Source of the DNA: Tropicimonas sp. IMCC6043
GTDB taxonomy: Bacteria; Pseudomonadota; Alphaproteobacteria; Rhodobacterales; Rhodobacteraceae
DNA: 64,000 bases
Reading direction: 5' to 3'
Assembly (NCBI RefSeq): GCF_004146235.1
Contig: NZ_SELO01000003.1
Span: 295,304-359,303, forward strand
Shown here: piece by piece, positions 1 to 64,000 of the stretch
Numbering within the stretch: the stretch's first letter is position 1
How the letters are laid out: each line of letters opens with the position of its first letter
Notes under the pieces: model-generated
Databases searched by the model: none
Told to the model about the DNA's origin: nothing
Seen by the model: the letters and a program-made list of their open reading frames with translations, nothing else
Program-made: the position numbers and the translations under genes

Positions 1-533
1 GTCGTCTCGCTTCGATCGGTGAAGCCCGGCTGTGGCTCGGCCTTTTCTTCGGGCAGAAGGCCGACCAGCCGGGCGAACAGGATCGCCATGGTCAACAGGA
101 TCGTAACTGGCATCACGGCCATCCACGGATAGAGCAGCAGCCGCGAGGTCTGTGTCTTCAGGTTGCGGTCAAAGGCAAACTCGAACCATGGGATGATGTC
201 GAGCATCAGCCAGCCAAAGAAGAACAGGGTCATCAGCAGGCCGAGCCCAAGCAGCGCCCGCAGCCATGGGCCACCGACCGCGTTGACGAGGAGCGCCACC
301 CGGACGTGCTGGGAGCGGAGGCTCACCATGGGCAGGGCGAGCAGGAGCGAGACGCTCAGCAGCAGACCCACCACTTCCTCGGTGATGTGCAGCGGCGAAC
401 CGAGCTTTCGCATCACGACGCTGGCCGTGATGATGCAGACGATGGCCGCGATCCCCAGCGAGGCCGCGATGGCGCAGGCAAAGGCGAGCCCGCGCAAGGC
501 TTGCGCCACGAGGACACCGGGAGATCGGGCCAT
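1..533 (-). CDS. TRAP transporter small permease (DctQ family), partial
   Basis: An open frame starting at ATG 533 runs leftwards off the window without a stop, about 177 codons visible. The protein has the small TRAP permease pattern: an N-terminal hydrophobic helix (about residues 13-37), a second around residues 54-70, then an amphipathic stretch with SLRSQHVRV (the conserved region before the third helix), a third helix near 88-112 and a fourth near 137-160. DctQ bridges the binding protein and the large DctM channel subunit in the inner membrane. It lies 14 bp downstream of the DctP gene on the same strand, so the two are co-transcribed; a DctM gene would be expected just left of the window. 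The visible tail after helix 4 is charged and probably close to the C-terminus. Confidence 0.85.
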   Translation of the reverse strand, partial: MARSPGVLVAQALRGLAFACAIAASLGIAAIVCIITASVVMRKLGSPLHITEEVVGLLLSVSLLLALPMVSLRSQHVRVALLVNAVGGPWLRALLGLGLLMTLFFFGWLMLDIIPWFEFAFDRNLKTQTSRLLLYPWMAVMPVTILLTMAILFARLVGLLPEEKAEPQPGFTDRSET

Positions 534-547
534 CGTATCGGTCCCGC

Positions 548-1552
548 TTATCGGCCGAGCGCCTCCAGGACGCGTTCGCGATACGCCACGGCGTTGCCGC
601 CGGCCTCTTCGGCGAGATCGGCCCAAACCTCGGTCACCGAGTCGACGAAAAGCGCACGGTCGGCCTCGGGGAAGTCCTCGCCCCAGACGAGCCCCTGGGA
701 AACCAGCTCTTCGCGCGCGGCCATCTCGCGGTCCATATCGTCGTCATACTGGTTGGTGCGTTCCCACAGGTCGTCGGCCGCCTTGGTGACGGCTTCCTTG
801 AACGAGTCGTCCGCCTCTTCCCAACGGTCGGTTGCGACACCGATCACGTAGGGGCCCGACGCCATCGGGTAGAGGAAGGAGGCGTATTTCGACACTTCCT
901 GAAGCGAGACGGTGTGGGCATAGAGCGCCGGGTAGAGCGCGCAGTCCACGACACCGGTCTTCATCGCCACGTAAAGCTCTTCCTGCGGGATGATCTGGGC
1001 GGAGACACCAAGTTTGGTAAATGTCTCGACCTGGTCGCGCGCCCAGACCCGCAGTTTCTTCGACTTCAGATCTTCGAGCGTGTTGACGGGCTCCTCGCTG
1101 CAGAACACGGAAACCATGAGCATCGGGATCGCCACGTAGCCCACCGAGGAGACGCCCCAGTCGGCGAACTCTTCCTCGTAGATCTCCTTGACCACGGGGA
1201 TTGCCTTCTCGAACTCGTCGATCGAGCCGATAGTGCCCTGGACGACGACCGAGCTGAGCGCCGGCGCGTCACGGCCGAGGTAGTTCGCCCACATCAGGCT
1301 CATCTCGACGGCGCCCTTGGGCAGGAAGCGGAGTGTGTCGGTGTTGGGCAATCCCAGCGATCCGCCGCTGTAGAGCTTCAGCTCGGTCTCGCCACCGAGG
1401 GCCGCGTTCGCCTCGGCGACGAACTGCTCGAGCTCCGCGGATTCCGGGCGGGTCTCCGGCAGGAAGTTGTTCACCCGCCATTCCTCGGCCACCGCTGGTG
1501 ACACGGAGAGCGCTACTCCCAAGGTAAGGCTACCGATCAGGCGTTTCATCAT
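548..1552 (-). CDS. TRAP transporter substrate-binding protein (DctP family)
   Basis: A 334-aa periplasmic solute-binding protein of a TRAP uptake system, usual length for the family. The start at 1552 (the first of two consecutive ATG codons) is chosen because GAGGAAAG lies directly upstream and the product then begins with a classical signal peptide (MMKRLIGSLTLGVALSVSPAVA). Family hallmarks are the LKSKKLRVWA segment, containing the Arg region that binds the substrate carboxylate, and PQEELYVAMKTGVVD about 40 residues later. The TRAP mechanism implies an organic acid or similar anionic substrate driven by a Na+ gradient; the substrate cannot be read from sequence. The frame stays open upstream of the signal peptide, but that extension lacks a Shine-Dalgarno. 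DctQ follows on the same strand. Confidence 0.93.
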   Translation of the reverse strand: MMKRLIGSLTLGVALSVSPAVAEEWRVNNFLPETRPESAELEQFVAEANAALGGETELKLYSGGSLGLPNTDTLRFLPKGAVEMSLMWANYLGRDAPALSSVVVQGTIGSIDEFEKAIPVVKEIYEEEFADWGVSSVGYVAIPMLMVSVFCSEEPVNTLEDLKSKKLRVWARDQVETFTKLGVSAQIIPQEELYVAMKTGVVDCALYPALYAHTVSLQEVSKYASFLYPMASGPYVIGVATDRWEEADDSFKEAVTKAADDLWERTNQYDDDMDREMAAREELVSQGLVWGEDFPEADRALFVDSVTEVWADLAEEAGGNAVAYRERVLEALGR

Positions 1553-1801
1553 CTTTCCTCCTGGATGTCGTTCATCGTTGCCGGGTGCCGGCGGGGTCCT
1601 CGTCTGTCCGATGTTGTAGTTCCTGACCGAAGATTGCGAAAGTGCATTCGTAGGCACGACCACCCGCGAGTTGGCCTTCAAGACGTTGCCCGGTGCGACC
1701 GTGAGGCCGGTTGATCAATTGGACGAGAGGGGCTGATTGACGCGCAAGGGAATGGAGCGCAGCATCCGTGACCTACAATGTCCAAGCCCGGGAGTGCGTG
1801 A

Positions 1802-2278
1802 ATGGCGATGCGGATCAAACCGAAGGTCTTCGGACCGATCACTGTCCTATATGGTGGTGATGGGGAGTTGCGGTACCGCGGGCCGGGCGAGGACCATGGC
1901 GCCGCATCACCGGGCGGCACGCCCGTCGACATTCTTCTCGCGTCCGTTGGCGCTTGCATCGCAAAATCTCTCAAGATCGCGGCGGACCAACGCGTGAAGC
2001 CGCTTGAGCCTTTCGCGGTCGACGTTACAGGAACGAAGGCGACGGACCTGCCCAACCGGCTCGGCACGATCGGCATCCGTGTCATCGGACGGCTGACGGA
2101 TGAGGCCGGCCTGGCGTCCGAAGTGATCCGACACGCAAAATCGATCTGCACGGTCAGCAACACGCTCAACTGCACGTTCGAGCTGGAGCATGACCGATCC
2201 GAAGAGCCCGGGCTTTCGGAGCATCAGGAGCGATCCAAAAGGGCGAGCGACGGTGTCGGTCGTGCCTCGGGAGCCTAG
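1802..2278 (+). CDS. OsmC/Ohr family protein
   Basis: A 158-aa OsmC-fold protein. OsmC/Ohr proteins are small thiol peroxidases that reduce organic hydroperoxides with two cysteines. Both are present: Cys52 in LLASVGACIAKSL and Cys116 in HAKSICTVSNTLN, the expected spacing. The N-terminal GPGEDHGAASPGGTPVDILLASVGAC matches the OsmC segment leading into the long central helix. The C-terminal 30 residues (charged, after position 130) are not part of the fold. ATG 1802 is preceded by a GGGAG; an in-frame ATG at 1808 is an alternative. It stands alone between a TRAP operon and the Lrp gene on opposite strands. Substrate specificity is unknown. Confidence 0.85.
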   Translation: MAMRIKPKVFGPITVLYGGDGELRYRGPGEDHGAASPGGTPVDILLASVGACIAKSLKIAADQRVKPLEPFAVDVTGTKATDLPNRLGTIGIRVIGRLTDEAGLASEVIRHAKSICTVSNTLNCTFELEHDRSEEPGLSEHQERSKRASDGVGRASGA

Positions 2279-2437
2279 CTGGTCTTTGGAAAGAAGGCGG
2301 GGCGGTGTTCAAGATCAGACGGCCACCCCCCTGCCCGCCCCCGTTGAGGGATCGGGTGACGCCATAAAAGGAACTGCAAGGCGATATGCCGTCCTGACGT
2401 GTGTCCCCAAGCCGAAAGGCCGGCGCCCGCCTGCGCC

Positions 2438-2908
2438 CTAAGCGCCATCGAGCGGCAGAGGTCTGCCTTCGGCGAGCGCCTCCATCGCGAAATAGGAGGT
2501 CACGGTGTCGAGCTCCAGCTTCTCGATCAGTCGACGGTAGACCCGGTCGTAGCCCGCCATGTCGCGGGTGACGATGCGCAGCATGTAGTCGTAGTCGCCG
2601 GCGATCCGGTAGACATCCACCACCTCGGGTATCGCGGTCACCCAACCGTGGAACTGCTTCAGCCACGCGGCGGAGTGGTGCCGCGTCTTCAGCATCATGA
2701 AAACCACGAGGTCGAGCCCGAGCGCGTGGCGGTCGATCACCGCCGTCGTGCCTTTCAGGATGCCTTCGGTCTCCAGCCGCTTCAACCGCCGCCAGCAGGC
2801 GTTTTGCGACAGCCCGACCCGCTCTGCCAGCTCGCGCTGTGACTGGCCGGGACGGGTTTGAAGCTCGCGCAGTATGGAGATGTCGATCTGATCGAAGGAA
2901 ACGGACAT
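2438..2908 (-). CDS. Lrp/AsnC family transcriptional regulator
   Basis: A 156-aa feast/famine regulator. Residues about 1-60 form the AsnC-type winged helix (FDQIDISILRELQ, then QRELAERVGLSQNACWRRLKRLE as the helix-turn-helix) and residues about 65-150 the RAM/AsnC ligand domain (MMLKTRHHSAAWLKQF, VYRIAGDYDYMLRI). The start at ATG 2908 gives the usual family N-terminus; the longer open frame reaching 3118 would add about 70 residues not found in the family and run into the divergent gene. It is divergent from the class-V aminotransferase 103 bp away, the usual arrangement for an Lrp protein controlling an amino-acid enzyme, so regulation of that neighbour and itself is likely. Confidence 0.93.
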   Translation of the reverse strand: MSVSFDQIDISILRELQTRPGQSQRELAERVGLSQNACWRRLKRLETEGILKGTTAVIDRHALGLDLVVFMMLKTRHHSAAWLKQFHGWVTAIPEVVDVYRIAGDYDYMLRIVTRDMAGYDRVYRRLIEKLELDTVTSYFAMEALAEGRPLPLDGA

Positions 2909-3011
2909 AGGTCTATCAATATTATCGATCAAATCGGAGTGACAGTGAAATCGAGAGATGAAATTGCGGAAAGACAGATAGACTCTGTTCTCAGAAGCGC
3001 AGGAGGCCCCG
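2909..3011. promoter_or_regulatory. Divergent promoter region with AT-rich candidate Lrp site
   Basis: This 103-bp gap separates the divergent lrp-type and aminotransferase genes. It is markedly AT-rich compared with the flanks, and 2911-2935 (around ATCAATATTATCGATC) is an imperfect inverted repeat of the loose kind bound by Lrp/AsnC proteins. A Shine-Dalgarno AGGAGG sits at 3000-3005 for the gene at 3012. The site assignment is inference. Confidence 0.4.
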
Positions 3012-4448
3012 ATGCAGGAATATCGCGATTTCCAGAACATGATCCGCTCCCACGGCCTCGACGGCCTGCGGTCCGGGTTGATTGGCCGCGACATGGCCTT
3101 CGAGACTCCCTTCGGCACGCAGCAATTGCTCTACGCCGACTTCACCGCCTCCGGGCGTGCACTGCGCCAGGTGGAGGAGTTCATCGCCGAGAGCGTGCTT
3201 CCGATCTATGCCAACACCCACACCGAAGCCTCCTATTGCGGCCAGGAGATGGGCCGCCTGCGCGAAGGCGCGCGGGCCGAGATCGCGCGGATCACCGCCG
3301 CCGGGCCGGACTGCAGCGTGATCTTCACCGGCGCGGGGGCGACCTCGGGTCTGAACCGGCTGGTGGCGTTGCTCGACATTCCGGAGCGGTTGCGCGCAGG
3401 GAAGAAGGTGGTCGTCATGACCGGCCCCTACGAGCACCATTCCAACATCCTGCCGTGGCGCGAGAGCGGCGCGGAGGTGATCGAGATCCCCGAGGCGGAG
3501 ACGGGCGGACCGGACCTCACCGCGCTGGAGGTTGCGCTTCAAGACGCGCAGGGTGCGGATCTCAAGATCGGCACCTTCTCGGCGGCCTCCAACGTCTCCG
3601 GCATCCTCACCGACCCCGACGCGGTGACACGGCTCCTGAAGCGGTACGGTGCGCTGTCCTTCTGGGACTACGCGGGCGGCGGCCCCTACCTGCCGCTCGA
3701 CATGGAAGGCGACGGCGCGCCGAAGGACGCGATCGCGCTCTCGCCGCACAAGTTCGCCGGCGGGCCGGGGGCATCCGGCCTTCTGATCCTGCGCAACGCG
3801 GTGGTCGACCGGACGACCCCGACCGCGCCCGGCGGTGGTACGGTCAGTTTCGTCTCGCCCTGGGCGCATGACTATCTCGACTCCATCGTCGCGCGGGAGG
3901 AAGCGGGCACGCCCAACCTGGTCGGCGACATTCGCGCCGCCCTGGCGCTCCTCGTGAAGGAAGCCGCCGGAGAAGAACACATCGCCGAGCGTGACGCGGC
4001 GCTGCGGCAGCAGGCGCTGGAAGCGTGGAGCGACCTGCCGAACCTACGCCTGTTGGGGCGGAGCAATGCGCCGGCCCTGCCGATCTTCTCCTTGCTGGTA
4101 CTGGGCGAGGACGGGGCGCCGATCCATCACCAGATCGTCAGCAAGATCCTGAGCGACCGTTTCGGCGTGCAGGCCCGCGCCGGATGCGCTTGCGCCGGCC
4201 CCTACGGCCACCGCCTCATGGGTGTGGACGAGGCGCTGTCGGAACGGCTGAGGGCAAGGGTCCGGGCCGGCGACGAATGGGAGAAACCCGGTTGGACCCG
4301 GCTCGGGCTGCATTTCCTGCACGACGAGCGGGAGGTCGACCGCATCCTCGAAGCGGTGGCAGAGGTGAGCCGCAACGGGTCGCTCTGGGCCGCAGACTAC
4401 GGCGTGGAAGACCACTCGGCGCGTTACCTGGACCGGGACGTCGCCTGA
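3012..4448 (+). CDS. Class V aminotransferase / cysteine-desulfurase-like PLP enzyme
   Basis: A 478-aa fold-type I PLP enzyme of aminotransferase class V. The PLP lysine is in SPHKFAGGPG (about residue 250), preceded by WDYAGGGPY where the Asp contacts the pyridine nitrogen, and an upstream YEHHSN supplies the histidine stacking on the cofactor. The family C-terminal segment carries RAGCACAGPYGH, a Cys-rich loop placed where cysteine desulfurases have their mobile catalytic Cys loop, so desulfurase or selenocysteine-lyase-like chemistry is possible. It is longer than IscS/SufS (about 400 aa). AGGAGG precedes the start by 7 bases. It is divergent from an Lrp regulator, which suggests an amino-acid substrate; the actual one is unknown. 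Confidence 0.85.
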   Translation: MQEYRDFQNMIRSHGLDGLRSGLIGRDMAFETPFGTQQLLYADFTASGRALRQVEEFIAESVLPIYANTHTEASYCGQEMGRLREGARAEIARITAAGPDCSVIFTGAGATSGLNRLVALLDIPERLRAGKKVVVMTGPYEHHSNILPWRESGAEVIEIPEAETGGPDLTALEVALQDAQGADLKIGTFSAASNVSGILTDPDAVTRLLKRYGALSFWDYAGGGPYLPLDMEGDGAPKDAIALSPHKFAGGPGASGLLILRNAVVDRTTPTAPGGGTVSFVSPWAHDYLDSIVAREEAGTPNLVGDIRAALALLVKEAAGEEHIAERDAALRQQALEAWSDLPNLRLLGRSNAPALPIFSLLVLGEDGAPIHHQIVSKILSDRFGVQARAGCACAGPYGHRLMGVDEALSERLRARVRAGDEWEKPGWTRLGLHFLHDEREVDRILEAVAEVSRNGSLWAADYGVEDHSARYLDRDVA

Positions 4449-4651
4449 GAGGCCGCTCGCCGCGCTCCAGCTCCGGGCGCGCGGGCTTTTCCGCTCTTGC
4501 CGCCCGCCCCCTCTTCTGTTCACAAATGTCCCCGGGGTCCGGGGCAACGCCCCGGCCCTGAGCCCCAGGGCGGGCGGACGATTCAACGCGGAAGCGTTAC
4601 GCGACGGTTCCGAACAATGGACGCTGCCGGCCGGATGGAGGACGCGCAGAC

Positions 4652-5557
4652 GTGAACCAGAAACAAATCAACGCCTTTCGGATGGTGATGCGGCACGGCT
4701 CCATCACCGCGGCCGCGCATGCGCTCAACGTGTCGCAACCTGCGGTGAGCCGGTTGATCGCGGACCTGGAGAGTTCGATCGGTTTCCCGCTGCTACTGCG
4801 GCCCGGCGGCAAGGTGCAGCCGACGCCCGAAGCCTATGACTTCTTCGCCGAGGTCGAGCGGATGTTCTACGGCCTCGAGCGGCTCTCACAGGTCGCCGCG
4901 GATATCCGCACGATGCAGCGGGCGACCTTTCGCATCGCTTCCATGCCGATGGTCAGCTTCGAAATCATCCCGCGTACCGTGAAGCGCTTCATCGACCGAC
5001 ATCCCGGCGTCGGCCTCACCCACGACGTCCATACCTCGGCCCGCATCCTTGACCTCCTGGCCTCGCGCCAGATCGACCTCGGCGTCGCCCAGACCTCGCC
5101 CGAGCGGCAGGATGTCGACGTGCTGGCGAGTTTCCGGACCGACTGCGTCTGTGTGATGGCGCCCGACCACCCGCTGGCCGGACGCGCGGTCTTGACGCCG
5201 CAGGACCTCGCCGACGAACCACTGGTGGCGCTGAATTTCCGCACGATTACCTACGGCTACATGACGCAATGCTTTGCCCAGGCGGGCGTGAGCCCGCGCG
5301 TGGTGGCCGAGACTCAGCCCTCCTATTCCGCCTGCGGGCTGGCCGCGCTCGGCACCGGCATCGCGCTGGTCGACCCGATCACGCCGGGCATCTTCGGCGC
5401 GGCACTGCGCTCGGTCCCTTTCGCGCCGGAAATCCCTTTCGAATACCAGATCATGAAGCCGGCCGACCTGCCGCTGAGCCGCGCCGCGATGGAGTTCTTC
5501 GAGGAACTTCTCGCCGCCATCGCGCTCCGGCCGCAATATGGGCGGCGGATATCATAA
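4652..5557 (+). CDS. LysR family transcriptional regulator
   Basis: A 301-aa LysR-type regulator: N-terminal winged HTH at residues 1-60 (FRMVMRHGSITAAAHALNVSQPAVSRLIADLE) and a two-lobed periplasmic-binding-like effector domain at about 90-295. It is transcribed in the same direction as, and immediately ahead of, the TRAP/aldolase/molybdoenzyme genes starting at 5653, so it is the probable activator of that pathway, responding to the imported acid or an intermediate. Many LysR genes are divergent from their targets; here the arrangement is co-directional and the presumed binding site overlaps the 3' end of the gene (see 5552-5570). Confidence 0.93.
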   Translation: MNQKQINAFRMVMRHGSITAAAHALNVSQPAVSRLIADLESSIGFPLLLRPGGKVQPTPEAYDFFAEVERMFYGLERLSQVAADIRTMQRATFRIASMPMVSFEIIPRTVKRFIDRHPGVGLTHDVHTSARILDLLASRQIDLGVAQTSPERQDVDVLASFRTDCVCVMAPDHPLAGRAVLTPQDLADEPLVALNFRTITYGYMTQCFAQAGVSPRVVAETQPSYSACGLAALGTGIALVDPITPGIFGAALRSVPFAPEIPFEYQIMKPADLPLSRAAMEFFEELLAAIALRPQYGRRIS

Positions 5558-5570
5558 GGTTTTGGCATGA
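5552..5570. promoter_or_regulatory. Candidate LysR box (TCAT-N11-ATGA)
   Basis: The dyad TCAT-N11-ATGA has the T-N11-A form typical of LysR recognition sites. It overlaps the stop codon of the LysR gene and lies about 83 bp upstream of the TRAP binding-protein start, a plausible activator position. One short dyad is weak evidence. Confidence 0.3.
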
Positions 5571-5652
5571 CCTCCTCGGTATTTTGTATTTGATTTGATC
5601 GCCCCAAGGGGTGAGGCTCAGAGAAACACCAACAACGACAGGGATAGATGCG

Positions 5653-6648
5653 ATGACCTTCACGCGACGCGCCACGCTTGCCGTCACCACCGGATGGATC
5701 GCCCTCGCGGCGGCCGGATCAGTCCAGGCGGCGGATTACACGCTCAGGCTTCACACCCTGGTCAAGTCGCCCCATCCCTATAACGACATGGCTCAGGCGA
5801 TAAAGGCCGAGATCGAGGAGAAGAGCGGCGGGCAGATTGCCGTCGAGATCTTCGATTCCGGCCAACTCGGCCAGGATCCGGCGGTGATCGGCGAGATGGG
5901 CTTCGGCACGATCGACCTGATGATCTCGACCACCTCGAACGCCGCGCAGCAGATCCCGGAATATTCGATCTTCACCATGCCGTATCTCTTCGGCAGCATG
6001 GACGAGGTGCTGGAAACGGTCGGCCCCGGCAGCGCCGTGCAGGCCCATTTCGAGCAGGTCTATGCCGACCGGGCCGTCGGCATGAAGCTGCTGGCGCTCG
6101 GTGCCTCGGGCACCCGGAACATGGCGACCGCAAGCGTCGCGGTGAGCGGACCGGCCGACCTCGCGGGGCTCAAGATGCGCACGCCGCCCTCGCCGATGGA
6201 CGCCAAGACCTGGGCCGCTTTCGACATGCACCCGGTCACTGTCGCCTGGGGCGAGCTTTACGCCGCGATGCAGACCGGCGTCGCCGACGCCATGGAAAGC
6301 TCCCTGCCCGGCTATACCGGCTCCAAGCTCTACGAAGTGGCGCCGAACCTGGCGCTGACCGAGCACACGATCCAGATCAACCACACATCGATGTCGCAGC
6401 GAAGCTGGGACAAGCTGCCGGAAGATCTTCAGAAGATCGTCAAGGAGGCAGCCGTGTCCGCCAATGCCTTCGGCGTCGAGAAGGCCAAGGAATACGATGC
6501 CGGGCTGGTCGACACCCTGCAATCCGAGCACGGCGTTTCCGTCACCCGGCCGGACAAGGCGCCCTTCATCGAGGTGTTGGCGCCGATCCAGGTGGAGCTC
6601 GCCAAGGAGCTCGACCTGACCGAGGAATACGAACTGCTGAAGCAGTAA
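5653..6648 (+). CDS. TRAP transporter substrate-binding protein (DctP family)
   Basis: A 331-aa periplasmic binding protein. ATG 5653 gives a signal peptide (MTFTRRATLAVTTGWIALAAAGSVQA, then ADYTLRLH). Family signatures are LAGLKMRTPPSPMDAKTW, containing the substrate-clamping Arg, and WGELYAAMQTGVADAMESS. The upstream in-frame ATG at 5611 adds 14 residues that would spoil the signal peptide. The gene heads a TRAP-enzyme cluster and is followed by a GC hairpin at 6661-6682 before the membrane subunits. It is only distantly similar to the DctP at 548-1552, so a different substrate is likely. Confidence 0.93.
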   Translation: MTFTRRATLAVTTGWIALAAAGSVQAADYTLRLHTLVKSPHPYNDMAQAIKAEIEEKSGGQIAVEIFDSGQLGQDPAVIGEMGFGTIDLMISTTSNAAQQIPEYSIFTMPYLFGSMDEVLETVGPGSAVQAHFEQVYADRAVGMKLLALGASGTRNMATASVAVSGPADLAGLKMRTPPSPMDAKTWAAFDMHPVTVAWGELYAAMQTGVADAMESSLPGYTGSKLYEVAPNLALTEHTIQINHTSMSQRSWDKLPEDLQKIVKEAAVSANAFGVEKAKEYDAGLVDTLQSEHGVSVTRPDKAPFIEVLAPIQVELAKELDLTEEYELLKQ

Positions 6649-6660
6649 CCCCCCTGGCCG

Positions 6661-6682
6661 CCGCCCCGGCCCGCCGGGGCGG
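6661..6682. terminator. GC hairpin between dctP and dctQ
   Basis: CCGCCCCGG and CCGGGGCGG form a perfect 9-bp stem with a 4-base loop directly after the binding-protein gene. There is no T-run, so it is more likely an mRNA-stabilising or partially attenuating element that gives more binding protein than permease. Confidence 0.6.
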
Positions 6683-6700
6683 CCCCCTCACGGATCTGAC

Positions 6701-7168
6701 ATGCTGAACCGCCTTTGCGACCGCGTGACGGTCGTCGCGCGCCTGCTGATGTGGATCGGCTTCGCCGCGCTGATCGCAACCGTCGCGCTACAGGTCATCG
6801 CCCGCAACCTTCTGACCACACCGATGATCTGGACCAGCGATCTGGCGCAGCTTCTCTTCACCTGGCTGATCTTCGTCGGCGCGGCCGTGGGCCTCCGGAC
6901 CGGGGCGCATTACGACGTCGACCTGCTGCCGATGAACCGGCCGGCGGTGGCGCGGAGTGTGGAGATCATCAGCCTCGTCGCCGGCGCCTGCGTCTCCTGG
7001 CTGCTGATCCGGCACGGCTGGGAGCTTGCGATCGTCCGGGCAACCGCCGAGGTCCAGTCTCTCGGCATCTCGCGGTTCTGGATGTTCCTGCCTCTGCCGG
7101 TCTCGGGTACGCTGATGGCGCTCTACCTGCTCGAGATGGCCGCCGGCATGGCCCGGAGGGCAACATGA
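6701..7168 (+). CDS. TRAP transporter small permease (DctQ family)
   Basis: A 155-aa four-helix inner-membrane protein: helices at about 13-33, 47-65, 88-106 and 128-148. The family motif region WTSDLAQLLFTWLIFVGAAVGLRTGAHYDVDLL lies between helices 1 and 3. It forms the membrane part of the TRAP transporter with DctM. Its stop overlaps the DctM start in an ATGA (7165-7168), implying translational coupling. Confidence 0.93.
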   Translation: MLNRLCDRVTVVARLLMWIGFAALIATVALQVIARNLLTTPMIWTSDLAQLLFTWLIFVGAAVGLRTGAHYDVDLLPMNRPAVARSVEIISLVAGACVSWLLIRHGWELAIVRATAEVQSLGISRFWMFLPLPVSGTLMALYLLEMAAGMARRAT

Positions 7169-8466
7169 ACCCGCTCGTCACGCTGCTGCTGAGCTTCTTC
7201 GTGCTGATCGCGCTCCGGGTGAATATCGGCTTCTCGCTGATCCTGTCCTCGGGCTTCGTAATCCTGCTGCAGGATCTTCCGCTCATTTCGGTGGTCAACC
7301 AGATGTATGCCGGCATCGACAGCTTCACGCTGATGGCGGTGCCATTCTTCATGCTGCTTGGCCGGATCCTCAACGCCGGCTCGATCACCGAGAGGCTGCT
7401 CGAGGTCGCCGATGCAACCGTCGGCCATGTCCGGGGCGGGCTCGGCCATGTCAACGTCTTCGTCTCGATGGTCTTTGCCAGCCTCTCCGGCTCGGCGGCG
7501 GCCGACACCGCCAGCGTCGGCTCGATCCTGATCCCGGCGATGAAGAAGGCCGGCTACCCCGCGCCCTTTGCGGCCGCGCTGACGGCAGCCTCCTCGACGC
7601 TCGGCGTCATCATCCCGCCCTCGATCATCCTCATCATCTACGGCGCCTTCGGCAATGTCTCGATCGGCGCGCTGTTCGTCGGCGGCGTCGTTCCCGGCAT
7701 GCTGATCGGGCTCTTCATGATGACCTATACCTACATGCTTGCGGTGAAATACGGCTACCCGGCGAACCCGTTCCCCGGCTTCGCCCGGGCCGGACGGGTG
7801 CTGGTGCGGGGCGCTCCGCCGCTTCTGATCCCGGTGATCGTGCTGGGGGGCATCGTCGGCGGCTTCTTCACCCCCACCGAGGGCGCGATCGCCGCAGTGC
7901 TCTGGGCGCTGTTCCTGTCGCTCTTCGTCTATCGCGACATCCGCCCAGCAGCGCTGCCGAAACTGCTGGCCGATGCGGTGATCGATTTCGCGATCCCGAT
8001 GTTCACGGTGGCCGGCGCTGGCATCTTCGGCTGGCTCATCGCCTATCTCGGCGCATCGAAGATCGTTGTGGAGTTCATTCTCGGGGTCACTTCGAACGGC
8101 TTTCTCATCATGCTCTTGCTGATCGGCTTCCTGCTGCTCGTGGGAATGGTGCTAAACCCGATCTCGGCGACGCTGATCTTCCTGCCGATCATCCAGGCCC
8201 TCGGCGACACCGCCGGGCTGCACCCGGTCCACATGGGCGTGCTCTCGACCATCGTCCTGTCGGTCGGGCTGGTCACGCCGCCCTATGGCATCTGCCTGCT
8301 CATCGCCACCCAGATCGCCGACGCGCCGCTCGGGCGCTCCATGCTCGCCGCAGCGCCGATCTGCGGCCTCACCATCCTGGTCGCCATCCTGTCGATCTGG
8401 ATCCCCGATATCGTCCTGGGCCTGCCCAAGCTGCTGGTCCCGGAACTCTTTGCAACTGGAGGATAA
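7165..8466 (+). CDS. TRAP transporter large permease (DctM family)
   Basis: A 433-aa polytopic inner-membrane protein of usual DctM length, the ion-coupled channel of the TRAP system. Recognisable segments are FASLSGSAAADTASVGSILIPAMKKAGYPAPFAAALTAASSTLGVIIPPSI (the conserved first half, read in parts) and FFTPTEGAIAAVLWAL in the second half. ATG 7165 is fixed by the overlap with the DctQ stop; GGAGGG lies just upstream. Together with the genes at 5653 and 6701 this is a complete tripartite transporter that precedes the catabolic enzymes. Confidence 0.95.
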   Translation: MNPLVTLLLSFFVLIALRVNIGFSLILSSGFVILLQDLPLISVVNQMYAGIDSFTLMAVPFFMLLGRILNAGSITERLLEVADATVGHVRGGLGHVNVFVSMVFASLSGSAAADTASVGSILIPAMKKAGYPAPFAAALTAASSTLGVIIPPSIILIIYGAFGNVSIGALFVGGVVPGMLIGLFMMTYTYMLAVKYGYPANPFPGFARAGRVLVRGAPPLLIPVIVLGGIVGGFFTPTEGAIAAVLWALFLSLFVYRDIRPAALPKLLADAVIDFAIPMFTVAGAGIFGWLIAYLGASKIVVEFILGVTSNGFLIMLLLIGFLLLVGMVLNPISATLIFLPIIQALGDTAGLHPVHMGVLSTIVLSVGLVTPPYGICLLIATQIADAPLGRSMLAAAPICGLTILVAILSIWIPDIVLGLPKLLVPELFATGG

Positions 8467-8470
8467 CTTG

Positions 8471-9409
8471 ATGGCACATTCAAAGCCCCTGGGCTCGTTC
8501 GTTGCCCTCGTCACCCCGATGAACGCCGATGGAAGCATCGATTACGAGGGCTTCCGCACCCTGCTCGACTGGCATGCCGAGAACGGCACCACGGCGGTTC
8601 TGATCATGGGTTCCACCGGCGAGGTCTCGATGCTCTCACCCGAGGAACGCAAGAAGATCATCTCGGAAACGGTGAAGATGAAGCCGGGCAAGATGCTGAT
8701 GTATTACGGCGTCACCGGCAACAACACCGCGACGACTATAGACTATGCCCGCTACGCCAAGGCCGAGGGCGCCGACGGTGCGATCATGGCGGCGCCGGCC
8801 TATATCTGCGCCGACAACGCCGCGATCACCGACTACGCCTTCGAGGTGCTCGACAGCACCGACCTCGCGATGGGCTTCTACAACAACCCGCCGCGGGTGA
8901 AGACCGATCTGCACTGGACCGACCTGCTGAAACTGGCCGAACACCCCAACATGGTGGTGTTGAAGGAATCCACGACCCGCGTCGGGCAAGTGGCGCAGGT
9001 CTGCGCGGCGAAGCCCGACATGTCGATCATGTGCTGCTGCTCGCCTAATCTCGGTCTGGTGATCCCGACCATGGCGCTCGGCGGCCACGGCACGGCGAAC
9101 ATGACCGGCAACATCATCCCGCGCGAGATGGCGGTGATCTCCAAGCCCTGGGAGAGTGGCGAGGATGCCTTTGCCTGCCGGGAGGCGTGGCTCACCAACC
9201 TGCCGATGCTGCATTTCGCCTATGCGGCGGTCAACCCGGTCTCGATCAAGACGCTGATGCGCGCCGTCGGCCTGCCCGCCGGACCGCTGCGCAAGCCGCT
9301 GCGCCCGGCATCGCCGGAAGTGATGGCGCAGGGCCTCAAGGCCTTCTCCGATCTGGGGCTGGCTGAGAAATACGGGCTGTCGGTCAACTCGGCCGCCGCC
9401 GCAGAGTAG
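8471..9409 (+). CDS. Dihydrodipicolinate synthase (DHDPS/NAL) superfamily aldolase
   Basis: A 312-aa class I aldolase of the DapA/NanA superfamily. The Schiff-base lysine is Lys165 (VVLKEST), the catalytic Tyr is Tyr138 (GFYNNP), and the carboxylate-binding loop is GSTGE (residues 47-51, Thr replaced by Ser at the first position). These residues act on 2-oxo acids by aldol cleavage, condensation or dehydration. Because it sits between a TRAP importer and a molybdoenzyme rather than among lysine genes, a catabolic 2-oxo-acid lyase or dehydratase is more likely than true DapA. AACTGGAGGA precedes ATG 8471. Confidence 0.88.
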   Translation: MAHSKPLGSFVALVTPMNADGSIDYEGFRTLLDWHAENGTTAVLIMGSTGEVSMLSPEERKKIISETVKMKPGKMLMYYGVTGNNTATTIDYARYAKAEGADGAIMAAPAYICADNAAITDYAFEVLDSTDLAMGFYNNPPRVKTDLHWTDLLKLAEHPNMVVLKESTTRVGQVAQVCAAKPDMSIMCCCSPNLGLVIPTMALGGHGTANMTGNIIPREMAVISKPWESGEDAFACREAWLTNLPMLHFAYAAVNPVSIKTLMRAVGLPAGPLRKPLRPASPEVMAQGLKAFSDLGLAEKYGLSVNSAAAAE

Positions 9410-9413
9410 CGTG

Positions 9414-11660
9414 ATGGAGCAGCGCCGGATCTCTCTCTGCCACTGGGGGCCGTTCGAGGCGACCGTTCGCGACGGCCGGCTGGTCGAGACCCGGCCGCTG
9501 GCCGGAAGCGGCGCCAATGCCGACATGATCGGCGCCTGGCCGGAGATGCTCTATTCCGACCGGCGGATCGACCGGCCGCACGTACGAAAGTCCTTCCTTG
9601 AACTGGGGCCGCGTGCCGGCGGGGCGGGTCGCGGTGCCGAGGAGATGATCCCGGTCGACTGGGACACTGCGCTCGATCTGGTGGCGGGAGAGTTGACGCG
9701 GGTGCATGGCTCGCACGGTCCCCGCTCCGTCTTCGGCGGGTCCTATGGCTGGTCAAGCGCCGGGCGCCTGCACCACGCGCGCAGCCAGGTGCGGCGGTTC
9801 CTGGCGGCGGCGGGCGGCTTCACCGACCAGATCGGCAACTATAGCTGGGGCGCTGCGCAGGCGATCCTGCCGCATGTTCTGGGATCCTTCGATGCCGTCG
9901 CCCGCACGGCGACTTCATGGCAGACGATCGCCGCCGAGACCGACCTCGTGGTGGCCTTCGGCGGGCTCAACCCCAAGAACTGGCGCGTGACCTCCGGCGG
10001 CGCGGGAGCGCACCACATGGCCGAGGCGGTCGCAAAGGCGTCCGCGCGGGGCACCCGGTTCATCCTGCTCTCGCCGATGGCCGACGACATCCCGCCTGGC
10101 CTCGAGGCGGAGCTGATCCGGCCGCGGCCCAATTCGGACACCGCGATCATGCTGGCGCTCGCGCACGAGGCCGTCGTCACCGGCCGTGCCGACATGGATT
10201 TCCTCGCCCGCTTCACCACCGGCCATGAGCGGCTGATCTCCTACCTGCTCGGCGAGACCGACGGGACGCCCAAGACTCTCGACTGGGCCGCACGGATCGC
10301 CGACGTGCCGGTGGCCGAACTCCAGCGGCTCTGGCAGGCGATGGAGACGGGCCGCGTGATGCTGACCGCCGCGTGGTCCTTGCAGCGGGCCGAGCATGGC
10401 GAACAACCGTTCTGGGCGCTCGTCGCGCTTGCCGCGGTTCTGGGCCAGATCGGGCTCCCCGGGGGCGGCTTCTGCTTCGGCTACGGGTCAATGAACGCGG
10501 TTGGTGCGGATGCGCGCAACGGCTACGTGCCGTCGCTGCCTGGCCTGCCCAACCCGCACGGCTTGGCGATCCCGGTGGCGAGCTTTGCCGAGGCGATGCT
10601 GAAGCCCGGCCACCGGATATCCTTCGGCGGCAGAGAGGTGACGTTCCCCGATATCCGGATGGTCTACTGGGCGGGCGGCAATCCATTCCACCACGCGCAG
10701 GATCTCGGCATGGTCGACGCGGCCTGGCGCCGGCCGGAGACGATCGTGGTCCATGAGCCCTGGTGGACGCCCACCGCGGCACGGGCCGATATCGTGCTGC
10801 CGGCGACCACGCCGCTTGAGCGCAACGACCTCGGCGGCAGCTCGCGGGATGCCTCGGTCTTCGCCATGCCGAAGCTGGTGGAGCCCCTGGCCGAGGCCCG
10901 GAACGATTTCGACATTTTCTGCGCCCTCGCCGACCGGCTGGGTGTCCGACCGGCATTCGACGAGGGACTGGACGAGTCCGGATGGCTGCGCCGGCTCTGG
11001 CGGCAGACCGAGGCGCGGGGCGCCGAAGAGGGCATCTCAGTCCCCGGCTTCGACCCGTTCTGGCAGGCCGGCGTCTGGCAGGTGCCCCTGCCCGCGATGC
11101 CCGAGGTGCTGCTGGAGGAGTTCCGGGCCGACCCCGACGCGCAGCCGCTCGCCACCCCGTCGGGGCGGATCGAGCTCTGGTCGGAGCGCATCCATGGCTT
11201 CGGCCAACCCGACTGTCCGCCCCATGCCGCCTGGATCGCGCCGCAGGAATGGCTCGGCAATGCCGAACCGGACGAGTTGCACCTCATCACCAACCAGCCC
11301 GCGAAACAGCTCCACAGCCAGCTTTGGCAGGCGCGGCAGGACGCGGGCCCCGCGCCGGTGCGCCTTAACCCCGCGGACGCCCGCGCCCGGGGCATCGCCG
11401 AGGGCGCGCTGGTGCGGGTCCACAACCATCGTGGCGCCTGTCGCGCCGTCGCGAAGCTCGACCCGACGCTGCGGACCGGGGTGGTGGTGATGGCCACGGG
11501 CGCCTGGTATGCGCCCGATCCGGAGAGCGGGATCGAGCGGAACGGCAACCCCAACGTGCTGACATCGGACCGTCGCAGCTCGAAGCTTGGCCAGGCCTGC
11601 GCGGCGCTGAGCGCGCTGGTGCGGGTCGAACCGCTCGGGGCGACCACGGGCATCGCGTAG
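9414..11660 (+). CDS. Molybdopterin oxidoreductase, BisC/TorA-like (DMSO reductase family)
   Basis: A 748-aa cytoplasmic molybdopterin-guanine-dinucleotide enzyme. It lacks the N-terminal Cys motif for a 4Fe-4S cluster, and the molybdenum position GGSYGWSSAGRLHHARSQ offers a serine ligand, as in biotin-sulfoxide, DMSO and TMAO reductases. Further MGD-binding regions are WGGAQ-like YSWGAAQ near residue 145, YWAGGNPFHHAQD and the C-terminal HLITNQPAKQLHSQ. No Tat signal is present, as in cytoplasmic BisC and unlike periplasmic TorA. The start is ATG 9414 just after the aldolase stop; GTG 9411 is an alternative. Likely S-oxide or N-oxide reduction or the reverse within the TRAP pathway; the substrate is unknown. 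Confidence 0.9.
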   Translation: MEQRRISLCHWGPFEATVRDGRLVETRPLAGSGANADMIGAWPEMLYSDRRIDRPHVRKSFLELGPRAGGAGRGAEEMIPVDWDTALDLVAGELTRVHGSHGPRSVFGGSYGWSSAGRLHHARSQVRRFLAAAGGFTDQIGNYSWGAAQAILPHVLGSFDAVARTATSWQTIAAETDLVVAFGGLNPKNWRVTSGGAGAHHMAEAVAKASARGTRFILLSPMADDIPPGLEAELIRPRPNSDTAIMLALAHEAVVTGRADMDFLARFTTGHERLISYLLGETDGTPKTLDWAARIADVPVAELQRLWQAMETGRVMLTAAWSLQRAEHGEQPFWALVALAAVLGQIGLPGGGFCFGYGSMNAVGADARNGYVPSLPGLPNPHGLAIPVASFAEAMLKPGHRISFGGREVTFPDIRMVYWAGGNPFHHAQDLGMVDAAWRRPETIVVHEPWWTPTAARADIVLPATTPLERNDLGGSSRDASVFAMPKLVEPLAEARNDFDIFCALADRLGVRPAFDEGLDESGWLRRLWRQTEARGAEEGISVPGFDPFWQAGVWQVPLPAMPEVLLEEFRADPDAQPLATPSGRIELWSERIHGFGQPDCPPHAAWIAPQEWLGNAEPDELHLITNQPAKQLHSQLWQARQDAGPAPVRLNPADARARGIAEGALVRVHNHRGACRAVAKLDPTLRTGVVVMATGAWYAPDPESGIERNGNPNVLTSDRRSSKLGQACAALSALVRVEPLGATTGIA

Positions 11661-11680
11661 GAAACGGAAGGAAACGCCTG

Positions 11681-12460
11681 ATGGATATGGGCATTCATGG
11701 CCGCAAGGCGCTCCTGACCGGCGCCAGCAAGGGCATGGGCCGCGCCTGTGCACTGGCGATCGCCCGCGAGGGCGCCGATGTCACCATCGCTGCCCGGAGC
11801 GAAGGGCCACTGATGGCGACGGCGGCGGCGATCCGGGAGGAGACCGGGCGGAAGGTGACGCCGGTGGTCGCCGACGTGACCACCGAGGAAGGCCGCGCCG
11901 CGATCCTCGCCGCCTGCCCTGAGCCCGACATCCTGCTCAACAACGCCGGCGGCATGGCGCCCGGCGACTTCCGCGACTGGGGGCGGCAGGAATGGATCGA
12001 GGCGGTCGACCTGATGATGCTGCCGCCGATCCTGATGATGCGCGCCACCGTCGACGGAATGATGGCGCGCGGCTTCGGCCGGATCGTCAATATCGTGTCG
12101 CGCAGCGTGAAGATCCCGCAGCTCGAGCTCGGTCTGTCGAACGGCGCCCGCTCGGGGCTGGTGGGCTTCGCCGCCGGGCTGGCGCGGCAGACGGTGCGGG
12201 CAAACGTCACCATCAATAACCTGCTCCCCGGCATCATCGACAGCGATGCGCAACGCGAGCACCTAGCGGCCATGGTGGAGCCGGACGGCCCCAGCTTCGA
12301 CGAGATGTGGCGCGCCCGGGCGGAGGCCAACCCTGCCGGCCGCTTCGGCCGCACCGAGGAAATCGGCGCCTGGTTCGCCTTCCTTTGCAGTCAGCATTCG
12401 GGTTTCGTCACCGGCCAGAACATCCTGATCGACGGCGGCGGCTATCCGGGAACCTATTGA
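11681..12460 (+). CDS. Short-chain dehydrogenase/reductase family protein with atypical active site
   Basis: A 259-aa SDR-fold protein with a GASKGMG dinucleotide motif (residues 13-19) and NNAGG at about 88-92. The catalytic region is unusual: after NIVSRSVK the usual YxxxK is replaced by a segment reading LGLSNGARSGLVGF, with no Tyr at the expected position and Arg in place of Lys. Such degenerate FabG-like SDRs are known as a separate subgroup. The C-terminal GFVTGQNILIDGGGYPGTY is canonical. ATG 11681 is preceded by GGAAGGAAA. It is the last gene of the TRAP-aldolase-molybdoenzyme unit, 20 bp after the oxidoreductase. Confidence 0.88.
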   Translation: MDMGIHGRKALLTGASKGMGRACALAIAREGADVTIAARSEGPLMATAAAIREETGRKVTPVVADVTTEEGRAAILAACPEPDILLNNAGGMAPGDFRDWGRQEWIEAVDLMMLPPILMMRATVDGMMARGFGRIVNIVSRSVKIPQLELGLSNGARSGLVGFAAGLARQTVRANVTINNLLPGIIDSDAQREHLAAMVEPDGPSFDEMWRARAEANPAGRFGRTEEIGAWFAFLCSQHSGFVTGQNILIDGGGYPGTY

Positions 12461-12755
12461 CGAAGGCGATGCACACGATCGGGGTCGGCATAGCCATGAG
12501 GAGGACGCGGTCCCGGCAGCGGTGCTGATCGCGAAGCGGTCCGGTCTTCGCCGGCCCTGAGTGACCCAGAAAGCAGCGTTAAGACCGCTGGCAAGCTGGT
12601 CTGCGGGATCTATCGGCCCCCGGGCACGGCCCGGACGAGCGAAATATCCCCATTGTGATGGCGGACCTTCGTGGCGTGGTTGCCGGGAATGACAGGCATC
12701 GGTTCGACCGAACCAGCCCCCCTCTCCCCCGGCAGATATCGGCGTCTGCAATCGT

Positions 12756-12785
12756 GGACGAACCACCGAGGAAGGTGGTTCGTCC
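12756..12785. terminator. Perfect 12-bp inverted repeat between convergent SDR and GST genes
   Basis: GGACGAACCACC and its exact complement flank a 6-base loop (GAGGAA). It lies in the 333-bp space (12461-12793) between the convergent SDR and GST genes, 9 bp from the GST stop, where a bidirectional terminator is expected. No T-run follows on either strand, so it may act with Rho or protect 3' ends. The rest of the gap shows nothing recognisable. Confidence 0.55.
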
Positions 12786-12793
12786 AGCGACAC

Positions 12794-13468
12794 TCACGCC
12801 GAGATGAACTCCTTCTCCGACAGCGATCCCGCGAAGCCGTCGAGCGCTTCGCTGACCGGCTTCCAGTTCGGAAGCGCCTTCACGCGTGCCAGCCAGGCCG
12901 ACACGTTGGGATAGGCGGAGAAGTCATAGCGGATCATGTCGCCCAGCGCGACGACTGAGCCAGCGAAATAGTCCGCGATCGTGATCTCGTCACCGGTCAG
13001 CCACTCACGACCGTCGCCAAGCCAGTAATCGTTGAGGACCTGCAACCAGAACTTGCTCTTCTCGCTGCCCCAGCGGACCGTGACCTCTTGACCTTCCGCC
13101 GACGGGCGCTGGTGGTGGGGGAAAAGCTGCGGGTAGCAGAGGTTGTAGCCCCAGTCGCGATAGAAGTTGGTGTTCACCCAGTCCATCATCTCATTGACGC
13201 GGGCGCGCGCCTTCAAGTCTTTCGGGTATTCGGGGAGATCGTATTTGTCCGCGAGGTATTTCAGGATCGCGGAGCTTTCGGTCAGTTTGAGGTCGCCGTC
13301 TTCGAGAACCGGCACGAGCCGGTTCGGGTTGAAGCTCATGAACGGGTCCTGGTGGTGCGCGCCTGTCATGAGGTCGACCACGACCTCTTCGGCCTCGATC
13401 CCCTTGTCGGCCATGAACAGGCGGACCGGGCGGCTGGTGATCGACGCAGGATGCATATGCAGTTTCAT
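12794..13468 (-). CDS. Glutathione S-transferase family protein
   Basis: A 224-aa GST: thioredoxin-like N-terminal domain at residues 1-80 (MKLHMHPASITSRPVRLFM with an active-site Ser, NRLVPVLED with the cis-Pro, LTESSAILKYLAD for the glutathione gamma-glutamyl site) and a helical C-terminal domain (GDEITIADYFAGS). It is the last gene of the operon headed by the citryl-CoA-lyase-like protein at 16204 and probably acts on a reactive intermediate, for example conjugation, isomerisation or dehalogenation with glutathione. The exact reaction is not readable from sequence. Confidence 0.9.
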   Translation of the reverse strand: MKLHMHPASITSRPVRLFMADKGIEAEEVVVDLMTGAHHQDPFMSFNPNRLVPVLEDGDLKLTESSAILKYLADKYDLPEYPKDLKARARVNEMMDWVNTNFYRDWGYNLCYPQLFPHHQRPSAEGQEVTVRWGSEKSKFWLQVLNDYWLGDGREWLTGDEITIADYFAGSVVALGDMIRYDFSAYPNVSAWLARVKALPNWKPVSEALDGFAGSLSEKEFISA

Positions 13469-13493
13469 CGGGGTTTTCCTTTCAAGACATCGG

Positions 13494-14093
13494 TCAGTAG
13501 GGGTTGCGGGGCGAACGGTCCGCCGAAAGCGTTTGCTGCGTGCGTTCGACGAGTCGTTCGATGGCGTCAGCCAGGTGTTCCTCCTGGATGTTGTAGTCGC
13601 CGCGTTCCACGCGGATGCGATGCGCCTCGATCATCACGTCCGCATGCCGGCATCCTTCCGGCGGCTCGAAGCGGTAGGAGGCCAGTTCGATGAGAAGCCC
13701 GAGCGGATCCTCGAAATAGATCGAGTCCATGAAGCCGCGATCCTTTGGGCCGGAATGCTTGATCCCGCGGTCATCGAGCCGCTTGACGACCTGTCGGAAG
13801 GTCGCCTGGCTGACGCTGAACGCGAGGTGATGGACAGAGCCCTGTTCGGTCGAGGTCCGCGTCGGGTCGGGCTTACGGTCTTCGTTGGTGAAGATCGTGA
13901 TCAGCCGCCCGTCGCCCGGATCGAAGTAGAGGTGGCCCTCGTTCGGGTTGTCGAGATTGGGTTGATCGAAGATGAAAGGCATGCCGAGGAGGCCCTCCCA
14001 GAAATCGATCGACGTCTTGCGGTCGGCGCCCACGATCGTGATATGATGAACGCCCTGTACCTGGATCTTTCTGATGGCGTCCTTGTCCGGCAT
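13494..14093 (-). CDS. VOC superfamily metalloenzyme (glyoxalase / ring-cleavage dioxygenase fold)
   Basis: A 199-aa vicinal-oxygen-chelate protein with two beta-alpha-beta-beta-beta modules. Candidate metal ligands are present: His in VQGVHHITIVG (start of module 1), His in GSVHHLAFSV (start of module 2) and Glu in LGLLIELASY. GHLYFDPGDGRLITIF completes module 1. Homologues with two modules in this size range are glyoxalase-like isomerases or ring-cleavage dioxygenases of the PcpA/LinE type. The C-terminal 50 residues are helical and charged. It lies 25 bp from the GST gene and 21 bp from the CoA ligase gene in one operon. Confidence 0.88.
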   Translation of the reverse strand: MPDKDAIRKIQVQGVHHITIVGADRKTSIDFWEGLLGMPFIFDQPNLDNPNEGHLYFDPGDGRLITIFTNEDRKPDPTRTSTEQGSVHHLAFSVSQATFRQVVKRLDDRGIKHSGPKDRGFMDSIYFEDPLGLLIELASYRFEPPEGCRHADVMIEAHRIRVERGDYNIQEEHLADAIERLVERTQQTLSADRSPRNPY

Positions 14094-14114
14094 GGTTCTG
14101 TTTCCCTTCAGTTT

Positions 14115-15434
14115 TTAATTCGCTGCAGACCAGTCGACGAGCTTCGATTTGTAGTCGGATCGCGGCAGGGTTCCCCACGGGACGAGCTCGATCTCGGTCG
14201 TCACGAGAAGCGTGTCGCGGATGCGCTGGCGGATCCTGTCGGCCAGGTCTTTTCCGCCCGTCACACCCTCGGCCAGTTCGACGCGAACAGGCAGTGGCGG
14301 GGTTTGTTTCACCCCTTTCGCGAGCGGACGGATGGAAATGACACCGCTCACCATTTCACCGAAGTCACCGACGACTTCCCGGACAGCCGTCGGGAAGAGG
14401 TTCACGCCGCGGACGATCAGCAGGTCATCGGTTCGACCGATGCAACGCACGCGGGGCGCGGTGCGGCCGCAAGCGCAGGAAGCCGTGCTCACGCGCACCC
14501 GATCCCGTGATCTGAAACGCAGCAAGGGTGCCGCGCGGTGCCGCAGATGCGTGTAGACCAACTCGCCCTCAGCCCCGTCCTCGACAGCAACCGGCGCACC
14601 GGTCGCGGGGTCGATCAGCTCGAAATGCACCAGGCCACGCCCGGAGAAATGCATGCCATCCCGGTGCGCGCACTCGCCCCAGAGCGATACCGATATGTCC
14701 CCGATCCCCATGGCCTCCGTCACGGCGGCGCCCCAGGCCTCTTGCAGGCGGGTCCGCATGGCCGGTTCACCGCCGCCGGGTTCCCCGGCCACCAGGATCT
14801 TCCTGACTGACGAGGCAGCCGTGTCGATACCTCGGTCCGCCGCCCACTCCGACAGGTGGAGCGCATAGGACGGCGTGCACCCCAGCACCGTCGGCCTCAG
14901 CAACTGAACCGCCGCCATCAGGCGTTCCGTATTTCCGGCGCCAACCGGGATATGGCACAAGCCCAGCCGCGCAAAGGCGTCGAGCGTGACGCCGGCGACA
15001 AAGGGGCCGGCATTGTAGGTCGTGACCATCCGCTCTCCGGCAATGACGCCGGAGGCGGCATAGGAGCGCTGCGAGATCTCGATCCAGTCTTCGAGATCCG
15101 ATTGCGTCAACGGAATGTAGCTCGGCGTGCCGGTCGTTCCGCTGGTGGAATAGATCCGCACAATGTCCGACATCGGCGCGGTCAGATGCGTTCCGATCGG
15201 ATGCGTTTCGTCTCGCGTCGCGCGCAGGTCATCCTTTTCGGTGAAGGGCAGCGCACCGATCGCGTCGAGCCCGCCTGCGTCCTCAGGGCTCGAGACGCCG
15301 GCATGCCGCAGAAGGTCACGGTAGAATGCGGAATGCTCGAGAAGATAGGCGATCTGAGCCCGGTAAGCAGCATCGTCCCGCTGTGCCTGCTCGGCCCAGG
15401 GCGCAGTCTCGAGGGCGACAGCATGCATCGTCAT
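14115..15434 (-). CDS. AMP-dependent acyl/aryl-CoA ligase (phenylacetate-CoA ligase-like)
   Basis: A 439-aa ANL-superfamily enzyme of PaaK length. The P-loop is YSTSGTTGTPSYIPLT (about residue 95), the adenylate region includes EAMGIGDISVSLWGECAH, and GRTDDLLIVRGVNLFPTAV is the hinge before the small C-terminal domain that carries out thioesterification. It should activate a carboxylic acid, probably aromatic, with ATP and CoA. Its ATG overlaps the stop of the upstream citryl-CoA-lyase-like gene (15431-15434), so the two are translationally coupled. The substrate is unknown. Confidence 0.9.
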   Translation of the reverse strand: MTMHAVALETAPWAEQAQRDDAAYRAQIAYLLEHSAFYRDLLRHAGVSSPEDAGGLDAIGALPFTEKDDLRATRDETHPIGTHLTAPMSDIVRIYSTSGTTGTPSYIPLTQSDLEDWIEISQRSYAASGVIAGERMVTTYNAGPFVAGVTLDAFARLGLCHIPVGAGNTERLMAAVQLLRPTVLGCTPSYALHLSEWAADRGIDTAASSVRKILVAGEPGGGEPAMRTRLQEAWGAAVTEAMGIGDISVSLWGECAHRDGMHFSGRGLVHFELIDPATGAPVAVEDGAEGELVYTHLRHRAAPLLRFRSRDRVRVSTASCACGRTAPRVRCIGRTDDLLIVRGVNLFPTAVREVVGDFGEMVSGVISIRPLAKGVKQTPPLPVRVELAEGVTGGKDLADRIRQRIRDTLLVTTEIELVPWGTLPRSDYKSKLVDWSAAN

Positions 15435-16204
15435 GAGCCGGGCTCGTAGGAAATCGCCTCTTCGGCATGATGCGCGAGGACGAACCCGATCGGCGTGTCC
15501 ACTTCCTCGGCAAGGTGGGCCAGCAGGCTCGCCGTGCGGGCGAGGATCGGAATCCCCTTTAGCACCGAAGGCGGAAAGTCGAGGTCGAGCAGGACCGCGG
15601 GTATCGCCATGGAGACATTCATCGGCAGCGGCTTGCGCCAGATGCGGTTGACGGAGTCCTCAAGCGAGCGCGCGAGTCGGATGTAGGGCCCCGACAGGCC
15701 CCGCTCCGCCGCAAGCTCGAGGATACGCTGCGCCCTCGGGTCGATGGGCTTGTGAAGCGGGTGGCCAAAACCCGGCAGCCGGCGCCCCAATTCCTGCGCC
15801 TGCGCGACAATGTCGTCCGTGCTCAGCCCTTCCGCCTCGATCCGCTTCCCCGTCTCGATCAAAAACTTTCCGGCGACCTCGGTCGTGCCCAGGATGACCT
15901 TCCCGCAGCCGAGAAGACCCGCGGCGACGGCGCCGTGCAGGAAATCCGGGTCCGCTGCATGGGTCATTCGGGCGACCTGGTTGGTCGGCACGAGCCCGTG
16001 TTCGGCAATCGAGACAAGCAGGAGATCGAGGAAAAACCGCTGCTCCTGCGTCGGTTTTGTTCCGGTCGTCAGAAGGAAGAAATATTCGGTGAAGCTGATC
16101 TGCCCCATCAGTTCGGTCGCAAGATCAAACCCGCGCACCGTGATGCTCTCGGGATCTGCCGCCGAAATCGATGTGACAGCCCGACCTTGCTTGCCGATTT
16201 TCAT
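15431..16204 (-). CDS. Citrate synthase superfamily protein (citryl-CoA lyase-like)
   Basis: A 257-aa protein, much shorter than citrate synthase (about 430 aa) and the size of stand-alone citryl-CoA lyase domains. The catalytic His lies in GRRLPGFGHPLHK; the C-terminal LDLDFPPSVLKGIPILARTASLLAHLAEE matches the lyase domain end. Start ATG 16204 follows a G-rich Shine-Dalgarno; the open frame upstream crosses the promoter and is not expected to be coding. The family forms or cleaves C-C bonds of 3-hydroxyacyl-CoA thioesters. As first gene of the operon with a CoA ligase, it probably cleaves or forms a CoA ester of the pathway. It is divergent from the GntR gene. Confidence 0.85.
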   Translation of the reverse strand: MKIGKQGRAVTSISAADPESITVRGFDLATELMGQISFTEYFFLLTTGTKPTQEQRFFLDLLLVSIAEHGLVPTNQVARMTHAADPDFLHGAVAAGLLGCGKVILGTTEVAGKFLIETGKRIEAEGLSTDDIVAQAQELGRRLPGFGHPLHKPIDPRAQRILELAAERGLSGPYIRLARSLEDSVNRIWRKPLPMNVSMAIPAVLLDLDFPPSVLKGIPILARTASLLAHLAEEVDTPIGFVLAHHAEEAISYEPGS

Positions 16205-16232
16205 AAAATCCCCCCCTTGATTGCAGAACAAT

Positions 16233-16245
16233 ATTGTCTGACAAT
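16233..16245. promoter_or_regulatory. GntR (FCD-type) operator
   Basis: ATTGTC-T-GACAAT is a perfect 13-bp palindrome and contains TTGTCTGACAA, which fits the FadR/FCD-family consensus TNGTNNNACNA. It lies midway in the 99-bp gap between the divergent citryl-CoA-lyase-like and GntR genes, so the GntR protein at 16304 is its probable ligand and controls both directions. Confidence 0.75.
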
Positions 16246-16303
16246 GCGCCCCGTCAAGCGCATTTGCAGATATCGTGTGCGCGCTCATGCAAAAGGTCGG
16301 TTC

Positions 16304-16978
16304 ATGGCGGTGAGTGGAAAATTGGCGACGCTGGTGGCAGAGCTCGATTCCCGCATCGAAAGCGCGGTGCTGGTCTCCGGGCAACGTCTTGTCGAAGCCG
16401 ATCTGACACAGGAATTCGGGATCAGCCGGGCCTTGCTGCGCGAAGCGTTTCGCCACCTGGCGGCGGAGGGAGCCATCGAACTCGTCCCGAACCGCGGCGC
16501 CGAGGTGCGACGTCTCACCAAATGCGAAGCGCTGGAACTCTTCGAGATCCGGACCGAACTCGAGGTTCTGGCAGCACGCAGAGCGGCGGGACGGATGAGA
16601 CTACCTGGCGTCGCAGCTGCGTTCGAGGCGAGCGTGACGCCGCTCCTCGGCAAACCGCAATTGTCCGGTGCAATGGAATACATCTCCGAAAACGAGGCAT
16701 TCCATCGCGCAATTTTCGTCGCCGCAGGCAACGACACGCTGCTGGATCTTGCCAGAAAACTGCGCCTTTCCCTGATCATGTCCCAGTTGCGGGAAGCCCT
16801 GACACCCGAAGTGCTGACGCTATCGCAAAAGGAGCACCGGGCTGTTGCAACGGCGATCCTCCAAAAGGATCCGGCGACGGCCGAGGCCGAGATGCGGAAA
16901 CATCTCGGCCGCGCGACGCAGTTTGTTTTCGAGGCTCCGGAGAAGATGTTCCGGGCAAAAGTGGACAAGTCCGCGTAA
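16304..16978 (+). CDS. GntR family transcriptional regulator (FCD subfamily)
   Basis: A 224-aa GntR regulator: winged HTH at residues 5-70 (QRLVEADLTQEFGISRALLREAFRHLAAEGAIELVPNRGAEV, read in parts) and an all-helical FCD effector domain at about 85-215 with the metal-binding pattern of Asn/His residues (ENEAFHRAIFVAAGN, KEHRAVATAIL). ATG 16304 is preceded by AAAAGG. FCD proteins usually bind small carboxylic acids; here the inducer is probably a substrate or product of the divergent CoA-ligase pathway. An operator is visible at 16233-16245. Confidence 0.93.
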   Translation: MAVSGKLATLVAELDSRIESAVLVSGQRLVEADLTQEFGISRALLREAFRHLAAEGAIELVPNRGAEVRRLTKCEALELFEIRTELEVLAARRAAGRMRLPGVAAAFEASVTPLLGKPQLSGAMEYISENEAFHRAIFVAAGNDTLLDLARKLRLSLIMSQLREALTPEVLTLSQKEHRAVATAILQKDPATAEAEMRKHLGRATQFVFEAPEKMFRAKVDKSA

Positions 16979-17378
16979 GACAACCGGTGGCCGATGCGCG
17001 CTCGGTCCTGACGTCCCAGTGCAATCCCGCTCCGATCACCATCCGGATTGCCAGTATTCTGGGGTGGTTCTATTCGGGTTTCGCTACCCTGTTCGAGGCG
17101 GCCGCGACCGTGCATGCGCTTGCAGTCGCGATCGTGGCCCTCAGCAGGCAGCTCTGGCTGCGGACTGACGGGGCACGGTTGATCCGGTGTCAGGACCCAT
17201 AGACAGACTCTTGACTTGGCGGCAGTTTGTACCGGGAGCGGACAGACGATACGTCCGCAGCGACGACCAAGGTGCGCACATGGGAGGTGTGCGAAGTCTG
17301 GGTCGGAGGCCGTCCTGATTGTGTTGTTGGAACAGACACCCTCCCCACACATCTTTCAAAGGAAATGGAGCGAGAGAC
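16979..17378. other. 400-bp intergenic region, no gene seen
   Basis: Between the GntR gene and the SnoaL-like gene. Short open frames here have no Shine-Dalgarno and no recognisable domain. A TTGACT at about 17211 could be a -35 element, but no convincing -10 follows. GGAAATGGAG just before 17379 is the ribosome-binding region of the next gene. Confidence 0.4.
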
Positions 17379-17750
17379 ATGGCGGCACATAGCGCGACGG
17401 AGCTCATCAAGATCTTTTCGGATTGCTTTTCCGCAGGAGACATCGACGGCCTGATGGCGCTTTACGAAGAGGACGCGGTGTTTCCGAACCATCATGGCGC
17501 ATTCAAAGGCGCTGCGCAGATCCGCTCTGTCCTGCAAGGCTATATCGACTCCGGCGCCACGATTGAATTCAACCGCCAGGTCGCCTTCGAGACGGGCGAC
17601 ATTGCCCTTGTCCAGAACGGATGGACACTGACGACAACCGGTGGCGACACCGTCAAGGGCGTGAGCGTCGAAGTTGCCCGAAAACAGTCGGACGGCACGT
17701 GGAAATACGTGATTGACAGCCCCGATGGCGAGGCCCTTCTCGGCGACTAA
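17379..17750 (+). CDS. SnoaL-like / NTF2-fold protein
   Basis: A 123-aa protein of the cone-shaped NTF2/SnoaL fold: N-terminal helix (ELIKIFSDCFSAGDIDGLMALYEEDAVFPN, read in parts), then FKGAAQIRSVLQGYI, and a curved beta-sheet ending in WKYVIDSPDGEALL. The signature D-x-L-x-x-L-Y-x-x-D-A of the family is clear at residues 22-33. The fold hosts isomerases, dehydratases and ligand-binding proteins, so no reaction can be given. ATG 17379 is supported by GGAAATGGAG upstream. It stands alone. Confidence 0.85.
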   Translation: MAAHSATELIKIFSDCFSAGDIDGLMALYEEDAVFPNHHGAFKGAAQIRSVLQGYIDSGATIEFNRQVAFETGDIALVQNGWTLTTTGGDTVKGVSVEVARKQSDGTWKYVIDSPDGEALLGD

Positions 17751-17944
17751 ACGCCCAGGCCGCGTCCTTCGTTTTGTCCTTCTCGGCCAGCACCCCCGTC
17801 CCTCCGGTGAAGTGGGCGATCCCGACACGAGCCAGCCGCGAGCGAGAATGGGCATGCACAACCGATCGCATTGGCTGCACGCGGGACTGTGACAGCGTCG
17901 TCCCTTTGCCCAATTGGCATCCTCCGCGGGGGGCACGCTCCGTG

Positions 17945-17973
17945 CGTCACATTGTCGTTACAAAAATGTTACA
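17945..17973 (+). promoter_or_regulatory. Candidate PHO box: three 7-bp direct repeats at 11-bp period
   Basis: CGTCACA, CGTTACA and TGTTACA follow each other with 4-bp spacers (TTGT, AAAA). The 7+4 architecture and consensus YGTYACA are those of PhoB-binding PHO boxes. The array ends 61 bp upstream of the phosphate transporter gene at 18035, so phosphate control of pit by PhoB is likely; PhoB represses pit in some rhizobia, so the sign is not certain. Confidence 0.65.
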
Positions 17974-18034
17974 TGGATCGAGCCGCCGAACACCTGTAGG
18001 GAGCGCGAAAACGCACGAGACATAGGGTTGCAGC

Positions 18035-19519
18035 GTGTCTGACAAGAACTATGAGCCGCGGCATTTCGAGACGCTGGACCGGGATCTCGAACGCTTATCC
18101 AGCCTTGAAGCCGGCAACGCCTTTGTCGCCCGCCGGCTGGTTGCCCCGACCCTGGCAGCCGCCTTCATCCTGCTTGCCGGACTTCTCGCGGCATTCGTCA
18201 TGAACGGCACGAGCGGTGCCTTGATCATCGTTCTGGCCGCGGCGATCGGCGCTTACATGGCCGTGAACATCGGCGCAAACGACGTAGCCAACAACATGGG
18301 ACCGGCTGTCGGGGCAAAGGTCCTCTCCATGGGCGGCGCCATTGGCATCGCCATCGTCTTCGAGAGTGCCGGGGCGCTGATCGCCGGCGGCGACGTTGTT
18401 TCCACGGTCGCGAAGGGCATCGTCTCTCCGGCCTCCACGCAATCGGCGGAGATCTTCATCGAGGCGATGATGGCCGCGCTCTTCGCTGCCGCGCTCTGGG
18501 TGAATATTGCGACATGGATCGGTGCGCCGGTCTCCACGACGCATGCTATCGTCGGTGGCGTCATGGGGGCCGGCATCGCGGCCGCCGGCTTCGGCGCGGT
18601 CAACTGGCCGACGATGGCGGCAATCGCGGCGAGCTGGGTGATTTCGCCGCTCCTGGGCGGGATCATCGCCGCCGGCTTCCTCTGGTTCATCAAGGCACGC
18701 ATCATCTACCAGCCCGACAAGATCGCGGCCGCGCGGGTCTGGGTGCCCGTACTCGTCGGGATCATGGCCGGCGCCTTTTCCGCATATCTGGCGCTGAAGG
18801 GTCTGAAGAAGATCGTGAAGATCGACTTCGCAACAGCCCTCGGCGCCGGGCTCGTCATCGGTGTCGCGGTCTGGCTGATCCTGATACCGGTGATCCGCAG
18901 GAAGTCGCGTGGGCTCGAAAACCGGAACAAGTCCCTGAAGGTGCTGTTCTCGATTCCGCTGGTCGTCTCCGCCGCCTTTCTCAGCTTTGCGCATGGCGCC
19001 AACGACGTGGCCAATGCCGTCGGTCCGCTGGCGGCGATTGTCCATGCCAACTCGACCGGCGACTACACCTCTGCCATCGGCATTCCCTTCTGGGTGATGC
19101 TGATCGGAGCTTTCGGCATCTCCTTTGGGCTCTTCCTGTTCGGCCCCAAGCTCATCCGGATGGTCGGCAGCGAGATCACGAAGCTCAACCCGATGCGCGC
19201 CTTCTGCGTGGCGCTGTCCGCCGCGATCACGGTGATCGTTGCGAGTTGGCTGGGATTGCCGGTCAGCTCGACCCATATCGCGGTCGGCGGCATTTTCGGC
19301 GTCGGATTCTTCCGCGAGTGGTATGCCGAACGGAGGCTGCTTCGCGCGCGCGAGGTGGTGCCAGACCGCCCACATCACACGCCGAGCGAGCGGCGCCAGA
19401 GAAAGCTCGTTCGTCGGGCACACATGATGACCATCGCCGCCGCCTGGATCGTCACCGTGCCTGCTGCCGCCCTCCTCTCGGGTATCCTGTTCTTCAGCCT
19501 TCGGCTCGCGACCGGGTGA
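18035..19519 (+). CDS. pit: Low-affinity inorganic phosphate transporter (Pit family)
   Basis: A 494-aa polytopic membrane protein of the PiT family, importing metal-phosphate with a proton gradient. The two duplicated signatures are present: GANDVANNMGPAVGAK (about residue 80) and GANDVANAVGPLAAI (about residue 322). About 11-12 hydrophobic segments are visible, with a longer hydrophilic N-terminus of about 35 residues, as in many alphaproteobacterial Pit proteins. The start is GTG 18035 with AGGG upstream. No PhoU-like pit accessory gene (Pap) is adjacent. The upstream PHO-type repeats suggest phosphate-dependent control. Confidence 0.95.
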   Translation: MSDKNYEPRHFETLDRDLERLSSLEAGNAFVARRLVAPTLAAAFILLAGLLAAFVMNGTSGALIIVLAAAIGAYMAVNIGANDVANNMGPAVGAKVLSMGGAIGIAIVFESAGALIAGGDVVSTVAKGIVSPASTQSAEIFIEAMMAALFAAALWVNIATWIGAPVSTTHAIVGGVMGAGIAAAGFGAVNWPTMAAIAASWVISPLLGGIIAAGFLWFIKARIIYQPDKIAAARVWVPVLVGIMAGAFSAYLALKGLKKIVKIDFATALGAGLVIGVAVWLILIPVIRRKSRGLENRNKSLKVLFSIPLVVSAAFLSFAHGANDVANAVGPLAAIVHANSTGDYTSAIGIPFWVMLIGAFGISFGLFLFGPKLIRMVGSEITKLNPMRAFCVALSAAITVIVASWLGLPVSSTHIAVGGIFGVGFFREWYAERRLLRAREVVPDRPHHTPSERRQRKLVRRAHMMTIAAAWIVTVPAAALLSGILFFSLRLATG

Positions 19520-19904
19520 GTAGACCGGTTTTTGACAGCAATTCGGACAGAGAGGCCACGGAGGTGTTCCGGTTCGCGGATCCGAACGATCGGACGGATG
19601 CGTTCTCGGACTATGGAAAGGCTCTCACGCCGACTCGCCCTCAACGCTTCTGACTGGCGATCAGGTGCCCTGCTTTGCCCTGCTAACCTGTTTTCACAGG
19701 CTTCCTCTCGGATCCCGACGTGACGTGGACTCTGTGTGACGATTGAAATCTCCGCCCGCGCCGAGACCATCGAGACGCGCCGATTGCTTCCTCGACCGAT
19801 TGCAGTGGGAATGGAAACCCCAACGAGCGGATTTCTCCATTCGACGTCAGCCGTTCGTGTCCCGAATAAACTGGCGATGGACTTGCCGAAGCACTCCCGG
19901 CTTC
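19520..19904. other. 385-bp intergenic region, no gene seen
   Basis: Space between the convergent pit and ABC-ATPase genes. No open frame with a start signal or recognisable product is visible on either strand, and no strong hairpin with a T-run was found. Confidence 0.4.
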
Positions 19905-20999
19905 TCACGTCGAAGCTCGCTCCAAGGCCCTGCCGTTGCCGGTGTCAAATGCATGCAGGAGCGCCGCGGGCAGCGCGACACGGAGAACGTCTCCGGTCCG
20001 CGGGTGACCTGTTCCACCAACGCGCGCTGTCAGCCGGCAGCCACCAATATCGAGGCTTAACAGCGCATCCGCACCGAGCAGTTCCGCGAGACGGACCGTA
20101 GCCGTGAAGTCGCCCGACTTCGGCTCTGCGTCGGAAAGCGGCGCGACCTCGACATGCTCGGGCCGTATCCCCAGCCGGATCTCGTTACGGTCCCCCGAGG
20201 CGAAGGGCAGCGACGGAAAGGACAGGCCGCCATCGACCGAGACCCAGAGCCCTGATGCGTCCCGCCGCAAGTCGATGAAATTCATCGACGGGCTGCCGAT
20301 GAAACCCGCCACGAACTCGTCGGCGGGGCTGTCATAGACTTCGCGCGGCGTGCCCACCTGCGCGACAACGCCGCCGTTCATGATCACGATACGGTCGGCC
20401 AGCGTCATGGCCTCGATCTGATCGTGGGTGACATAGATCGAGGTCACGCCGAGGCTGTCATGCAGTTCCTGTAGCTCCATGCGCATCTTCACCCTGAGCT
20501 TGGCGTCGAGGTTCGAGAGCGGCTCGTCGAACAGGAACACCTTGGGCGTGCGGACGATAGCCCGACCGATTGCGACCCGCTGGCGCTGGCCGCCCGAGAG
20601 GGCCGCGGGCTTGCGGTCGAGATACTCCGTCAGGCCCAGCATCTCCGCCGTCCGGCCGACGCGCTCCCTGATCTCGGCCACAGGCACCTTCTGCAGTTTC
20701 AGCGCCATGGCCATGTTGTCGAACACGGTCTTGTGCGGATAGAGCGCATAGTTCTGAAACACCATTGCCACGCCCCGGTCCTTGGGGTCGACATCGTTCA
20801 TACGCTGTCCGCTGATCATCAGGTCGCCCGTGGTGATGCTCTCCAGCCCCGCGATCATCCGCAGCGTCGTGGACTTGCCGCAACCCGACGGTCCGAGCAG
20901 GACGAGAAATTCGCCATCCTCGATCGTCAGGTCGAACTCCTGCACGGCCTTAACCGCGCCGTAGGATTTGCCGATGCGTTCCAGTTTCACTTCGGTCAT
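19905..20999 (-). CDS. ugpC: Sugar-type ABC transporter ATPase (UgpC/MalK family)
   Basis: A 364-aa CUT1-type ATPase: Walker A GPSGCGKST (about 36-44), Q-loop FQNYALYPH, signature LSGGQRQRVAIGRAI, Walker B VFLFDEPLSNLD, H-loop YVTHDQIEAMT, then the C-terminal OB-fold (TOBE) domain from about residue 240 with IRPEHVEV. It energises the importer formed by the permeases at 21010 and 21839. It is the last gene of the operon that starts with the IclR gene at 24881. UgpC-type ATPases often serve several importers. Confidence 0.95.
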   Translation of the reverse strand: MTEVKLERIGKSYGAVKAVQEFDLTIEDGEFLVLLGPSGCGKSTTLRMIAGLESITTGDLMISGQRMNDVDPKDRGVAMVFQNYALYPHKTVFDNMAMALKLQKVPVAEIRERVGRTAEMLGLTEYLDRKPAALSGGQRQRVAIGRAIVRTPKVFLFDEPLSNLDAKLRVKMRMELQELHDSLGVTSIYVTHDQIEAMTLADRIVIMNGGVVAQVGTPREVYDSPADEFVAGFIGSPSMNFIDLRRDASGLWVSVDGGLSFPSLPFASGDRNEIRLGIRPEHVEVAPLSDAEPKSGDFTATVRLAELLGADALLSLDIGGCRLTARVGGTGHPRTGDVLRVALPAALLHAFDTGNGRALERAST

Positions 21000-21009
21000 T
21001 GGACAGGTC

Positions 21010-21834
21010 TCACTTTCCGGCGCCAGCGGTTAGCCCGCCGACGATCTGCTTCTGGAAGATGGCCGTGATCACGAGGATCGGCACGATGGCGATCACGGTA
21101 GCGGTAGAGATGGTTTCCCAGGGGAAGGCATATTCGCCCGGGTAGAGCGAGATGCCGACTGGCGCGGTGCGCATGGCGTTCTGGGTCATCAGGACCAGCG
21201 CGAGCGGGAACTCATTCCACGAGAAGATGAAGACGATCAGCCCTGTCGCCACGAAGCCGGGCCAGCTGAGCGGGATGACGATGCTCAGGAAGATCCGCAT
21301 CAATCCCATGCCATCCATCCGCGCGGCCTCCTCGATCTCGGGCGGCAACGTCGCGAAGTAGCTGGCCAGCATCCACACGGTGAAGGGCAGGAACAGCCCG
21401 GTATGGGCGATGATCAGACCCAGATAGGTGTTCAGCAGCCCCAGGTTCAGGAAGTTCTGGAACAGTGACGGCAGCAGCGAGACCGGAGGGAACATCGACA
21501 CTGCGAGGATGAACACCATCAATACCGTGGCCCGGGGCATCCGCAGCCGCGACAGCGCATAGCCGGCCAGCCCGCCGATGGACAGCGTCAGGGCGGTGCA
21601 GCCCACCCCGACAATGAAGCTGTTGAGCACATAGAGCAGCAGCTCGGGCGACTCGGTGACGATCTTGGTGTAGTTCGCCAGCGTGAACGGTTGCGGCAAG
21701 TATTGCGGCGGCCAGGCATAAATGCCGGCGGTCGTCTTGAGCGAGGTCAGGATCAGCCAGACGATCGGCAGGAAGGAGATCATTACCGAGATCACGACGA
21801 GGATATAGAGGCCGAAGCGGGGAAGTCTCTTCAT
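21010..21834 (-). CDS. Carbohydrate ABC transporter permease (MalG family)
   Basis: A 274-aa inner-membrane permease with six predicted helices. The EAA loop that docks on the ATPase reads EAARMDGMGLMRIFLSIVIPLSWPG (read in parts, about residue 175). It pairs with the MalF-type subunit encoded 4 bp upstream and lies 10 bp from the ATPase gene. CUT1 importers take up oligosaccharides, glycosides or polyols. Confidence 0.94.
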   Translation of the reverse strand: MKRLPRFGLYILVVISVMISFLPIVWLILTSLKTTAGIYAWPPQYLPQPFTLANYTKIVTESPELLLYVLNSFIVGVGCTALTLSIGGLAGYALSRLRMPRATVLMVFILAVSMFPPVSLLPSLFQNFLNLGLLNTYLGLIIAHTGLFLPFTVWMLASYFATLPPEIEEAARMDGMGLMRIFLSIVIPLSWPGFVATGLIVFIFSWNEFPLALVLMTQNAMRTAPVGISLYPGEYAFPWETISTATVIAIVPILVITAIFQKQIVGGLTAGAGK

Positions 21835-21838
21835 GGGC

Positions 21839-22732
21839 TCAGTCCTTTTTCTGCAAGGTGACGATGTAGAGCAGCGACATCGCGAAGATCACCAGGAACT
21901 GCACCACGACGATGGAAGCGCCGAAGTTGAAGTCGATGAAGTCGAAAATCACCTTGTAGGCATAGAGCGACAGGCTCTCGGTCGCCGTCACCGGCCCGCC
22001 GTCGGTCAGGTTGAAGGGCAACTCGAACGTGCGCAGAGCGTCCATCGAGCGCACGATCAGCGCCACCATGATCGGGCCACGCAGCAGGGGCAGCGTGATC
22101 TCGCGGAATTCCTGCCATCTGCTCATGCCGTCCATGCGGCCGGCTTCGTAGAGTTCTCGCGGGATGGATTGCAGACCGGCGAGGATGATGAGCGCCATGA
22201 AGGACGAGGTCTTCCAGACCGACACGATGACCATCGACATCATCGCCAGCGTCTCGTCGCCCAGCCAGTTGATCGGCCGGTCCGCCAGCCCGGACTGCAG
22301 CGCCACGGCGTTGAAGAGGCCATAGTCGGTGTTGTACATCCACCGCCACATCAGAGTGTTGAGCGCGGTGGGCAGCGCCCAGGGGAACAGCACCGCGAGA
22401 CGGGCGAGACCCTTGCCGCGGAAATGCTCGTTCATCAGCACGGCGAGCGCGATGCCAAGGATCAGTTCCAATGGAATCGACAGTGCCGTGAATGTCAGCG
22501 TCACCCAGAGCGAGTTCCAGAAACGGGAATCCTGCGCCAGTGTCGCATAGTGCTTTAGGCCGACGAAACGCCATGGCTCCGAGCCGTCGATACTGGAATC
22601 GCCAAAGCTAAGGACGATGGATTGCAGGATCGGGTAGACCAGGATCAGCGTGATCACCAACAACGTCGGAGAGACGAAGCCGAAGGCCACCGCCTGACGG
22701 CGCTGGTCGAGCCGGGAGTAACGGACGGTCAT
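21839..22732 (-). CDS. Carbohydrate ABC transporter permease (MalF family)
   Basis: A 297-aa inner-membrane permease with an N-terminal helix (FGFVSPTLLVITLILVYPIL), further helices and the EAA loop EAGRMDGMSRWQEFREITLPLLRGP (read in parts, about residue 193). Partner of the MalG-type subunit. It is separated from the binding-protein gene by 74 bp carrying a hairpin. Confidence 0.94.
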   Translation of the reverse strand: MTVRYSRLDQRRQAVAFGFVSPTLLVITLILVYPILQSIVLSFGDSSIDGSEPWRFVGLKHYATLAQDSRFWNSLWVTLTFTALSIPLELILGIALAVLMNEHFRGKGLARLAVLFPWALPTALNTLMWRWMYNTDYGLFNAVALQSGLADRPINWLGDETLAMMSMVIVSVWKTSSFMALIILAGLQSIPRELYEAGRMDGMSRWQEFREITLPLLRGPIMVALIVRSMDALRTFELPFNLTDGGPVTATESLSLYAYKVIFDFIDFNFGASIVVVQFLVIFAMSLLYIVTLQKKD

Positions 22733-22756
22733 GACGTGCCTGTTGGTTGGAAAGGT

Positions 22757-22783
22757 CCCCGGCGACGGCCAGCGCCGCCGGGG
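22757..22783. terminator. GC hairpin between binding-protein and permease genes
   Basis: CCCCGGCG and CGCCGGGG form an 8-bp stem with an 11-base loop just 3' of the binding-protein gene (minus strand). There is no T-run; it is probably an mRNA stability or attenuation element. Confidence 0.5.
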
Positions 22784-22806
22784 TGCGCCCGTGGGAGGTT
22801 CGGGGC

Positions 22807-24063
22807 TTACTCGGCGAGGACGGCTTCGATCTGTGTCTGGGCGTCGTTCAGAGCCTCTTCAACGGTCTTCTGCTGATGAAGCGCATTGGTGATTTCCAGC
22901 TGCATGATTTCGGAAACCTTGGGATATTTGCTGCCGGTCTCCGCGGACGGGCGAACAACACCGAAATCGTAGTTGGAGCCGAATTTGGCCAGCACCTCGG
23001 CCCCGGCCATGTCCGGGTTCTCGTAAACCGCGGGGATGGTGGGAGCACGGTTGTCGTCGATGGCTGCGGCGAGCTGCTGGTCATAGGCGGTGAAGAATTC
23101 GAGGAACTTCGCCGCGGTCTCCTTGTTCTCGGAGTTCGGGTTGATCCCGAGGAACCAGCCGCCCATCGTGGTGCTGTTGGCGTCCGCGTGCCCTTCGAAA
23201 TACGGCACCCGCGTGAAGTCGAACTTGTCGGCGACAGGGCTGTCATCGGCCGAAAGCGGGGCGTAGACGAAGTCCTGCACCATCAGGAAGGCGGCGCGCC
23301 CCTGCTGGAACAGCGTCCGGGCATCGTCGGGCTTCATGTTGAGGATCGAGTCCGGTGCCGCCCGGTGCTCGTTCAACAGGTCCACCATGAACTGCGTGGC
23401 CTCGATGTTGGCCGGCTGGTTCACCGCAAGGTTTCCGTCGGCGTCGAACATGCCGCCGCCGTTGCCATTGACGAAGGCCAGCCAGTTCATGAACAACCCT
23501 TCGATCTTGGCCCACATGGACACAAAGCCGTAGAATTGCGGGTTCTTTTCGCCATCGGCGATCACCTCGGAGGCGGCGAGGACCTCCTCCCAGGTCTGCG
23601 GCACGTCCAGCCCGTATTTCTCCAGCAAGTCGGTGCGATAGAAGAAATGGATGCCGTCGGCATAGAGCGGAAGCGCATGAACCTCGCCATCGACCGTGGA
23701 GGCCGAAAGCAGCGACGGGTTGAAGGTCGCGATGGTCTCATCGGACAGCAGTCCGTTCAGCGGCTCCAGCCAGCCACGCTGGGCGAACTCGCCCGCCCAG
23801 ATCACGTCGAGCGCATAGACATCCGGCGTCGGGCTCTTGGCGGTCAGTCCGGTGACGTAGAGCTTGCGCGTTTCGCCCGGAACGTCCGACACCTTGTTCC
23901 ATTCGATGTTGATGTCCGGGTTCGCTTCGGCATACCGCGCCAGGTTGCGCTCCACGGCAGGACCGTAGCCGCGCGACCCAATGGACAGGACAAGGTCTTC
24001 GGCAATGGCCGGAACGGCGATCATTGCCGCTGCGGTTGCCAGTGCGAGTGATTTGAGCTTCAT
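22807..24063 (-). CDS. ABC transporter sugar-binding protein (extracellular family 1)
   Basis: A 418-aa periplasmic binding protein with signal peptide (MKLKSLALATAAAMIAVPAIA, then EDLVLSIGS). Family 1 features are the NPDINIEWNKV segment after strand 2, WAGEFAQRGWLEPL, and the hinge region with LPLYADGIHFFYRTDLLEKYG (read in parts). Length is typical of CUT1 binding proteins. It is likely to deliver the substrate that the divergent sulfatase at 24971 acts on, or a product of it. Confidence 0.93.
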   Translation of the reverse strand: MKLKSLALATAAAMIAVPAIAEDLVLSIGSRGYGPAVERNLARYAEANPDINIEWNKVSDVPGETRKLYVTGLTAKSPTPDVYALDVIWAGEFAQRGWLEPLNGLLSDETIATFNPSLLSASTVDGEVHALPLYADGIHFFYRTDLLEKYGLDVPQTWEEVLAASEVIADGEKNPQFYGFVSMWAKIEGLFMNWLAFVNGNGGGMFDADGNLAVNQPANIEATQFMVDLLNEHRAAPDSILNMKPDDARTLFQQGRAAFLMVQDFVYAPLSADDSPVADKFDFTRVPYFEGHADANSTTMGGWFLGINPNSENKETAAKFLEFFTAYDQQLAAAIDDNRAPTIPAVYENPDMAGAEVLAKFGSNYDFGVVRPSAETGSKYPKVSEIMQLEITNALHQQKTVEEALNDAQTQIEAVLAE

Positions 24064-24101
24064 GGTTTCCTCCCTTGTGAAACGCCAAGTGCGCCCACGG
24101 A

Positions 24102-24881
24102 TCAGCCGGATAACGCCGCCTGGTCTACGGGCTCTTCGATGCAGCGCTTCTGCTCCTCCAGAAGCGCGCGAATTTCCTCGATATGGGCGGCCTCGTCGCG
24201 TACCGGCGTGGCGGCCTCGGCCACCGTCAGCAGGCAGGCCAGTCCACCTTGGGTATCATGGATCGCGACACAGAAGCGTCGGACCCCCTTCGAGTTCCCC
24301 ATCATGTCGAACTGCATCTCGCGCGGATCGACCGAGGCGAGCATCTCGCGCGCTCCCTCCGGGTCGAGCGGCCGCCGGTCGATCCCCGTGGTGTAGAACG
24401 CGTGCATGTCCCAGGACCGCTCCAGCACCGACAGAGGGACATGGGCCAGCGCCAGCCGCGAAATCGAGTCGAGCTCGTGGGCCGTGCGCGTGAAGCCGGG
24501 ATAGGCACGCAGACGGATCGCCTGTTCGGGGTGCTGCTCGACGATATGCCACAGGATGTTCTGTCCGCTGAGAACGACGGCTTCCGCCGCCGATCTAAGC
24601 CTGTCGGACAGACGTGAACATGCGAGCGCCAGTTGCTCCGGGTCCAGCACCGTGCCGGACAGCCGGCGCTCGAAAACGAAGTTCGCCAGCAGCTTGCGGT
24701 GCGCCGTGCGGTGCACGAGGCCCATGTCCTGCAACTCGGTGAGGATGCGATAGCCCGTCGAGGCCGGCAGCCCGGAGCGTTCGATCACCTCCTGTGCCGT
24801 CATGCCGCCATCGGACTCGCTGGCGCCGGTGACCCTCATGGCCTCCAGTATCGCGATTACCCTCTTTGTCGATCCGGACAT
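24102..24881 (-). CDS. IclR family transcriptional regulator
   Basis: A 259-aa IclR regulator: N-terminal winged HTH at about 1-75 (STKRVIAILEAM, TAQEVIERSGLPASTGYRILTELQDMGLV) and C-terminal GAF-like effector domain at about 85-245. It is the first gene of the importer operon, 38 bp ahead of the binding-protein gene, and divergent from the sulfatase. It therefore probably controls both transcription units from the 89-bp gap, where two TATTTGA repeats lie 21 bp apart. Confidence 0.93.
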   Translation of the reverse strand: MSGSTKRVIAILEAMRVTGASESDGGMTAQEVIERSGLPASTGYRILTELQDMGLVHRTAHRKLLANFVFERRLSGTVLDPEQLALACSRLSDRLRSAAEAVVLSGQNILWHIVEQHPEQAIRLRAYPGFTRTAHELDSISRLALAHVPLSVLERSWDMHAFYTTGIDRRPLDPEGAREMLASVDPREMQFDMMGNSKGVRRFCVAIHDTQGGLACLLTVAEAATPVRDEAAHIEEIRALLEEQKRCIEEPVDQAALSG

Positions 24882-24893
24882 GCTTGAATCCCG

Positions 24894-24921
24894 TATTTGA
24901 TTTTGTTACTACCATATTTGA
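24894..24921. promoter_or_regulatory. Two TATTTGA repeats in the IclR/sulfatase divergent promoter
   Basis: TATTTGA occurs at 24894-24900 and 24915-24921, exactly two helical turns apart, in the AT-rich part of the gap between the IclR gene and the sulfatase. Same-face spacing of identical sites is what an oligomeric IclR regulator would need. The link to IclR is inference. Confidence 0.4.
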
Positions 24922-24970
24922 GAAATGGGTCAACGATTTTGCCACGGGACCCTCAGGGACGGAGCCTCCG

Positions 24971-26515
24971 ATGAGACCAAATATCCTCTTCATCATGTCG
25001 GACGATCATGCATCGAAGGCGATCTCGGCCTATGGACACGGACTGAACAAAACACCCAACCTCGACCGCATCGCGAATGAAGGCATGCGGCTCGACCACT
25101 GCTACGTGACGAACTCCATCTGCACGCCCTCGCGCGCGACCATCCTCACGGGCACCTATAACCATGTGAACGGCGTCACCACGCTTGACACCCATATCGA
25201 CAATCGCTGGCCGAACGTGGCCAAGCACCTGCGCCGCGACGGCTACCAGACGGCGATGATCGGCAAGTGGCACCTCGGCGAAGGCAAGCCGCATGAGCCA
25301 ACAGGTTTCGATTTCTGGTCGGTCGTGCCGGGGCAAGGCGTCTATTTCGATCCGGTGATGATCGAGATGGGCGAGGAGATCGTCGAGCCGGGCTATGCCA
25401 CCGACGTTATCACCGACAAGAGCCTCAAATGGCTGGAAGAGCGTGACCCCGACCGCCCCTTCTTCCTGATGTGCCACCACAAGGCGCCGCACCGCCCGTT
25501 TGAGCCGCATCCGCGCGACAGGGACATGTTCGCGGGCCGGGACATCAAGGTGCCCGAGACCTATAACGACACCTACGAGAACCGCGCACGCGCCGCCGAG
25601 GCCGCGCGGATGCGCGTGCGGATGGACATGACCTATACCGATCTCGGCCTTGTCCAGCCCGAAGGCGGCTCGGAAGTCGGCGAGCTGAGCGTGCCTTACT
25701 GGTCCACGCGCCGCGTCCCGCACCCCGAGGACCCGCGCGGGATGGTGCTGATCGACAAACATACCGGCGAGAATTTCACCTTCGAAACTGAGGAAGAACT
25801 CGCACTGTTCAAATACCAGAGATATCTCAAGCGGTATCTCGCGACGATCAACGCAATCGATGAGAATGTCGGCCGGATGCTCGACTGGCTGGACGAACAG
25901 GGCCTCTCGGAAAACACGATCGTCATCTACACCTCCGACCAGGGTTTCTTCCTGGGTGAGCATGGCTGGTTCGACAAGCGGTTCATGTACGAGGAGTCGC
26001 TGCAGATGCCCTTCCTCATCCGCTATCCGAAGGCGATCCAGCCCGGCACCACCTGCACCGAAATCGCCACCAACGTGGATTTCGCCCCGACCTTCCTCGA
26101 CTATGCCGGCCTGCCGGCGCCCTCCTACATGCAGGGCCGTTCAATGAGGCCGATCCTTGAGGCACGGACGCCGGAGGACTGGCCCGATGCCGCCTATCAC
26201 CGCTACTGGATGCACAAGGACGAGCATCACAACGCCTGGGCGCATTACGGTCTGCGGACACATCGCTACAAGTTGATCTACTGGTACAATTCCGATCTCG
26301 GCCAGCCCGGCGCGCACGGTCCCGACGAACCGCCCGAGTGGGAACTGTTCGATTGCGAGAAAGACCCGCTCGAGTTGTTCAACCTCGCCGGCGACCCGGC
26401 CTATGCGGACGTCTTCGCCGACATGCTCGCCAAACTCGATGCACGCATGGCCGAGATCGGCGACGTGCCGGAGCACGACAGCGCCGCGGCACTGGCCGAG
26501 CATGCCGGCGGGTAA
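24971..26515 (+). CDS. Type I sulfatase (arylsulfatase/choline-sulfatase-like), cytoplasmic
   Basis: A 514-aa alkaline-phosphatase-superfamily sulfatase. The metal site begins at MSDDHASK (two Asp, residues 9-10), the formylglycine motif is CTPSR (Cys about 53) in TNSICTPSRATILTG, and the second half carries IVIYTSDQGFFLGEHGWFDKR with Asp/Gln/His metal and active-site residues. The C-terminus has a sulfatase-type cap (WELFDCEKDPLELFNLAGDP). ATG 24971 follows GGAGCC; the protein starts directly with strand 1 and has no signal peptide, so it acts in the cytoplasm on an imported sulfate ester. The Cys must be converted to formylglycine by an enzyme not encoded here. It is divergent from the IclR/ABC importer. 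Confidence 0.93.
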   Translation: MRPNILFIMSDDHASKAISAYGHGLNKTPNLDRIANEGMRLDHCYVTNSICTPSRATILTGTYNHVNGVTTLDTHIDNRWPNVAKHLRRDGYQTAMIGKWHLGEGKPHEPTGFDFWSVVPGQGVYFDPVMIEMGEEIVEPGYATDVITDKSLKWLEERDPDRPFFLMCHHKAPHRPFEPHPRDRDMFAGRDIKVPETYNDTYENRARAAEAARMRVRMDMTYTDLGLVQPEGGSEVGELSVPYWSTRRVPHPEDPRGMVLIDKHTGENFTFETEEELALFKYQRYLKRYLATINAIDENVGRMLDWLDEQGLSENTIVIYTSDQGFFLGEHGWFDKRFMYEESLQMPFLIRYPKAIQPGTTCTEIATNVDFAPTFLDYAGLPAPSYMQGRSMRPILEARTPEDWPDAAYHRYWMHKDEHHNAWAHYGLRTHRYKLIYWYNSDLGQPGAHGPDEPPEWELFDCEKDPLELFNLAGDPAYADVFADMLAKLDARMAEIGDVPEHDSAAALAEHAGG

Positions 26516-27250
26516 ACACAGCACCTGAGAGGTGCCGACCAACCAACTCGAACTCATGTCCGAATGCACAAGGCGGGCCTGCCCGTTGAGCTTCGCCAAG
26601 TTGGGGCCAGCCGGCGCGGACGACGAGGATCTGCAGAACTCGCGCCACCGGACGCGTTTCGTCGGGTGCTCTCGTCTTTGGATTGGCAGGTGCGCTATCG
26701 CCTCCGGTTGCTTTGCCAGCGGCCGGTTTCTCGCCAATCATCCGCGCTGACCTCTTTAAGCGCCGCTTACTTGTCCCAAGTCTTTTTCCCGAGCCTCTCC
26801 AGTGCCTTGCCCTCTTGGTTGAAGGCCAGCCACAAGGAAGGCCGCGCGACAATTATCTTCGCGGAAATCTCGTCGAGAGACCGAAGCCGTCAGGGATATG
26901 AATGAAAACGCGGCGCGTTTTTGCGGATCTCGGACGCAAGCATTGGACGTGAGCACCGGCACCAGTGCCTGCCGACTCGTGGCTGGCATCGATCCTCGAT
27001 CATCCAGCAGTTCCTCGACTTCCAACAGTCAAAGAGGGAAGCGCACAGCCGTTTTGACCGCCGGAAGGACGATCCGCGGGCCGGTCGGAAGGCGTTTGAA
27101 GGGATCACGATCCGGAATCACGAGACGCCAGGAGACCACACCGCCCCGCTCAACGGAATGCGTTCTGACACAGCCAGATCGATCCAAGAGTCTTGACAGA
27201 ACCCGATTGGATCTATTTGTTCGGTAACAGAACGAACTAATAGGTGATTC
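26516..27250. other. 735-bp region without a recognisable gene
   Basis: No open frame here has both a Shine-Dalgarno and a recognisable product; the region between 26760 and 27240 is less GC-rich than the flanks. It may hold remnants of a lost gene or a long leader of the ROK gene. Only its 3' end (27193-27233) shows a promoter-like signal. Confidence 0.4.
27193..27233 (+). promoter_or_regulatory. Candidate promoter/operator upstream of the ROK regulator gene
   Basis: A consensus -35 TTGACA lies at 27193-27198; the -10 at the correct distance is poor. Immediately downstream, GTTC (27219-27222) and GAAC (27230-27233) form a short dyad around a 7-base centre, a possible autoregulatory ROK operator 18 bp before the start codon. 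Weak evidence. Confidence 0.35.
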
Positions 27251-28471
27251 ATGGATCCGACTCTGCAGCCCTCGTTTTCCAGGCAAGTGTCGCTGTATTC
27301 CGTGATGCAGAGCATCATCCATTGCGGGCCGATCTCGCGGGCATCCATCTCCAAACAGACCGGGCTCTCCAAGCAGACCGTCTCTGAACTGGTGCGCATT
27401 CTTGAAGCGGATGGCTGGGTCCGGGAAACCGGCAGGACTTCGGGCCATGTCGGCCGATCGGCAACGACCTACGAGTTGGTCAACGACAGCGCATTCATGG
27501 CGGCAGTCGACCTCGGAGGAACCAAGGTGCGCGTTGCGATCGTGGATCTCGCCGGCACCCTTGTTTCCGAAGTGGTCGCGCCCACCCATTCCAAGGGTGG
27601 GCATTCCGTTGCCGCCCAGATCGGAGAGCTTGTCGAACAGGCCGTCCTTGAGGCCGGCGTGGATCGCTCCAAGGTGCGGCAGACCGTAGTCGGCTGCCCG
27701 GGCGTGCCGGATCAGAAATCAGGTCGAATAAACTTCGCGCCCAATATCGCGGGGATCGACCAGATCGACTTTCGCTCGGCCGTGGCCGCGGCCACCGGCA
27801 CGCAGACGCTGCTAGAGAACGACGTCAATCTTGCGGTTCTCGGAGAGCATTGGCTGGGCGCGGCGCAGGGCATTGATCAGGTTGCCCTTATCGCACTGGG
27901 CACGGGCATCGGCGCCGGGTTGATCCTGAACGGTGGCCTCCTGCGCGGCGGGACGGGGGCGGCCGGCGAGTTGGGCTACCTGCCGTTCGGCGCCGACCCG
28001 TTCGAAGAGGAGTCGCTGCGGGTGGGCGCCTTCGAACGCGTTTCGGCCACGCATGGAATCCGCGAAGCCTACCGCAAGGCGACAGGAAAAGACCTGCTGG
28101 TGCCGGAGATCTTTCACGCTGCGGAGGCCGGCGACAAAGCTGCTCGGAGCGTGCTTGACGACCTGTCGCGGCAACTCGCCCGCGCCGTGGCGGCACTCGG
28201 CGCCGTAGTCGCCCCGGAACTCGTGCTTCTGGGTGGCTCGATCGGCGCGCGTCCCGAGATCCTCAAAGGCATCAAGGCGCAGCTCAAGCGTTGTTTCCCA
28301 TTCCCGATCCGCGTGGAGACGGGCCTTTTGGGCAGCCACGCGGCGCTCAGTGGTGCCGTGGCGATCGGCCTTACCGAGTTGCACACGGAACTCTTCGCGA
28401 AGTCCGCGCCGGGTGCGGTCGTGACACTTCCCACTCCGAAGCAGGGGAAACTCGCGGAGGCGGTGGAATGA
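27251..28471 (+). CDS. ROK family transcriptional regulator
   Basis: A 406-aa ROK repressor: winged HTH at about 10-75 (ISRASISKQTGLSKQTVSELVRILEADG, read in parts) followed by the sugar-kinase-like ROK domain with DLGGTKVRVAIVDLAG (about 90-105), LENDVNLAVLGEHW and GTGIGAGLILNGGLLRGG. The CxCGxxGC zinc motif found in NagC/Mlc is absent (the corresponding region reads LPFGADPFEEES), so ligand binding differs from those proteins. It is the first gene of the deacylase/importer operon; its stop overlaps the deacylase ATG (28468-28471). Confidence 0.92.
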   Translation: MDPTLQPSFSRQVSLYSVMQSIIHCGPISRASISKQTGLSKQTVSELVRILEADGWVRETGRTSGHVGRSATTYELVNDSAFMAAVDLGGTKVRVAIVDLAGTLVSEVVAPTHSKGGHSVAAQIGELVEQAVLEAGVDRSKVRQTVVGCPGVPDQKSGRINFAPNIAGIDQIDFRSAVAAATGTQTLLENDVNLAVLGEHWLGAAQGIDQVALIALGTGIGAGLILNGGLLRGGTGAAGELGYLPFGADPFEEESLRVGAFERVSATHGIREAYRKATGKDLLVPEIFHAAEAGDKAARSVLDDLSRQLARAVAALGAVVAPELVLLGGSIGARPEILKGIKAQLKRCFPFPIRVETGLLGSHAALSGAVAIGLTELHTELFAKSAPGAVVTLPTPKQGKLAEAVE

Positions 28472-29724
28472 CAACGCCAGACTCCCTCGCCGCCCGTCTC
28501 CGCCCGCATCTCGACACACAGGCCGCGACCGACCTGCTGGCACAGGCGGTGCGCGCCGCGTCCGTGACCGGATCGGAGGCAGCGATGGTCGAAATGCTCC
28601 GGCCAGAGATGGAGCGGTTGCGCCTTTCGCCAGAAACGGAGGAGTTTCGGGTCGGTCGCCCCAACATCACCGGGCGCAGGCAGGGATCCGGGACCGGCGC
28701 GGACCTTCTCTTTGTGGGGCATACCGATGTCGTTCACCCCGCTGACTGGAGCGCCCATTGGGCCGGACAGCCGCAGGAAGACCCGTTCGGGGCAGCCATC
28801 ATTGACGGAGAGCTCTGGGGGCGCGGCTCTGCCGACCTGAAGGCAGGCATCTGCACATCGCTCGCCGCGCTCGATCTCCTCGACAGGGCCGGGATTGCGC
28901 TCGAGGGCAGCGTTTCGTTCGCCTTCGTCGGCGACGAGGAAAGCGGTGAGGCCGGCAGTGGTATCAGCGCGGGTATGCGCCATTGGACAGACGCGGCCCT
29001 CGAGGGTCGGATCGCGCGTCCGGACCTTGCCATCTATGTCGAACCGACCCGGTTGCAGGTGCTTCCGGTCCAGATCGGCTTCTACATCGCGGATATCACA
29101 CTCACGGGCGAGTCCGCCTATTTCGGTCGCCCGGAACTTGGGCGCGATGCGCTGAAGGCTGCCCACCAGGTGCTGCAAGCGATCTGGGATCACTCCGACC
29201 AACTGGCCGCTTCAAGGGAGCACCCGCTTCTCGGACGCGCCTTCACATTGGTGACGTCGCTTGCGGCGGGGGGCCTGATCGCCGTGCCGGGTGAAAGCCG
29301 CCTTTCGCTGATCGGCAAGCTTCTGCCCGGCGACAGCCTTGACGCCGCAACAGCCGATCTTGAAGCCGTCGTCCGGTCAGCCGTTCCTGCCGGCATCGAT
29401 GTCGAGATCAGATTTCCCGCCGGACGGGACCACCCGCTTGGTGGTTCTCCCGCAGGCATCGCACCGGATCACGACCTGGTACAGCGCCTCTCCGCATCGA
29501 TCGCCGCTGTCCGCGCGGACCGCGGCGGGATCGAAGGCGCACCGTTCTGGTCGGAGCTTCCTTTCCTGACCGACAGGCTCGGAATCCCGGCCGTTTACTG
29601 CGCTCCGGGCGACATCAGCATCTGCCACACCAACTACGAACGCGTTCCGCTCAAGGACTACTTCGACGGGATCGTCGCCTTTGCCACCTTCATCGCGCTG
29701 ACTTGCGGAATCCGGCCCACGTAA
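28468..29724 (+). CDS. M20 family metallohydrolase (ArgE/DapE-like deacylase)
   Basis: A 418-aa zinc hydrolase of the M20 peptidase/deacylase family. Metal and catalytic residues are visible: GHTDVVHP (His ligand and Asp), GRGSADLKAG (bridging Asp), GDEESGE (general base Glu and ligand Glu) and a C-terminal CHTNYERVPLKDY (His ligand). A lid domain lies at about 190-310. Family members remove N-acyl groups from amino acids. The ATGA overlap with the ROK gene fixes the start. Its context (importer and PLP racemase-like enzyme) suggests deacylation of an imported N-acyl amino compound; this is inference. Confidence 0.92.
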   Translation: MTTPDSLAARLRPHLDTQAATDLLAQAVRAASVTGSEAAMVEMLRPEMERLRLSPETEEFRVGRPNITGRRQGSGTGADLLFVGHTDVVHPADWSAHWAGQPQEDPFGAAIIDGELWGRGSADLKAGICTSLAALDLLDRAGIALEGSVSFAFVGDEESGEAGSGISAGMRHWTDAALEGRIARPDLAIYVEPTRLQVLPVQIGFYIADITLTGESAYFGRPELGRDALKAAHQVLQAIWDHSDQLAASREHPLLGRAFTLVTSLAAGGLIAVPGESRLSLIGKLLPGDSLDAATADLEAVVRSAVPAGIDVEIRFPAGRDHPLGGSPAGIAPDHDLVQRLSASIAAVRADRGGIEGAPFWSELPFLTDRLGIPAVYCAPGDISICHTNYERVPLKDYFDGIVAFATFIALTCGIRPT

Positions 29725-29752
29725 AACCGGGGCCTCATCAGGGAGAAAGACC

Positions 29753-30814
29753 ATGACTTGCACATCTCGAAACCTGCTCGCGTCGCTTTCGGTGCTCGCG
29801 TTCCTGGCCATGCCCGTTTCGGCGCAGACCGTCGGGCCGTCGGGCGAAGCGGCAACGCCCTCCTCCTCAGTCACCCTGGACGAGGCACAGGCAAGCGAAC
29901 TCCAGGGCCGCGGCCTGAAGGCGGCTCTTCTCTGGCACGATCAGTCAGATTTCGTGAATGCGGTTACAGCGGGCGCCTCCGACGAGTTCGCTCGGCTCGG
30001 CATCGAGGTCGTTGCAACCACTTCGGCCGGTTTCGACAGCGCGCGCCAGTTGGCCGACATTGAAACCGCCCTCGCCCTGAAGCCCGACATCATGCTCTCG
30101 CTGCCGCTCGACCCGGTTTCGTCGGCAGTGGCTTTCGAAAAGGCCAGCGCCGCGGGCGTCAAGCTCGTCTTCCTGTCAAACCTACCCTCGGGCTACGAAC
30201 ACCCCTCGGATTACGCGGCCATCGTGACTGATGATCTTTTCCAGATGGGCAAGCAGGCCGCCGACACGCTCGCGACCGCGATGGAAGGCACGGGTGAGGT
30301 CGGCTGGATCTACCACGACGCGGCCTACTACGTCACCAACCAACGCGACAACGCTTTCAAGACCACGATCGAAACCGACTACCCGGACATGACGATCGTT
30401 GCCGAAGCCGGCATCAGCGATCCGGCACGGGCCGAAGAGATCGCCAACGCCATGCTGCTCCAGAACCCCGATCTCGGCGGCATCTACGTGACCTGGGCTG
30501 GTCCGGCAGAAGGCGTGCTGGCGGCGCTTCGCGCAAACGGCAATAAGACGACCCGGATCGTGACGCTCGACCTTTCCGAGCCGATCGCGCTCGACATGGT
30601 CAAGGGCGGCAATGTCGTCGGAATCGTCGCCGACGAGGCCTACGAACTTGGCCGCGCAATGGCTGCCGCCGGAGGCCGTGCCGTTTTGGGTCTGGAAACC
30701 CCGCCCTTCGTGGTCGCGCCAGCCGTTTCGGTCACGGCCGAGAACGTCAATGAAGGCTGGAACACCTCGCTTCATCTCGATGCGCCGAAATCGGTTCTCG
30801 ACGCGCTGCAATAG
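29753..30814 (+). CDS. Sugar-type ABC transporter substrate-binding protein, first of a tandem pair
   Basis: A 353-aa periplasmic binding protein of the ribose-type (Peripla_BP_4) family with signal peptide (MTCTSRNLLASLSVLAFLAMPVSA). Typical segments are ASDEFARLGIEVVATTSAGFDSARQ, LKPDIMLSLPLDP and VTNQRDNAFKTTIE (read in parts). It is clearly paralogous to the protein encoded at 30881: shared TNQRD, DPAR-x-E-x-IANAML and GGIYV/DGIYV blocks in the same order. The pair arose by tandem duplication. Followed by a hairpin at 30826-30853. Confidence 0.92.
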   Translation: MTCTSRNLLASLSVLAFLAMPVSAQTVGPSGEAATPSSSVTLDEAQASELQGRGLKAALLWHDQSDFVNAVTAGASDEFARLGIEVVATTSAGFDSARQLADIETALALKPDIMLSLPLDPVSSAVAFEKASAAGVKLVFLSNLPSGYEHPSDYAAIVTDDLFQMGKQAADTLATAMEGTGEVGWIYHDAAYYVTNQRDNAFKTTIETDYPDMTIVAEAGISDPARAEEIANAMLLQNPDLGGIYVTWAGPAEGVLAALRANGNKTTRIVTLDLSEPIALDMVKGGNVVGIVADEAYELGRAMAAAGGRAVLGLETPPFVVAPAVSVTAENVNEGWNTSLHLDAPKSVLDALQ

Positions 30815-30825
30815 GTTCCTCCCTG

Positions 30826-30853
30826 GCCGCGTCCGGACCGTTCCGGGCGCGGC
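30826..30853 (+). terminator. GC hairpin between the two binding-protein genes
   Basis: GCCGCGTCCGGA pairs with TCCGGGCGCGGC (12 bp, one T-G wobble) around a 4-base loop, starting 11 bp after the first binding-protein gene. It has no T-run; probably a stability/attenuation element. Confidence 0.55.
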
Positions 30854-30880
30854 ACCCTCCTGCAACCCTCTCGCAACCGG

Positions 30881-31957
30881 ATGGCTTCCATGTCACACAA
30901 ACTCCTCCTTCCTCTCGCCCTGTGCAGCACATTCGCCTTCGGCTTCGGCGCCTCGGCAGAAGAGCCGGTAACCTCCGGGCCCAATGGCGAACCCGCGACC
31001 CCAGTCGACGAGCTGATATTGTCCGAGGCCGATGTGCAGGCTCTGATCGCTGGCAACCACTCGGCCGCCTTCGCCTGGCACGAGCTCTATGACTGGTCGT
31101 CCGCAGTCTCGCGCGGCGCCCGGGACGAGTTCGAGCGCCTCGGCATCGAGGTCGTCGCCGAAACCAACGCGGGCTTCGACGCGGCGCGGCAGGCCGCGGA
31201 TGTCGAAACGGTTCTGACCCTCAAACCCTCCATCCTGATCTCGCTTCCGGTCGACGAGGGCGCCGGCCGCGCGACCTACGGCAAGGTTGCCCAGAGTGGA
31301 ACGCGGCTGGTCTTCATTGACAACGCGCCCGCCGGCCTGACCCAGGGCACGGACTTCGTGACGACGGTGACCTCGGATCGCGCCGCAATTGGTGCGCGCA
31401 CCGCCGAGGCCATGAACACGGCGCTGCAGGGCGCGGGCAAGATCGGCTACATCTTCCACGACGCCGATTTCCAGGTCACCAACCAGCGTGACCAGGCCTT
31501 CGTGTGGAACATCGAACAGCGGTTCCCGGAACTTGAGATCGTTGCCAAGGCCGGTATGGCGGACCCTGCCCGTATCGAGGACATCGCGAACGCGATGCTC
31601 ACTCAGCATCCTGAGATAGACGGTATCTACGTTCCCTGGACGGAACCCGCCCTCGGTGTGCTGGCCGTCCTTCGCCAGCTGGGCCGCGAGGACGTGAAGA
31701 TCGTGTCCATCGACCTGAACGAACCCGCCGCCCTCGACATGGCCCGTGGCGGATCGGTGGCCGCACTGATCGCCGATGAGGCCTACGGCATCGGCGTTGC
31801 AGCAGCCCGGGCCGGGGCCGCGTCGCTGCTCGAGCAGCCTGTCGCCCCCCTCCTTGTGGTGGGCGCGGGGATCGTGGACCGCGACAACCTCGTCGACGGC
31901 TGGCGCGCGTCTCTCAACGTCGACCCGCCGCAGTCGGTGGTCGATGCGCTGAACTGA
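30881..31957 (+). CDS. Sugar-type ABC transporter substrate-binding protein, second of a tandem pair
   Basis: A 358-aa paralogue of the protein at 29753, with its own signal peptide (MSHKLLLPLALCSTFAFGFGASA) and the same fold (ARDEFERLGIEVVAETNAGFDAARQ, VTNQRDQAFVWNIEQ, read in parts). ATG 30890 is an equally likely start, with GGATGG just ahead of it. Divergence between the copies is concentrated in the ligand-cleft loops (for example DPVSSAVAFEKASAAG against DEGAGRATYGKVAQSG), so they may bind different ligands and share one permease. Confidence 0.9.
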   Translation: MASMSHKLLLPLALCSTFAFGFGASAEEPVTSGPNGEPATPVDELILSEADVQALIAGNHSAAFAWHELYDWSSAVSRGARDEFERLGIEVVAETNAGFDAARQAADVETVLTLKPSILISLPVDEGAGRATYGKVAQSGTRLVFIDNAPAGLTQGTDFVTTVTSDRAAIGARTAEAMNTALQGAGKIGYIFHDADFQVTNQRDQAFVWNIEQRFPELEIVAKAGMADPARIEDIANAMLTQHPEIDGIYVPWTEPALGVLAVLRQLGREDVKIVSIDLNEPAALDMARGGSVAALIADEAYGIGVAAARAGAASLLEQPVAPLLVVGAGIVDRDNLVDGWRASLNVDPPQSVVDALN

Positions 31958-31967
31958 CCCCCTCCCC

Positions 31968-31995
31968 GCTGCGCCGGGTCACCGCCCGGCGCAGC
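31968..31995 (+). terminator. GC hairpin between binding-protein and permease genes
   Basis: GCTGCGCCGGG and CCCGGCGCAGC form a perfect 11-bp stem with a 6-base loop, 10 bp after the second binding-protein gene. No T-run. Same placement as the hairpins after the other binding-protein genes in the window. Confidence 0.6.
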
Positions 31996-32027
31996 CCGAT
32001 CCCTCGACCCGCATACGGACCTGCGCC

Positions 32028-32975
32028 ATGTCTATTTCCCTCCCCAACCGGGCCGTTCTGCAAGGACTTATCGTCTACGCGGGTTTCGTGCTCATCTTCC
32101 TCTTCTTCGCTGTCATGCTCTGGGATCGTGGCTTCCTCTCGGCCCAGAACCTGACCAACATCGTTCTCCAGACAGCGCCCGCGACCGTGCTTGCCGTTGG
32201 CCTGGTCTTCGTTCTTGCGGCAGGTGAAATCGACCTGTCCTTCGGCGCCGCCGTCGCCCTGTCGGCCATCGTGGCCGCGATGGTGATGCGGGTCACGGTT
32301 TGGCCGGTCGGCGTTGCCGCCGGGCTGGCCACGGGTATGGCGGTGGGCTTCGTCAACGGTGCCATCGTCGCCTATGTCCGCCTGCCCTCCTTCCTCGTAA
32401 CCCTTGCAACGATGGGCGTCGTGGCCGGAATCGCGCGCGAACTCTCCAACCTTCAGTCGATCCCGGTGACCGCGGATACCTTCATCGGCATCTTTGGCGG
32501 CGGCAAGTTGCTCGGGATTCCTTCGCTGGTGATCTGGACCGTTCTGGCGCTCCTGATCGGCCATCTTGTCTTCCGCGAAACGCGCTACGGCGCCCACATT
32601 CTCGCCACCGGCGACAATCCTCGCGCCGCGCTCGTGTCGGGCATCCGGGTGGCGCGGCTCCGCCTCTCGGTGCTGGTGGTCTCCGGTGCCTGCGCGGGCC
32701 TTGCCGGGCTGCTCTATGCCGGCCGTCTCCAGGCGGCCCGATACACCCTGGGAGAAAGCGACCTGATGACGGTCATCGCGGCGGTCATCGTCGGCGGCAC
32801 AGCCCTCAGCGGCGGCCGCGGAACGATTCCTGGCGCGCTGGTGGGAAGCCTGATGATGGGAATGTTGTCGAACGGCCTGATCCTCATGGGGCTCTCCGTC
32901 TCGTGGCAGATGATCATCAAGGGGCTGATCGTTCTCGCGGCCGTTGCCGTCTCTCTGCGCGATCCCAATCGCTGA
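32028..32975 (+). CDS. Sugar-type ABC transporter permease (RbsC family)
   Basis: A 315-aa CUT2-type inner-membrane permease with 8-10 hydrophobic helices. The family hallmark VLAAGEIDLSFGAAVALSA (about residue 65) and the C-terminal AAVIVGGTALSGGRGTIPGALVGSLMMGML (read in parts) are present. A homodimer would form the pore, served by the two binding proteins and the ATPase at 34203. Confidence 0.93.
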   Translation: MSISLPNRAVLQGLIVYAGFVLIFLFFAVMLWDRGFLSAQNLTNIVLQTAPATVLAVGLVFVLAAGEIDLSFGAAVALSAIVAAMVMRVTVWPVGVAAGLATGMAVGFVNGAIVAYVRLPSFLVTLATMGVVAGIARELSNLQSIPVTADTFIGIFGGGKLLGIPSLVIWTVLALLIGHLVFRETRYGAHILATGDNPRAALVSGIRVARLRLSVLVVSGACAGLAGLLYAGRLQAARYTLGESDLMTVIAAVIVGGTALSGGRGTIPGALVGSLMMGMLSNGLILMGLSVSWQMIIKGLIVLAAVAVSLRDPNR

Positions 32976-32988
32976 AAAGGAGCCAGTC

Positions 32989-34206
32989 ATGTTTCTCGAT
33001 GTCCTTCGTCGCCGCAATTCCGAGTTCGTCCTTGCCGCGCAGGCGCTGCACAGGAACGGAGAGATCCCGGCAAACTCCTACGTCCTCGATCTGGATGCCG
33101 TGCGCGAAAACGCCCGCCTGATCCGGACCGAGGCCGACAGGCTGGGGCTGACCGTTCTGGCGATGACCAAACAGGTGAGCCGCAACTCCGGTTTCTGCCG
33201 CGCCGTGATGGCGGGTGGCATCGACCGCGCGGTTGCCGTCGACATGGCCTGCGCGATCGCCTGCCACAACGCGGGCCTCAAGGTCGGTCACCTGGGCCAT
33301 CTCGTCCAGGTGCCGCGTGCGGAAGCGGATGTCGCTGCGCGCGACCTTGCGCCCGATTTCTGGACCGTGTTCTCCGAGGAAAAGGCAGCAGAGGCCGCCA
33401 ATGCTGCCCATGCCGCCGGACGGGAACAGTCGCTGCTCGCCCGGGTCCAGACCGCGGGCGATACCTTCTATCGCGGTCACGAAGGAGGCTTCCCGGCCGA
33501 GGAGGCCGTCGCTGCCGCGCGTAGGATCACCGATCTGCGCGGTGCGCGCTTTGGCGGCATCACCACTTTCCCTGCGCAACTCTACGATCACGAGACCCGC
33601 CGGATCCGGCACACGCCAAACCTCGCGACATTGCAGCGTACGGCGGACGCCCTGCGCCAGGCCGGCTTCGAGGATTTCGAGATCAACGCCCCCGGAACGA
33701 CGTCGCTCGTCACGCTGGAGGCGTTGGCAGCGGCCGGCGCCACGCAGGTCGAACCCGGAAACGGCCTGCACGGAACGACGCCGCTGCACGCGGTGGAAGA
33801 CCTGCCGGAACGCCCGGCTGTGCTCTACCTGAGCGAGGTCAGCCACCTGCACGGCGGCCGCGCCTATTGCTTCGGCGGAGGTCTTTACGTCGATCCGGTC
33901 TTTCCGGACTACGACATCAAGGCCCTCGTCTCCCCGTCGCCGACCGTCGAGGTCAGCGACCTCAGGAGCGTCGAGATCCCTCCCCCCTCGGCGATCGACT
34001 ACTATGGCATGATCGATGCATCGGGCGCGCGCCCGCCCTCGACTGGGGACACGGTCGTCTTCGGGTTCCGCGGCCAGGCATTTGTGACGCGGGCCTATTC
34101 CGTCGGTATCGAAGGCGTGTCGCAGGGTCAGCCGCGTGTGGTTTCGATCGAAAACATCTTCGGCCAGGCGGAACCTTGGCCCCATATCCGGAAGGCCACG
34201 CGATGA
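32989..34206 (+). CDS. YhfX-like PLP enzyme (alanine racemase-type N-terminal domain)
   Basis: A 405-aa fold-type III PLP protein. The cofactor lysine is in LTVLAMTKQVSRN (about residue 60), near the start of an alanine-racemase-like TIM barrel; INAPGTTSLVTLEAL and QVEPGNGLHGTTPLH lie near the phosphate site, and a C-terminal beta domain starts around residue 270. The overall sequence resembles E. coli YhfX, a putative amino-acid racemase of unknown substrate. ATG 32989 is preceded by AAAAGGAG. The stop overlaps the ATPase start. Being embedded between permease and ATPase genes ties it to the imported substrate. Confidence 0.85.
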   Translation: MFLDVLRRRNSEFVLAAQALHRNGEIPANSYVLDLDAVRENARLIRTEADRLGLTVLAMTKQVSRNSGFCRAVMAGGIDRAVAVDMACAIACHNAGLKVGHLGHLVQVPRAEADVAARDLAPDFWTVFSEEKAAEAANAAHAAGREQSLLARVQTAGDTFYRGHEGGFPAEEAVAAARRITDLRGARFGGITTFPAQLYDHETRRIRHTPNLATLQRTADALRQAGFEDFEINAPGTTSLVTLEALAAAGATQVEPGNGLHGTTPLHAVEDLPERPAVLYLSEVSHLHGGRAYCFGGGLYVDPVFPDYDIKALVSPSPTVEVSDLRSVEIPPPSAIDYYGMIDASGARPPSTGDTVVFGFRGQAFVTRAYSVGIEGVSQGQPRVVSIENIFGQAEPWPHIRKATR

Positions 34207-34937
34207 CCCCCGTCCTGCAACTCAAGAACATTCGCAAGTCTTTCGGTGGTGTCACCGCCATTCAGGATTTCTCGCTCGATATCCATGCGGGCGAAGTGGT
34301 GGCCCTCGTCGGTGACAACGGCGCCGGCAAGTCGACCCTGATCAAGATGATCTCGGGCGTCTACACGCCGACCTCCGGCGACATGCTGCTCGACGGCCAG
34401 CCGGCCGATTTCCCCGATGCCTCCGTTGCCCGCGAGCGGGGCATCGAGGTGGTGTATCAGGACCTGGCGCTCGCCGATCAGCAAACCGTCTACATGAACC
34501 TCTTCCTCGGCCGCGAGCCAGTCAAAGGGCCGCTGCGGCTGCTCGACCGAAAGAGGATGATTGCCGAGACCGATACGCTGGTGAAGGAACTCGACGTGCG
34601 GATACCGTCCGCCTCGGCCACGATCCGCGACCTTTCGGGCGGGCAGCGCCAAGGCGTCGCCATCGCGCGCGCCACGCATTGGGCGAAGAAAATCATCCTG
34701 CTCGACGAACCAACCGCCGCGCTCGGCGTAGCGGAAACTGCGAGGGTGGAAGCCACCATCGAAACGCTCAAGGCCCGCAACCTCGCGATCTTCATCATCT
34801 CGCACAGCCTCGATCAGGTGTTTCGCCTGTCGGACCGGATATGCGTGCTGCGGCGCGGTCAGCAGATCGGCATCCGCGAGACGTCACAGACGGACAAGAA
34901 CGAGATCGTTTCCATGATTACGGGGGTCTCAAAATGA
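34203..34937 (+). CDS. Sugar-type ABC transporter ATPase, single domain
   Basis: A 244-aa ATPase with Walker A GDNGAGKST (about 37-45), signature LSGGQRQGVAIARAT, Walker [14 protein letters not shown] and H-loop ISHSLDQV. CUT2 importers usually have a 500-aa duplicated ATPase (RbsA); this is a one-domain version, as in FrcA-type importers, so it must dimerise. Its ATG overlaps the YhfX-like stop (34203-34206). It is the last gene of the operon. Confidence 0.93.
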   Translation: MTPVLQLKNIRKSFGGVTAIQDFSLDIHAGEVVALVGDNGAGKSTLIKMISGVYTPTSGDMLLDGQPADFPDASVARERGIEVVYQDLALADQQTVYMNLFLGREPVKGPLRLLDRKRMIAETDTLVKELDVRIPSASATIRDLSGGQRQGVAIARATHWAKKIILLDEPTAALGVAETARVEATIETLKARNLAIFIISHSLDQVFRLSDRICVLRRGQQIGIRETSQTDKNEIVSMITGVSK

Positions 34938-35306
34938 ATGGAAGTCCGGCCCGATCTGGTTGAAGCCGCGGTTTCTCAATCGTTCTGCGTTCTGATGCTG
35001 CTGACGACCTGACGGGCAGCAAGGATGGGACGCGATTATTCGTCGGGTCTACGGCAGGCTTTCATGACGACGTTGGCTGAGAGAATGTCAGTTCGCGCCG
35101 CGAACCATTGGATGCGTGTTGAGAGGTCGACAACCATCTGATGGGGCGCGGGCCGCGAGTATTCAATCGAGCACCGCACCCGGCTTCCTGCGCCATCTCA
35201 ATCCAGGTTCTTGCGGCAAAGGCCGACCGCACCTCACGCCGACCATCGTCCGTTCAAACCACCGCTGCGCCGGCGATATCATCCACAACGGTGACCGCCG
35301 CCGCCG
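34938..35306. other. 369-bp intergenic region, no gene seen
   Basis: Space between the convergent ABC-ATPase and response-regulator genes. Short open frames lack ribosome-binding sites and recognisable products. No strong hairpin with T-run seen. Confidence 0.4.
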
Positions 35307-36029
35307 CTATTCGGGGTCAAAGACGTAGCCTATCCCGCGGACCGTTCGGATAAGGCTCGGTTTCTGCGGGTTGGTCTCGATCTTTCGTCTGAGCCGCGAA
35401 ATGCGGATGTCGATACTCCGGTCGAACGGGTCCCAGGAGCGGTCATGCGCCTGTTCGAGGATCTGGTCCCGGTTGAGCACCCGCGCACGGTTCTCGGCGA
35501 ATAGCTTGAGGAGGCGGAATTCCATCGCCGTCAGCGTCACCTCCTCGCCACTCTCGCGAAAGAGCTTGGCGGCGTCGATATCGAGGGTGAACGGACCGAA
35601 GGGCACGGTTGCGCGCCCGCCCTCGGGTATCGCCACCGGAGCCTCGACCTGCGACGGCGCCCGGCGCAGCACTGCCTTGATACGTGCCTCCAGTTCCCGC
35701 AGGTCGACCGGCTTTCCGAGGTAGTCGTCGGCCCCCATCTCGAGGCCGACAATCCGGTCGATCGTCTCTCCGGCCGCGGTCAGCATCACCACGGGGACCC
35801 GACTGTCAGCCCGCAGCGTGCGCAGCGCTGTCAGGCCGTCCTCGCCCGGCATGTTCACGTCGAGCAGGATCAGGTCCACGTCCTCCTCCGCCAGCCTGGC
35901 TCGCATCTGGGACGGGTCATGGGCAGCAACGACATCGAAGCCCCGCTTGCCGAGATATTCCGACAGCATCTCGCAAAGATCGGTTTCGTCGTCGCAGACC
36001 AGGATCCTTGGGTTCGAACCTTCCGTCAT
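35307..36029 (-). CDS. Two-component response regulator (OmpR/PhoB family)
   Basis: A 240-aa regulator: receiver domain at about 8-122 with acidic pocket CDDETD, phospho-acceptor Asp in LILLDVNMPGEDG (about residue 56), Thr/Ser in VVMLTAAGE and Lys in YLGKPVD; winged-helix DNA-binding domain at about 138-238 (LTAMEFRLLKLFAENRARVLNRDQIL, DRSIDIRISRLRRKIE, read in parts). It starts within the stop of the hybrid kinase gene (36026-36029), so it is that kinase's coupled partner. Target genes are unknown; the divergent sulfur and redox genes from 38514 are candidates. Confidence 0.94.
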   Translation of the reverse strand: MTEGSNPRILVCDDETDLCEMLSEYLGKRGFDVVAAHDPSQMRARLAEEDVDLILLDVNMPGEDGLTALRTLRADSRVPVVMLTAAGETIDRIVGLEMGADDYLGKPVDLRELEARIKAVLRRAPSQVEAPVAIPEGGRATVPFGPFTLDIDAAKLFRESGEEVTLTAMEFRLLKLFAENRARVLNRDQILEQAHDRSWDPFDRSIDIRISRLRRKIETNPQKPSLIRTVRGIGYVFDPE

Positions 36030-38239
36030 CGCCTGCCTCCTTCGGCGAGAATTCCGGCGACGAAATCCCGCAATTCCTGTGGCGAGACCGGCTTCTCGAT
36101 ATAGGGCCGGCCTGCTTCGCGCAGGAACGCCTGCGAGGCCCGGCCCATCGTGTCCCCGGTCAGGAACCCCGTTTTCGGCTCCGCGTCCGCGCGAACCCGC
36201 CTGATATGGTCGAGAACGCCCCGCCCGTCGATATCGGGCATGTTCAGGTCGCTCACGATGCAGTCAAAGGGCTGACGTGAAATGGCGTCAACCGCTTCGG
36301 TGCCAGAATAGGCTACCGTTACGTCATAGCCAACGCGTTCCAGCACCTCGCCGTTCAGGTCCGCAACGTCGGCCTCGTCATCGACCACGAGGATCCTGGC
36401 GGCGGGCCGCTCTTTCGCCTGCGCCCCCTCCTCATCGGCCACTTGGTCCAGCGCCGGAATCTCGATCACGAAGCGCGCGCCCTGGCGGTGGGCGGGGTCG
36501 AGCGAGATCCGGCCATTGTGGGTCTGGACGACACGATTACACCATGTCAGGCCGATCCCCTTTCCGTCGCCGACGCCGCGCGTCGTGAAAAAGGGATCGA
36601 AGATCTTCCCGGCGATGTCCTTCGAGACGCCGGGCCCGTCATCTTCAACCACGATTCGGACGCAGCCGGACGCCGTGCTGCCGGTCGTCACAGTGATGTT
36701 CCCGACGCGCCCCGTATCGGCAAATGCCGCCTGCGCATTCTCGATGAGGTTGATGACCACCTGCGCCATCTGGTCGGGATCGGCCCGGACTGCCGGGACG
36801 TCCTCCGCCAGCCGCGTGGTGACGGAGTAACCGGCCTCGTCCAGGCCCTGGCGGGTAAACTCCAGCGCCGTCGTGACGATCTCGTTGACATCCGCGGCGC
36901 CCAGTTCCACCGGTTCCTGGCGCGACACCGTCAAGTATGTCTTGACGATGTCGCTGCATCTCTCGGCGGCGGTTCCGATCCGCGTCGCCTGACGGATTAC
37001 CTCGGGGTCGTCGCTCTCCTCTCGCAGCATCAGCGCATGTCCAATAACCACCGAAAGCGGGTTATTCAGCGCGTGCGACACGTTCGCGAGCATGCCACCG
37101 AGAGCCGAGAGCTTGTCATTCTGGAACATTCGCTCCCGTCGCTGTGACAGGTCAAGCTCTTGTGCCAGTTGGGAAGTGAGGTCACGAGAGTAGGACACGA
37201 TCACGTCGCGCCCTTCATATTCGAACATTCGGGCCGAGATTGCGCCCCAGAACGGCGCTCCGTCTGCGCCGCGAAAACGTGCCTTGTAATCGCTCACGGT
37301 GCCATCCCGGCGCAGCGCTTCGAGGAAACCCGCGCGGTCGGCCGGATCGACGTAGAACTCATGCGTGTTCTCGTTGGTGCCGAAGAGACGGTCGATCTCG
37401 GGGCTTCGGAACAAGACCCGCCCACTCTCCGCCTCGGTCATCAGGATCGGGGCCGGGCAATGCTCCACAACCTTGCGGATGATGGCCTCGCGTTCCGCAT
37501 GCGGTCGCAGGTCGACCAGCGTTGAGACGACACAGGCCTCCCCGCGATACTGTGTCAGCCGCCCGTTGATCGACATCGGCACCGGCGTTCCGTCGGCAAC
37601 GCGGAACATCATGCGCTGTGCATCGACCGTCCCTTCGCGGCGCAGGGTGCGGACATAGGCGTCGCGGTCGGCGGGCGAGATATAGTGCTCCTGCGCGAAG
37701 ACCGTGTCGCCGAAGAGCGCCCGTGCCGTTGGAGAGCGATAGACGATCCGACCATCGCGCAGCCGCGCCATGATCACCGGCATCGGGTTGGTGTCGAGGA
37801 TGTTGCGCAGGAGCGCCTCGCTGTCCTGAAGCGAGCGGCTGTCACGCCGCGTGGCGGTGACGTCCCGGCGGACCTGAACGAAACCGCCCGACTCGGTCGG
37901 GTTGTAGCGGACGCCATGGACGGAACCGTCCGACAGCGGAATCTCCATCTCCCCCGTCGCGTCGCTGCCGATATTCGCCTGCCATTCCCGTTCCCGATCC
38001 GCGGCATCGGCGTAAACGCCGCTGGCGACACAGGCCTGCAGCATGTCTTCCCAGCGAAGGCCGGGAACGATCCGTTCGCGGATCGGTTCCATCATCTCGC
38101 CGAAACGCTCGTTCCAGGCGACGAGGCGCCGGTCGGCATCGAACACCGCGACGCCATCGGAAAGTGCCTCCATGGCCTCCCGGAAGAAGCCGCCATCAAT
38201 GTCATCAGGAGTGTTGGGAGTCGCGCGGTGTTGGTTCAT
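36026..38239 (-). CDS. PAS-domain hybrid sensor histidine kinase with C-terminal receiver
   Basis: A 737-aa soluble kinase (no membrane segment). Domains: three PAS modules at about 20-130 (DGVAVFDADRRLVAWNERF), 140-250 (PVIMARLRDGRIVYRSP) and 255-360 (PILMTEAESGRVLFRSP); HisKA with His about 389 in [14 protein letters not shown]; HATPase with N box NLIENAQAAF, DDGPGVS and GKGIGLTWC; receiver at about 615-730 with DDEAD and Asp in VSDLNMPDIDG. ATG 38239 is chosen; GTG 38248 would add three residues. A cytoplasmic redox, gas or ligand signal is likely. The second and third PAS modules resemble those of the kinase at 45368. Confidence 0.93.
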   Translation of the reverse strand: MNQHRATPNTPDDIDGGFFREAMEALSDGVAVFDADRRLVAWNERFGEMMEPIRERIVPGLRWEDMLQACVASGVYADAADREREWQANIGSDATGEMEIPLSDGSVHGVRYNPTESGGFVQVRRDVTATRRDSRSLQDSEALLRNILDTNPMPVIMARLRDGRIVYRSPTARALFGDTVFAQEHYISPADRDAYVRTLRREGTVDAQRMMFRVADGTPVPMSINGRLTQYRGEACVVSTLVDLRPHAEREAIIRKVVEHCPAPILMTEAESGRVLFRSPEIDRLFGTNENTHEFYVDPADRAGFLEALRRDGTVSDYKARFRGADGAPFWGAISARMFEYEGRDVIVSYSRDLTSQLAQELDLSQRRERMFQNDKLSALGGMLANVSHALNNPLSVVIGHALMLREESDDPEVIRQATRIGTAAERCSDIVKTYLTVSRQEPVELGAADVNEIVTTALEFTRQGLDEAGYSVTTRLAEDVPAVRADPDQMAQVVINLIENAQAAFADTGRVGNITVTTGSTASGCVRIVVEDDGPGVSKDIAGKIFDPFFTTRGVGDGKGIGLTWCNRVVQTHNGRISLDPAHRQGARFVIEIPALDQVADEEGAQAKERPAARILVVDDEADVADLNGEVLERVGYDVTVAYSGTEAVDAISRQPFDCIVSDLNMPDIDGRGVLDHIRRVRADAEPKTGFLTGDTMGRASQAFLREAGRPYIEKPVSPQELRDFVAGILAEGGRR

Positions 38240-38513
38240 GATTCTCACGTAGCCCCCGGTTGTTTCAGCGCGTTTTCACGGCGCGTGCGAAACGTTTCAA
38301 TTGTAACAGCACCGAAATTCGCCCGCGGCCAGCCCTTCCTGAAAAACCAATATATTTCAGCAAACTGGAAAGAAACCTTGGCGTTCTCTGGCTGAAGCCT
38401 TCGAAACACAGCTGCCCGAAAACGGAAATGAAACCGCAAAGGACGGGGCGCAGTGTGATGCCATCGACAGACGACACCATCGTCGATGGATACCAAGAGG
38501 AAGGGAAACACCC

Positions 38514-38687
38514 ATGACCGCCCACAGCAAGATTGACGCCCGAAGCGCCTACACGATCGACGCGGCAATGGACGTGATCCTTCCCCGCCGCGGCGTGGCC
38601 GCACCGACGATGGGCCGCCGCCACTTCCGCACACCCCACCGGATCGCCACGCCGCCGGAGTCATCCTTCACCTCCGCGGTCCGCTGA
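38514..38687 (+). CDS. Small basic protein of unknown function (57 aa)
   Basis: An open frame of 57 codons, MTAHSKIDARSAYTIDAAMD followed by an Arg/His-rich half (GRRHFRTPHRIATPPE) and stop TGA at 38685. AGGAAGGG lies 8 bases before the ATG, one of the best ribosome-binding sites in the window, and the gene ends 34 bp before the cysteine synthase fusion. No domain is recognised. It could be a short regulatory or leader peptide of the cysK operon or a small structural protein. Codon use (GC-rich third positions) resembles that of the neighbours. Confidence 0.55.
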   Translation: MTAHSKIDARSAYTIDAAMDVILPRRGVAAPTMGRRHFRTPHRIATPPESSFTSAVR

Positions 38688-38721
38688 CCCGACTTCCCGA
38701 CACCCCATAAGGACCTTTTCC

Positions 38722-40203
38722 ATGCCCGGCATCAAATCCTCGATCCTCGACACGATCGGCAATACGCCCGTCGTTCGTATCAACAACATCGCCCCGGAAG
38801 GGGTTGAACTCTATGTCAAATGCGAGGCGTTCAACCCGCTCGGCTCGGTCAAGGACCGACTGGCGCTCGGCGTGATCGAGGCGGCGGAGAAGGCCGGAGA
38901 GCTCAAGCCCGGCCAGACCGTGGTCGAGGCGACCTCAGGCAATACCGGCATCGGCCTCGCCATGGTCTGCGCACAGAAGGGCTATCCGCTGGTGCTGGTC
39001 ATGGCCGAGAGCTTCTCGGTCGAGCGCCGCAAGCTGATGCGCTTTCTCGGCGCGAAGGTCGTGCTGACGCCGGCCTCCGAAAAGGGGTCCGGCATGGTCG
39101 CCAAGGCCAAGGAACTCGCCGAGCAGCACGGCTGGTTCTGGACCCGTCAGTTCGACAACCCGGCGAATTCCGAGATCCACGCCCGCACCACAGCGGTCGA
39201 GATCCTAGAGGATTTCGGCGAGGACGGGCTCGACTACTGGGTCTCCGGCTTTGGCACCGGCGGCACGATGAACGGTGTCGCCCGCGTGCTGAAGAAGCGT
39301 AGCCCCAGGACCCGCATCGTCGCCGCCGAACCGGACAATTCGCAACTCCTCAACTCCGGCATCGCCCAGAGCTTCGGCCCGGACGGCGCCGCGACCGGCA
39401 GCCACCCGAATTTCCGCCCGCACCTGATGCAGGGCTGGTCGCCCGATTTCATCTCGCAACTGGCGCAACAGGTGCTGGATGCCGGTCATATTGACAGCTT
39501 CTGCCCGGTGCCGGGCGAGGCGGCGCTGCAATGCGCGCGCGACCTGGCTGCGAAGGAGGGCATCTTCTGCGGCACCTCCGCCGGAGCGACCTTTGCCGCG
39601 GCTCTGGAAATCGCCAAGACCGCGCCGAAAGGATCGAAGATCCTGGCCATGCTTCCCGATACCGGCGAGCGGTATCTCTCGACGCCGCTCTTCGCCGACG
39701 TGCCCGAGGAGATGACCGCGGAAGAGATCGCGCTCTCGCGCTCCACGCCGAACTACCGCTTCGACGTGACCGCGCCGGCCCCTGCCCCGGCAGCGGCGCC
39801 TGCGCCGGCGGCAGAGCCGTCGCTCGTCGCCGAGATCGAGGAGATCGTCGCCTCCAACCCGGTCGTGATCTTCGCGCTGGAATGGTGCGAGTTCAGCTGG
39901 TCTGTGCGCAACATGTTCGCCGAAGCCGGAATCCCCTATCTGAGCGTCGACCTCGACTCGGCCGCCTTCCAGAAGGACAACAAGGGAACGCGCTATCGGG
40001 CCGCCCTGCGCGAGATCACCAGAGCGCCAACCATTCCGCAGATATTCGTCGCCGGAAGCCATATTGGCGGGGCAACCGAGACCTTTGACGCCTTCAACTC
40101 TGGGAAGCTGCAGGCGGCGCTGAACAGTGTCTCGGTGGCTTTCGACGCAGATATGACCCGCGATGCGTATTCCTTCCTGCCCGGTTGGTTGCACCCCCGC
40201 TGA
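38722..40203 (+). CDS. cysK: Cysteine synthase fused to a glutaredoxin-like domain
   Basis: A 493-aa two-domain protein. Residues 1-345 are O-acetylserine sulfhydrylase: PLP Lys44 in NPLGSVKDR, substrate loop TSGNTG (71-76), phosphate loop GTGGTMNG (178-185) and GTSAGA (284-289), dimer region LPDTGERYLSTPLF. An Ala/Pro linker (350-366) leads to a glutaredoxin-like domain (368-475) with Cys389 in EWCEFSWS (monothiol C-x-x-S), cis-Pro in TIPQIFV and GG at 449-450. It makes cysteine from O-acetylserine and sulfide; the extra domain suggests thiol-redox control or reduction of the sulfur donor. Ordinary CysK is about 310 aa. Followed by a strong terminator. Confidence 0.92.
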   Translation: MPGIKSSILDTIGNTPVVRINNIAPEGVELYVKCEAFNPLGSVKDRLALGVIEAAEKAGELKPGQTVVEATSGNTGIGLAMVCAQKGYPLVLVMAESFSVERRKLMRFLGAKVVLTPASEKGSGMVAKAKELAEQHGWFWTRQFDNPANSEIHARTTAVEILEDFGEDGLDYWVSGFGTGGTMNGVARVLKKRSPRTRIVAAEPDNSQLLNSGIAQSFGPDGAATGSHPNFRPHLMQGWSPDFISQLAQQVLDAGHIDSFCPVPGEAALQCARDLAAKEGIFCGTSAGATFAAALEIAKTAPKGSKILAMLPDTGERYLSTPLFADVPEEMTAEEIALSRSTPNYRFDVTAPAPAPAAAPAPAAEPSLVAEIEEIVASNPVVIFALEWCEFSWSVRNMFAEAGIPYLSVDLDSAAFQKDNKGTRYRAALREITRAPTIPQIFVAGSHIGGATETFDAFNSGKLQAALNSVSVAFDADMTRDAYSFLPGWLHPR

Positions 40204-40245
40204 GCAGACATCATCCTTCCCACGGCCTCTCCCGGGCCCGCCTCG

Positions 40246-40275
40246 ATCCCGCCGAGAAAATCGGCGGGATTTTTT
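40246..40275 (+). terminator. Rho-independent terminator after the cysK-Grx gene
   Basis: ATCCCGCCGA and TCGGCGGGAT form a perfect 10-bp stem with a GAAAA loop, followed by six T residues. It ends the transcript 43 bp after the cysteine synthase stop. Confidence 0.88.
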
Positions 40276-40439
40276 ATGATTTCAGCCTGTTACGGCGCGA
40301 CCTTCATTCGAAACACTTGATACACGGTGGCCCTTTTCCTGACCGAAAACTGAAACGCAGGGCCCCTAGAACTCCGGTCATGGCCAGTCGAGACCGGCCG
40401 CCAAACCCAAACGAAAACATCACACAGGATACCAATCAG

Positions 40440-41018
40440 ATGAACACCGCCACCCTGGAAAGGCCCGCCAAGATCGCCAAGAACGGCGTCAACGTTCCCA
40501 CCCTTCTCGCCACCATCGGCGTGGTGAAGGATATGCCCGCCGCCGCGAAGTTCCAGTTCCGCGCCAGGGGCGAATGGGTCAGCGGCACCCACAGCCGCGC
40601 CGCCATCAACGGCTATTTCGGTGCCGGCGAGGAGCAGAGCCGCGAGAAGGATTTCGTGATCGAGGGTGACCATCCCGCCGTTCTTTGCGGCGCGGACAAG
40701 GCCCCCACCCCGGTCGAGTATCTTCTCTCAGCGCTCGCAGCCTGCCTGACGGCCGGTGTCGGCAATATCGCGTCGGTTCGCCAGATCGACCTCGAGTCGG
40801 TCGAGACCATCGTCGAGGGCGATATCGACCTTCAGGGCCTCCTCGGCCTGAATGACGAGGTCCGGAACGGCTACCAGGGCATCCGGGCCACCGTGAAGAT
40901 CAAGGGCGATGCCTCCGCCGAACAGCTCGAGAAGGTCGTCCAGCAGTCCGTCGCCCGCTCCGCCGTCTTCGACATGCTCACCAATGGCACGCGCGTCGAA
41001 GTCGCGATCGAGGCCTGA
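40440..41018 (+). CDS. OsmC family protein
   Basis: A 192-aa OsmC-fold protein. Cys83 (HPAVLCGADKAPTPVEYLL) and Cys102 (SALAACLTAGVGN) are present, but the C-terminal cysteine of OsmC/Ohr peroxidases is missing: the corresponding helix reads QQSVARSAVFDML. A Cys-pair peroxidase mechanism is therefore doubtful, and the protein may use Cys102 alone or bind a ligand. ATG 40440 gives the natural N-terminus; a start at 40380 would add 20 residues and lacks a clear ribosome site. A terminator follows at 41025. It differs from the canonical OsmC protein at 1802. Confidence 0.88.
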   Translation: MNTATLERPAKIAKNGVNVPTLLATIGVVKDMPAAAKFQFRARGEWVSGTHSRAAINGYFGAGEEQSREKDFVIEGDHPAVLCGADKAPTPVEYLLSALAACLTAGVGNIASVRQIDLESVETIVEGDIDLQGLLGLNDEVRNGYQGIRATVKIKGDASAEQLEKVVQQSVARSAVFDMLTNGTRVEVAIEA

Positions 41019-41024
41019 CCGGTC

Positions 41025-41052
41025 GGAAGCGGCGGGTCTCCCCGCCGCTTCC
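41025..41052 (+). terminator. Hairpin terminator after the second osmC-like gene
   Basis: GGAAGCGGCGGG pairs with CCCGCCGCTTCC (12 bp) around TCTC, followed by CTTAAA. It starts 6 bp after the OsmC stop. The poor T-run makes it a weaker terminator than the one at 40246. Confidence 0.7.
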
Positions 41053-41383
41053 CTTAAACCCCAAGGATTTCCCGATGTCTCCCAAGCCGTCTCGCTCTCG
41101 TTCCCGCCCCACCGTCGCACGCGCCGGTGTCTCGGCACCTTCGGCCGGATCGCGCCTCTCCCGCTCACTCGGTCGCGTCCTCGGAATCCCGGCCATCCTG
41201 CCAGACCGCCGCGACGGCTGGATTCTCTGAGCCATACGTCGACATGGCCCGCTTCACCAAAAGCAATCACCTCGCCCGGATCGAGATGCAGCGCAGCGCA
41301 TCTCGGGCGACCGCCCGCAAAACAAGCCGTTTCAACAACTTCCTCGCCGGACTTCTCTCCGGCTGACCCTCACGGAGCCCCGC
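41053..41383. other. 331-bp intergenic region with only doubtful small frames
   Basis: Two short frames are open on the + strand: 41075-41230 (51 codons, Arg/Ser-rich) and 41127-41366 (79 codons, ending RFNNFLAGLLSG just before the flavoprotein gene). Neither has a convincing ribosome-binding site or recognisable domain, so no gene is called. The promoter of the flavoprotein pair should lie here. Confidence 0.4.
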
Positions 41384-42634
41384 ATGACCCGCAACACAGA
41401 CGTCCTGATCATCGGCGCCGGACAGGCCGGGCTCGCCATGAGCCGCTGCCTGACCGATCGCGGGATCGACCACGTGGTGCTCGACCGTGGCGCCATCGGC
41501 CAACGCTGGCGGGCGGAACGCTGGGCCTCGCTGCACCTGCTGACACCCAACTGGATGACCCGCCTGCCCGGATGGCAATACGACGGCCGCGACCCCGAAG
41601 GCTTCATGCACAAGGACGAGTTGATCGGCATGCTGAGCCGCTACGCCCGCTCCTTTACCGCGCCGGTCGAGGAATTCGCCGCGGTCAGGTCGCTGCGCGA
41701 GACCGCGCGCGGCTACATGGTCGCGACGCAAAACGGCACGTGGACCGCCCGGTCCGTCGTCATCGCCACAGGCGCCTGCGACCGCCCGGCGGTGCCGGGT
41801 TTCGCAAGAGCCGCGTCTGGCGGCCTCACCCAGGTGACGACCGCGGACTACGTCCACCCTGCGCAGCTTCCGAACGGCGGCGTGCTGGTGGTCGGCGCCT
41901 CGGCCACCGGCGTGCAACTGGCCGAAGAGATCCACCGCTCCGGCCGCCCCGTTACCCTCGCCGCCGGCTCCCACACGCGGCTGCCGCGCCGCTATCGCGG
42001 GCGCGACATCCTTGCCTGGCTGGACCGCTGCGGCAGCCTGACGGAGGCGCGCGACCCGAGCGTGCCCGGCGCACAGGCGCTGCGCCAGCCATCGCTGCAA
42101 CTTGTCGGCAGCACGCCACCGCGCGACATCGACCTGATGACGCTGGCGCGGCTGGGCGTGCGGGTGACCGGCCGGCTTGCCGGGCTTGACGGCACCGCCG
42201 CGCATTTCGCCGGCACGCTCGCCGCCGACATGGCCGCCGCCGAGACCCGTCGCAACCGCACCCTCGCGCGCGTCGACGCGTTCATCAATAGCTACGGCAT
42301 CGTGGCGTCCCCGCCCGTGCCGGCGGAACCTGCCGTTGCACCCAACCGCGCCGGCGATACCGCGCTCGATCTGCGCGCAAGGGGGATCCGCTCCATCGTC
42401 TGGGCGACAGGGTTCCGCCGCGACTACCCATGGCTGAAAGTGCCGGTGCTCGACCGGCATGGCGAAATCCTTCAATCCGGCGGCGTGACCCCCTGCCCCG
42501 GCCTCTTCACGCTCGGCCTGCCGTTCATGCGGCGCCGCAACTCAACCTTCATCGACGGCGTCGGACAGGACGCGATCGAGATCGGCGCGCTGATCGCGCA
42601 GCATCTCGACCGGTCCGGCCGCGCCGCCGCCTGA
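41384..42634 (+). CDS. FAD/NAD(P)-binding flavoprotein monooxygenase-like
   Basis: A 416-aa two-dinucleotide-binding flavoprotein. The FAD motif is VLIIGAGQAGLAMSRCL (GxGxxG at about 11-16), the second NAD(P) motif is GGVLVVGASATGVQLAEEI (about 165-183), and an ATG motif IVWATGFRRDYPW occurs near residue 340. The order resembles flavin-containing and Baeyer-Villiger-type monooxygenases and putative flavoprotein potassium-transport (CzcO/TrkA-like) oxidoreductases. The FxGxxxHxxxW signature of classical FMOs is not seen. It is 15 bp upstream of another flavoprotein gene. Confidence 0.85.
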   Translation: MTRNTDVLIIGAGQAGLAMSRCLTDRGIDHVVLDRGAIGQRWRAERWASLHLLTPNWMTRLPGWQYDGRDPEGFMHKDELIGMLSRYARSFTAPVEEFAAVRSLRETARGYMVATQNGTWTARSVVIATGACDRPAVPGFARAASGGLTQVTTADYVHPAQLPNGGVLVVGASATGVQLAEEIHRSGRPVTLAAGSHTRLPRRYRGRDILAWLDRCGSLTEARDPSVPGAQALRQPSLQLVGSTPPRDIDLMTLARLGVRVTGRLAGLDGTAAHFAGTLAADMAAAETRRNRTLARVDAFINSYGIVASPPVPAEPAVAPNRAGDTALDLRARGIRSIVWATGFRRDYPWLKVPVLDRHGEILQSGGVTPCPGLFTLGLPFMRRRNSTFIDGVGQDAIEIGALIAQHLDRSGRAAA

Positions 42635-42649
42635 AACAGGAGAAAGACA

Positions 42650-43825
42650 ATGACCAATCGCCAGCAAACCGACCATTTCGACGCCCTGATCGTCGGCGCC
42701 CGATGTGCCGGCGCAGCCACTGCGATGCTACTCGCTCGCGCGGGGATGAAAGTTCTGGTCGTTGACAGGGACGCCGCCGGCACCGACACGATGTCCACCC
42801 ACGCTCTGATGCGCGGCGCGGTGATGCAGCTGACACGCTGGGGCCTCGTGGATGGGCTCCTCGCCGCCGGCACGCCGAAGGTCCGCAAGACCACCTTCCA
42901 CTACGGCGGGCAATCCCTCCCACTAGACATCCGCCCAAGCCACGGCGTCGATTTCCTCCTCGCGCCGCGCCGGACGGTTCTCGACGCCGCACTGGTCGCC
43001 TCCGCCCGCGCCGCCGGGGCCGAGATCCGCTATGAAACCGCGCTCCGCGGCCTCCAGCGCGACCCGGAAACCGGCCGTGTCATCGGCGTGGAGCTGAAAT
43101 CCACGAGCGGAAGGAGCTACAGCGTATCCGCAGATATCACCATCGGTGCCGACGGACGCCGTTCCTCCGTCGCCCGGATGGTCGAGGCGCCGGTGCGCCA
43201 CTTGTCCCGCCACCAGACAGGATGTGTCTATGCCTATGTCGACGGGCTCCCGGATGACGGCTTCCGCTGGTATTACGATGCCAACGCCTCGGCCGGCGCG
43301 ATCCCGACCAACGCGGGCGCCCATTGCGTCTTTGCCGCCCTGCCCGCCGAGGATTTCCGAAAGGCGCGGGAAGCCGTTTCCCGAAACGACCTCCTCGCCA
43401 CGCTCGCGACCCGGGCAAACCGGGAGCTCGGCGCCATGCTTGCGGAAACGGAGGTGGCCACGCAACCGATCCTCTTTGCAGGTGCCGATGGCCATATGCG
43501 GCAATGCACCGGCCCTGGCTGGGCGCTGGTCGGCGATGCCGGCTATTTCAAGGACCCGCTCACCGCGCACGGGATCACCGACGCGCTGCGCGACGCCGAG
43601 ATCCTCGCCCGTGCGGTGGTCGCGGGGAGCGATACGGCACTGGCCGGATACCAAAGCGATCGCGACGCGCTCTCGATGGACCTGTTCCACGTCACCGACC
43701 GCATCGCCTCCTTCGACTGGACGCTGGAAACACTCCCGCGCCTGCACAAGCGCCTCAACGATGCGATGAAACAGGAACAGACCTGGATGGCGCAGACGTT
43801 TGCGCCGGCCGACCTCGCCGCGTGA
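42650..43825 (+). CDS. FAD-dependent oxidoreductase (PHBH/geranylgeranyl-reductase-like)
   Basis: A 391-aa group A flavoprotein: N-terminal FAD motif DALIVGARCAGAATAMLLAR (GxRCAG variant typical of geranylgeranyl-reductase-like and halogenase-like proteins), DG motif ADITIGADGRRSSVAR (about 160-175) and the GD motif WALVGDAGYFKDPLTAHGITDALRDA (read in parts, about 290). Such enzymes hydroxylate, epoxidise or reduce hydrophobic or aromatic substrates. AGGAGAAA precedes the start; 15 bp after the other flavoprotein, so the two are probably co-expressed. Confidence 0.88.
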   Translation: MTNRQQTDHFDALIVGARCAGAATAMLLARAGMKVLVVDRDAAGTDTMSTHALMRGAVMQLTRWGLVDGLLAAGTPKVRKTTFHYGGQSLPLDIRPSHGVDFLLAPRRTVLDAALVASARAAGAEIRYETALRGLQRDPETGRVIGVELKSTSGRSYSVSADITIGADGRRSSVARMVEAPVRHLSRHQTGCVYAYVDGLPDDGFRWYYDANASAGAIPTNAGAHCVFAALPAEDFRKAREAVSRNDLLATLATRANRELGAMLAETEVATQPILFAGADGHMRQCTGPGWALVGDAGYFKDPLTAHGITDALRDAEILARAVVAGSDTALAGYQSDRDALSMDLFHVTDRIASFDWTLETLPRLHKRLNDAMKQEQTWMAQTFAPADLAA

Positions 43826-43900
43826 CAGATCCCGGCCATTCAATCCATTCGATTTTCTTGTGCGGATCGGCCGACGGTGGCAGGATAAAAACGTTACAAC

Positions 43901-43914
43901 AGGAAAAGTTTCCT
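43901..43914. promoter_or_regulatory. Inverted repeat upstream of the globin-cyclase-kinase operon
   Basis: AGGAAA and TTTCCT flank a two-base centre, 40 bp upstream of the globin start, in an AT-rich stretch (43884-43935) of the 129-bp gap. It could be an operator or overlap the promoter; no regulator is assigned. No FNR/NnrR-type TTGAT-N4-ATCAA site is visible. Confidence 0.35.
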
Positions 43915-43954
43915 AAAGTCCCGCATCCGCTTACATAATTGGGGGAGAACTGTC

Positions 43955-44314
43955 TTGGAAAAGAGCCTCTTCGACAAATACGGCGGGTTCTCGACCGTCA
44001 GCAAGATCGTCATGCGCCTCTACGACAAGCTGCTGGACGATGACGATGTCGGCCCGTTCTTCGATGACGTGGACATGCCCCGCCTCATCGACCACCAGAC
44101 CAAGTTCGTCGCAACCCTCATGGGGGGGCCTGCCTCCTTCACCGACACTCATATCCAGCGCGCGCACCACAACCTCGACATCGAACCGCTGCATTTCGAC
44201 CGGCTCAAGGATCTGATCGCGGAGACATTGGAAGAGTTCGACGTCGCGCCGGAGGACATCGAAACCGTGCTCGCCGCATTCGAGGCGCGCCGCAGCCTGC
44301 TGCTCGACGCTTGA
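43955..44314 (+). CDS. Truncated haemoglobin, group I
   Basis: A 119-aa 2-on-2 globin. Typical features: SLFDKYGGFSTVSKIVMRLYDKLLDDD (helices A-B), FFDDVDMPRLIDHQTKFVATLMGGP (CE region and helix E with the Gly-Gly-Pro end, read in parts) and the proximal haem His, most likely His71, in IQRAHHNLDIEPLHFDRL. It binds haem and would sense or react with O2 or NO. The start is TTG 43955 with a strong GGGGGAG eight bases upstream; no ATG is available in a suitable position. One base separates its stop from the cyclase ATG, so the globin is probably a sensor subunit for the cyclase and/or the kinase. Confidence 0.9.
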   Translation: MEKSLFDKYGGFSTVSKIVMRLYDKLLDDDDVGPFFDDVDMPRLIDHQTKFVATLMGGPASFTDTHIQRAHHNLDIEPLHFDRLKDLIAETLEEFDVAPEDIETVLAAFEARRSLLLDA

Positions 44315-44315
44315 T

Positions 44316-45371
44316 ATGACGATCGAGGCCATCAACGAACAGCTCCTGCGCGCCATCGGCGTCGGTGTCGCCCTGCTCGACCTCGAAACGCTGGAGCTGA
44401 GCTTTCGCAACGACACGTTCATGGAATGGTTCGGTGGGCCGGAGGCGAGCGCCCGGTTGGCCGACCTCTTCCCCACGCTCGACATCGAGGCGCTTGGCGC
44501 GGAGCTATCCGACGGCGGGAAGTTCACGGCCGAGACGAGCTTCAAGCTGAAGCGACGGCGGATGACCGTGGCGATGGACTTCACCCGCGCGGGCAATGCC
44601 GGCGAGCGCATCGCGGTGCTCGTCTGTCAGAACATCACCCGCATCAAAGAACTGGAATCCATGATCGATTCCTATTCGATGATGGTGGAGCGCAACACGC
44701 ACGAGATCAAACGCGAGAAGGAGCAGGTCGAGAAACTCCTGCTGAACATGATGCCGCGCTCGGCCTATGAGGAATACAAGTCCTTCGGCGTCGTGGCGCC
44801 GCGGATCTTCGAGTCGGTCTCCGTCCTGACGCTCGATTTCGAGAATTTCGACCGCATCCTCGAGGCCAACGACCCGGCGGTCATCGTGAGCGAGTTGAAC
44901 GACATCTACACCGCCTTCGACCGGATCGGCGAGCAGTTCGGCTGCGAGCGGGTGCGGACCAATGGCGACAGCTATTTCGCCGTCTCCGGCGTGCCGGACC
45001 CGGTGCTCGACCACGCCGAATCCGTCGCCAAGGCGGCGGTACGCTTCCTGCGCTACCTGTCGCGCCGCAACGAGAGCCACCCGATCCGCTGGCAGGCCCG
45101 GCTCGGCCTCGCCTCGGGCCCGGTCGTCGGCTCCGTGGTCGGCGTTCAGAAATACATCTACGATGTCTTCGGGCCGGCCGTTGAGCGGGCGACACGGACC
45201 CGGACGCGGGCACAGGGCATGACAGTCGCGGCCCATCCGAGCATTCGCGACCTGCTGGATTCGCGCTTCACGCTCACGCCGCTGGCGCCGGCGAAGGCGC
45301 AGCCCGAGCCGCGCGAAGACCTGTTCCTGCTTGAGGAATCGAACCCGGCCACTGCGACCGGGCCAGCGTGA
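44316..45371 (+). CDS. Class III nucleotidyl cyclase with N-terminal PAS-like and coiled-coil region
   Basis: A 351-aa soluble protein: PAS-like domain (about 10-110), a signalling helix/coiled coil (111-148, ELESMIDSYSMMVERNTHEI, then LLLNMMPRSAYEEYK as in soluble guanylate cyclases) and a class III catalytic domain (about 165-330). Metal Asp174 (LTLDFENF) and Asp218 (RTNGDSYFAVSG) are present, as is the transition-state Arg294 (ATRT). The base-recognition pair is Arg214/Asp283 instead of Lys/Asp (adenylyl) or Glu/Cys (guanylyl), and the transition-state Asn is replaced by Glu290. Product (cAMP, cGMP or other) is therefore uncertain. The stop overlaps the kinase GTG (45368-45371). Confidence 0.88.
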   Translation: MTIEAINEQLLRAIGVGVALLDLETLELSFRNDTFMEWFGGPEASARLADLFPTLDIEALGAELSDGGKFTAETSFKLKRRRMTVAMDFTRAGNAGERIAVLVCQNITRIKELESMIDSYSMMVERNTHEIKREKEQVEKLLLNMMPRSAYEEYKSFGVVAPRIFESVSVLTLDFENFDRILEANDPAVIVSELNDIYTAFDRIGEQFGCERVRTNGDSYFAVSGVPDPVLDHAESVAKAAVRFLRYLSRRNESHPIRWQARLGLASGPVVGSVVGVQKYIYDVFGPAVERATRTRTRAQGMTVAAHPSIRDLLDSRFTLTPLAPAKAQPEPREDLFLLEESNPATATGPA

Positions 45372-46849
45372 CAGTGGACGCGGCGGAGCATGACGCGGTG
45401 ACGGCACCCGAAACGATCGGAGTGCAGGAGGCGATCGACCTCCTGCAAGAAGCCGTCGCCTTCTTCGACGCCGACGGCATGATCGCGGCAACCAACGAGA
45501 GTTTCCGCGCTGCCTATGGCGGCATCCGGGAATATATCCGCCGGGGATCCTCCTGGGAGATATTCCTCCTGGAGGCGGAGCGGCACGATATCCTCGTGCG
45601 CGAGACCTGCCAGGCGCTCCGCCTTGCAGAGGACATGCTCGCGCAGGGCCGGCCAGCGCCGGCGCCGGTCGAACACGCTTCCGGCGACGATGACGCCTTT
45701 CTCATCCGCCTCAAGCCGCTGTCGAACGGCGGCTTCGCGATGATCCAGACCGAGGTGGTCGACCAGCGCGCAAGGGCCGACAGCGACCGCATGGCGGAGC
45801 TCCTGATGTCCAAGGTGCTTGAGGCCTGCCCGGCGAACCTCACGATGTCCCGCATCGGCGACGGCCAGATCCTTTATCGCACGCCGGCGGCGACCGAATT
45901 GCTCGGCGCGGTCCGCAACAGCCGCGACCACTTTGCGCGGATCGAGGAGCGGGCGGATTTCGTCACCGCCCTCTTGCCCGACGCACAGGTGGACGACATG
46001 CGGGTCACCGGCCGGCGGCGGGACGGCACAGAGTTCCCGGCCTCGCTCTCGGCGCGGCTGATCGACTATCTCGGCGAAGAGGTCGTGGTCGCCAACATGA
46101 CCGACCTCTCCAATGAGCTGGAGCTGCGGGCGGAGCTGGAGCGGCAGAAGGACCTGGCCTTCCAGTCGGAAAAGATGTCGGCCCTCGGTGAGTTGCTCGC
46201 CAGCGTCGCGCATGAGCTCAACAACCCGCTCTCTGTCGTCGTCGGCAATGCCACGATGCTGGGCGAGGAGGATCTGGGCGAGAGCGCCCGGAAGCGGGTC
46301 GAGAAGCTTGGCGCGGCGGCCGACCGCTGCGTCCGGATCGTGCGCACCTTCCTTTCGATGGCGCGCGAACGCCCACTGACGCTTTCCTCGGCAAGCCTGT
46401 CGGAGCTGGTGGAAACGGCGCTCGACGCCTATCAGAGCCATTCCGACGGGAGCGGCACGACCATCGAGGTCACATTGCCGCCGGACCTGCCGCCGGTATC
46501 GGTCGACGAGGTTCAGATCGTGCAGGTTCTCCTCAACCTGCTGACCAATGCCGAGCAGGCCATGGCCGAAGCAGGCGTCGGAGATCGCATCCGGATATCC
46601 GCGGCCAGGGTGACGGGCTCCGGACTTGTCCGCATGACGGTCCGCGACAACGGACCCGGCATTCCGTCCGAGATCCGGGGGCGGATATTCGATCCTCTCT
46701 TCACCACCAAGTCGAAGGGAAAGGGCACCGGCGTCGGGCTCGCCTTCTGCCATCGCGTGATCTCGGCGCATGGCGGCACCATTCAACTGGACCGGACCGC
46801 GCAGAACGGCGCAGGTTTCCTGATCGACCTGCCGGTCGCCGCATCCTGA
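45368..46849 (+). CDS. PAS-domain sensor histidine kinase
   Basis: A 493-aa soluble kinase: two PAS-like modules (about 20-125, [21 protein letters not shown] in parts; 140-255, [23 protein letters not shown] in parts), HisKA with His in [18 protein letters not shown], and HATPase with [17 protein letters not shown] and [11 protein letters not shown]. No receiver or DNA-binding partner is adjacent, so it is an orphan kinase; the regulator at 35307 is the nearest candidate, and its kinase at 36026 has similar PAS and H-box sequences. The GTG start overlaps the cyclase stop, giving a coupled globin-cyclase-kinase unit. Confidence 0.92.
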
Positions 46850-47089
46850 GGTTTTTCGCGCCTCGGTGACGTGCCGCCACGGCCCTCCCGCATGCGCACA
46901 TGTCCAGTTGCCGACATGCGCATCGGCTCTGATGCCGTCTGCTCCGGCGGTCCGCGAAAGATTGAAACACAATGCCCCGGGCACGGACATCCGATTGAAA
47001 CCGGGGCGGCGGATAACGGTCGCATCAAAGGGGCACGACGAATTGACCCTAACGCACCCGAAACCCACCATCACGACAGGACAACCCCC

Positions 47090-47329
47090 ATGTTCGCATC
47101 TACATCCCAATCCCCCGCCTCCGCAGTCGCCGTCGCATGGCGCGCGTTCAAGTCGGCCATGACGGTCCAGTTGGGCGATCCCGGCCCCGCCCGGCGCGGT
47201 CCGAAGGCCCGCGACGTCCGTCACCTCGACGAGCATATGCTGAAGGACATCGGCTATGCCCGCGAGGACCGCATGTCGGACGAAAGCCGCGAGGTCCTGA
47301 CCCGGCTTCGGGCAATGGCCTATCCCTGA
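47090..47329 (+). CDS. DUF1127 family small protein
   Basis: A 79-aa protein whose C-terminal half carries the DUF1127 signature: RDVRHLDEHMLKDIGYARED. Members are small Arg-rich proteins, some of which bind RNA and influence phosphate and carbon metabolism in alphaproteobacteria. The N-terminal half has a helix VAVAWRAFKSAM. ATG 47090 is chosen as the first start giving family length; the frame is open farther upstream without a ribosome site. Followed by a strong terminator. Confidence 0.85.
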   Translation: MFASTSQSPASAVAVAWRAFKSAMTVQLGDPGPARRGPKARDVRHLDEHMLKDIGYAREDRMSDESREVLTRLRAMAYP

Positions 47330-47368
47330 GCGTGGCCGCAAAACGCCAGGACTCATGCAACGAACGAC

Positions 47369-47402
47369 AACCGCCGCCGCCCAATTCGGGCGGCGGCGGT
47401 TT
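47369..47402. terminator. Bidirectional terminator between DUF1127 and tetR genes
   Basis: AACCGCCGCCGCCC and GGGCGGCGGCGGTT form a perfect 14-bp stem with a 5-base loop (AATTC), flanked by AA on one side and TTTG on the other. It separates the convergent DUF1127 and TetR genes. Confidence 0.8.
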
Positions 47403-47471
47403 GTGGTCTGCCACAGACTGCCAACCGGATTCTCAGGCATCCGCGAATGACCCGCGCCGGAGGGCGCGGTT

Positions 47472-48101
47472 TCAGGCCGCCTTGCGAGTCGCCGTAGGAA
47501 ACAGAAGCTCCAGGTAATCCCGGAACTGCTCGGATTGCCGTGCGGTCATGCCCGGCACCTGATAGGCCCTTTGCAGGATCAGCCCGCCCTCGATCACCGA
47601 GACGAACATTTCGGCGAGCCGCTTCGCCGTGACCGGTTTGGCCGGCGTATGAAGGTCGATCACTTCCTGGAACTTGCGGATATACATCGCCGTCCAGGTC
47701 TGCAGCGTTTCCGCCACGAACTCCTTGAGGTCGTTCTCGAAGTGGTCGTCCTCATAGGTGTAGAGCGCATACATGCAGCCGCGCGGCGGCTGCTTCGGAT
47801 CTGAGAGGTAGACCTCGAAATCCGTCAGGAACTGCAGGAGCTGGTCCATCGGGTCGTCATGGGCCGCCTCCGCCCTGGCAAGGATCTCCCGGAACATCCG
47901 GATATCCGTGTCGGCATACCAGCGCATAAGCTGCTCGGTCAGGTCGGCCTTCGACCGGAAATGGTGGAAGAACGCCCCCTTTGAGACGCCTGCCTCCCGA
48001 AGGATGTCGTCGACGGAAGTGCCGGCGAAGCCCTTGCGCATCACGAGCGCCTTCGTCGCCTTCAGTATCCGTTCCTTCGACAGGTCGCCTTTCCGGCTCA
48101 T
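47472..48101 (-). CDS. TetR family transcriptional regulator
   Basis: A 209-aa TetR repressor: HTH at about 8-55 (KERILKATKALVMRKGFAGTSVDDILREAGVSKGAFFHHFRSKADL, read in parts) and a helical ligand domain of the TetR_C type with YEDDHFENDLKEFVAETLQTW. ATG 48101 follows GAGGTGATC. The frame is open upstream across the promoter, but those residues are not family-like. It is divergent from the YgjV-DsrE-rhodanese operon, and two operator-like sequences lie next to that operon's start. Confidence 0.93.
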   Translation of the reverse strand: MSRKGDLSKERILKATKALVMRKGFAGTSVDDILREAGVSKGAFFHHFRSKADLTEQLMRWYADTDIRMFREILARAEAAHDDPMDQLLQFLTDFEVYLSDPKQPPRGCMYALYTYEDDHFENDLKEFVAETLQTWTAMYIRKFQEVIDLHTPAKPVTAKRLAEMFVSVIEGGLILQRAYQVPGMTARQSEQFRDYLELLFPTATRKAA

Positions 48102-48243
48102 GATCACCTCTTTACATTCCATTTGGTCTGTTAATCTACAGCAGAAGACGCCCAAGATCCACCCAAAAACATAACGTTTCAATTGTGTTTCGGCCATCCG
48201 CGTGCCTGAAACCAATGAAACCACGCTCTGCCTATCCCGAAAA

Positions 48244-48282
48244 CAGACCAAACGGTATGTATAGAACAAACCAAACGGTCTG
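48244..48282. promoter_or_regulatory. Paired TetR operator-like sites
   Basis: CAGACCAAACGGTATG (48244-48259) and CAAACCAAACGGTCTG (48267-48282) share an ACC-AAAC-GGT core and are imperfect palindromes of the RACC-N4-GGTY type. Their starts are 23 bp apart, and the second ends 18 bp before the YgjV start. A related half site, TTTGGTCTG, lies at 48122-48130 next to the TetR gene. TetR repression of both directions is likely. Confidence 0.65.
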
Positions 48283-48300
48283 TAACTGACGGAGCGAGAC

Positions 48301-48846
48301 ATGACCACCCTGATTGCACATGTGACCGAGATCCCGCCGGCAACGATGTTCGGCGCGGCCGGGCTCGCGGCGCAGCTGGTCTGGCCGTTCTTCCGAACCC
48401 GCGAACGGATCCTGACGATCCAGCTGGGTGCGAGCTGTTCCTACGCCACCAGCTACGCGTTGATGGGTCAGGACACGGCGACCGCCGTCTGCCTGACCGG
48501 CGCGATCCAGACCACCCTCGCCCTGCTGGCCGGGGGTCGCCCCTGGCTGGCGCGTATGGGCTACGTGTTCCTGCCCTTCGTGCTGGGCATCGGCGTGCTG
48601 ACCTATTCCGGGCTGCCGACGCTCTTCGCGGTGGCCGCCTGCTGCCTGGTCATGATCGGCCGCTTGCAGGCCGACACGCTGCAGATGCGCCGGATCCAGC
48701 TCACCGCCTCGCCCTTTGGCGCAATGCACGACGTGATGGTCGGCGCCTGGCCCTGCCTCGCCGGAGCCTTCGTGACCTTCGCCATCGCCTTCACCGCGTT
48801 CCGCCGTGAGCGGCGGGATCGTCGGGCCGGCGCGGTCACCGCCTGA
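48301..48846 (+). CDS. YgjV family inner-membrane protein
   Basis: A 181-aa membrane protein with about six hydrophobic segments (roughly 15-30, 38-57, 60-78, 86-104, 107-122, 148-166). The pattern AAQLVWPFFRTRERILTIQLGASCSYATSYALMG (read in parts) resembles E. coli YgjV and related proteins of unknown function. It is the first gene of the TetR-controlled operon with sulfur-relay-type proteins downstream, so an export or stress role related to reactive sulfur or electrophiles is possible. Confidence 0.78.
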   Translation: MTTLIAHVTEIPPATMFGAAGLAAQLVWPFFRTRERILTIQLGASCSYATSYALMGQDTATAVCLTGAIQTTLALLAGGRPWLARMGYVFLPFVLGIGVLTYSGLPTLFAVAACCLVMIGRLQADTLQMRRIQLTASPFGAMHDVMVGAWPCLAGAFVTFAIAFTAFRRERRDRRAGAVTA

Positions 48847-48927
48847 ACAACCCAATCCCGACCGGACCGGGGACTGTCCGGACTCTCACCCGAACTCACC
48901 AAACCAACCTCACCAAAGGAGAAGAAA

Positions 48928-49299
48928 ATGGAAGATCAAACCAAGAAACTGGCAATCGTCGTTTCGCGCGGCCTCGACGACGAGCGCGCAACCGTCGCCT
49001 TCACGATCGCAAATACCGGCATCGCCTCCGGGCAGCAGGTAACGCTGTTCATGGTCAGCGCGGGTGTCGACGTCGTCCGCAAGGGCGCGGCCGACAATGT
49101 GCACATGAACCCGTTCGACCCGCCGCTGAAGGAACTGATCGACAAGTTCCAGGCAGGTGGCGGCCGCATCCTGGTCTGCCCGCCCTGTGCAAAGGTGCGC
49201 GGCTATGCCGAGAGCGACTTCATCGACGGCGTTCAGGTCGTGGGCTCCCCCGCGCTCCACGCGCTGATCCTGGATGGCGCCGCAACCCTGAGCTTCTGA
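48928..49299 (+). CDS. DsrE/DsrF-like family protein
   Basis: A 123-aa protein with the DsrE/DsrF fold: KLAIVVSRGLDDERATVAFTIANTGIASGQQVTLFM, then ILVCPPCAKVRGY with a Cys pair at the position of the family's sulfur-carrying Cys (read in parts). DsrE proteins accept persulfide sulfur and hand it on. AAAGGAGAAG precedes the start. The rhodanese gene follows after 28 bp, which supports a sulfur-transfer pair. Confidence 0.85.
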   Translation: MEDQTKKLAIVVSRGLDDERATVAFTIANTGIASGQQVTLFMVSAGVDVVRKGAADNVHMNPFDPPLKELIDKFQAGGGRILVCPPCAKVRGYAESDFIDGVQVVGSPALHALILDGAATLSF

Positions 49300-49327
49300 T
49301 CCGACCGACAGAAAAGGAGAAGACCCA

Positions 49328-49693
49328 ATGACTTCCTGCAGCAATACCGGAATCGTCGAGAACTCCACCGCGAGAGCAATCACCGTCAGCGAGGCGCACG
49401 GCGTTCATGGCCGCGCCGGCGTGGAATTCGTCGATCCGCGCCCGCTCGAAGCGATCGAAAAGACCACGGGCAGGATTCCCGGCGCCCGTCTGATTTCCAT
49501 GCGGGACATCGAAGCGGGCAAGCTCCCGGCGGCCTTTGCCGACCGCTCGCTCCACGTCGTCACGACCTGTCAGGCCGGCCCGATGGCCTCGCGCGCGGCG
49601 GCAGCTTTCGCAGAGCTGGGCTTCGCCCGTGTGAGCTGGGTCGATGGCGGCACACAGGCCTGGCTTGAGGCCGGCCTGCCCACGATCAGGTAA
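49328..49693 (+). CDS. Rhodanese-like domain protein
   Basis: A 121-aa single rhodanese domain. The active-site loop VVTTCQAGPMASRAA carries the persulfide-forming Cys (about residue 82); VEFVDPRPLEAIEKTTGRIPGARLI is the CH2A region and WVDGGTQAWLEAGLP the C-terminal signature (read in parts). It is likely to transfer sulfur to the DsrE-like protein or to detoxify cyanide or persulfide. AAAAGGAGAAG precedes the start. Last gene of the TetR-controlled operon. Confidence 0.9.
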   Translation: MTSCSNTGIVENSTARAITVSEAHGVHGRAGVEFVDPRPLEAIEKTTGRIPGARLISMRDIEAGKLPAAFADRSLHVVTTCQAGPMASRAAAAFAELGFARVSWVDGGTQAWLEAGLPTIR

Positions 49694-50039
49694 ATGCTAG
49701 CGCGCCAAGCATCCCGGCAGCGTCAATCAAGCGGCATCGCCCCGACCGAGGCGGTGCCGCTCGAGGTTTTTGATCCCACGGCTTGATGGTGCGATCGGTT
49801 CGTTGGAGTGAATTGGAGGTGACAAACCAATTCGAGCACGTCTCCGAACGGTCAATGGACCTGCGTCTGAACCATGCCCAAGAGCATGACCGTCAAGCAA
49901 ATGATCTGCCGGCGGGATGCGAGGCATGTGACCGGGGCTCGTCTCCCCATCCGGATGACGCCGTTCGCCTCCTGTCCGGACGCAAGCCAGCTTGCCGCGA
50001 CCCTGCCCGGATTAAACTCTTCGCCTTGAAAGCGGACGA
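49694..50039. other. 346-bp intergenic region, possible weak terminator only
   Basis: Space between the convergent rhodanese and LivF-type genes. GGCATCGCC (about 49731) and GGCGGTGCC (about 49748) form an imperfect hairpin followed after 8 bases by TTTTTG, a possible terminator of the rhodanese operon. Nothing else recognised. Confidence 0.4.
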
Positions 50040-50762
50040 TCATATCTGAAGGTGGCTGAGCACCTGTTGATGCGTTCCGGCACCGACGGTCCCTGCGTCA
50101 TCGATGCTGCCGAGCTTCAGCAAAGCCCAGCGGTCGGCGATCCCGAGCGCAAAATCGAGATTCTGCTCGACCAGCAGGATCGTGGTGCCGTTTTCACTCC
50201 GCTCCGCCTTCAACGCCGCCGCGATCCGGGCGACGACGGTTGGCTGCAGGCCCTCGGATATCTCGTCGATCAGCAGCAGGTTCGGCCCGGTCATCAGGGC
50301 GCGGGCGATGATGAGCATCTTCTGCTCGCCCCCCGAAAGCGTGCCCGCCTTCTGCGCCAGCCTGTCCTTCAGGAACGGGAAGTGCTGGCAGACATGCTCA
50401 AGCCCCGCGGCAAGGTGCCGGTCGGCGGGAAGCGCCAGGCGAAGGTTGTCACGGATCGACAGGTCCTGAAACAACGGCTGGTCTTGCGGAGCGTAGGCCA
50501 CGCCTGCCTCGACAAGCGCCTTCGGCTCGGCGCCGGTGATCTCGGCACCGTCGAACCGGATCGTTCCGTCTTTCATCGCGATCAGGCCGAGGATCGTCTT
50601 GAGTAGCGTGGTCTTGCCCATCCCGTTCTTGCCCATCAGGGCAAAGATCTCGCCGCGCCTGATATCGAGCGTCAGGTCCCGGATGATCGCGACGGCGCCG
50701 TAGCCCGACGTGACATGCTCGAGCGCGAGCTTGACGCCCGTGTCCGTGACAGCCTTATCCAT
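50040..50762 (-). CDS. Branched-chain/urea-type ABC transporter ATPase (LivF/UrtE family)
   Basis: A 240-aa ATPase: Walker A GKNGMGKTT, signature LSGGEQKMLIIARAL, Walker B LLLIDEISEGLQP, H-loop LVEQNLD. ATG 50762 overlaps the last 8 bp of the LivMG fusion gene. It is the last gene of the amide-uptake operon. The Glu-Ile-Ser-Glu-Gly-Leu variant after Walker B is shared by UrtE/LivF proteins. Confidence 0.93.
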   Translation of the reverse strand: MDKAVTDTGVKLALEHVTSGYGAVAIIRDLTLDIRRGEIFALMGKNGMGKTTLLKTILGLIAMKDGTIRFDGAEITGAEPKALVEAGVAYAPQDQPLFQDLSIRDNLRLALPADRHLAAGLEHVCQHFPFLKDRLAQKAGTLSGGEQKMLIIARALMTGPNLLLIDEISEGLQPTVVARIAAALKAERSENGTTILLVEQNLDFALGIADRWALLKLGSIDDAGTVGAGTHQQVLSHLQI

Positions 50763-52533
50763 GGCCGCCTCCCGAGTAGATCTTCTTGACCAGATCGTCA
50801 TTGACCACTTCGTCGACCGTCCCGTCGAGAACGAGACGGCCCTGGTGCAGCACGACAATGCGGCTCGAGATGTCGCGGACAAAGTCGAGGTCGTGCTCGA
50901 CGAGGATCGCAGCAAGACCGAGTTCCGTCGTCAGCTTCTGCAGCACCTCGCCGATCATCGTGCGTTCCGCCTTGGTCAGGCCGGCGGTCGGCTCGTCGAG
51001 CAGGATAAGTTCCGGCTCGAGCGCCAGCACCATCGCGAGTTCAAGGCTCTGTTTCTGCCCGTGCGAGAGCAGCGACACCTGCCCGCTCAGATGGTGATCG
51101 AGCCCGGTCAGTCGAAGGATCTCAATGGCCGGTTGCGGCAGAGAAAGAGTCTCGGACGCCTTGGTGAAGCTGGGCGTGTCGATCACGGTACGTGCCATGC
51201 GCAAGCATTCGGCGACGGTCAGGCTCTCGAATACGCTCGCCACCTGGAACTTCCGGCCAATGCCGCATCCGACGATCTGGTTCGGCACCATTCCCGCGAT
51301 GCTGTGCCCGTGGAGGCGAACCACGCCGCCCGACGCCACCTTGCCATCGGAGAGGCAGCGCATCAGGGTCGTCTTGCCGGCACCGTTCGGCCCGACAAGG
51401 CTGACCAACTCGCCGGGGCGCACCGTGAGCGTGACATCCTCGAGCACCTTCTGGCTGCCATAGGATTTCTCGAGCTTCTCGACTTCGAGCAGCGGCGCGT
51501 CGCCCGACGCCAGCGCGTGCGTCCGGCCGACACGTTCGAGTGCCGGCGCCGGGGCCGCCTTCTGCCGCTGCGATCCGAGCCCGGTGACCAGCGCCGCGAG
51601 CCCGTTCGGCATGAAGATGATCATCACCACGAAGAGCGTGCCAATGACCAGCTGCCACAGGAACGGCAGGTCTCCCGAGAGCTGGGCGCTGAGATAGCCG
51701 ATGCCGATCGTGCCGAGCACCGGCCCGAGGATGGTGCCCCGACCTCCGAGGGCCGTCCAGACGACGAGTTCGGTGCCGAAGACGAAGCCGGCATTCTCGG
51801 GCGCGACGACACCGGAGGCGTTGGCATAAAGGAAGCCGGCGAGCCCCGCGACACCGCCGAGCACGGCCGTGAGCGCGATCTTGATCTTCTGGGTATCGAT
51901 CCCGAGATAGGCGCAGCGCGCCTCGTTGTTGCGGATCGCAGTCAGCACACGCCCGGCGTCGGAACGGACGAAGACGAGCGCGGCGACAGCAACTGCGACA
52001 AGGGCAATCCCGGCCAGCCGAAAGAACCCTTCCAGCCCCAGGTTCAGACCGAAATAGCCCACGAGACCGGAACTCGATCCCGTCCAGGTGCCGCCGGAAT
52101 AGATGACCTGTGTGACGACGATCGGCACGACCAGCGAGATCACCGTGGCGTAGAAAGCGGAGGATCCGTAGTAGAAGGTCAGCCAGCCGATGGCACCCCC
52201 GAGGATCACCGGCAGCAATATGGACAGGACGAGCCCGAGCGCGATCATCGCAGGCGAATCGCCGACATGGGTCAGCACCATGGCCGTTGCGTAGGCGCCG
52301 ACGCCAAAGAAGGCGGCCTGTCCGAAAGTCAGGATCCCGGTGAAGCCCCAGAGAATGTCGACCGTAATGGCGAGGATGGCGAAGATCATCGCGCGCGTCA
52401 GCACGTTCAGGGCAAACCGGTCGAGCACCAGCGGCCCCAGGAGGACGAGCAGCGCCGCCGCCGCTCCGAGGAGAACCAGGAGGCGAACGCGCCGCGCCAC
52501 CGGCGGCGTCGTGGAAAGGGCGGTATCAGGCAC
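50755..52533 (-). CDS. LivM-LivG fusion: branched-chain/urea-type ABC permease and ATPase
   Basis: A 592-aa protein joining two subunits. Residues 1-315 are a LivM-type permease (helices, [44 protein letters not shown] in order); after a linker, residues 345-590 are a LivG/UrtD-type ATPase with Walker [10 protein letters not shown], the UrtD-like signature [11 protein letters not shown] and Walker [13 protein letters not shown]. The GTG start at 52533 overlaps the LivH stop by 8 bp and is supported by AAAGGG upstream. LSHGQKQ points to the urea/short-chain-amide branch, matching the amidohydrolase and AmiC-type genes. Confidence 0.92.
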
Positions 52534-53359
52534 GGGAGAGCCCTTTCGGTGAGACGCGCAGGACCAGTGCGGCGAGGACGGCGACGGTGATGCCGCCAAG
52601 GATCGGGCTGACATAGGTCGAGACGAGCACCTGCGCACCGCCGAACACCAGGCATGCAATGCCGAGTGCGGCGAAGGACTCGCCGGCGACCATCACCAGC
52701 ATGAAAGACCCCACGAGCCAGGTGACGCCCATTGTGGGATCGACGCTCGTGAGCGGGGTCAGCAGCACGCCGGCCAGCGCGGCAAGCCCGCACCCGATCA
52801 TGAAGGTGACGGCCCGGATTTTTTTGGTGTCGAGGCCGAGCGCGCGGGCGAGGGTCTCGTTCATGATAACGGCCCGGGCCGAAAGCCCGAGGCGTGTACC
52901 TTCCATCAGGAAGGTGAAGGCAAGACCGATCGCGATGGCGGCGGCGAGCGCAAAAAGGCGATAGATCGAATAGGAGCTTCCCAGGATGTCGGCGGTGCCT
53001 GAAAGGAGGCTCGGCGTGAACTGCACGTCGCGGCCGAACCCGAGCGTGATGAGCTGCCCGACGACGATCCCCAAACCCCAGGTCGCCAGGATGGCATCGA
53101 GCGGGCGCGAATAGAGCGGGCGCACGATGAACCTTTCTGTCAGCCCGCCCAGAGTGCCACCGACCACAAAGGCGACCGGCAGGGCCAACCAGGGGTTCAG
53201 CCCGGCATTTCCGACCGCAACGGCGCAATAGGCCCCCACTGTCAGCCAAGCGCCATGGGCAAAGTTGACGATTTTCAGGACGCCGAAGATCGTCAGCAGC
53301 CCCGTGGCGACGATGAAGAGCACCGCGGCCGTCGTCAGGATGTCGAGAAAGAGGGTCAT
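52526..53359 (-). CDS. Branched-chain/urea-type ABC transporter permease (LivH family)
   Basis: A 277-aa polytopic permease: GLLTIFGVLKIVNFAHGAWLTVGAY (the LivH N-terminal signature, read in parts), RPLYSRPLDAILATWGLG, and the EAA-like loop MNETLARALGLDTKKIRAVTF (read in parts). It pairs with the LivM half of the fusion protein. The gene is separated from the binding-protein gene by 50 bp with a perfect hairpin. Confidence 0.94.
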   Translation of the reverse strand: MTLFLDILTTAAVLFIVATGLLTIFGVLKIVNFAHGAWLTVGAYCAVAVGNAGLNPWLALPVAFVVGGTLGGLTERFIVRPLYSRPLDAILATWGLGIVVGQLITLGFGRDVQFTPSLLSGTADILGSSYSIYRLFALAAAIAIGLAFTFLMEGTRLGLSARAVIMNETLARALGLDTKKIRAVTFMIGCGLAALAGVLLTPLTSVDPTMGVTWLVGSFMLVMVAGESFAALGIACLVFGGAQVLVSTYVSPILGGITVAVLAALVLRVSPKGLSRA

Positions 53360-53376
53360 CGGGGTCTCCCGCTGGC

Positions 53377-53399
53377 GGAGGGGCCGGTGCGGCCCCTCC
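53377..53399. terminator. GC hairpin between binding-protein and LivH genes
   Basis: GGAGGGGCCG and CGGCCCCTCC form a perfect 10-bp stem with a 3-base loop, 10 bp after the binding-protein stop (minus strand). No T-run; same position as the hairpins behind the other binding-protein genes. Confidence 0.6.
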
Positions 53400-53409
53400 A
53401 GAGATCAGA

Positions 53410-54561
53410 TCAGAGATCGGGGCATTGATCGCCCGGATCGACGTTCTCGAACGACTCCACGACAGTAACGGAGCCGTCGTCCTGCACCTGACCGAGATAC
53501 ATCGTCAGCGGCGCGTGGTGCTGTTTGGACATCGAGATCGTGCCGCGCGGTCCGGTGAAGGAGACCTCGCCCAGCGCCTCCAGAACCGCCTTCGGGTTGG
53601 TTGAGCCGGCCTTCTCGACGGCCGCCTTGTAGAGATAGACGCCCTCGTATTGCGGCACCGAGAGATCGTTCGGCGTGCGCGCCTCCTCTCCGAACTTCGC
53701 CTTGATCGCCTCCATGAACGCCTTGTTCTCGGGGCTGTCGATACCGGTCACGTAGGAGGCCGAGATCAGGATCCCGGCGGCCTCGCCGCCCATGCTCTGG
53801 GCCGTGCCTTCGTCCACGGCAAGGTTCGCGTAGGGGAGTTCGACTCCTGCACCGCGAAGCTGCTTGGTCAGCGTCACGTTGGGCGCGCCGCCGGCCGTCG
53901 AAGTGATCAGCGCCTCGGCGCCCGAACTCTTGAGCTGCGAGATGATCGCGGTCCAGTCGGTGCCGTCCATGGGCAGGTATTCCTCGCCCATGACTTCTCC
54001 GCCGGTCTCGCCGATGTAACCGCGGGCGAACTCGAGCATCCCGCGACCGAAGGCGTAGTCGCTGCCGACGAGGAAGAATTTCGTGATCCCCTGTTCGTTC
54101 AGGTAGTCGACGATCGGCGGAACCTGCTGTTCCGGCACCCAGGCATTGACGAAGAGATACGGATTGCAGGACCGGCCCTCATAGAACGAGGTGTAGATGT
54201 AGGGCACCCCGCCCTTGCTCACGATGGGCAGGCCAGCGTTGCGGGCCGCGCTGGTCTCCATCGAGATCAGAACGTCGACCTCGTCGCGAAAGACGAGGCT
54301 GTCGAAGGCTTTCTGTGCCCCCACGGCCCCCGAACCGTCATCGGCGACCACGAGTTCGAGGGGCCGGCCAAGAAGCCCGCCCGCGGCGTTGATCTCGTCG
54401 ACGGCAAGCTCTGCTGCCTGCACGACCGATGGCGCGACGACGCTGTTGGCGCCTGAAAGGCCTACCGGCACGCCGATCTTGATCGGGTCGCCTTCCTGCG
54501 CCATCGCGGCGCCGGCAATGAAGGTGCTGGCCAGGATGGCCGCAAGGGATTTGAGTTTCAT
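53410..54561 (-). CDS. Urea/amide-type ABC transporter substrate-binding protein
   Basis: A 383-aa periplasmic binding protein of the Leu/Ile/Val-binding (Peripla_BP_6) type, with signal peptide MKLKSLAAILASTFIAGAAMA. Typical segments: VGLSGANSVVAPSVVQAAELAVDEINAAGGLLGRPLELV and FFLVGSDYAFGRGMLEFAR (read in parts). ATG 54561 follows GAGGAAC. It lies 56 bp after the amidohydrolase gene and before the permeases. Like the AmiC-type regulator in the same operon it belongs to the short-chain amide/urea group, so periplasmic sensor and cytoplasmic regulator probably recognise related ligands. Confidence 0.93.
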   Translation of the reverse strand: MKLKSLAAILASTFIAGAAMAQEGDPIKIGVPVGLSGANSVVAPSVVQAAELAVDEINAAGGLLGRPLELVVADDGSGAVGAQKAFDSLVFRDEVDVLISMETSAARNAGLPIVSKGGVPYIYTSFYEGRSCNPYLFVNAWVPEQQVPPIVDYLNEQGITKFFLVGSDYAFGRGMLEFARGYIGETGGEVMGEEYLPMDGTDWTAIISQLKSSGAEALITSTAGGAPNVTLTKQLRGAGVELPYANLAVDEGTAQSMGGEAAGILISASYVTGIDSPENKAFMEAIKAKFGEEARTPNDLSVPQYEGVYLYKAAVEKAGSTNPKAVLEALGEVSFTGPRGTISMSKQHHAPLTMYLGQVQDDGSVTVVESFENVDPGDQCPDL

Positions 54562-54617
54562 CTGTCTGTTCCTCGCTGTTGTTTGGTTGGGAGTGCTGTC
54601 GTGGCGGGAGGTGCCGT

Positions 54618-55460
54618 TTAGCCGTAGAGGTCGGTCCGGCGGTCTCCCAGGATGTTGTTGTGCTCGTTGAGCTGACGGGTCGACGCGACGGTGGCCGGGT
54701 CGATCTCGGCATAAAGGATCGCCTCCTCCTGCCATCCGGCCGGGCCGGCGACGGCGAAACCGCCCGGGTCGACAATCAGGCTCTGGCCGATGAACGGCTG
54801 GCCGCGTTCCGTGCCCACGCGGTCGGCACAGGCAATGTAGAGGCCATTGCAATGCGCCGCGGCCATGTGAAGGACGTTGGACATTGCCGAGTCCTTCGGG
54901 TGCTGCCCCGGCATCGGGACCCAGTTGGTCGGTATGCAGACAACCTCTGCCCCGGCATCCGCGAGCAGCCGGAAGGTTTCGGGAAACCAGCCGTCATAAC
55001 AGATCGCCATGCCGATCCGCCCGAGCGGCGTGTCGAAGACGGGCAACCCCAGATCGCCTGGCGTGAAAATGAGCGTTTCGCGGTCCCAGAGGTGTAGCTT
55101 TCGGTAGCCGCCGATATAGCCGTCCGGGCCACACAGCATGGCGGAATTGTAGAAGCGCCCCTCTGCCGCCTCGGCAACGCCGGAGACGATGTGGATGCCC
55201 AACTCCTCGGCAAGCGCACAGAGCCGCCGCGCAGTTTCTCCGTCTGGCACAGGGGCGGCGAGCGCGGCCAGTTCCTCGGGGCCCTCAAAGACATATCCGC
55301 TGTCGGCCAGTTCGGGCAGCACGACCAGCGACGCGCCCTTCGACTGGGCCACGCGGATCCGCGCCTCCATCGCGTCGAGATTTGCCTCTCGCGCACCGAT
55401 ATGCGGTTCGAACTGGATGCAGGCTACCGTGTATGGCGCACTGCCGGCGGGTCGGGTCAT
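54618..55460 (-). CDS. Nitrilase superfamily amidohydrolase
   Basis: A 280-aa carbon-nitrogen hydrolase with the Glu-Lys-Cys triad: Glu in VLPELADSGY (about 49), Lys in YRKLHLWDRE (about 121) and Cys in MAICYDGWFPETFR (about 154). It hydrolyses amides or nitriles, or carbamoyl compounds, to acid plus ammonia in the cytoplasm. ATG 55460 follows GGAGA; a TTG 12 bp upstream lies inside the ribosome site and is not used. It is the first gene downstream of the antitermination leader and is followed by the importer genes, so it is probably induced with them by the AmiC/AmiR-type proteins. Size matches RamA-type amidases rather than AmiE (about 345 aa). Confidence 0.9.
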   Translation of the reverse strand: MTRPAGSAPYTVACIQFEPHIGAREANLDAMEARIRVAQSKGASLVVLPELADSGYVFEGPEELAALAAPVPDGETARRLCALAEELGIHIVSGVAEAAEGRFYNSAMLCGPDGYIGGYRKLHLWDRETLIFTPGDLGLPVFDTPLGRIGMAICYDGWFPETFRLLADAGAEVVCIPTNWVPMPGQHPKDSAMSNVLHMAAAHCNGLYIACADRVGTERGQPFIGQSLIVDPGGFAVAGPAGWQEEAILYAEIDPATVASTRQLNEHNNILGDRRTDLYG

Positions 55461-55470
55461 TTCTGTCTCC

Positions 55471-55517
55471 AAAACGCAAAAAGCCCCCGCTGCGGCGCTG
55501 ACCGCATGCCGGGGGCT
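55471..55517 (-). terminator. Leader terminator upstream of the amidohydrolase gene
   Basis: On the minus strand AGCCCCCG pairs with CGGGGGCT, with an inner TGCGG/CCGCA stem, followed by TTTTTGCGTTTT. It sits 11 bp before the amidohydrolase start codon, inside the leader rather than after a gene, so it should block transcription of the amidase and importer genes unless antitermination occurs. Confidence 0.85.
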
Positions 55518-55535
55518 ACCTAGCCGGGATGTGAT

Positions 55536-55566
55536 GCGGCAACCCTGCCGCTGAGCAATCCTGCTC
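55536..55566 (-). ncRNA. ANTAR-type dual-hairpin leader RNA
   Basis: Read on the minus strand, two adjacent hairpins with six-base loops are separated by one base: GAGC-AGGATT-GCTC (55566-55553) and GCGGC-AGGGTT-GCCGC (55551-55536). Tandem hexaloop hairpins with conserved A1 and G4 are the recognition element of ANTAR antiterminator proteins; both loops have A1, the second also G4, the first has A4 with G3. They lie 18 bp before the terminator at 55517 and directly downstream of the gene for an ANTAR protein (55639). Binding would favour these hairpins and prevent the terminator. Confidence 0.75.
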
Positions 55567-55586
55567 CTGACCTAGAGGCTGGCACA

Positions 55587-55629
55587 GGGCCGGACTCCGT
55601 TCAAGTCAAGCTTTTCGGCAGTCCGGCCC
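55587..55629. repeat. Perfect 10-bp inverted repeat after the AmiR-type gene
   Basis: GGGCCGGACT and AGTCCGGCCC flank a 23-base loop (inner CCG/CGG can extend the stem), 9 bp after the AmiR-type stop codon. No T-run. It separates the regulator mRNA from the leader and may stabilise or process the regulator transcript. Confidence 0.55.
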
Positions 55630-55638
55630 GAAATCGCG

Positions 55639-56271
55639 TCAAATATTGGTCGGTTTTGAAACCGGCCGCCGCCCAAGGCCCAGCCGCGCCATGGTCTCAT
55701 GTGCGGCCACGATCTCCTCGGCGATGGTGGCGAGCGCCACCCGCTCGGCCGTGGCCTGCTCGCGCAGCAACCGGTAGGCATCTTCCTCGCCCATGCCCTG
55801 TTCGTCGACCAGCAGGCGCACCGCGCGATCGACCAGCCGCCGGCCCTTCAGCGTGTCTTCCAGTTTCTGCACCTTCGCCGCCAGCCGCTTCTCGTGGCGT
55901 CGTCGGTACCGCGCGAGCGTGAACTGGGTCAGGATGCCGAGAGGACGCAGCGGGCGGCTCATGACGCCGTGCGCGTTGAGATCGTAGATCGCCTGCAGTG
56001 TTGTCGGGCTTTCGTAGGTGACGACGGCGACGATCGCGACGTCCTGCTCGTCGAGGATCGGCGCAATCTCGGTGAGCGAAACATCATCGACCCCGACGAA
56101 GACAGTGTCGATCTCCTCGGGAAAGACGCGCGGCGGGGGCCAGGCCACCCGCACTTCGCAGCCAAGCCGGCGCAGGTGGTCGTGCAGCAGCTTGCCCTCC
56201 TCGTCCTGCGGCAGGATCAGCAACACCCGCGCTCGCCGCAGCTCGTCCAGTATCCGGCGCGCACCTTTCAT
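55639..56271 (-). CDS. amiR: AmiR-type antiterminator with ANTAR RNA-binding domain
   Basis: A 210-aa protein: N-terminal receiver-like domain (about 10-130, RVLLILPQDEEGKLLHDHLRRLG in parts) without the acidic phosphorylation pocket, a coiled coil (RRRHEKRLAAKVQKLEDTLK) and a C-terminal ANTAR domain at about 145-200 (LVDRAVRLLVDEQGMGEEDAYRLLREQ in parts). AmiR binds nascent leader RNA and prevents termination unless held by AmiC. ATG 56271 overlaps the AmiC-type stop. A matching leader lies just downstream, before the amidohydrolase gene. Confidence 0.9.
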   Translation of the reverse strand: MKGARRILDELRRARVLLILPQDEEGKLLHDHLRRLGCEVRVAWPPPRVFPEEIDTVFVGVDDVSLTEIAPILDEQDVAIVAVVTYESPTTLQAIYDLNAHGVMSRPLRPLGILTQFTLARYRRRHEKRLAAKVQKLEDTLKGRRLVDRAVRLLVDEQGMGEEDAYRLLREQATAERVALATIAEEIVAAHETMARLGLGRRPVSKPTNI

Positions 56272-57413
56272 GACCACTCCCGAAGTGACGGTTCCTCGAA
56301 CCAGGTATTGGCAAGGTAGGGATCGGGCCGGATCAGCGCACCGCCCTCCCAGACGATGTCGAAGAGCCCGTCCCTGCGCGCCACCCCGATGCGCGGTGTG
56401 AGCCAAAGGTGGCGCGTGTCGGGATCCACGCAGACCGGCCCTTCGGGCGCCTCGAATTCGTCGCCCAGCACGTCGAGCGCGATCCGTCGCGGATCGACCG
56501 TGCCGACCCTCTCCAGCGCCCGCGCAAAAAGATGCACCTGCAGGTAGGCCGGTTCGGAATAGATGCTGGTCGTTGCCGTCGCGCCGTAGCGCGCCTTGAA
56601 CGCGGCAACGAATTCCGAGTTCTCTGGCCTGTCGATCGTCTGAAAGTAGGTCGATGCAAGAATGTGCCCGTCACATCTTTCCGGCCCGATATGCGCGACT
56701 TCGGATTCCGCCATCGTCAGGCTGGCAACCGGACAGGTCGCGCGGTCGATGCCGGCCGCATCATATCGGGCATAGAACGCGTGGGCGGCCGTGCCGATGA
56801 CGGTCGAGAAGATCGCGTCGGGCGCTGTCTGCCGGATTTCCTCGACCACCTCCGCGACGATCGCGGGAGAGGCTCCAAGAGGAATGTAACGCTCACCGAC
56901 GATGTCGCCGCCCTTGGCCTCGATCAGGTCGCGCATCACCCGGTTCGATTCACGCGGGAAGATGTAGTCGCATCCCGCGAGGAAGATCCGCCCCCCGTGC
57001 CGCTCCAGCAGGTAATCGGCGAGTGGCGGGCAGAGCTGGTTGGCGGTCGCACCGGCATAGACGAGGTTTTCGCTGTATTCGAACCCCTCGTACATTGAGG
57101 GATAGAACAGCAGGCCATTGTGCCGTTCCACGATCGACAGCACCGCCTTCCGACTCGCCGACATGGAACAGCCGAAGATCACATCGATTTCGTCCTCGGC
57201 AAGCATGCGTCGCGTCAGAGCCCGATACGCGTCATTGGACGCGCCGGGGTCGTAGCCGACTGGCACCAATTCGTGCCCGCAAACGCCGCCAGCCTTGTTG
57301 ATCTCGTCGATCGCCAGCATGGTGCCGGCAATATGTTCCTGCTCGGTCACGAAAGTCGTGCCGCTCCTCGAGAACAACACGCCGACCTTCAACGGATCCT
57401 GCTTCCGCGGCAC
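56268..57413 (-). CDS. amiC: AmiC-type amide-sensing negative regulator (Peripla_BP family)
   Basis: A 381-aa binding-protein-fold regulator without a signal peptide, as expected for cytoplasmic AmiC. Typical segments: LKVGVLFSRSGTTFVTEQEHIAGTMLAIDEINKAGGVCG and FYPSMYEGFEYSENLVYAGATANQ (read in parts), shared with P. aeruginosa AmiC and urea-binding UrtA. AmiC sequesters AmiR until an amide is bound. The GTG start at 57413, preceded by AGGATGG, gives the usual N-terminus; an ATG at 57497 would add 28 residues. The gene overlaps amiR by 4 bp. Confidence 0.88.
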   Translation of the reverse strand: MPRKQDPLKVGVLFSRSGTTFVTEQEHIAGTMLAIDEINKAGGVCGHELVPVGYDPGASNDAYRALTRRMLAEDEIDVIFGCSMSASRKAVLSIVERHNGLLFYPSMYEGFEYSENLVYAGATANQLCPPLADYLLERHGGRIFLAGCDYIFPRESNRVMRDLIEAKGGDIVGERYIPLGASPAIVAEVVEEIRQTAPDAIFSTVIGTAAHAFYARYDAAGIDRATCPVASLTMAESEVAHIGPERCDGHILASTYFQTIDRPENSEFVAAFKARYGATATTSIYSEPAYLQVHLFARALERVGTVDPRRIALDVLGDEFEAPEGPVCVDPDTRHLWLTPRIGVARRDGLFDIVWEGGALIRPDPYLANTWFEEPSLREWS

Positions 57414-57753
57414 CCTGCCACCATCCTGGATACGGAACACATGCCCTCGAGAGCTTATGGGCGCCAACCGGGACACGCAATGCGCGTCCTGTGCCATCCG
57501 TTGAGAGGTTTCGCGTTCGGCTTCCTTCCGGAGGCTCTGTCGGTCAGTTTCGAACTCGTCAGTGCAAGGCCGGGATCACCACCCCACTTGCCTCGTCAAG
57601 CGGGCGCTATTGCAGTCCAGGCCGGAGCAGTTCCGCGCACCTTTCATAAATCTCCGCTGAAAAGATCGAACAGTCCCGCTCCACCAGATCGGAACGGGTT
57701 CGTGGCAAACATCGATATCGTGCTTGTCAACTTCTCCCTGACTCCACCGCTTG
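57414..57753. other. Intergenic region upstream of the amiC-type gene
   Basis: Should hold the promoter of the amide operon. On the minus strand a TTGACA lies at 57730-57725, without a convincing -10. No gene is recognised, though the 84 bp next to 57414 could be coding if ATG 57497 is the real start. Confidence 0.35.
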
Positions 57754-59310
57754 TCAGCTTTCGCGCAGGCTCCGGTTGGCGGATTTCAGGATCGGTTCAA
57801 ACAGATACTCGAGAACGGTTTTTTCTTCGTTCAGGATCATGACCTCTGTTGGCATTCCCGGAATCAGACGCACCGAGCTGAGGCCGGCAAGGTCTTCCGA
57901 ATTGACCTCGACCTTGGCGAGGAAATACGGCTCTCCGGTCCGGTCTTCGACCAGACGATCAGCGGAAACTGATCGCAGGACGCCGTGGATCATGGGGAGG
58001 TTCCTTTGCTTGTAGGCCGTGAGAACGACGCGCGCGGTCATTCCGGGGAGGACCCTGTCGATGTCATTGGGTTTGACACGTGCATCAATTATCAAGCGTG
58101 CTTCGCTCGGCACGATTTCCAGTATCGTCTCTCCCGGACGAAGCACGCCGGCCTCCGTGGTGGCATGGATGTTCATGACCGTTCCGGGCATCGACGCGCG
58201 CACGACGGTGCGTGCAAGAACGTCCTCTCGAGACGGAATCTGGCTCCGGATCTCGCCAAGAAGACGCTGGATCTCAGCCAACCCGTCGTTTGCCTGCTCA
58301 ACGACGGCTTCGCGCATGGTCAGAAGCTGAATCTCGGTCTCGCCAATCCGTTGCGCATTCTCGGCAATATGAGCCCGGTTGAGCGCCTTGTCAGCCTCGA
58401 GGTCCGCATGGGCACGCTTGAGGGCCAGGAGCCGTGACGCCTCGGCAAGACCCTTGTCGTATAGGGTTTGGACACTCCTGATTTCTTCAAGCACGAGCTC
58501 AATCTGGCGCTCTTGTGCGACCGTGACGTCCTCCAGGCCCGCATTTTGCTCTTCAAGTTGAAGAATCCTCTGATGCAGGATTTTTTCTCGGCCGGCTTGA
58601 GTGGCGCGCTGGCTTGCGAGCAAGTCCTGTTGCGCCTCCATGGCAAGCTTTGCCTCATCGCTTGCGTCGTTCACGAGGTTTTCCGGAAAGGGTATCGCCT
58701 CCTTGTCCGAGCGTTGCGCGAGAAGCCGCGCCTCCATGGCCGTGAGGTGAAGAAGGCGCTTGTGGAGTTCCTCATAGCGGGCGCGCGCCTGAACATCCTC
58801 AAGCGTGACGAGCGGATCGCCTGCCGCCACGACGTCACCCTCCCGCACATGGATCGAGCGGACGATCCCCCCCTCAAGATGTGCTACGGTCTTCCGGTCG
58901 CCTTCCGGGCTGACGACCCCCGGAGCAATCGCCGCGCTCGAGAGCGGCGCCAGAACTGACCAACTTCCAAAGAACAGGACCAGCACCACGGAAGCAGCCA
59001 AGCCCATGAATTTCGGACGCCTGACCATCATGGAAAGGGGCTCTGCCCTTTCCGGAGGTCGACGCGCACCAACGATCCGACGCAGCACCAAAAGCACGAT
59101 CAAAAACGCCAGAATGAACGTGATGACGGTCATGAGGCCCTGAACGTGCGGTTCCGTCCAGCCGGCCCTGTCCATCGGACGAGCAAGTTCGGGCGGCAGG
59201 GCGATGCCGATCTGCTCAAGGATCGTTCTGCCCCATTCAAGGCCAGCATTCAGCTTCTCGATCGAGATACTTCCAGCTTCGCGGAGACGGTCCAGAGATT
59301 CCTGTAACAT
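57754..59310 (-). CDS. Type I secretion membrane-fusion protein (HlyD family)
   Basis: A 518-aa periplasmic adaptor, longer than usual HlyD/PrtE proteins (430-480 aa) because of an N-terminal extension with an extra hydrophobic helix (about 59-82, GLMTVITFILAFLIVLLVL) ahead of the standard anchor helix (about 102-120). Then lipoyl-like halves (HLEGGIVRSIHVREGDVVAAGDPL and RASMPGTVMNIHATTEAGVLRPGETI, read in parts), a long coiled-coil hairpin (about 175-375) and the C-terminal beta domain with IPGMPTEVMI. It bridges the ATPase at 59315 to an outer-membrane TolC-like channel not encoded here. Start 59310 lies 4 bp after the ATPase stop. Confidence 0.92.
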   Translation of the reverse strand: MLQESLDRLREAGSISIEKLNAGLEWGRTILEQIGIALPPELARPMDRAGWTEPHVQGLMTVITFILAFLIVLLVLRRIVGARRPPERAEPLSMMVRRPKFMGLAASVVLVLFFGSWSVLAPLSSAAIAPGVVSPEGDRKTVAHLEGGIVRSIHVREGDVVAAGDPLVTLEDVQARARYEELHKRLLHLTAMEARLLAQRSDKEAIPFPENLVNDASDEAKLAMEAQQDLLASQRATQAGREKILHQRILQLEEQNAGLEDVTVAQERQIELVLEEIRSVQTLYDKGLAEASRLLALKRAHADLEADKALNRAHIAENAQRIGETEIQLLTMREAVVEQANDGLAEIQRLLGEIRSQIPSREDVLARTVVRASMPGTVMNIHATTEAGVLRPGETILEIVPSEARLIIDARVKPNDIDRVLPGMTARVVLTAYKQRNLPMIHGVLRSVSADRLVEDRTGEPYFLAKVEVNSEDLAGLSSVRLIPGMPTEVMILNEEKTVLEYLFEPILKSANRSLRES

Positions 59311-59314
59311 GGGT

Positions 59315-61102
59315 CTATTCCGCTGCAGTCGAGGTCATTTTGTTGTGTTGGCGGACGCTGGCTGCCTGCTTCGGGGCGTCCGAAGCGGGTATCACCCTCT
59401 GAACGCGCTCCGGAGCGACGGCGGTCTTTCGCACGGCGCGTTCCACCGGTTTAAGCACATCGTCGCGGTCACCGAACTTCGCCACGACACCATCCTGAAG
59501 CACCAGTATCTTGTCGGTCGCCTTGAGGATCTCCGCGCGATGGGAGACGACAACGACCGTCTTTTGCTGTTTCTTGAGCTGCCGCAACGCGTCGAGAAGC
59601 GCGGTGTCTCCTGCGCCGTCGAGATTGGAGTTCGGCTCGTCGAGCACGACAAATGCCGGGTCGCCATAGAGCGCGCGGGCAAGCCCAATGCGCTGGCGCT
59701 GACCGAGCGAGATCCGGTCGGCATGCGGACCGACATCGGTTTCGTACCCCTTCGGCAGGTGCAGCACCATCTCGTGCACACCCGCCATCTTCGCAGCTCT
59801 TACAACGGCATCTCCGTCTAGCGCGCCAAATCGAGAGATGTTCTCCGCCACGCTGCCGGGGAAGAGTTCGACAATTTGCGGCAGGTATCCGATATGGGGT
59901 CCCAGTTCCGCGGCGTCCCAGTCATGAACGTCGGCTCCGTCCAGGCGGACATGCCCGGACGCCGGTTTCCAAGCGCCCACCAGCAACCTGCAGAGTGTCG
60001 ATTTTCCTGCTCCGGACGCTCCGATCACGGCACAGCACGTGCCACTGGACTCGAGCGTGAAACTGACATTGCGGAGGATTGGGGCGTTCCCCTCCGGTGC
60101 CATGAAGGAAACGCTTTCGACCGAAAGGACGCCTTCCGGCCTCGGCAGCTTCACGCGTTCTGGCGCGGTTTCGAGCCCCTCGAACATGCGTTCGAGATTG
60201 CGCCGTGCCGAACGCGCCGCCACGAAGCGGCGCCAGGCCGCTGTTAGCCGGTCGATCGGCGCCAGCGCCCGGCTGGTGATGATCGAGGCCGCGATCATGG
60301 CCCCCGGCGTTATTGCGGCAGAGAGCACGAGATAGGCACCCGTGCCAAGAATGAGAACCTGAACCGCGAGCCGAAAGGATCGGGTGTAACTCAGGATCGT
60401 GGCAGTCTTTTCCGTCAGAATCTGTTGTTCCGCGCGCGCCCGGCCATGAAGTTCGCGCCACCGGGAGAAAATTGCCGGAGCCATGCCGAGCGGCGAAATC
60501 GTCTCGCCCCCGTCGACGAAACGAACGGCCGTCTGGTTGGCCGCCTTGAGGCGCGCCGCGGCCTCCCGCTGTCGCGTCCGTGTCAACAGATCATTGACGA
60601 CGGTCGAGACCAGAAGGAAGAGCGCCGCGACTGTGGCGATCGTTCCCAGGGTCGGATGCAACAACCAGACAAAGCCCAGAAACACGATGCTCCAGGGCGC
60701 GTCCAGAAACGCAAGCGAAGCATCGCTCTGGTAGTAGTTGCGGAGGTCCGCAACGTCGCTCACGCCGGCATCGGGCTCGCCTCCGGAAAGCCGCTTCTCC
60801 ATCGAGCGCAAGAGCACCGGCGCGTTCAGCTGGTCGTCAATGAACGAGGCGGAGCGTGAGAGGATGAGGCGCCTGGATTGCTCCAGCACGCCGTAGATTG
60901 CGATCGCACCGAGTGAGATGACGGTCAGCCAGATCAACGTGTCCATCGATCCGCTGGAGAGCACGCGATCATAGATCTGAAGCATGTAGATCGTCGTGGT
61001 GAGCAGCAACAGGTTGACAAGACAGCTGATGAAAATGAGCACTGGCCGATTGCGGGCGACTGCGCCGATCACATCGACAAACTGAGATTTCTTTCTGGAC
61101 AT
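59315..61102 (-). CDS. Type I secretion ABC transporter ATPase/permease (PrtD/LapB-like)
   Basis: A 595-aa half-size exporter: transmembrane domain at about 15-300 with six helices (PVLIFISCLVNLLLLTTTIYMLQIYDRVLSSGSMDTLIWLTVISLG in parts), nucleotide-binding domain at about 330-560 with Walker A GASGAGKST, signature ISLGQRQRIGLARAL, Walker B FVVLDEPNSNLD and H-loop VVVVSHR. No C39 peptidase domain, as in PrtD-type exporters of RTX proteins and adhesins. Its substrate is almost certainly the giant protein encoded next to it at 61184. Confidence 0.94.
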   Translation of the reverse strand: MSRKKSQFVDVIGAVARNRPVLIFISCLVNLLLLTTTIYMLQIYDRVLSSGSMDTLIWLTVISLGAIAIYGVLEQSRRLILSRSASFIDDQLNAPVLLRSMEKRLSGGEPDAGVSDVADLRNYYQSDASLAFLDAPWSIVFLGFVWLLHPTLGTIATVAALFLLVSTVVNDLLTRTRQREAAARLKAANQTAVRFVDGGETISPLGMAPAIFSRWRELHGRARAEQQILTEKTATILSYTRSFRLAVQVLILGTGAYLVLSAAITPGAMIAASIITSRALAPIDRLTAAWRRFVAARSARRNLERMFEGLETAPERVKLPRPEGVLSVESVSFMAPEGNAPILRNVSFTLESSGTCCAVIGASGAGKSTLCRLLVGAWKPASGHVRLDGADVHDWDAAELGPHIGYLPQIVELFPGSVAENISRFGALDGDAVVRAAKMAGVHEMVLHLPKGYETDVGPHADRISLGQRQRIGLARALYGDPAFVVLDEPNSNLDGAGDTALLDALRQLKKQQKTVVVVSHRAEILKATDKILVLQDGVVAKFGDRDDVLKPVERAVRKTAVAPERVQRVIPASDAPKQAASVRQHNKMTSTAAE

Positions 61103-61183
61103 TTCACTCGTTCCGGGTTCGTCCGAGCTGGATCACGGAGTGGGAGAATGCCGGCCAGGGTGTTCCCCCGGCCGGCAGTTTGC

Positions 61184-64000
61184 TCATGCGTCGCCAAATT
61201 CGCCGCTGTCGAACTCACCGGTGCCGTCGATGTCGATTGTCACGAGGTTCGAAATCGTCTGGTCGCCGTCAAAGTCGGTTTCCAGAACCTTGAAACTCGT
61301 GGACAGATCCGGTGTCGGTTGGCTCTCGAAATAGGAGAAACCGCCAATGTCGAAGGAGTTGTTCTTCTGCGGATCCTCGTTCGACACTCGCCAGAAGTCC
61401 GTCGGCGTTTCCGTGTCCCACTCGATCTCGTAGAACGCCAGCACGTTCTGGACCACGACGCTGTAGGCATCATCGCTCGTGTCCCCGACCGTTCCTCCGT
61501 CATCCTCAAGAACGGCATAGGCCGACACCGCGGGATCGCCGCCGGCAATGATCGGAGTGATGGTGCCGTCCTTTCCGACGGTCGCCTGGTAGATCAGCGC
61601 CTCGGTGGAATCGTAGACCCGGATCTCGGTGATATGCACCACTTCGTCATAGTTGAGCGGGTTCTGCAGGAAGTCTTCGTTCTCCGTCGTGGCTCCCTCA
61701 CCGACCGAGCCGGTGGTGAGGTCATAGGCCGTGATCCCGACTTCGAGCGCTGCCTTGGTCGGGTTGACCTGCACCAGTTGCACCTTCGCGGTCGTTGCCT
61801 CGACCATGTCGGTGAAATTGAGGTAATCGCCATCGTCATAGAGACCGGCACTGAAGGTCGGGTCACCCACGACAATGCTGTCCGGCTCGGGGTTCTCGAT
61901 ACCCGCGAAATACATCGCCTCATACTGGCTGACCTGGTTGCCGCTGACCCCGAGGGCGATGCCGAAGCCACCGACATTGGAGGAGTTGACTGAAGTGCCG
62001 CCCGTGTTGTTGCTCTTGTCGAGCTTGTTGTCGATCGGGTCGAGCACGAGTCCTTCGGAGAAGACCAGCAGTGCGCTTCCGTCCGAGTCCCCGCCGCCGA
62101 GGGCGTTGAACACGCCATAGGCCTGGTCGCCCGACGGGAAGCCGGTGAAGACGAAGGACAGGAAGGCCTCCGGCGGATCCTTCAGCACCTCGAAGGTGTA
62201 GCTGCCCGCGCCGCTGTTGGCATCCTGATCCAGCGAGATTTCGAAGTAGCTCTGGCCGAAATCATCGGTCGTCGCATCACCGTCGAGATCCTCCTTGTAG
62301 GTGACGACGGTGTTGTCCGCCGAGGCCACGGCGCGCAGCAGCACGTCGTTCTCCGTCCCGGTCCGATCAATGAAGATGCTGTCGGTATAGCTCTCGAAGG
62401 TGTAGGTCTTCGTTGTTCCATCCCCGGACAGATCGTCGGCGCCATTGTCGTCGGTGCCGACCGCCCCGTTCAGGCTCCGCGTGATCGTGTCGCCCAGGTC
62501 GAAGTCCACCGTGCCGCCCTGAATCGGCGCCGTGAAGATCGGGATGTCGTCTTCGTGGGAATAGGCGACCAGGTTTGCAGCGCTCGGGATCGGATCATGA
62601 TCGGCATCCTCCATGTCGAGAAGGCCAGAGAAGTCGATCACGCCGATGGATCCGCCACCCGATAGCTGCAACAGGTTGTTCTCCGCGCCCGGCGGGCCGT
62701 CGACAACGTTGTCGAGCTGGTCGTTGAGCGTCAGCGTCGCCTCCGCTTTGACCTTGGTCGGGTCGAGAGCATCGACGATCTGCACGAGCGAGAAGGTGAA
62801 CACCAGGCGCTGATCGGCGGTCCCGTAGTTGGCATAGGCGCGGATCACATCCGTATCGCCCGCGGTGGTGGTCGTCTCGTCATGCGACGTCACGTATGTG
62901 ACGAGGTCTCCCATCGACAGAAGCGCCGGAAGCACGGTGTTTGGATCGACATCGGAGATGTTGAACGACACCGGCTTGTCCGCCCCGGTGAAGATGTTCG
63001 ACGTGATGCCGGCATCCGGATCCAGGACAATCGTTGCCGTATGCGCGTTGACCGATGCGTCTTCGTTGTTGCCGGTGCTGAGGGCCGTCGCGAGATCGTC
63101 CTCCTCCACCGGCGCAACCGCATTCGACGCCGCGCCCGGAGCGTCGTCCTTGAAGAACAGCGCGCCGCCGATATTGGCGAAATCGGTGTCCGTGTCGAGA
63201 TCGCCATCCGTCGCCGTCGCTGTCAGAATGACGAGGTCCGAGGAGGCCAGCCCAATCGTGTCATCCGGATCCGTGGCGTCCGGGTGAAGGACGGCACGCG
63301 ACTGATCCAGGGTTACCGCGCCGGTATTTTCTACGACGCTGACACGGAACACCTCCAGGCCGCCGGTCTCCGTCCGGCCGACAACGTCTCCGCCTTCCAG
63401 TGTCAGGACGACCGCTTCGTTCGACAGGGTGTCCGTCAGACCGCTGTAGACCGTTGCGCCACCGAGATCCTTGACGCTGAGCGCGTAGGTCACCGCATCG
63501 TCGTCCTCGACGTCGTTGTCGTCGGCATCCTTGAAGCCGTCATTGCCGAACTGCGGATCGAACACCGTCGAGAAGTCGGCGGAATCATCCGTCGTGAAGT
63601 CGGACTCGTCCACCGTCAGGCTCGGCGCCGCGGACTGCGTGCCGAAGGACGGCGCGTCATCCTCGAGGTTCAGCGCGCCGGTGATGTCGACCGTGTCCGT
63701 GGCGGTGTCGTAGTCGCCATCGGTGGCCGTCGCCGTCAGCGTGATCTTGTTCGACCCCGTCAGCCCGATGCTGTCATCGGGATCGCTGCTGTCGGGATGC
63801 ACCACCGCCCGGCTCTGGTCCAGAGTGACCTGGCCGGTATTGGTGTCCACGCTGACGCGGAACACCTCGCCGCCGGTCGCCGAGGAGCCGATCACGACGC
63901 CGCCGACCAGGTTGAGCACCACGCTCTCGTTGGTCAGCGTGTCGACCAGCCCGGAATCGACGTCGGGCCCGCCGACCACGTTCAGCGCATAGGTCACCGC
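61184..64000 (-). CDS. Giant repeat-containing type I secreted adhesin/RTX-like protein, C-terminal part
   Basis: An open frame enters from the right edge and ends at 61184, 938 codons visible, no start in the window. The first 285 visible residues hold tandem 168-aa repeats: TYALNVVGG at residue 2 and TYALSVKDLGG at 170, each ending in an Asp-rich LEDDAPSFG/FKDDAPGAA boundary; inside are VTLDQSRAV-HPD and LTATATDGD blocks. These resemble type I secretion VCBS/DUF5801-like adhesin repeats that bind Ca2+ through Asp-rich loops. The last 650 residues are unique, very acidic and end in IDGTGEFDSGEFGDA, the likely uncleaved secretion signal. Transport by the adjacent ATPase and adaptor is inferred from position. 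Confidence 0.88.
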   Translation of the reverse strand, partial: AVTYALNVVGGPDVDSGLVDTLTNESVVLNLVGGVVIGSSATGGEVFRVSVDTNTGQVTLDQSRAVVHPDSSDPDDSIGLTGSNKITLTATATDGDYDTATDTVDITGALNLEDDAPSFGTQSAAPSLTVDESDFTTDDSADFSTVFDPQFGNDGFKDADDNDVEDDDAVTYALSVKDLGGATVYSGLTDTLSNEAVVLTLEGGDVVGRTETGGLEVFRVSVVENTGAVTLDQSRAVLHPDATDPDDTIGLASSDLVILTATATDGDLDTDTDFANIGGALFFKDDAPGAASNAVAPVEEDDLATALSTGNNEDASVNAHTATIVLDPDAGITSNIFTGADKPVSFNISDVDPNTVLPALLSMGDLVTYVTSHDETTTTAGDTDVIRAYANYGTADQRLVFTFSLVQIVDALDPTKVKAEATLTLNDQLDNVVDGPPGAENNLLQLSGGGSIGVIDFSGLLDMEDADHDPIPSAANLVAYSHEDDIPIFTAPIQGGTVDFDLGDTITRSLNGAVGTDDNGADDLSGDGTTKTYTFESYTDSIFIDRTGTENDVLLRAVASADNTVVTYKEDLDGDATTDDFGQSYFEISLDQDANSGAGSYTFEVLKDPPEAFLSFVFTGFPSGDQAYGVFNALGGGDSDGSALLVFSEGLVLDPIDNKLDKSNNTGGTSVNSSNVGGFGIALGVSGNQVSQYEAMYFAGIENPEPDSIVVGDPTFSAGLYDDGDYLNFTDMVEATTAKVQLVQVNPTKAALEVGITAYDLTTGSVGEGATTENEDFLQNPLNYDEVVHITEIRVYDSTEALIYQATVGKDGTITPIIAGGDPAVSAYAVLEDDGGTVGDTSDDAYSVVVQNVLAFYEIEWDTETPTDFWRVSNEDPQKNNSFDIGGFSYFESQPTPDLSTSFKVLETDFDGDQTISNLVTIDIDGTGEFDSGEFGDA

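Follow-up and report, generated by a model that had tools for sequence, protein, structure and literature searches.

A conserved alphaproteobacterial operon of a truncated globin, a cyclase with a broken catalytic pair and a histidine kinase: a possible haem-to-kinase relay

The best explanation for a three-gene operon of Tropicimonas sp. IMCC6043, to which we assign a probability of about one half, is that a globin acts through a cyclase-derived relay on a histidine kinase (HK1), all three being encoded in one conserved operon. The operon lies in a stretch of 64,000 nucleotides (hereafter the window; contig NZ_SELO01000003.1, positions 295,304 to 359,303), in whose numbering the genes are as follows.

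43955..44314, + strand: group I truncated haemoglobin gene (TTG start, 119 aa), predicted gas sensor
44316..45371, + strand: gene for a PAS–coiled coil–class III cyclase (ATG start, 351 aa), similar to soluble guanylate cyclase (sGC) without H-NOX
45368..46849, + strand: gene for histidine kinase HK1 (GTG start, 493 aa), PAS-PAS-HisKA-HATPase, no receiver domain

One base (44315) separates the globin and cyclase genes, and the reading frames of the cyclase and the kinase share four bases, GTGA. The coordinates and Pfam domains bore out an earlier note on this DNA, which had described three genes with this spacing and overlap. NCBIfam provided a specific name for none of the globin, the cyclase and the kinase.

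Searching with the cyclase alone as query yielded 58 loci. A globin gene lay directly upstream in 51 of these, all alphaproteobacterial by record title, and a kinase gene lay directly downstream in 44 of the 51, plus the window itself; these proportions place the gene arrangement beyond chance. The earlier note had called for a neighborhood search and had held that a triplet not conserved in relatives would refute its proposal; since the triplet is kept, that refutation fails. The seven loci without globin were non-alphaproteobacterial, with a match to the cyclase that began only at about residue 106, and were left out of the set of distinct loci. In all 82 distinct alphaproteobacterial loci, the globin gene was found just 5' of the cyclase gene (spacing −11 to +143 bases; in L009 the globin is present, though cut by a contig end), so that the stand-alone globin paired with a cyclase, as first described, forms the constant core. 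A histidine kinase followed the cyclase directly in 45 of the 82 loci and was not adjacent in 37, as judged by tblastn similarity to the window kinase within 400 bases 3' of the cyclase, a search that would miss an unrelated kinase. A clade wider than the Alphaproteobacteria was rejected, as only 3 of 398 genomes in a phylum sample matched, all from the same class. Fusion proteins were also considered as proof of contact; no globin–cyclase or cyclase–kinase fusion occurred among the best 120 + 120 relatives listed (of 1139 and 1993), and physical contact thus gains no Rosetta-stone support.

The globin matched Pfam Bac_globin (E 3e-15), and its residues 3–111 aligned with the group 1 truncated haemoglobin of T. 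pyriformis, the best PDB relative (E 1e-14). Other PDB relatives were cyanoglobins and HbN, and matches to group 2 were far weaker. The sequence relation to group I therefore spans the whole fold, as expected from the class named in the earlier note, and the window globin carries the proximal His and distal Tyr/Gln of that group. Tyr23, Gln48, and His71, which we take to be positions B10, E11, and F8, were invariant in 51/51 aligned globins. To our knowledge, few truncated haemoglobins have a settled role. From its sequence and setting, this globin likely senses gas, filling the role of the H-NOX domain absent from the cyclase. The published truncated haemoglobin of Roseobacter denitrificans belongs to group II according to an excerpt of that report (PMC4319818), and was set aside as the product of a different gene.

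Upstream of the globin gene, the window encodes four thiol- or flavin-related proteins that recur among the loci.

38722..40203, + strand: PALP-family enzyme fused to glutaredoxin, cysteine-synthase-like (Pfam PALP, Glutaredoxin; 32/52 loci)
40185..41018, + strand: open reading frame for an OsmC-like protein, likely start near 40440 (OsmC, E 2.5e-19; 35/52 loci)
41384..42634, + strand: flavin-dependent NAD(P) oxidoreductase (Pyr_redox_3, E 3e-23; 33/52 loci)
42650..43825, + strand: FAD_binding_3 oxidoreductase, directly upstream of the globin gene (E 2e-24; 33/52 loci)

That redox and thiol genes adjoin the operon would suit a globin acting mainly as an enzyme (NO dioxygenase or peroxidase) of a redox stress operon, with the cyclase and kinase sensing otherwise through their PAS domains. 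The Tyr/Gln pocket, as we presume these residues to be, also resembles that of M. tuberculosis trHbN, which is an NO dioxygenase. We consider this alternative rather unlikely, because loci lacking the redox genes (e.g., L083–L090) still pair the globin with the cyclase, which indicates that its partner is the cyclase and not the redox genes.

The cyclase matched Pfam Guanylate_cyc (E 1e-30) and, weakly, HNOBA, with a PAS match under the Pfam cut-off (E 0.0024); H-NOX had no Pfam match, leaving PAS–coiled coil–cyclase only. Its structure model (pLDDT 82.8) comprised an N-terminal α/β module, a helix at residues 107–145, and the cyclase fold. The domain match and the model together uphold the earlier assignment as a PAS–coiled-coil class III cyclase. 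In a Foldseek search, the top 17 matches of the model were sGC chains, with which it aligned over about 370 columns, from the PAS through the coiled coil to the cyclase domain. The window cyclase is thus predicted to share this arrangement with sGC, but it lacks the H-NOX–PAS–coiled coil–cyclase sequence of a single sGC chain: a separate truncated globin gene stands in place of H-NOX, and the catalytic pair is broken in the kinase-lineage cyclases.

Catalysis by class III cyclases normally relies on an Asn/Arg pair. The codons of the corresponding active-site residues, whose metal and purine roles we assume from family knowledge, are given below.

44835..44837, + strand: metal-binding Asp174, kept
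44967-44969, + strand: Asp218, partner of Asp174
45162-45164, + strand: purine-site Asp283
45183..45185, + strand: residue 290, Glu at the class III transition-state Asn position
45195..45197, + strand: residue 294, transition-state Arg position, Arg in the window

Residue 290 aligned with the Asn of 5o5k/7yz9 and of the second cyclase domain of AC5. The window protein accordingly has the class III fold and both metal-binding Asp residues (Asp174 and Asp218), and Glu290 with Arg294 where a competent enzyme has Asn and Arg. Both residues of the pair were retained in 0/45 loci with a 3' kinase versus 34/37 without an adjacent kinase, and, among the matches listed, in 0/120 window-like versus 120/120 pair-like cyclases. 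Position 290 was Asn in 34/34 pair-type rows versus 1/46 rows of the kinase clade, where it had no fixed substitute (I, T, S, E, A, V). Position 294 was non-Arg in 26/46, and both residues were lost in only 25/46 kinase-clade cyclases. These residue counts omit L114 and L119 (internal stops) and L099 (cut by a contig end). In the kinase clade, the variability of the two positions fell at the 89th and 92nd percentile; in the pair-type rows, both were invariant (34/34).

To place these losses, we used a tree from which exact duplicates (11 rows) and columns 290 and 294 had been removed. The kinase loci formed one clade of 46 (SH-aLRT 99), all pair-broken, consisting of the 45 with a kinase and L042, which is sister to a kinase-bearing locus and has lost its kinase. 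The fewest changes on the tree were four over 89 rows, and the correlation between kinase and pair loss rests mainly on one evolutionary transition. Three cyclases were pair-broken and kinase-free (L042, L091, and L098, the last two on long branches). Six sisters or near-sisters had a divergent kinase nearby; the pair was broken in L091 and intact in L046, L078, L081, L082, and L108, and a nearby kinase by itself therefore does not bring decay.

The earlier note had proposed that the globin feeds two outputs at once, cyclic nucleotide through the cyclase and phosphorelay through the kinase. This finds no support in the distribution of the pair, broken in all 45 kinase-linked cyclases; in gaining the kinase output, their lineage most likely abandoned cyclic nucleotide as an output. 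Two live outputs would be favored by the metal-binding and purine-site Asp residues, kept in almost all members (D174 in 43/46, D218 in 46/46, and D283 in 46/46 of the kinase clade), and by the Arg retained in the window. Moreover, the class III cyclase Ma1120 of Mycobacterium avium is active with Ala at the Asn position and the Arg kept (PMC4215837), so loss of Asn alone is no proof of inactivity. Against this stand the absence of any intact pair beside a kinase, the variability of positions 290 and 294, among the highest in the domain with no fixed substitute at 290, and the replacement of Lys214 by Arg in 37/46 kinase-clade cyclases, and we regard two live outputs as improbable. The window cyclase is instead likely impaired in catalysis and working as a relay rather than as a second output.

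Very improbable is a half-enzyme that supplies metal Asp residues like C1 of mammalian adenylyl cyclase and receives Asn/Arg from another cyclase: the metal Asp residues are kept and the Asn is absent, a combination also seen in the first AC5 domain of the alignment, but the genome has only two other class III cyclases, whose architecture differs (open frames of 757 and 1103 aa), whose aligned parts are about 27% identical, and whose own VN..AAR motif is intact. No C2-like partner was seen in the genome of the window, and a heterodimer with another cyclase was rejected for want of a suitable one. Hardly credible, finally, is a useless remnant that is being lost while the globin acts directly on the kinase, as the drift of the catalytic positions and the additional loss of Asp174 in L010, L022, and L023 might suggest, since mean cyclase-domain variability equals that of the pair-type group (0.95 vs 0.92 bits), the kinase clade has 16 newly fixed positions (10 within residues 76–145, the PAS end and helix), and each of the 45 kinase loci has the gene as an open frame. 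Judged from these substitution patterns, the cyclase fold in the kinase clade is under constraint.

HK1 showed HisKA (E 1e-14), HATPase_c (E 7e-25), and two PAS stretches in Pfam, in line with its earlier description as a PAS histidine kinase. His282, Asn394, Asp427, and the G-box glycines were conserved in 45/45 operon kinases, all of which have the HisKA phospho-acceptor His and HATPase boxes of two-component kinases. Among the operon kinases, 23 had a receiver and an OmpR-like regulator coupled to them, and 22 had no receiver. In the latter genomes, the regulator was located 4.8–11.3 kb away on the opposite strand in 9/9 searched, and none was found at E 1e-60 in 13/14 genomes with kinase-free pairs. 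The window encodes such genes 5.7 kb upstream of the operon on the opposite strand, which the earlier note did not mention.

35307..36029, − strand: OmpR-like response regulator (Response_reg and Trans_reg_C; start overlaps the HK2 stop, ATGA)
36026..38248, − strand: hybrid kinase HK2, three PAS domains-HisKA-HATPase-receiver (Pfam domains, motifs)

The regulator shares 68% identity with the one that other loci couple to the operon kinase, and the kinase tree placed the divergently encoded HK2 as a paralogue of HK1. Since the operon kinase of the window has no receiver domain, HK2 and the OmpR-like regulator likely complete the phosphorelay.

In the relay that we propose, the haem of the globin would bind O2 or NO, as the kept Tyr/Gln/His pocket suggests, and the globin would dock on the PAS–coiled-coil part of the cyclase, as H-NOX does within sGC; this docking is inferred from the architecture common to both and from the strict globin–cyclase gene pairing. 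The ancestral intact cyclase would have made cyclic nucleotide, and kinase-free relatives probably still do, given their intact sites; no cyclic-nucleotide effector was recognized beside kinase-free pairs in the neighborhood clusters, few of which were domain-scanned. With the transition-state pair decayed and the fold, metal Asp residues, and purine Asp kept, the kinase-lineage cyclase may bind nucleotide with hardly any turnover and steer HK1 instead. HK1 would then phosphorylate the HK2 receiver, the OmpR-like regulator, or both, and the regulator could control genes such as the neighboring thiol- and flavin-enzyme genes. We put forward tentatively, as somewhat less than an even chance, that the globin–cyclase pair is a "split soluble guanylate cyclase" with a separate truncated-globin sensor, one lineage of which exchanged its output by turning the cyclase into a nucleotide-binding relay to a kinase phosphorelay. 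Perhaps this relay couples the haem switch, and possibly the ATP/GTP level, to the phosphorelay.

The earlier note knew of no well-described system with this layout, and our literature searches on globins with cyclases or on inactive cyclases likewise listed no paper on such an operon; nor did the literature searched contain a class III cyclase as a degenerate adaptor beside a kinase. A free-standing haem protein acts on a signaling partner in the H-NOX/HnoK, NosP/NahK, and H-NOX–diguanylate cyclase systems, and a globin serves as gas sensor for a cyclase or kinase output in globin-coupled sensors (PMC8846402). What sets the window apart from these free-standing haem sensors is that a group I truncated globin is the predicted sensor, with a degenerate class III cyclase between it and the kinase, the likeness to kinase control of the H-NOX/HnoK type being here one of conserved gene order alone. 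Globin-coupled sensors have a 3-over-3 globin fused to one output, whereas in the window a truncated globin and the output proteins are encoded by separate genes. Degenerate signaling enzymes are kept as adaptors elsewhere, such as inactive GGDEF/EAL domains and the pseudokinase of receptor guanylyl cyclases. In the latter, an excerpt of the literature describes an enzyme fold retained for ligand binding or contact without catalysis (PMC1592074). The fold likewise appears to outlast catalysis in the window, but here it is that of a class III cyclase next to a kinase.

Because the globin accompanies its cyclase in each of the 82 loci, a signaling role can be tested directly. Kinase-free relatives, in which sensor and enzyme are separate proteins, would represent the nitric-oxide receptor in a simple bacterial form, and the kinase lineage offers a clean natural experiment in the conversion of an enzyme to a relay: its sisters are intact, there is one dated transition, and the gain of the kinase falls at that same point. 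The cyclase gene of the globin–cyclase pair, built like the human nitric-oxide receptor, was found in many alphaproteobacteria.

The operon in the window consists of three genes on the forward strand, and a second histidine kinase and its regulator are encoded nearby on the opposite strand.

43955-44314, + strand: globin, a group I truncated haemoglobin by sequence relation to group 1 trHbs
44316-45371, + strand: cyclase with an N-terminal PAS-like module, helix 107-145 and a class III domain (Pfam and AlphaFold2 model)
45368-46849, + strand: kinase HK1 with two PAS stretches, HisKA and HATPase (Pfam)
36026-38248, - strand: hybrid kinase HK2, paralogous to HK1, with three PAS domains, HisKA, HATPase and a receiver (Pfam)
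35307-36029, - strand: OmpR-like regulator coupled to HK2

The globin and cyclase genes are separated by one base, and the cyclase and HK1 genes share a 4-base GTGA overlap. Tyr23, Gln48, and His71 of the globin were invariant in 51/51 aligned relatives. A second Bac_globin match was found elsewhere in the genome (G000:C160:7978-8235).

A cyclase-based scan of one genome per species yielded 58 loci. The globin gene lay just 5' of the cyclase gene in all 51 alphaproteobacterial loci, and a kinase followed directly 3' in 44 of these; the three-gene unit described in the earlier note was thus confirmed and found complete in 44/51 relatives. The remaining seven loci, from distant bacteria, were without globin. 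The cyclase nearest to that of the window, a Rhodobacteraceae member, was from Tropicimonas isoalkanivorans (89% identity). In an independent family sample, 25/394 genomes gave matches, of which six had a kinase behind the cyclase, 18 did not, and one was cut by a contig end. An independent class sample gave matches in 17/385 genomes, with no kinase behind the cyclase in the 14 newly fetched regions, and a phylum sample gave three in 398 genomes, all from the same class. Once duplicate and unusable rows had been dropped, the set comprised 82 distinct loci, and the globin was 5' of the cyclase in every one, with spacing from an 11-base overlap to 143 bases. Since the globin is always present and the kinase only in part of the loci, the globin-cyclase pair is the stable core, and the kinase is an addition of one lineage. 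Kinase-bearing loci were mostly from Rhodobacterales, with others titled Croceicoccus, Novosphingobium, Qipengyuania, Oricola, Notoacmeibacter, and Nitratireductor.

The AlphaFold2 model of the cyclase (mean pLDDT 82.8, pTM 0.55) retrieved soluble guanylate cyclase (sGC) chains as its first 17 Foldseek matches over approximately 370 alignment columns, with modest TM-scores (0.45-0.50 of query) because the domain arrangement differs. Both proteins share the order PAS-coiled coil-cyclase, whereas H-NOX is present only in sGC; as modeled, the window cyclase looks like an sGC-like protein without H-NOX. Because a globin gene invariably precedes that of the cyclase, the most economical interpretation would be a split receptor, with the haem sensor on one protein and PAS-coiled coil-cyclase on the other. 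No globin-cyclase or cyclase-kinase fusion was found among the cyclase relatives listed. Stand-alone haem sensors acting on kinases or diguanylate cyclases, H-NOX and NosP, are described in PMC8846402; therefore, the principle of such a sensor with a separate partner is already known, while the parts used here are not. Among the papers listed by searches of an open-licence library on such operons or on inactive cyclases, none described a globin-cyclase-kinase operon.

Class III cyclases generally stabilise the transition state with Asn and Arg, according to PMC4215837. Alignment to solved relatives placed Glu290 at the Asn position and Arg294 at the Arg position of the window cyclase. Both residues were kept in none of the 45 loci with a 3' kinase vs 34 of the 37 without (Fisher p 6e-20, a statistic that ignores relatedness); the exceptions among kinase-free loci were L042 (IR), L091 (AA), and L098 (IL). 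L098, whose cyclase has 34% identity to that of the window, is an additional, fast-evolving globin-cyclase pair; its genome (G148) has the kinase operon as well. In a quick 89-row cyclase tree built without the two catalytic columns and without bootstrap, in which L091, L098, and the outgroup rows had long branches, the kinase loci and L042 formed one clade of 46 (SH-aLRT 99) with the pair broken throughout, and the fewest pair-state changes over the tree numbered four. Within this clade, Asn was lost in 45, Arg in 26, and both in 25. Residues 290 and 294, invariant in the 34 kinase-free rows with an intact pair, stood at the 89th and 92nd variability percentile in the kinase clade. In gain of variability over the 142 domain positions, they ranked third and second, behind residue 176, which is next to the metal Asp174. 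Mean domain variability was the same in both groups (0.95 and 0.92 bits). Among the database matches listed, the pair was intact in 0/120 window-like vs 120/120 pair-like proteins; a profile built from intact sequences had set the order of the pair-like list, and both counts are irrespective of gene context. Ma1120, an active cyclase in which Ala replaces this Asn (PMC4215837), is the main printed warning against inferring inactivity from one residue.

The kinase-clade cyclases retained Asp218 and Asp283 in 46/46 and Asp174 in 43/46, and Lys214 was replaced by Arg in 37/46. Sixteen positions were newly fixed, ten of them at residues 76 to 145. Judged from sequence, catalytic positions drift, fold and nucleotide site are retained, and the transmitter region has gained a conserved patch, a pattern that would be expected of a relay. 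The operon kinase was intact by sequence in 45/45 kinase loci. The earlier proposal that a stand-alone globin could feed cyclic nucleotide and phosphorelay outputs at once therefore stands as to a conserved system and is probably wrong as to two outputs, the pair being intact in 0/45 kinase-linked loci; the system most likely has one output, the kinase.

A receiver domain is part of the operon kinase in 23 kinase loci, where an OmpR-like regulator gene comes after it; in the other 22, including the window, the kinase lacks a receiver. The receiver-less kinases formed one clade (SH-aLRT 100) in a midpoint-rooted kinase tree that separated operon kinases (45; SH-aLRT 99) from divergent HK2 kinases (12; 94). 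In the window, HK2 and its regulator, which the earlier note did not mention, lie upstream of and divergent from redox genes. In 9/9 searched genomes with a receiver-less kinase, the regulator was encoded on the strand opposite to the cyclase, at a distance of 4.8-11.3 kb, and the flanks fetched for the receiver-less loci contained HK2 in 11/22 cases. At E 1e-60, 13 of 14 searched genomes with a kinase-free pair had no regulator match; the fourteenth had two, both on other contigs. With HK2 and the regulator nearby, the receiver-less HK1 would likely pass its signal to the receiver of HK2 or to the regulator. HK2 was also near six loci without a kinase behind the cyclase: the pair was lost in L091 and intact in L046, L078, L081, L082, and L108, and association with a kinase thus seems older than catalytic decay. 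In L118, a deep relative (39% identity) with an intact pair, hybrid kinase and regulator (4412-7299) and globin-cyclase (about 7543-8996, after orientation) are all on one strand.

Neighbouring genes were counted over 52 loci, the 51 and the window. They included OsmC (35), two flavoproteins (33 each), and a PALP-glutaredoxin fusion (32; window copy at 38722-40203, cysteine-synthase-like), and, more rarely, a pyridoxal-dependent decarboxylase (13), an alpha/beta hydrolase (12), and a methyltransferase (6). A further globin gene, of the PF00042 kind, occurred in 12/52 loci; it was 3' of the regulator in hybrid-kinase operons (L041:9747-10181 and 11 further loci), so that some clusters combine globins from two families. 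Taken together, the neighbours are suggestive of a response to redox or thiol stress. Many kinase-free pairs (L046, L048-L052, L092, L095, L100, and L108) had a SAM methyltransferase gene (Methyltransf_11) 5' of their globin gene.
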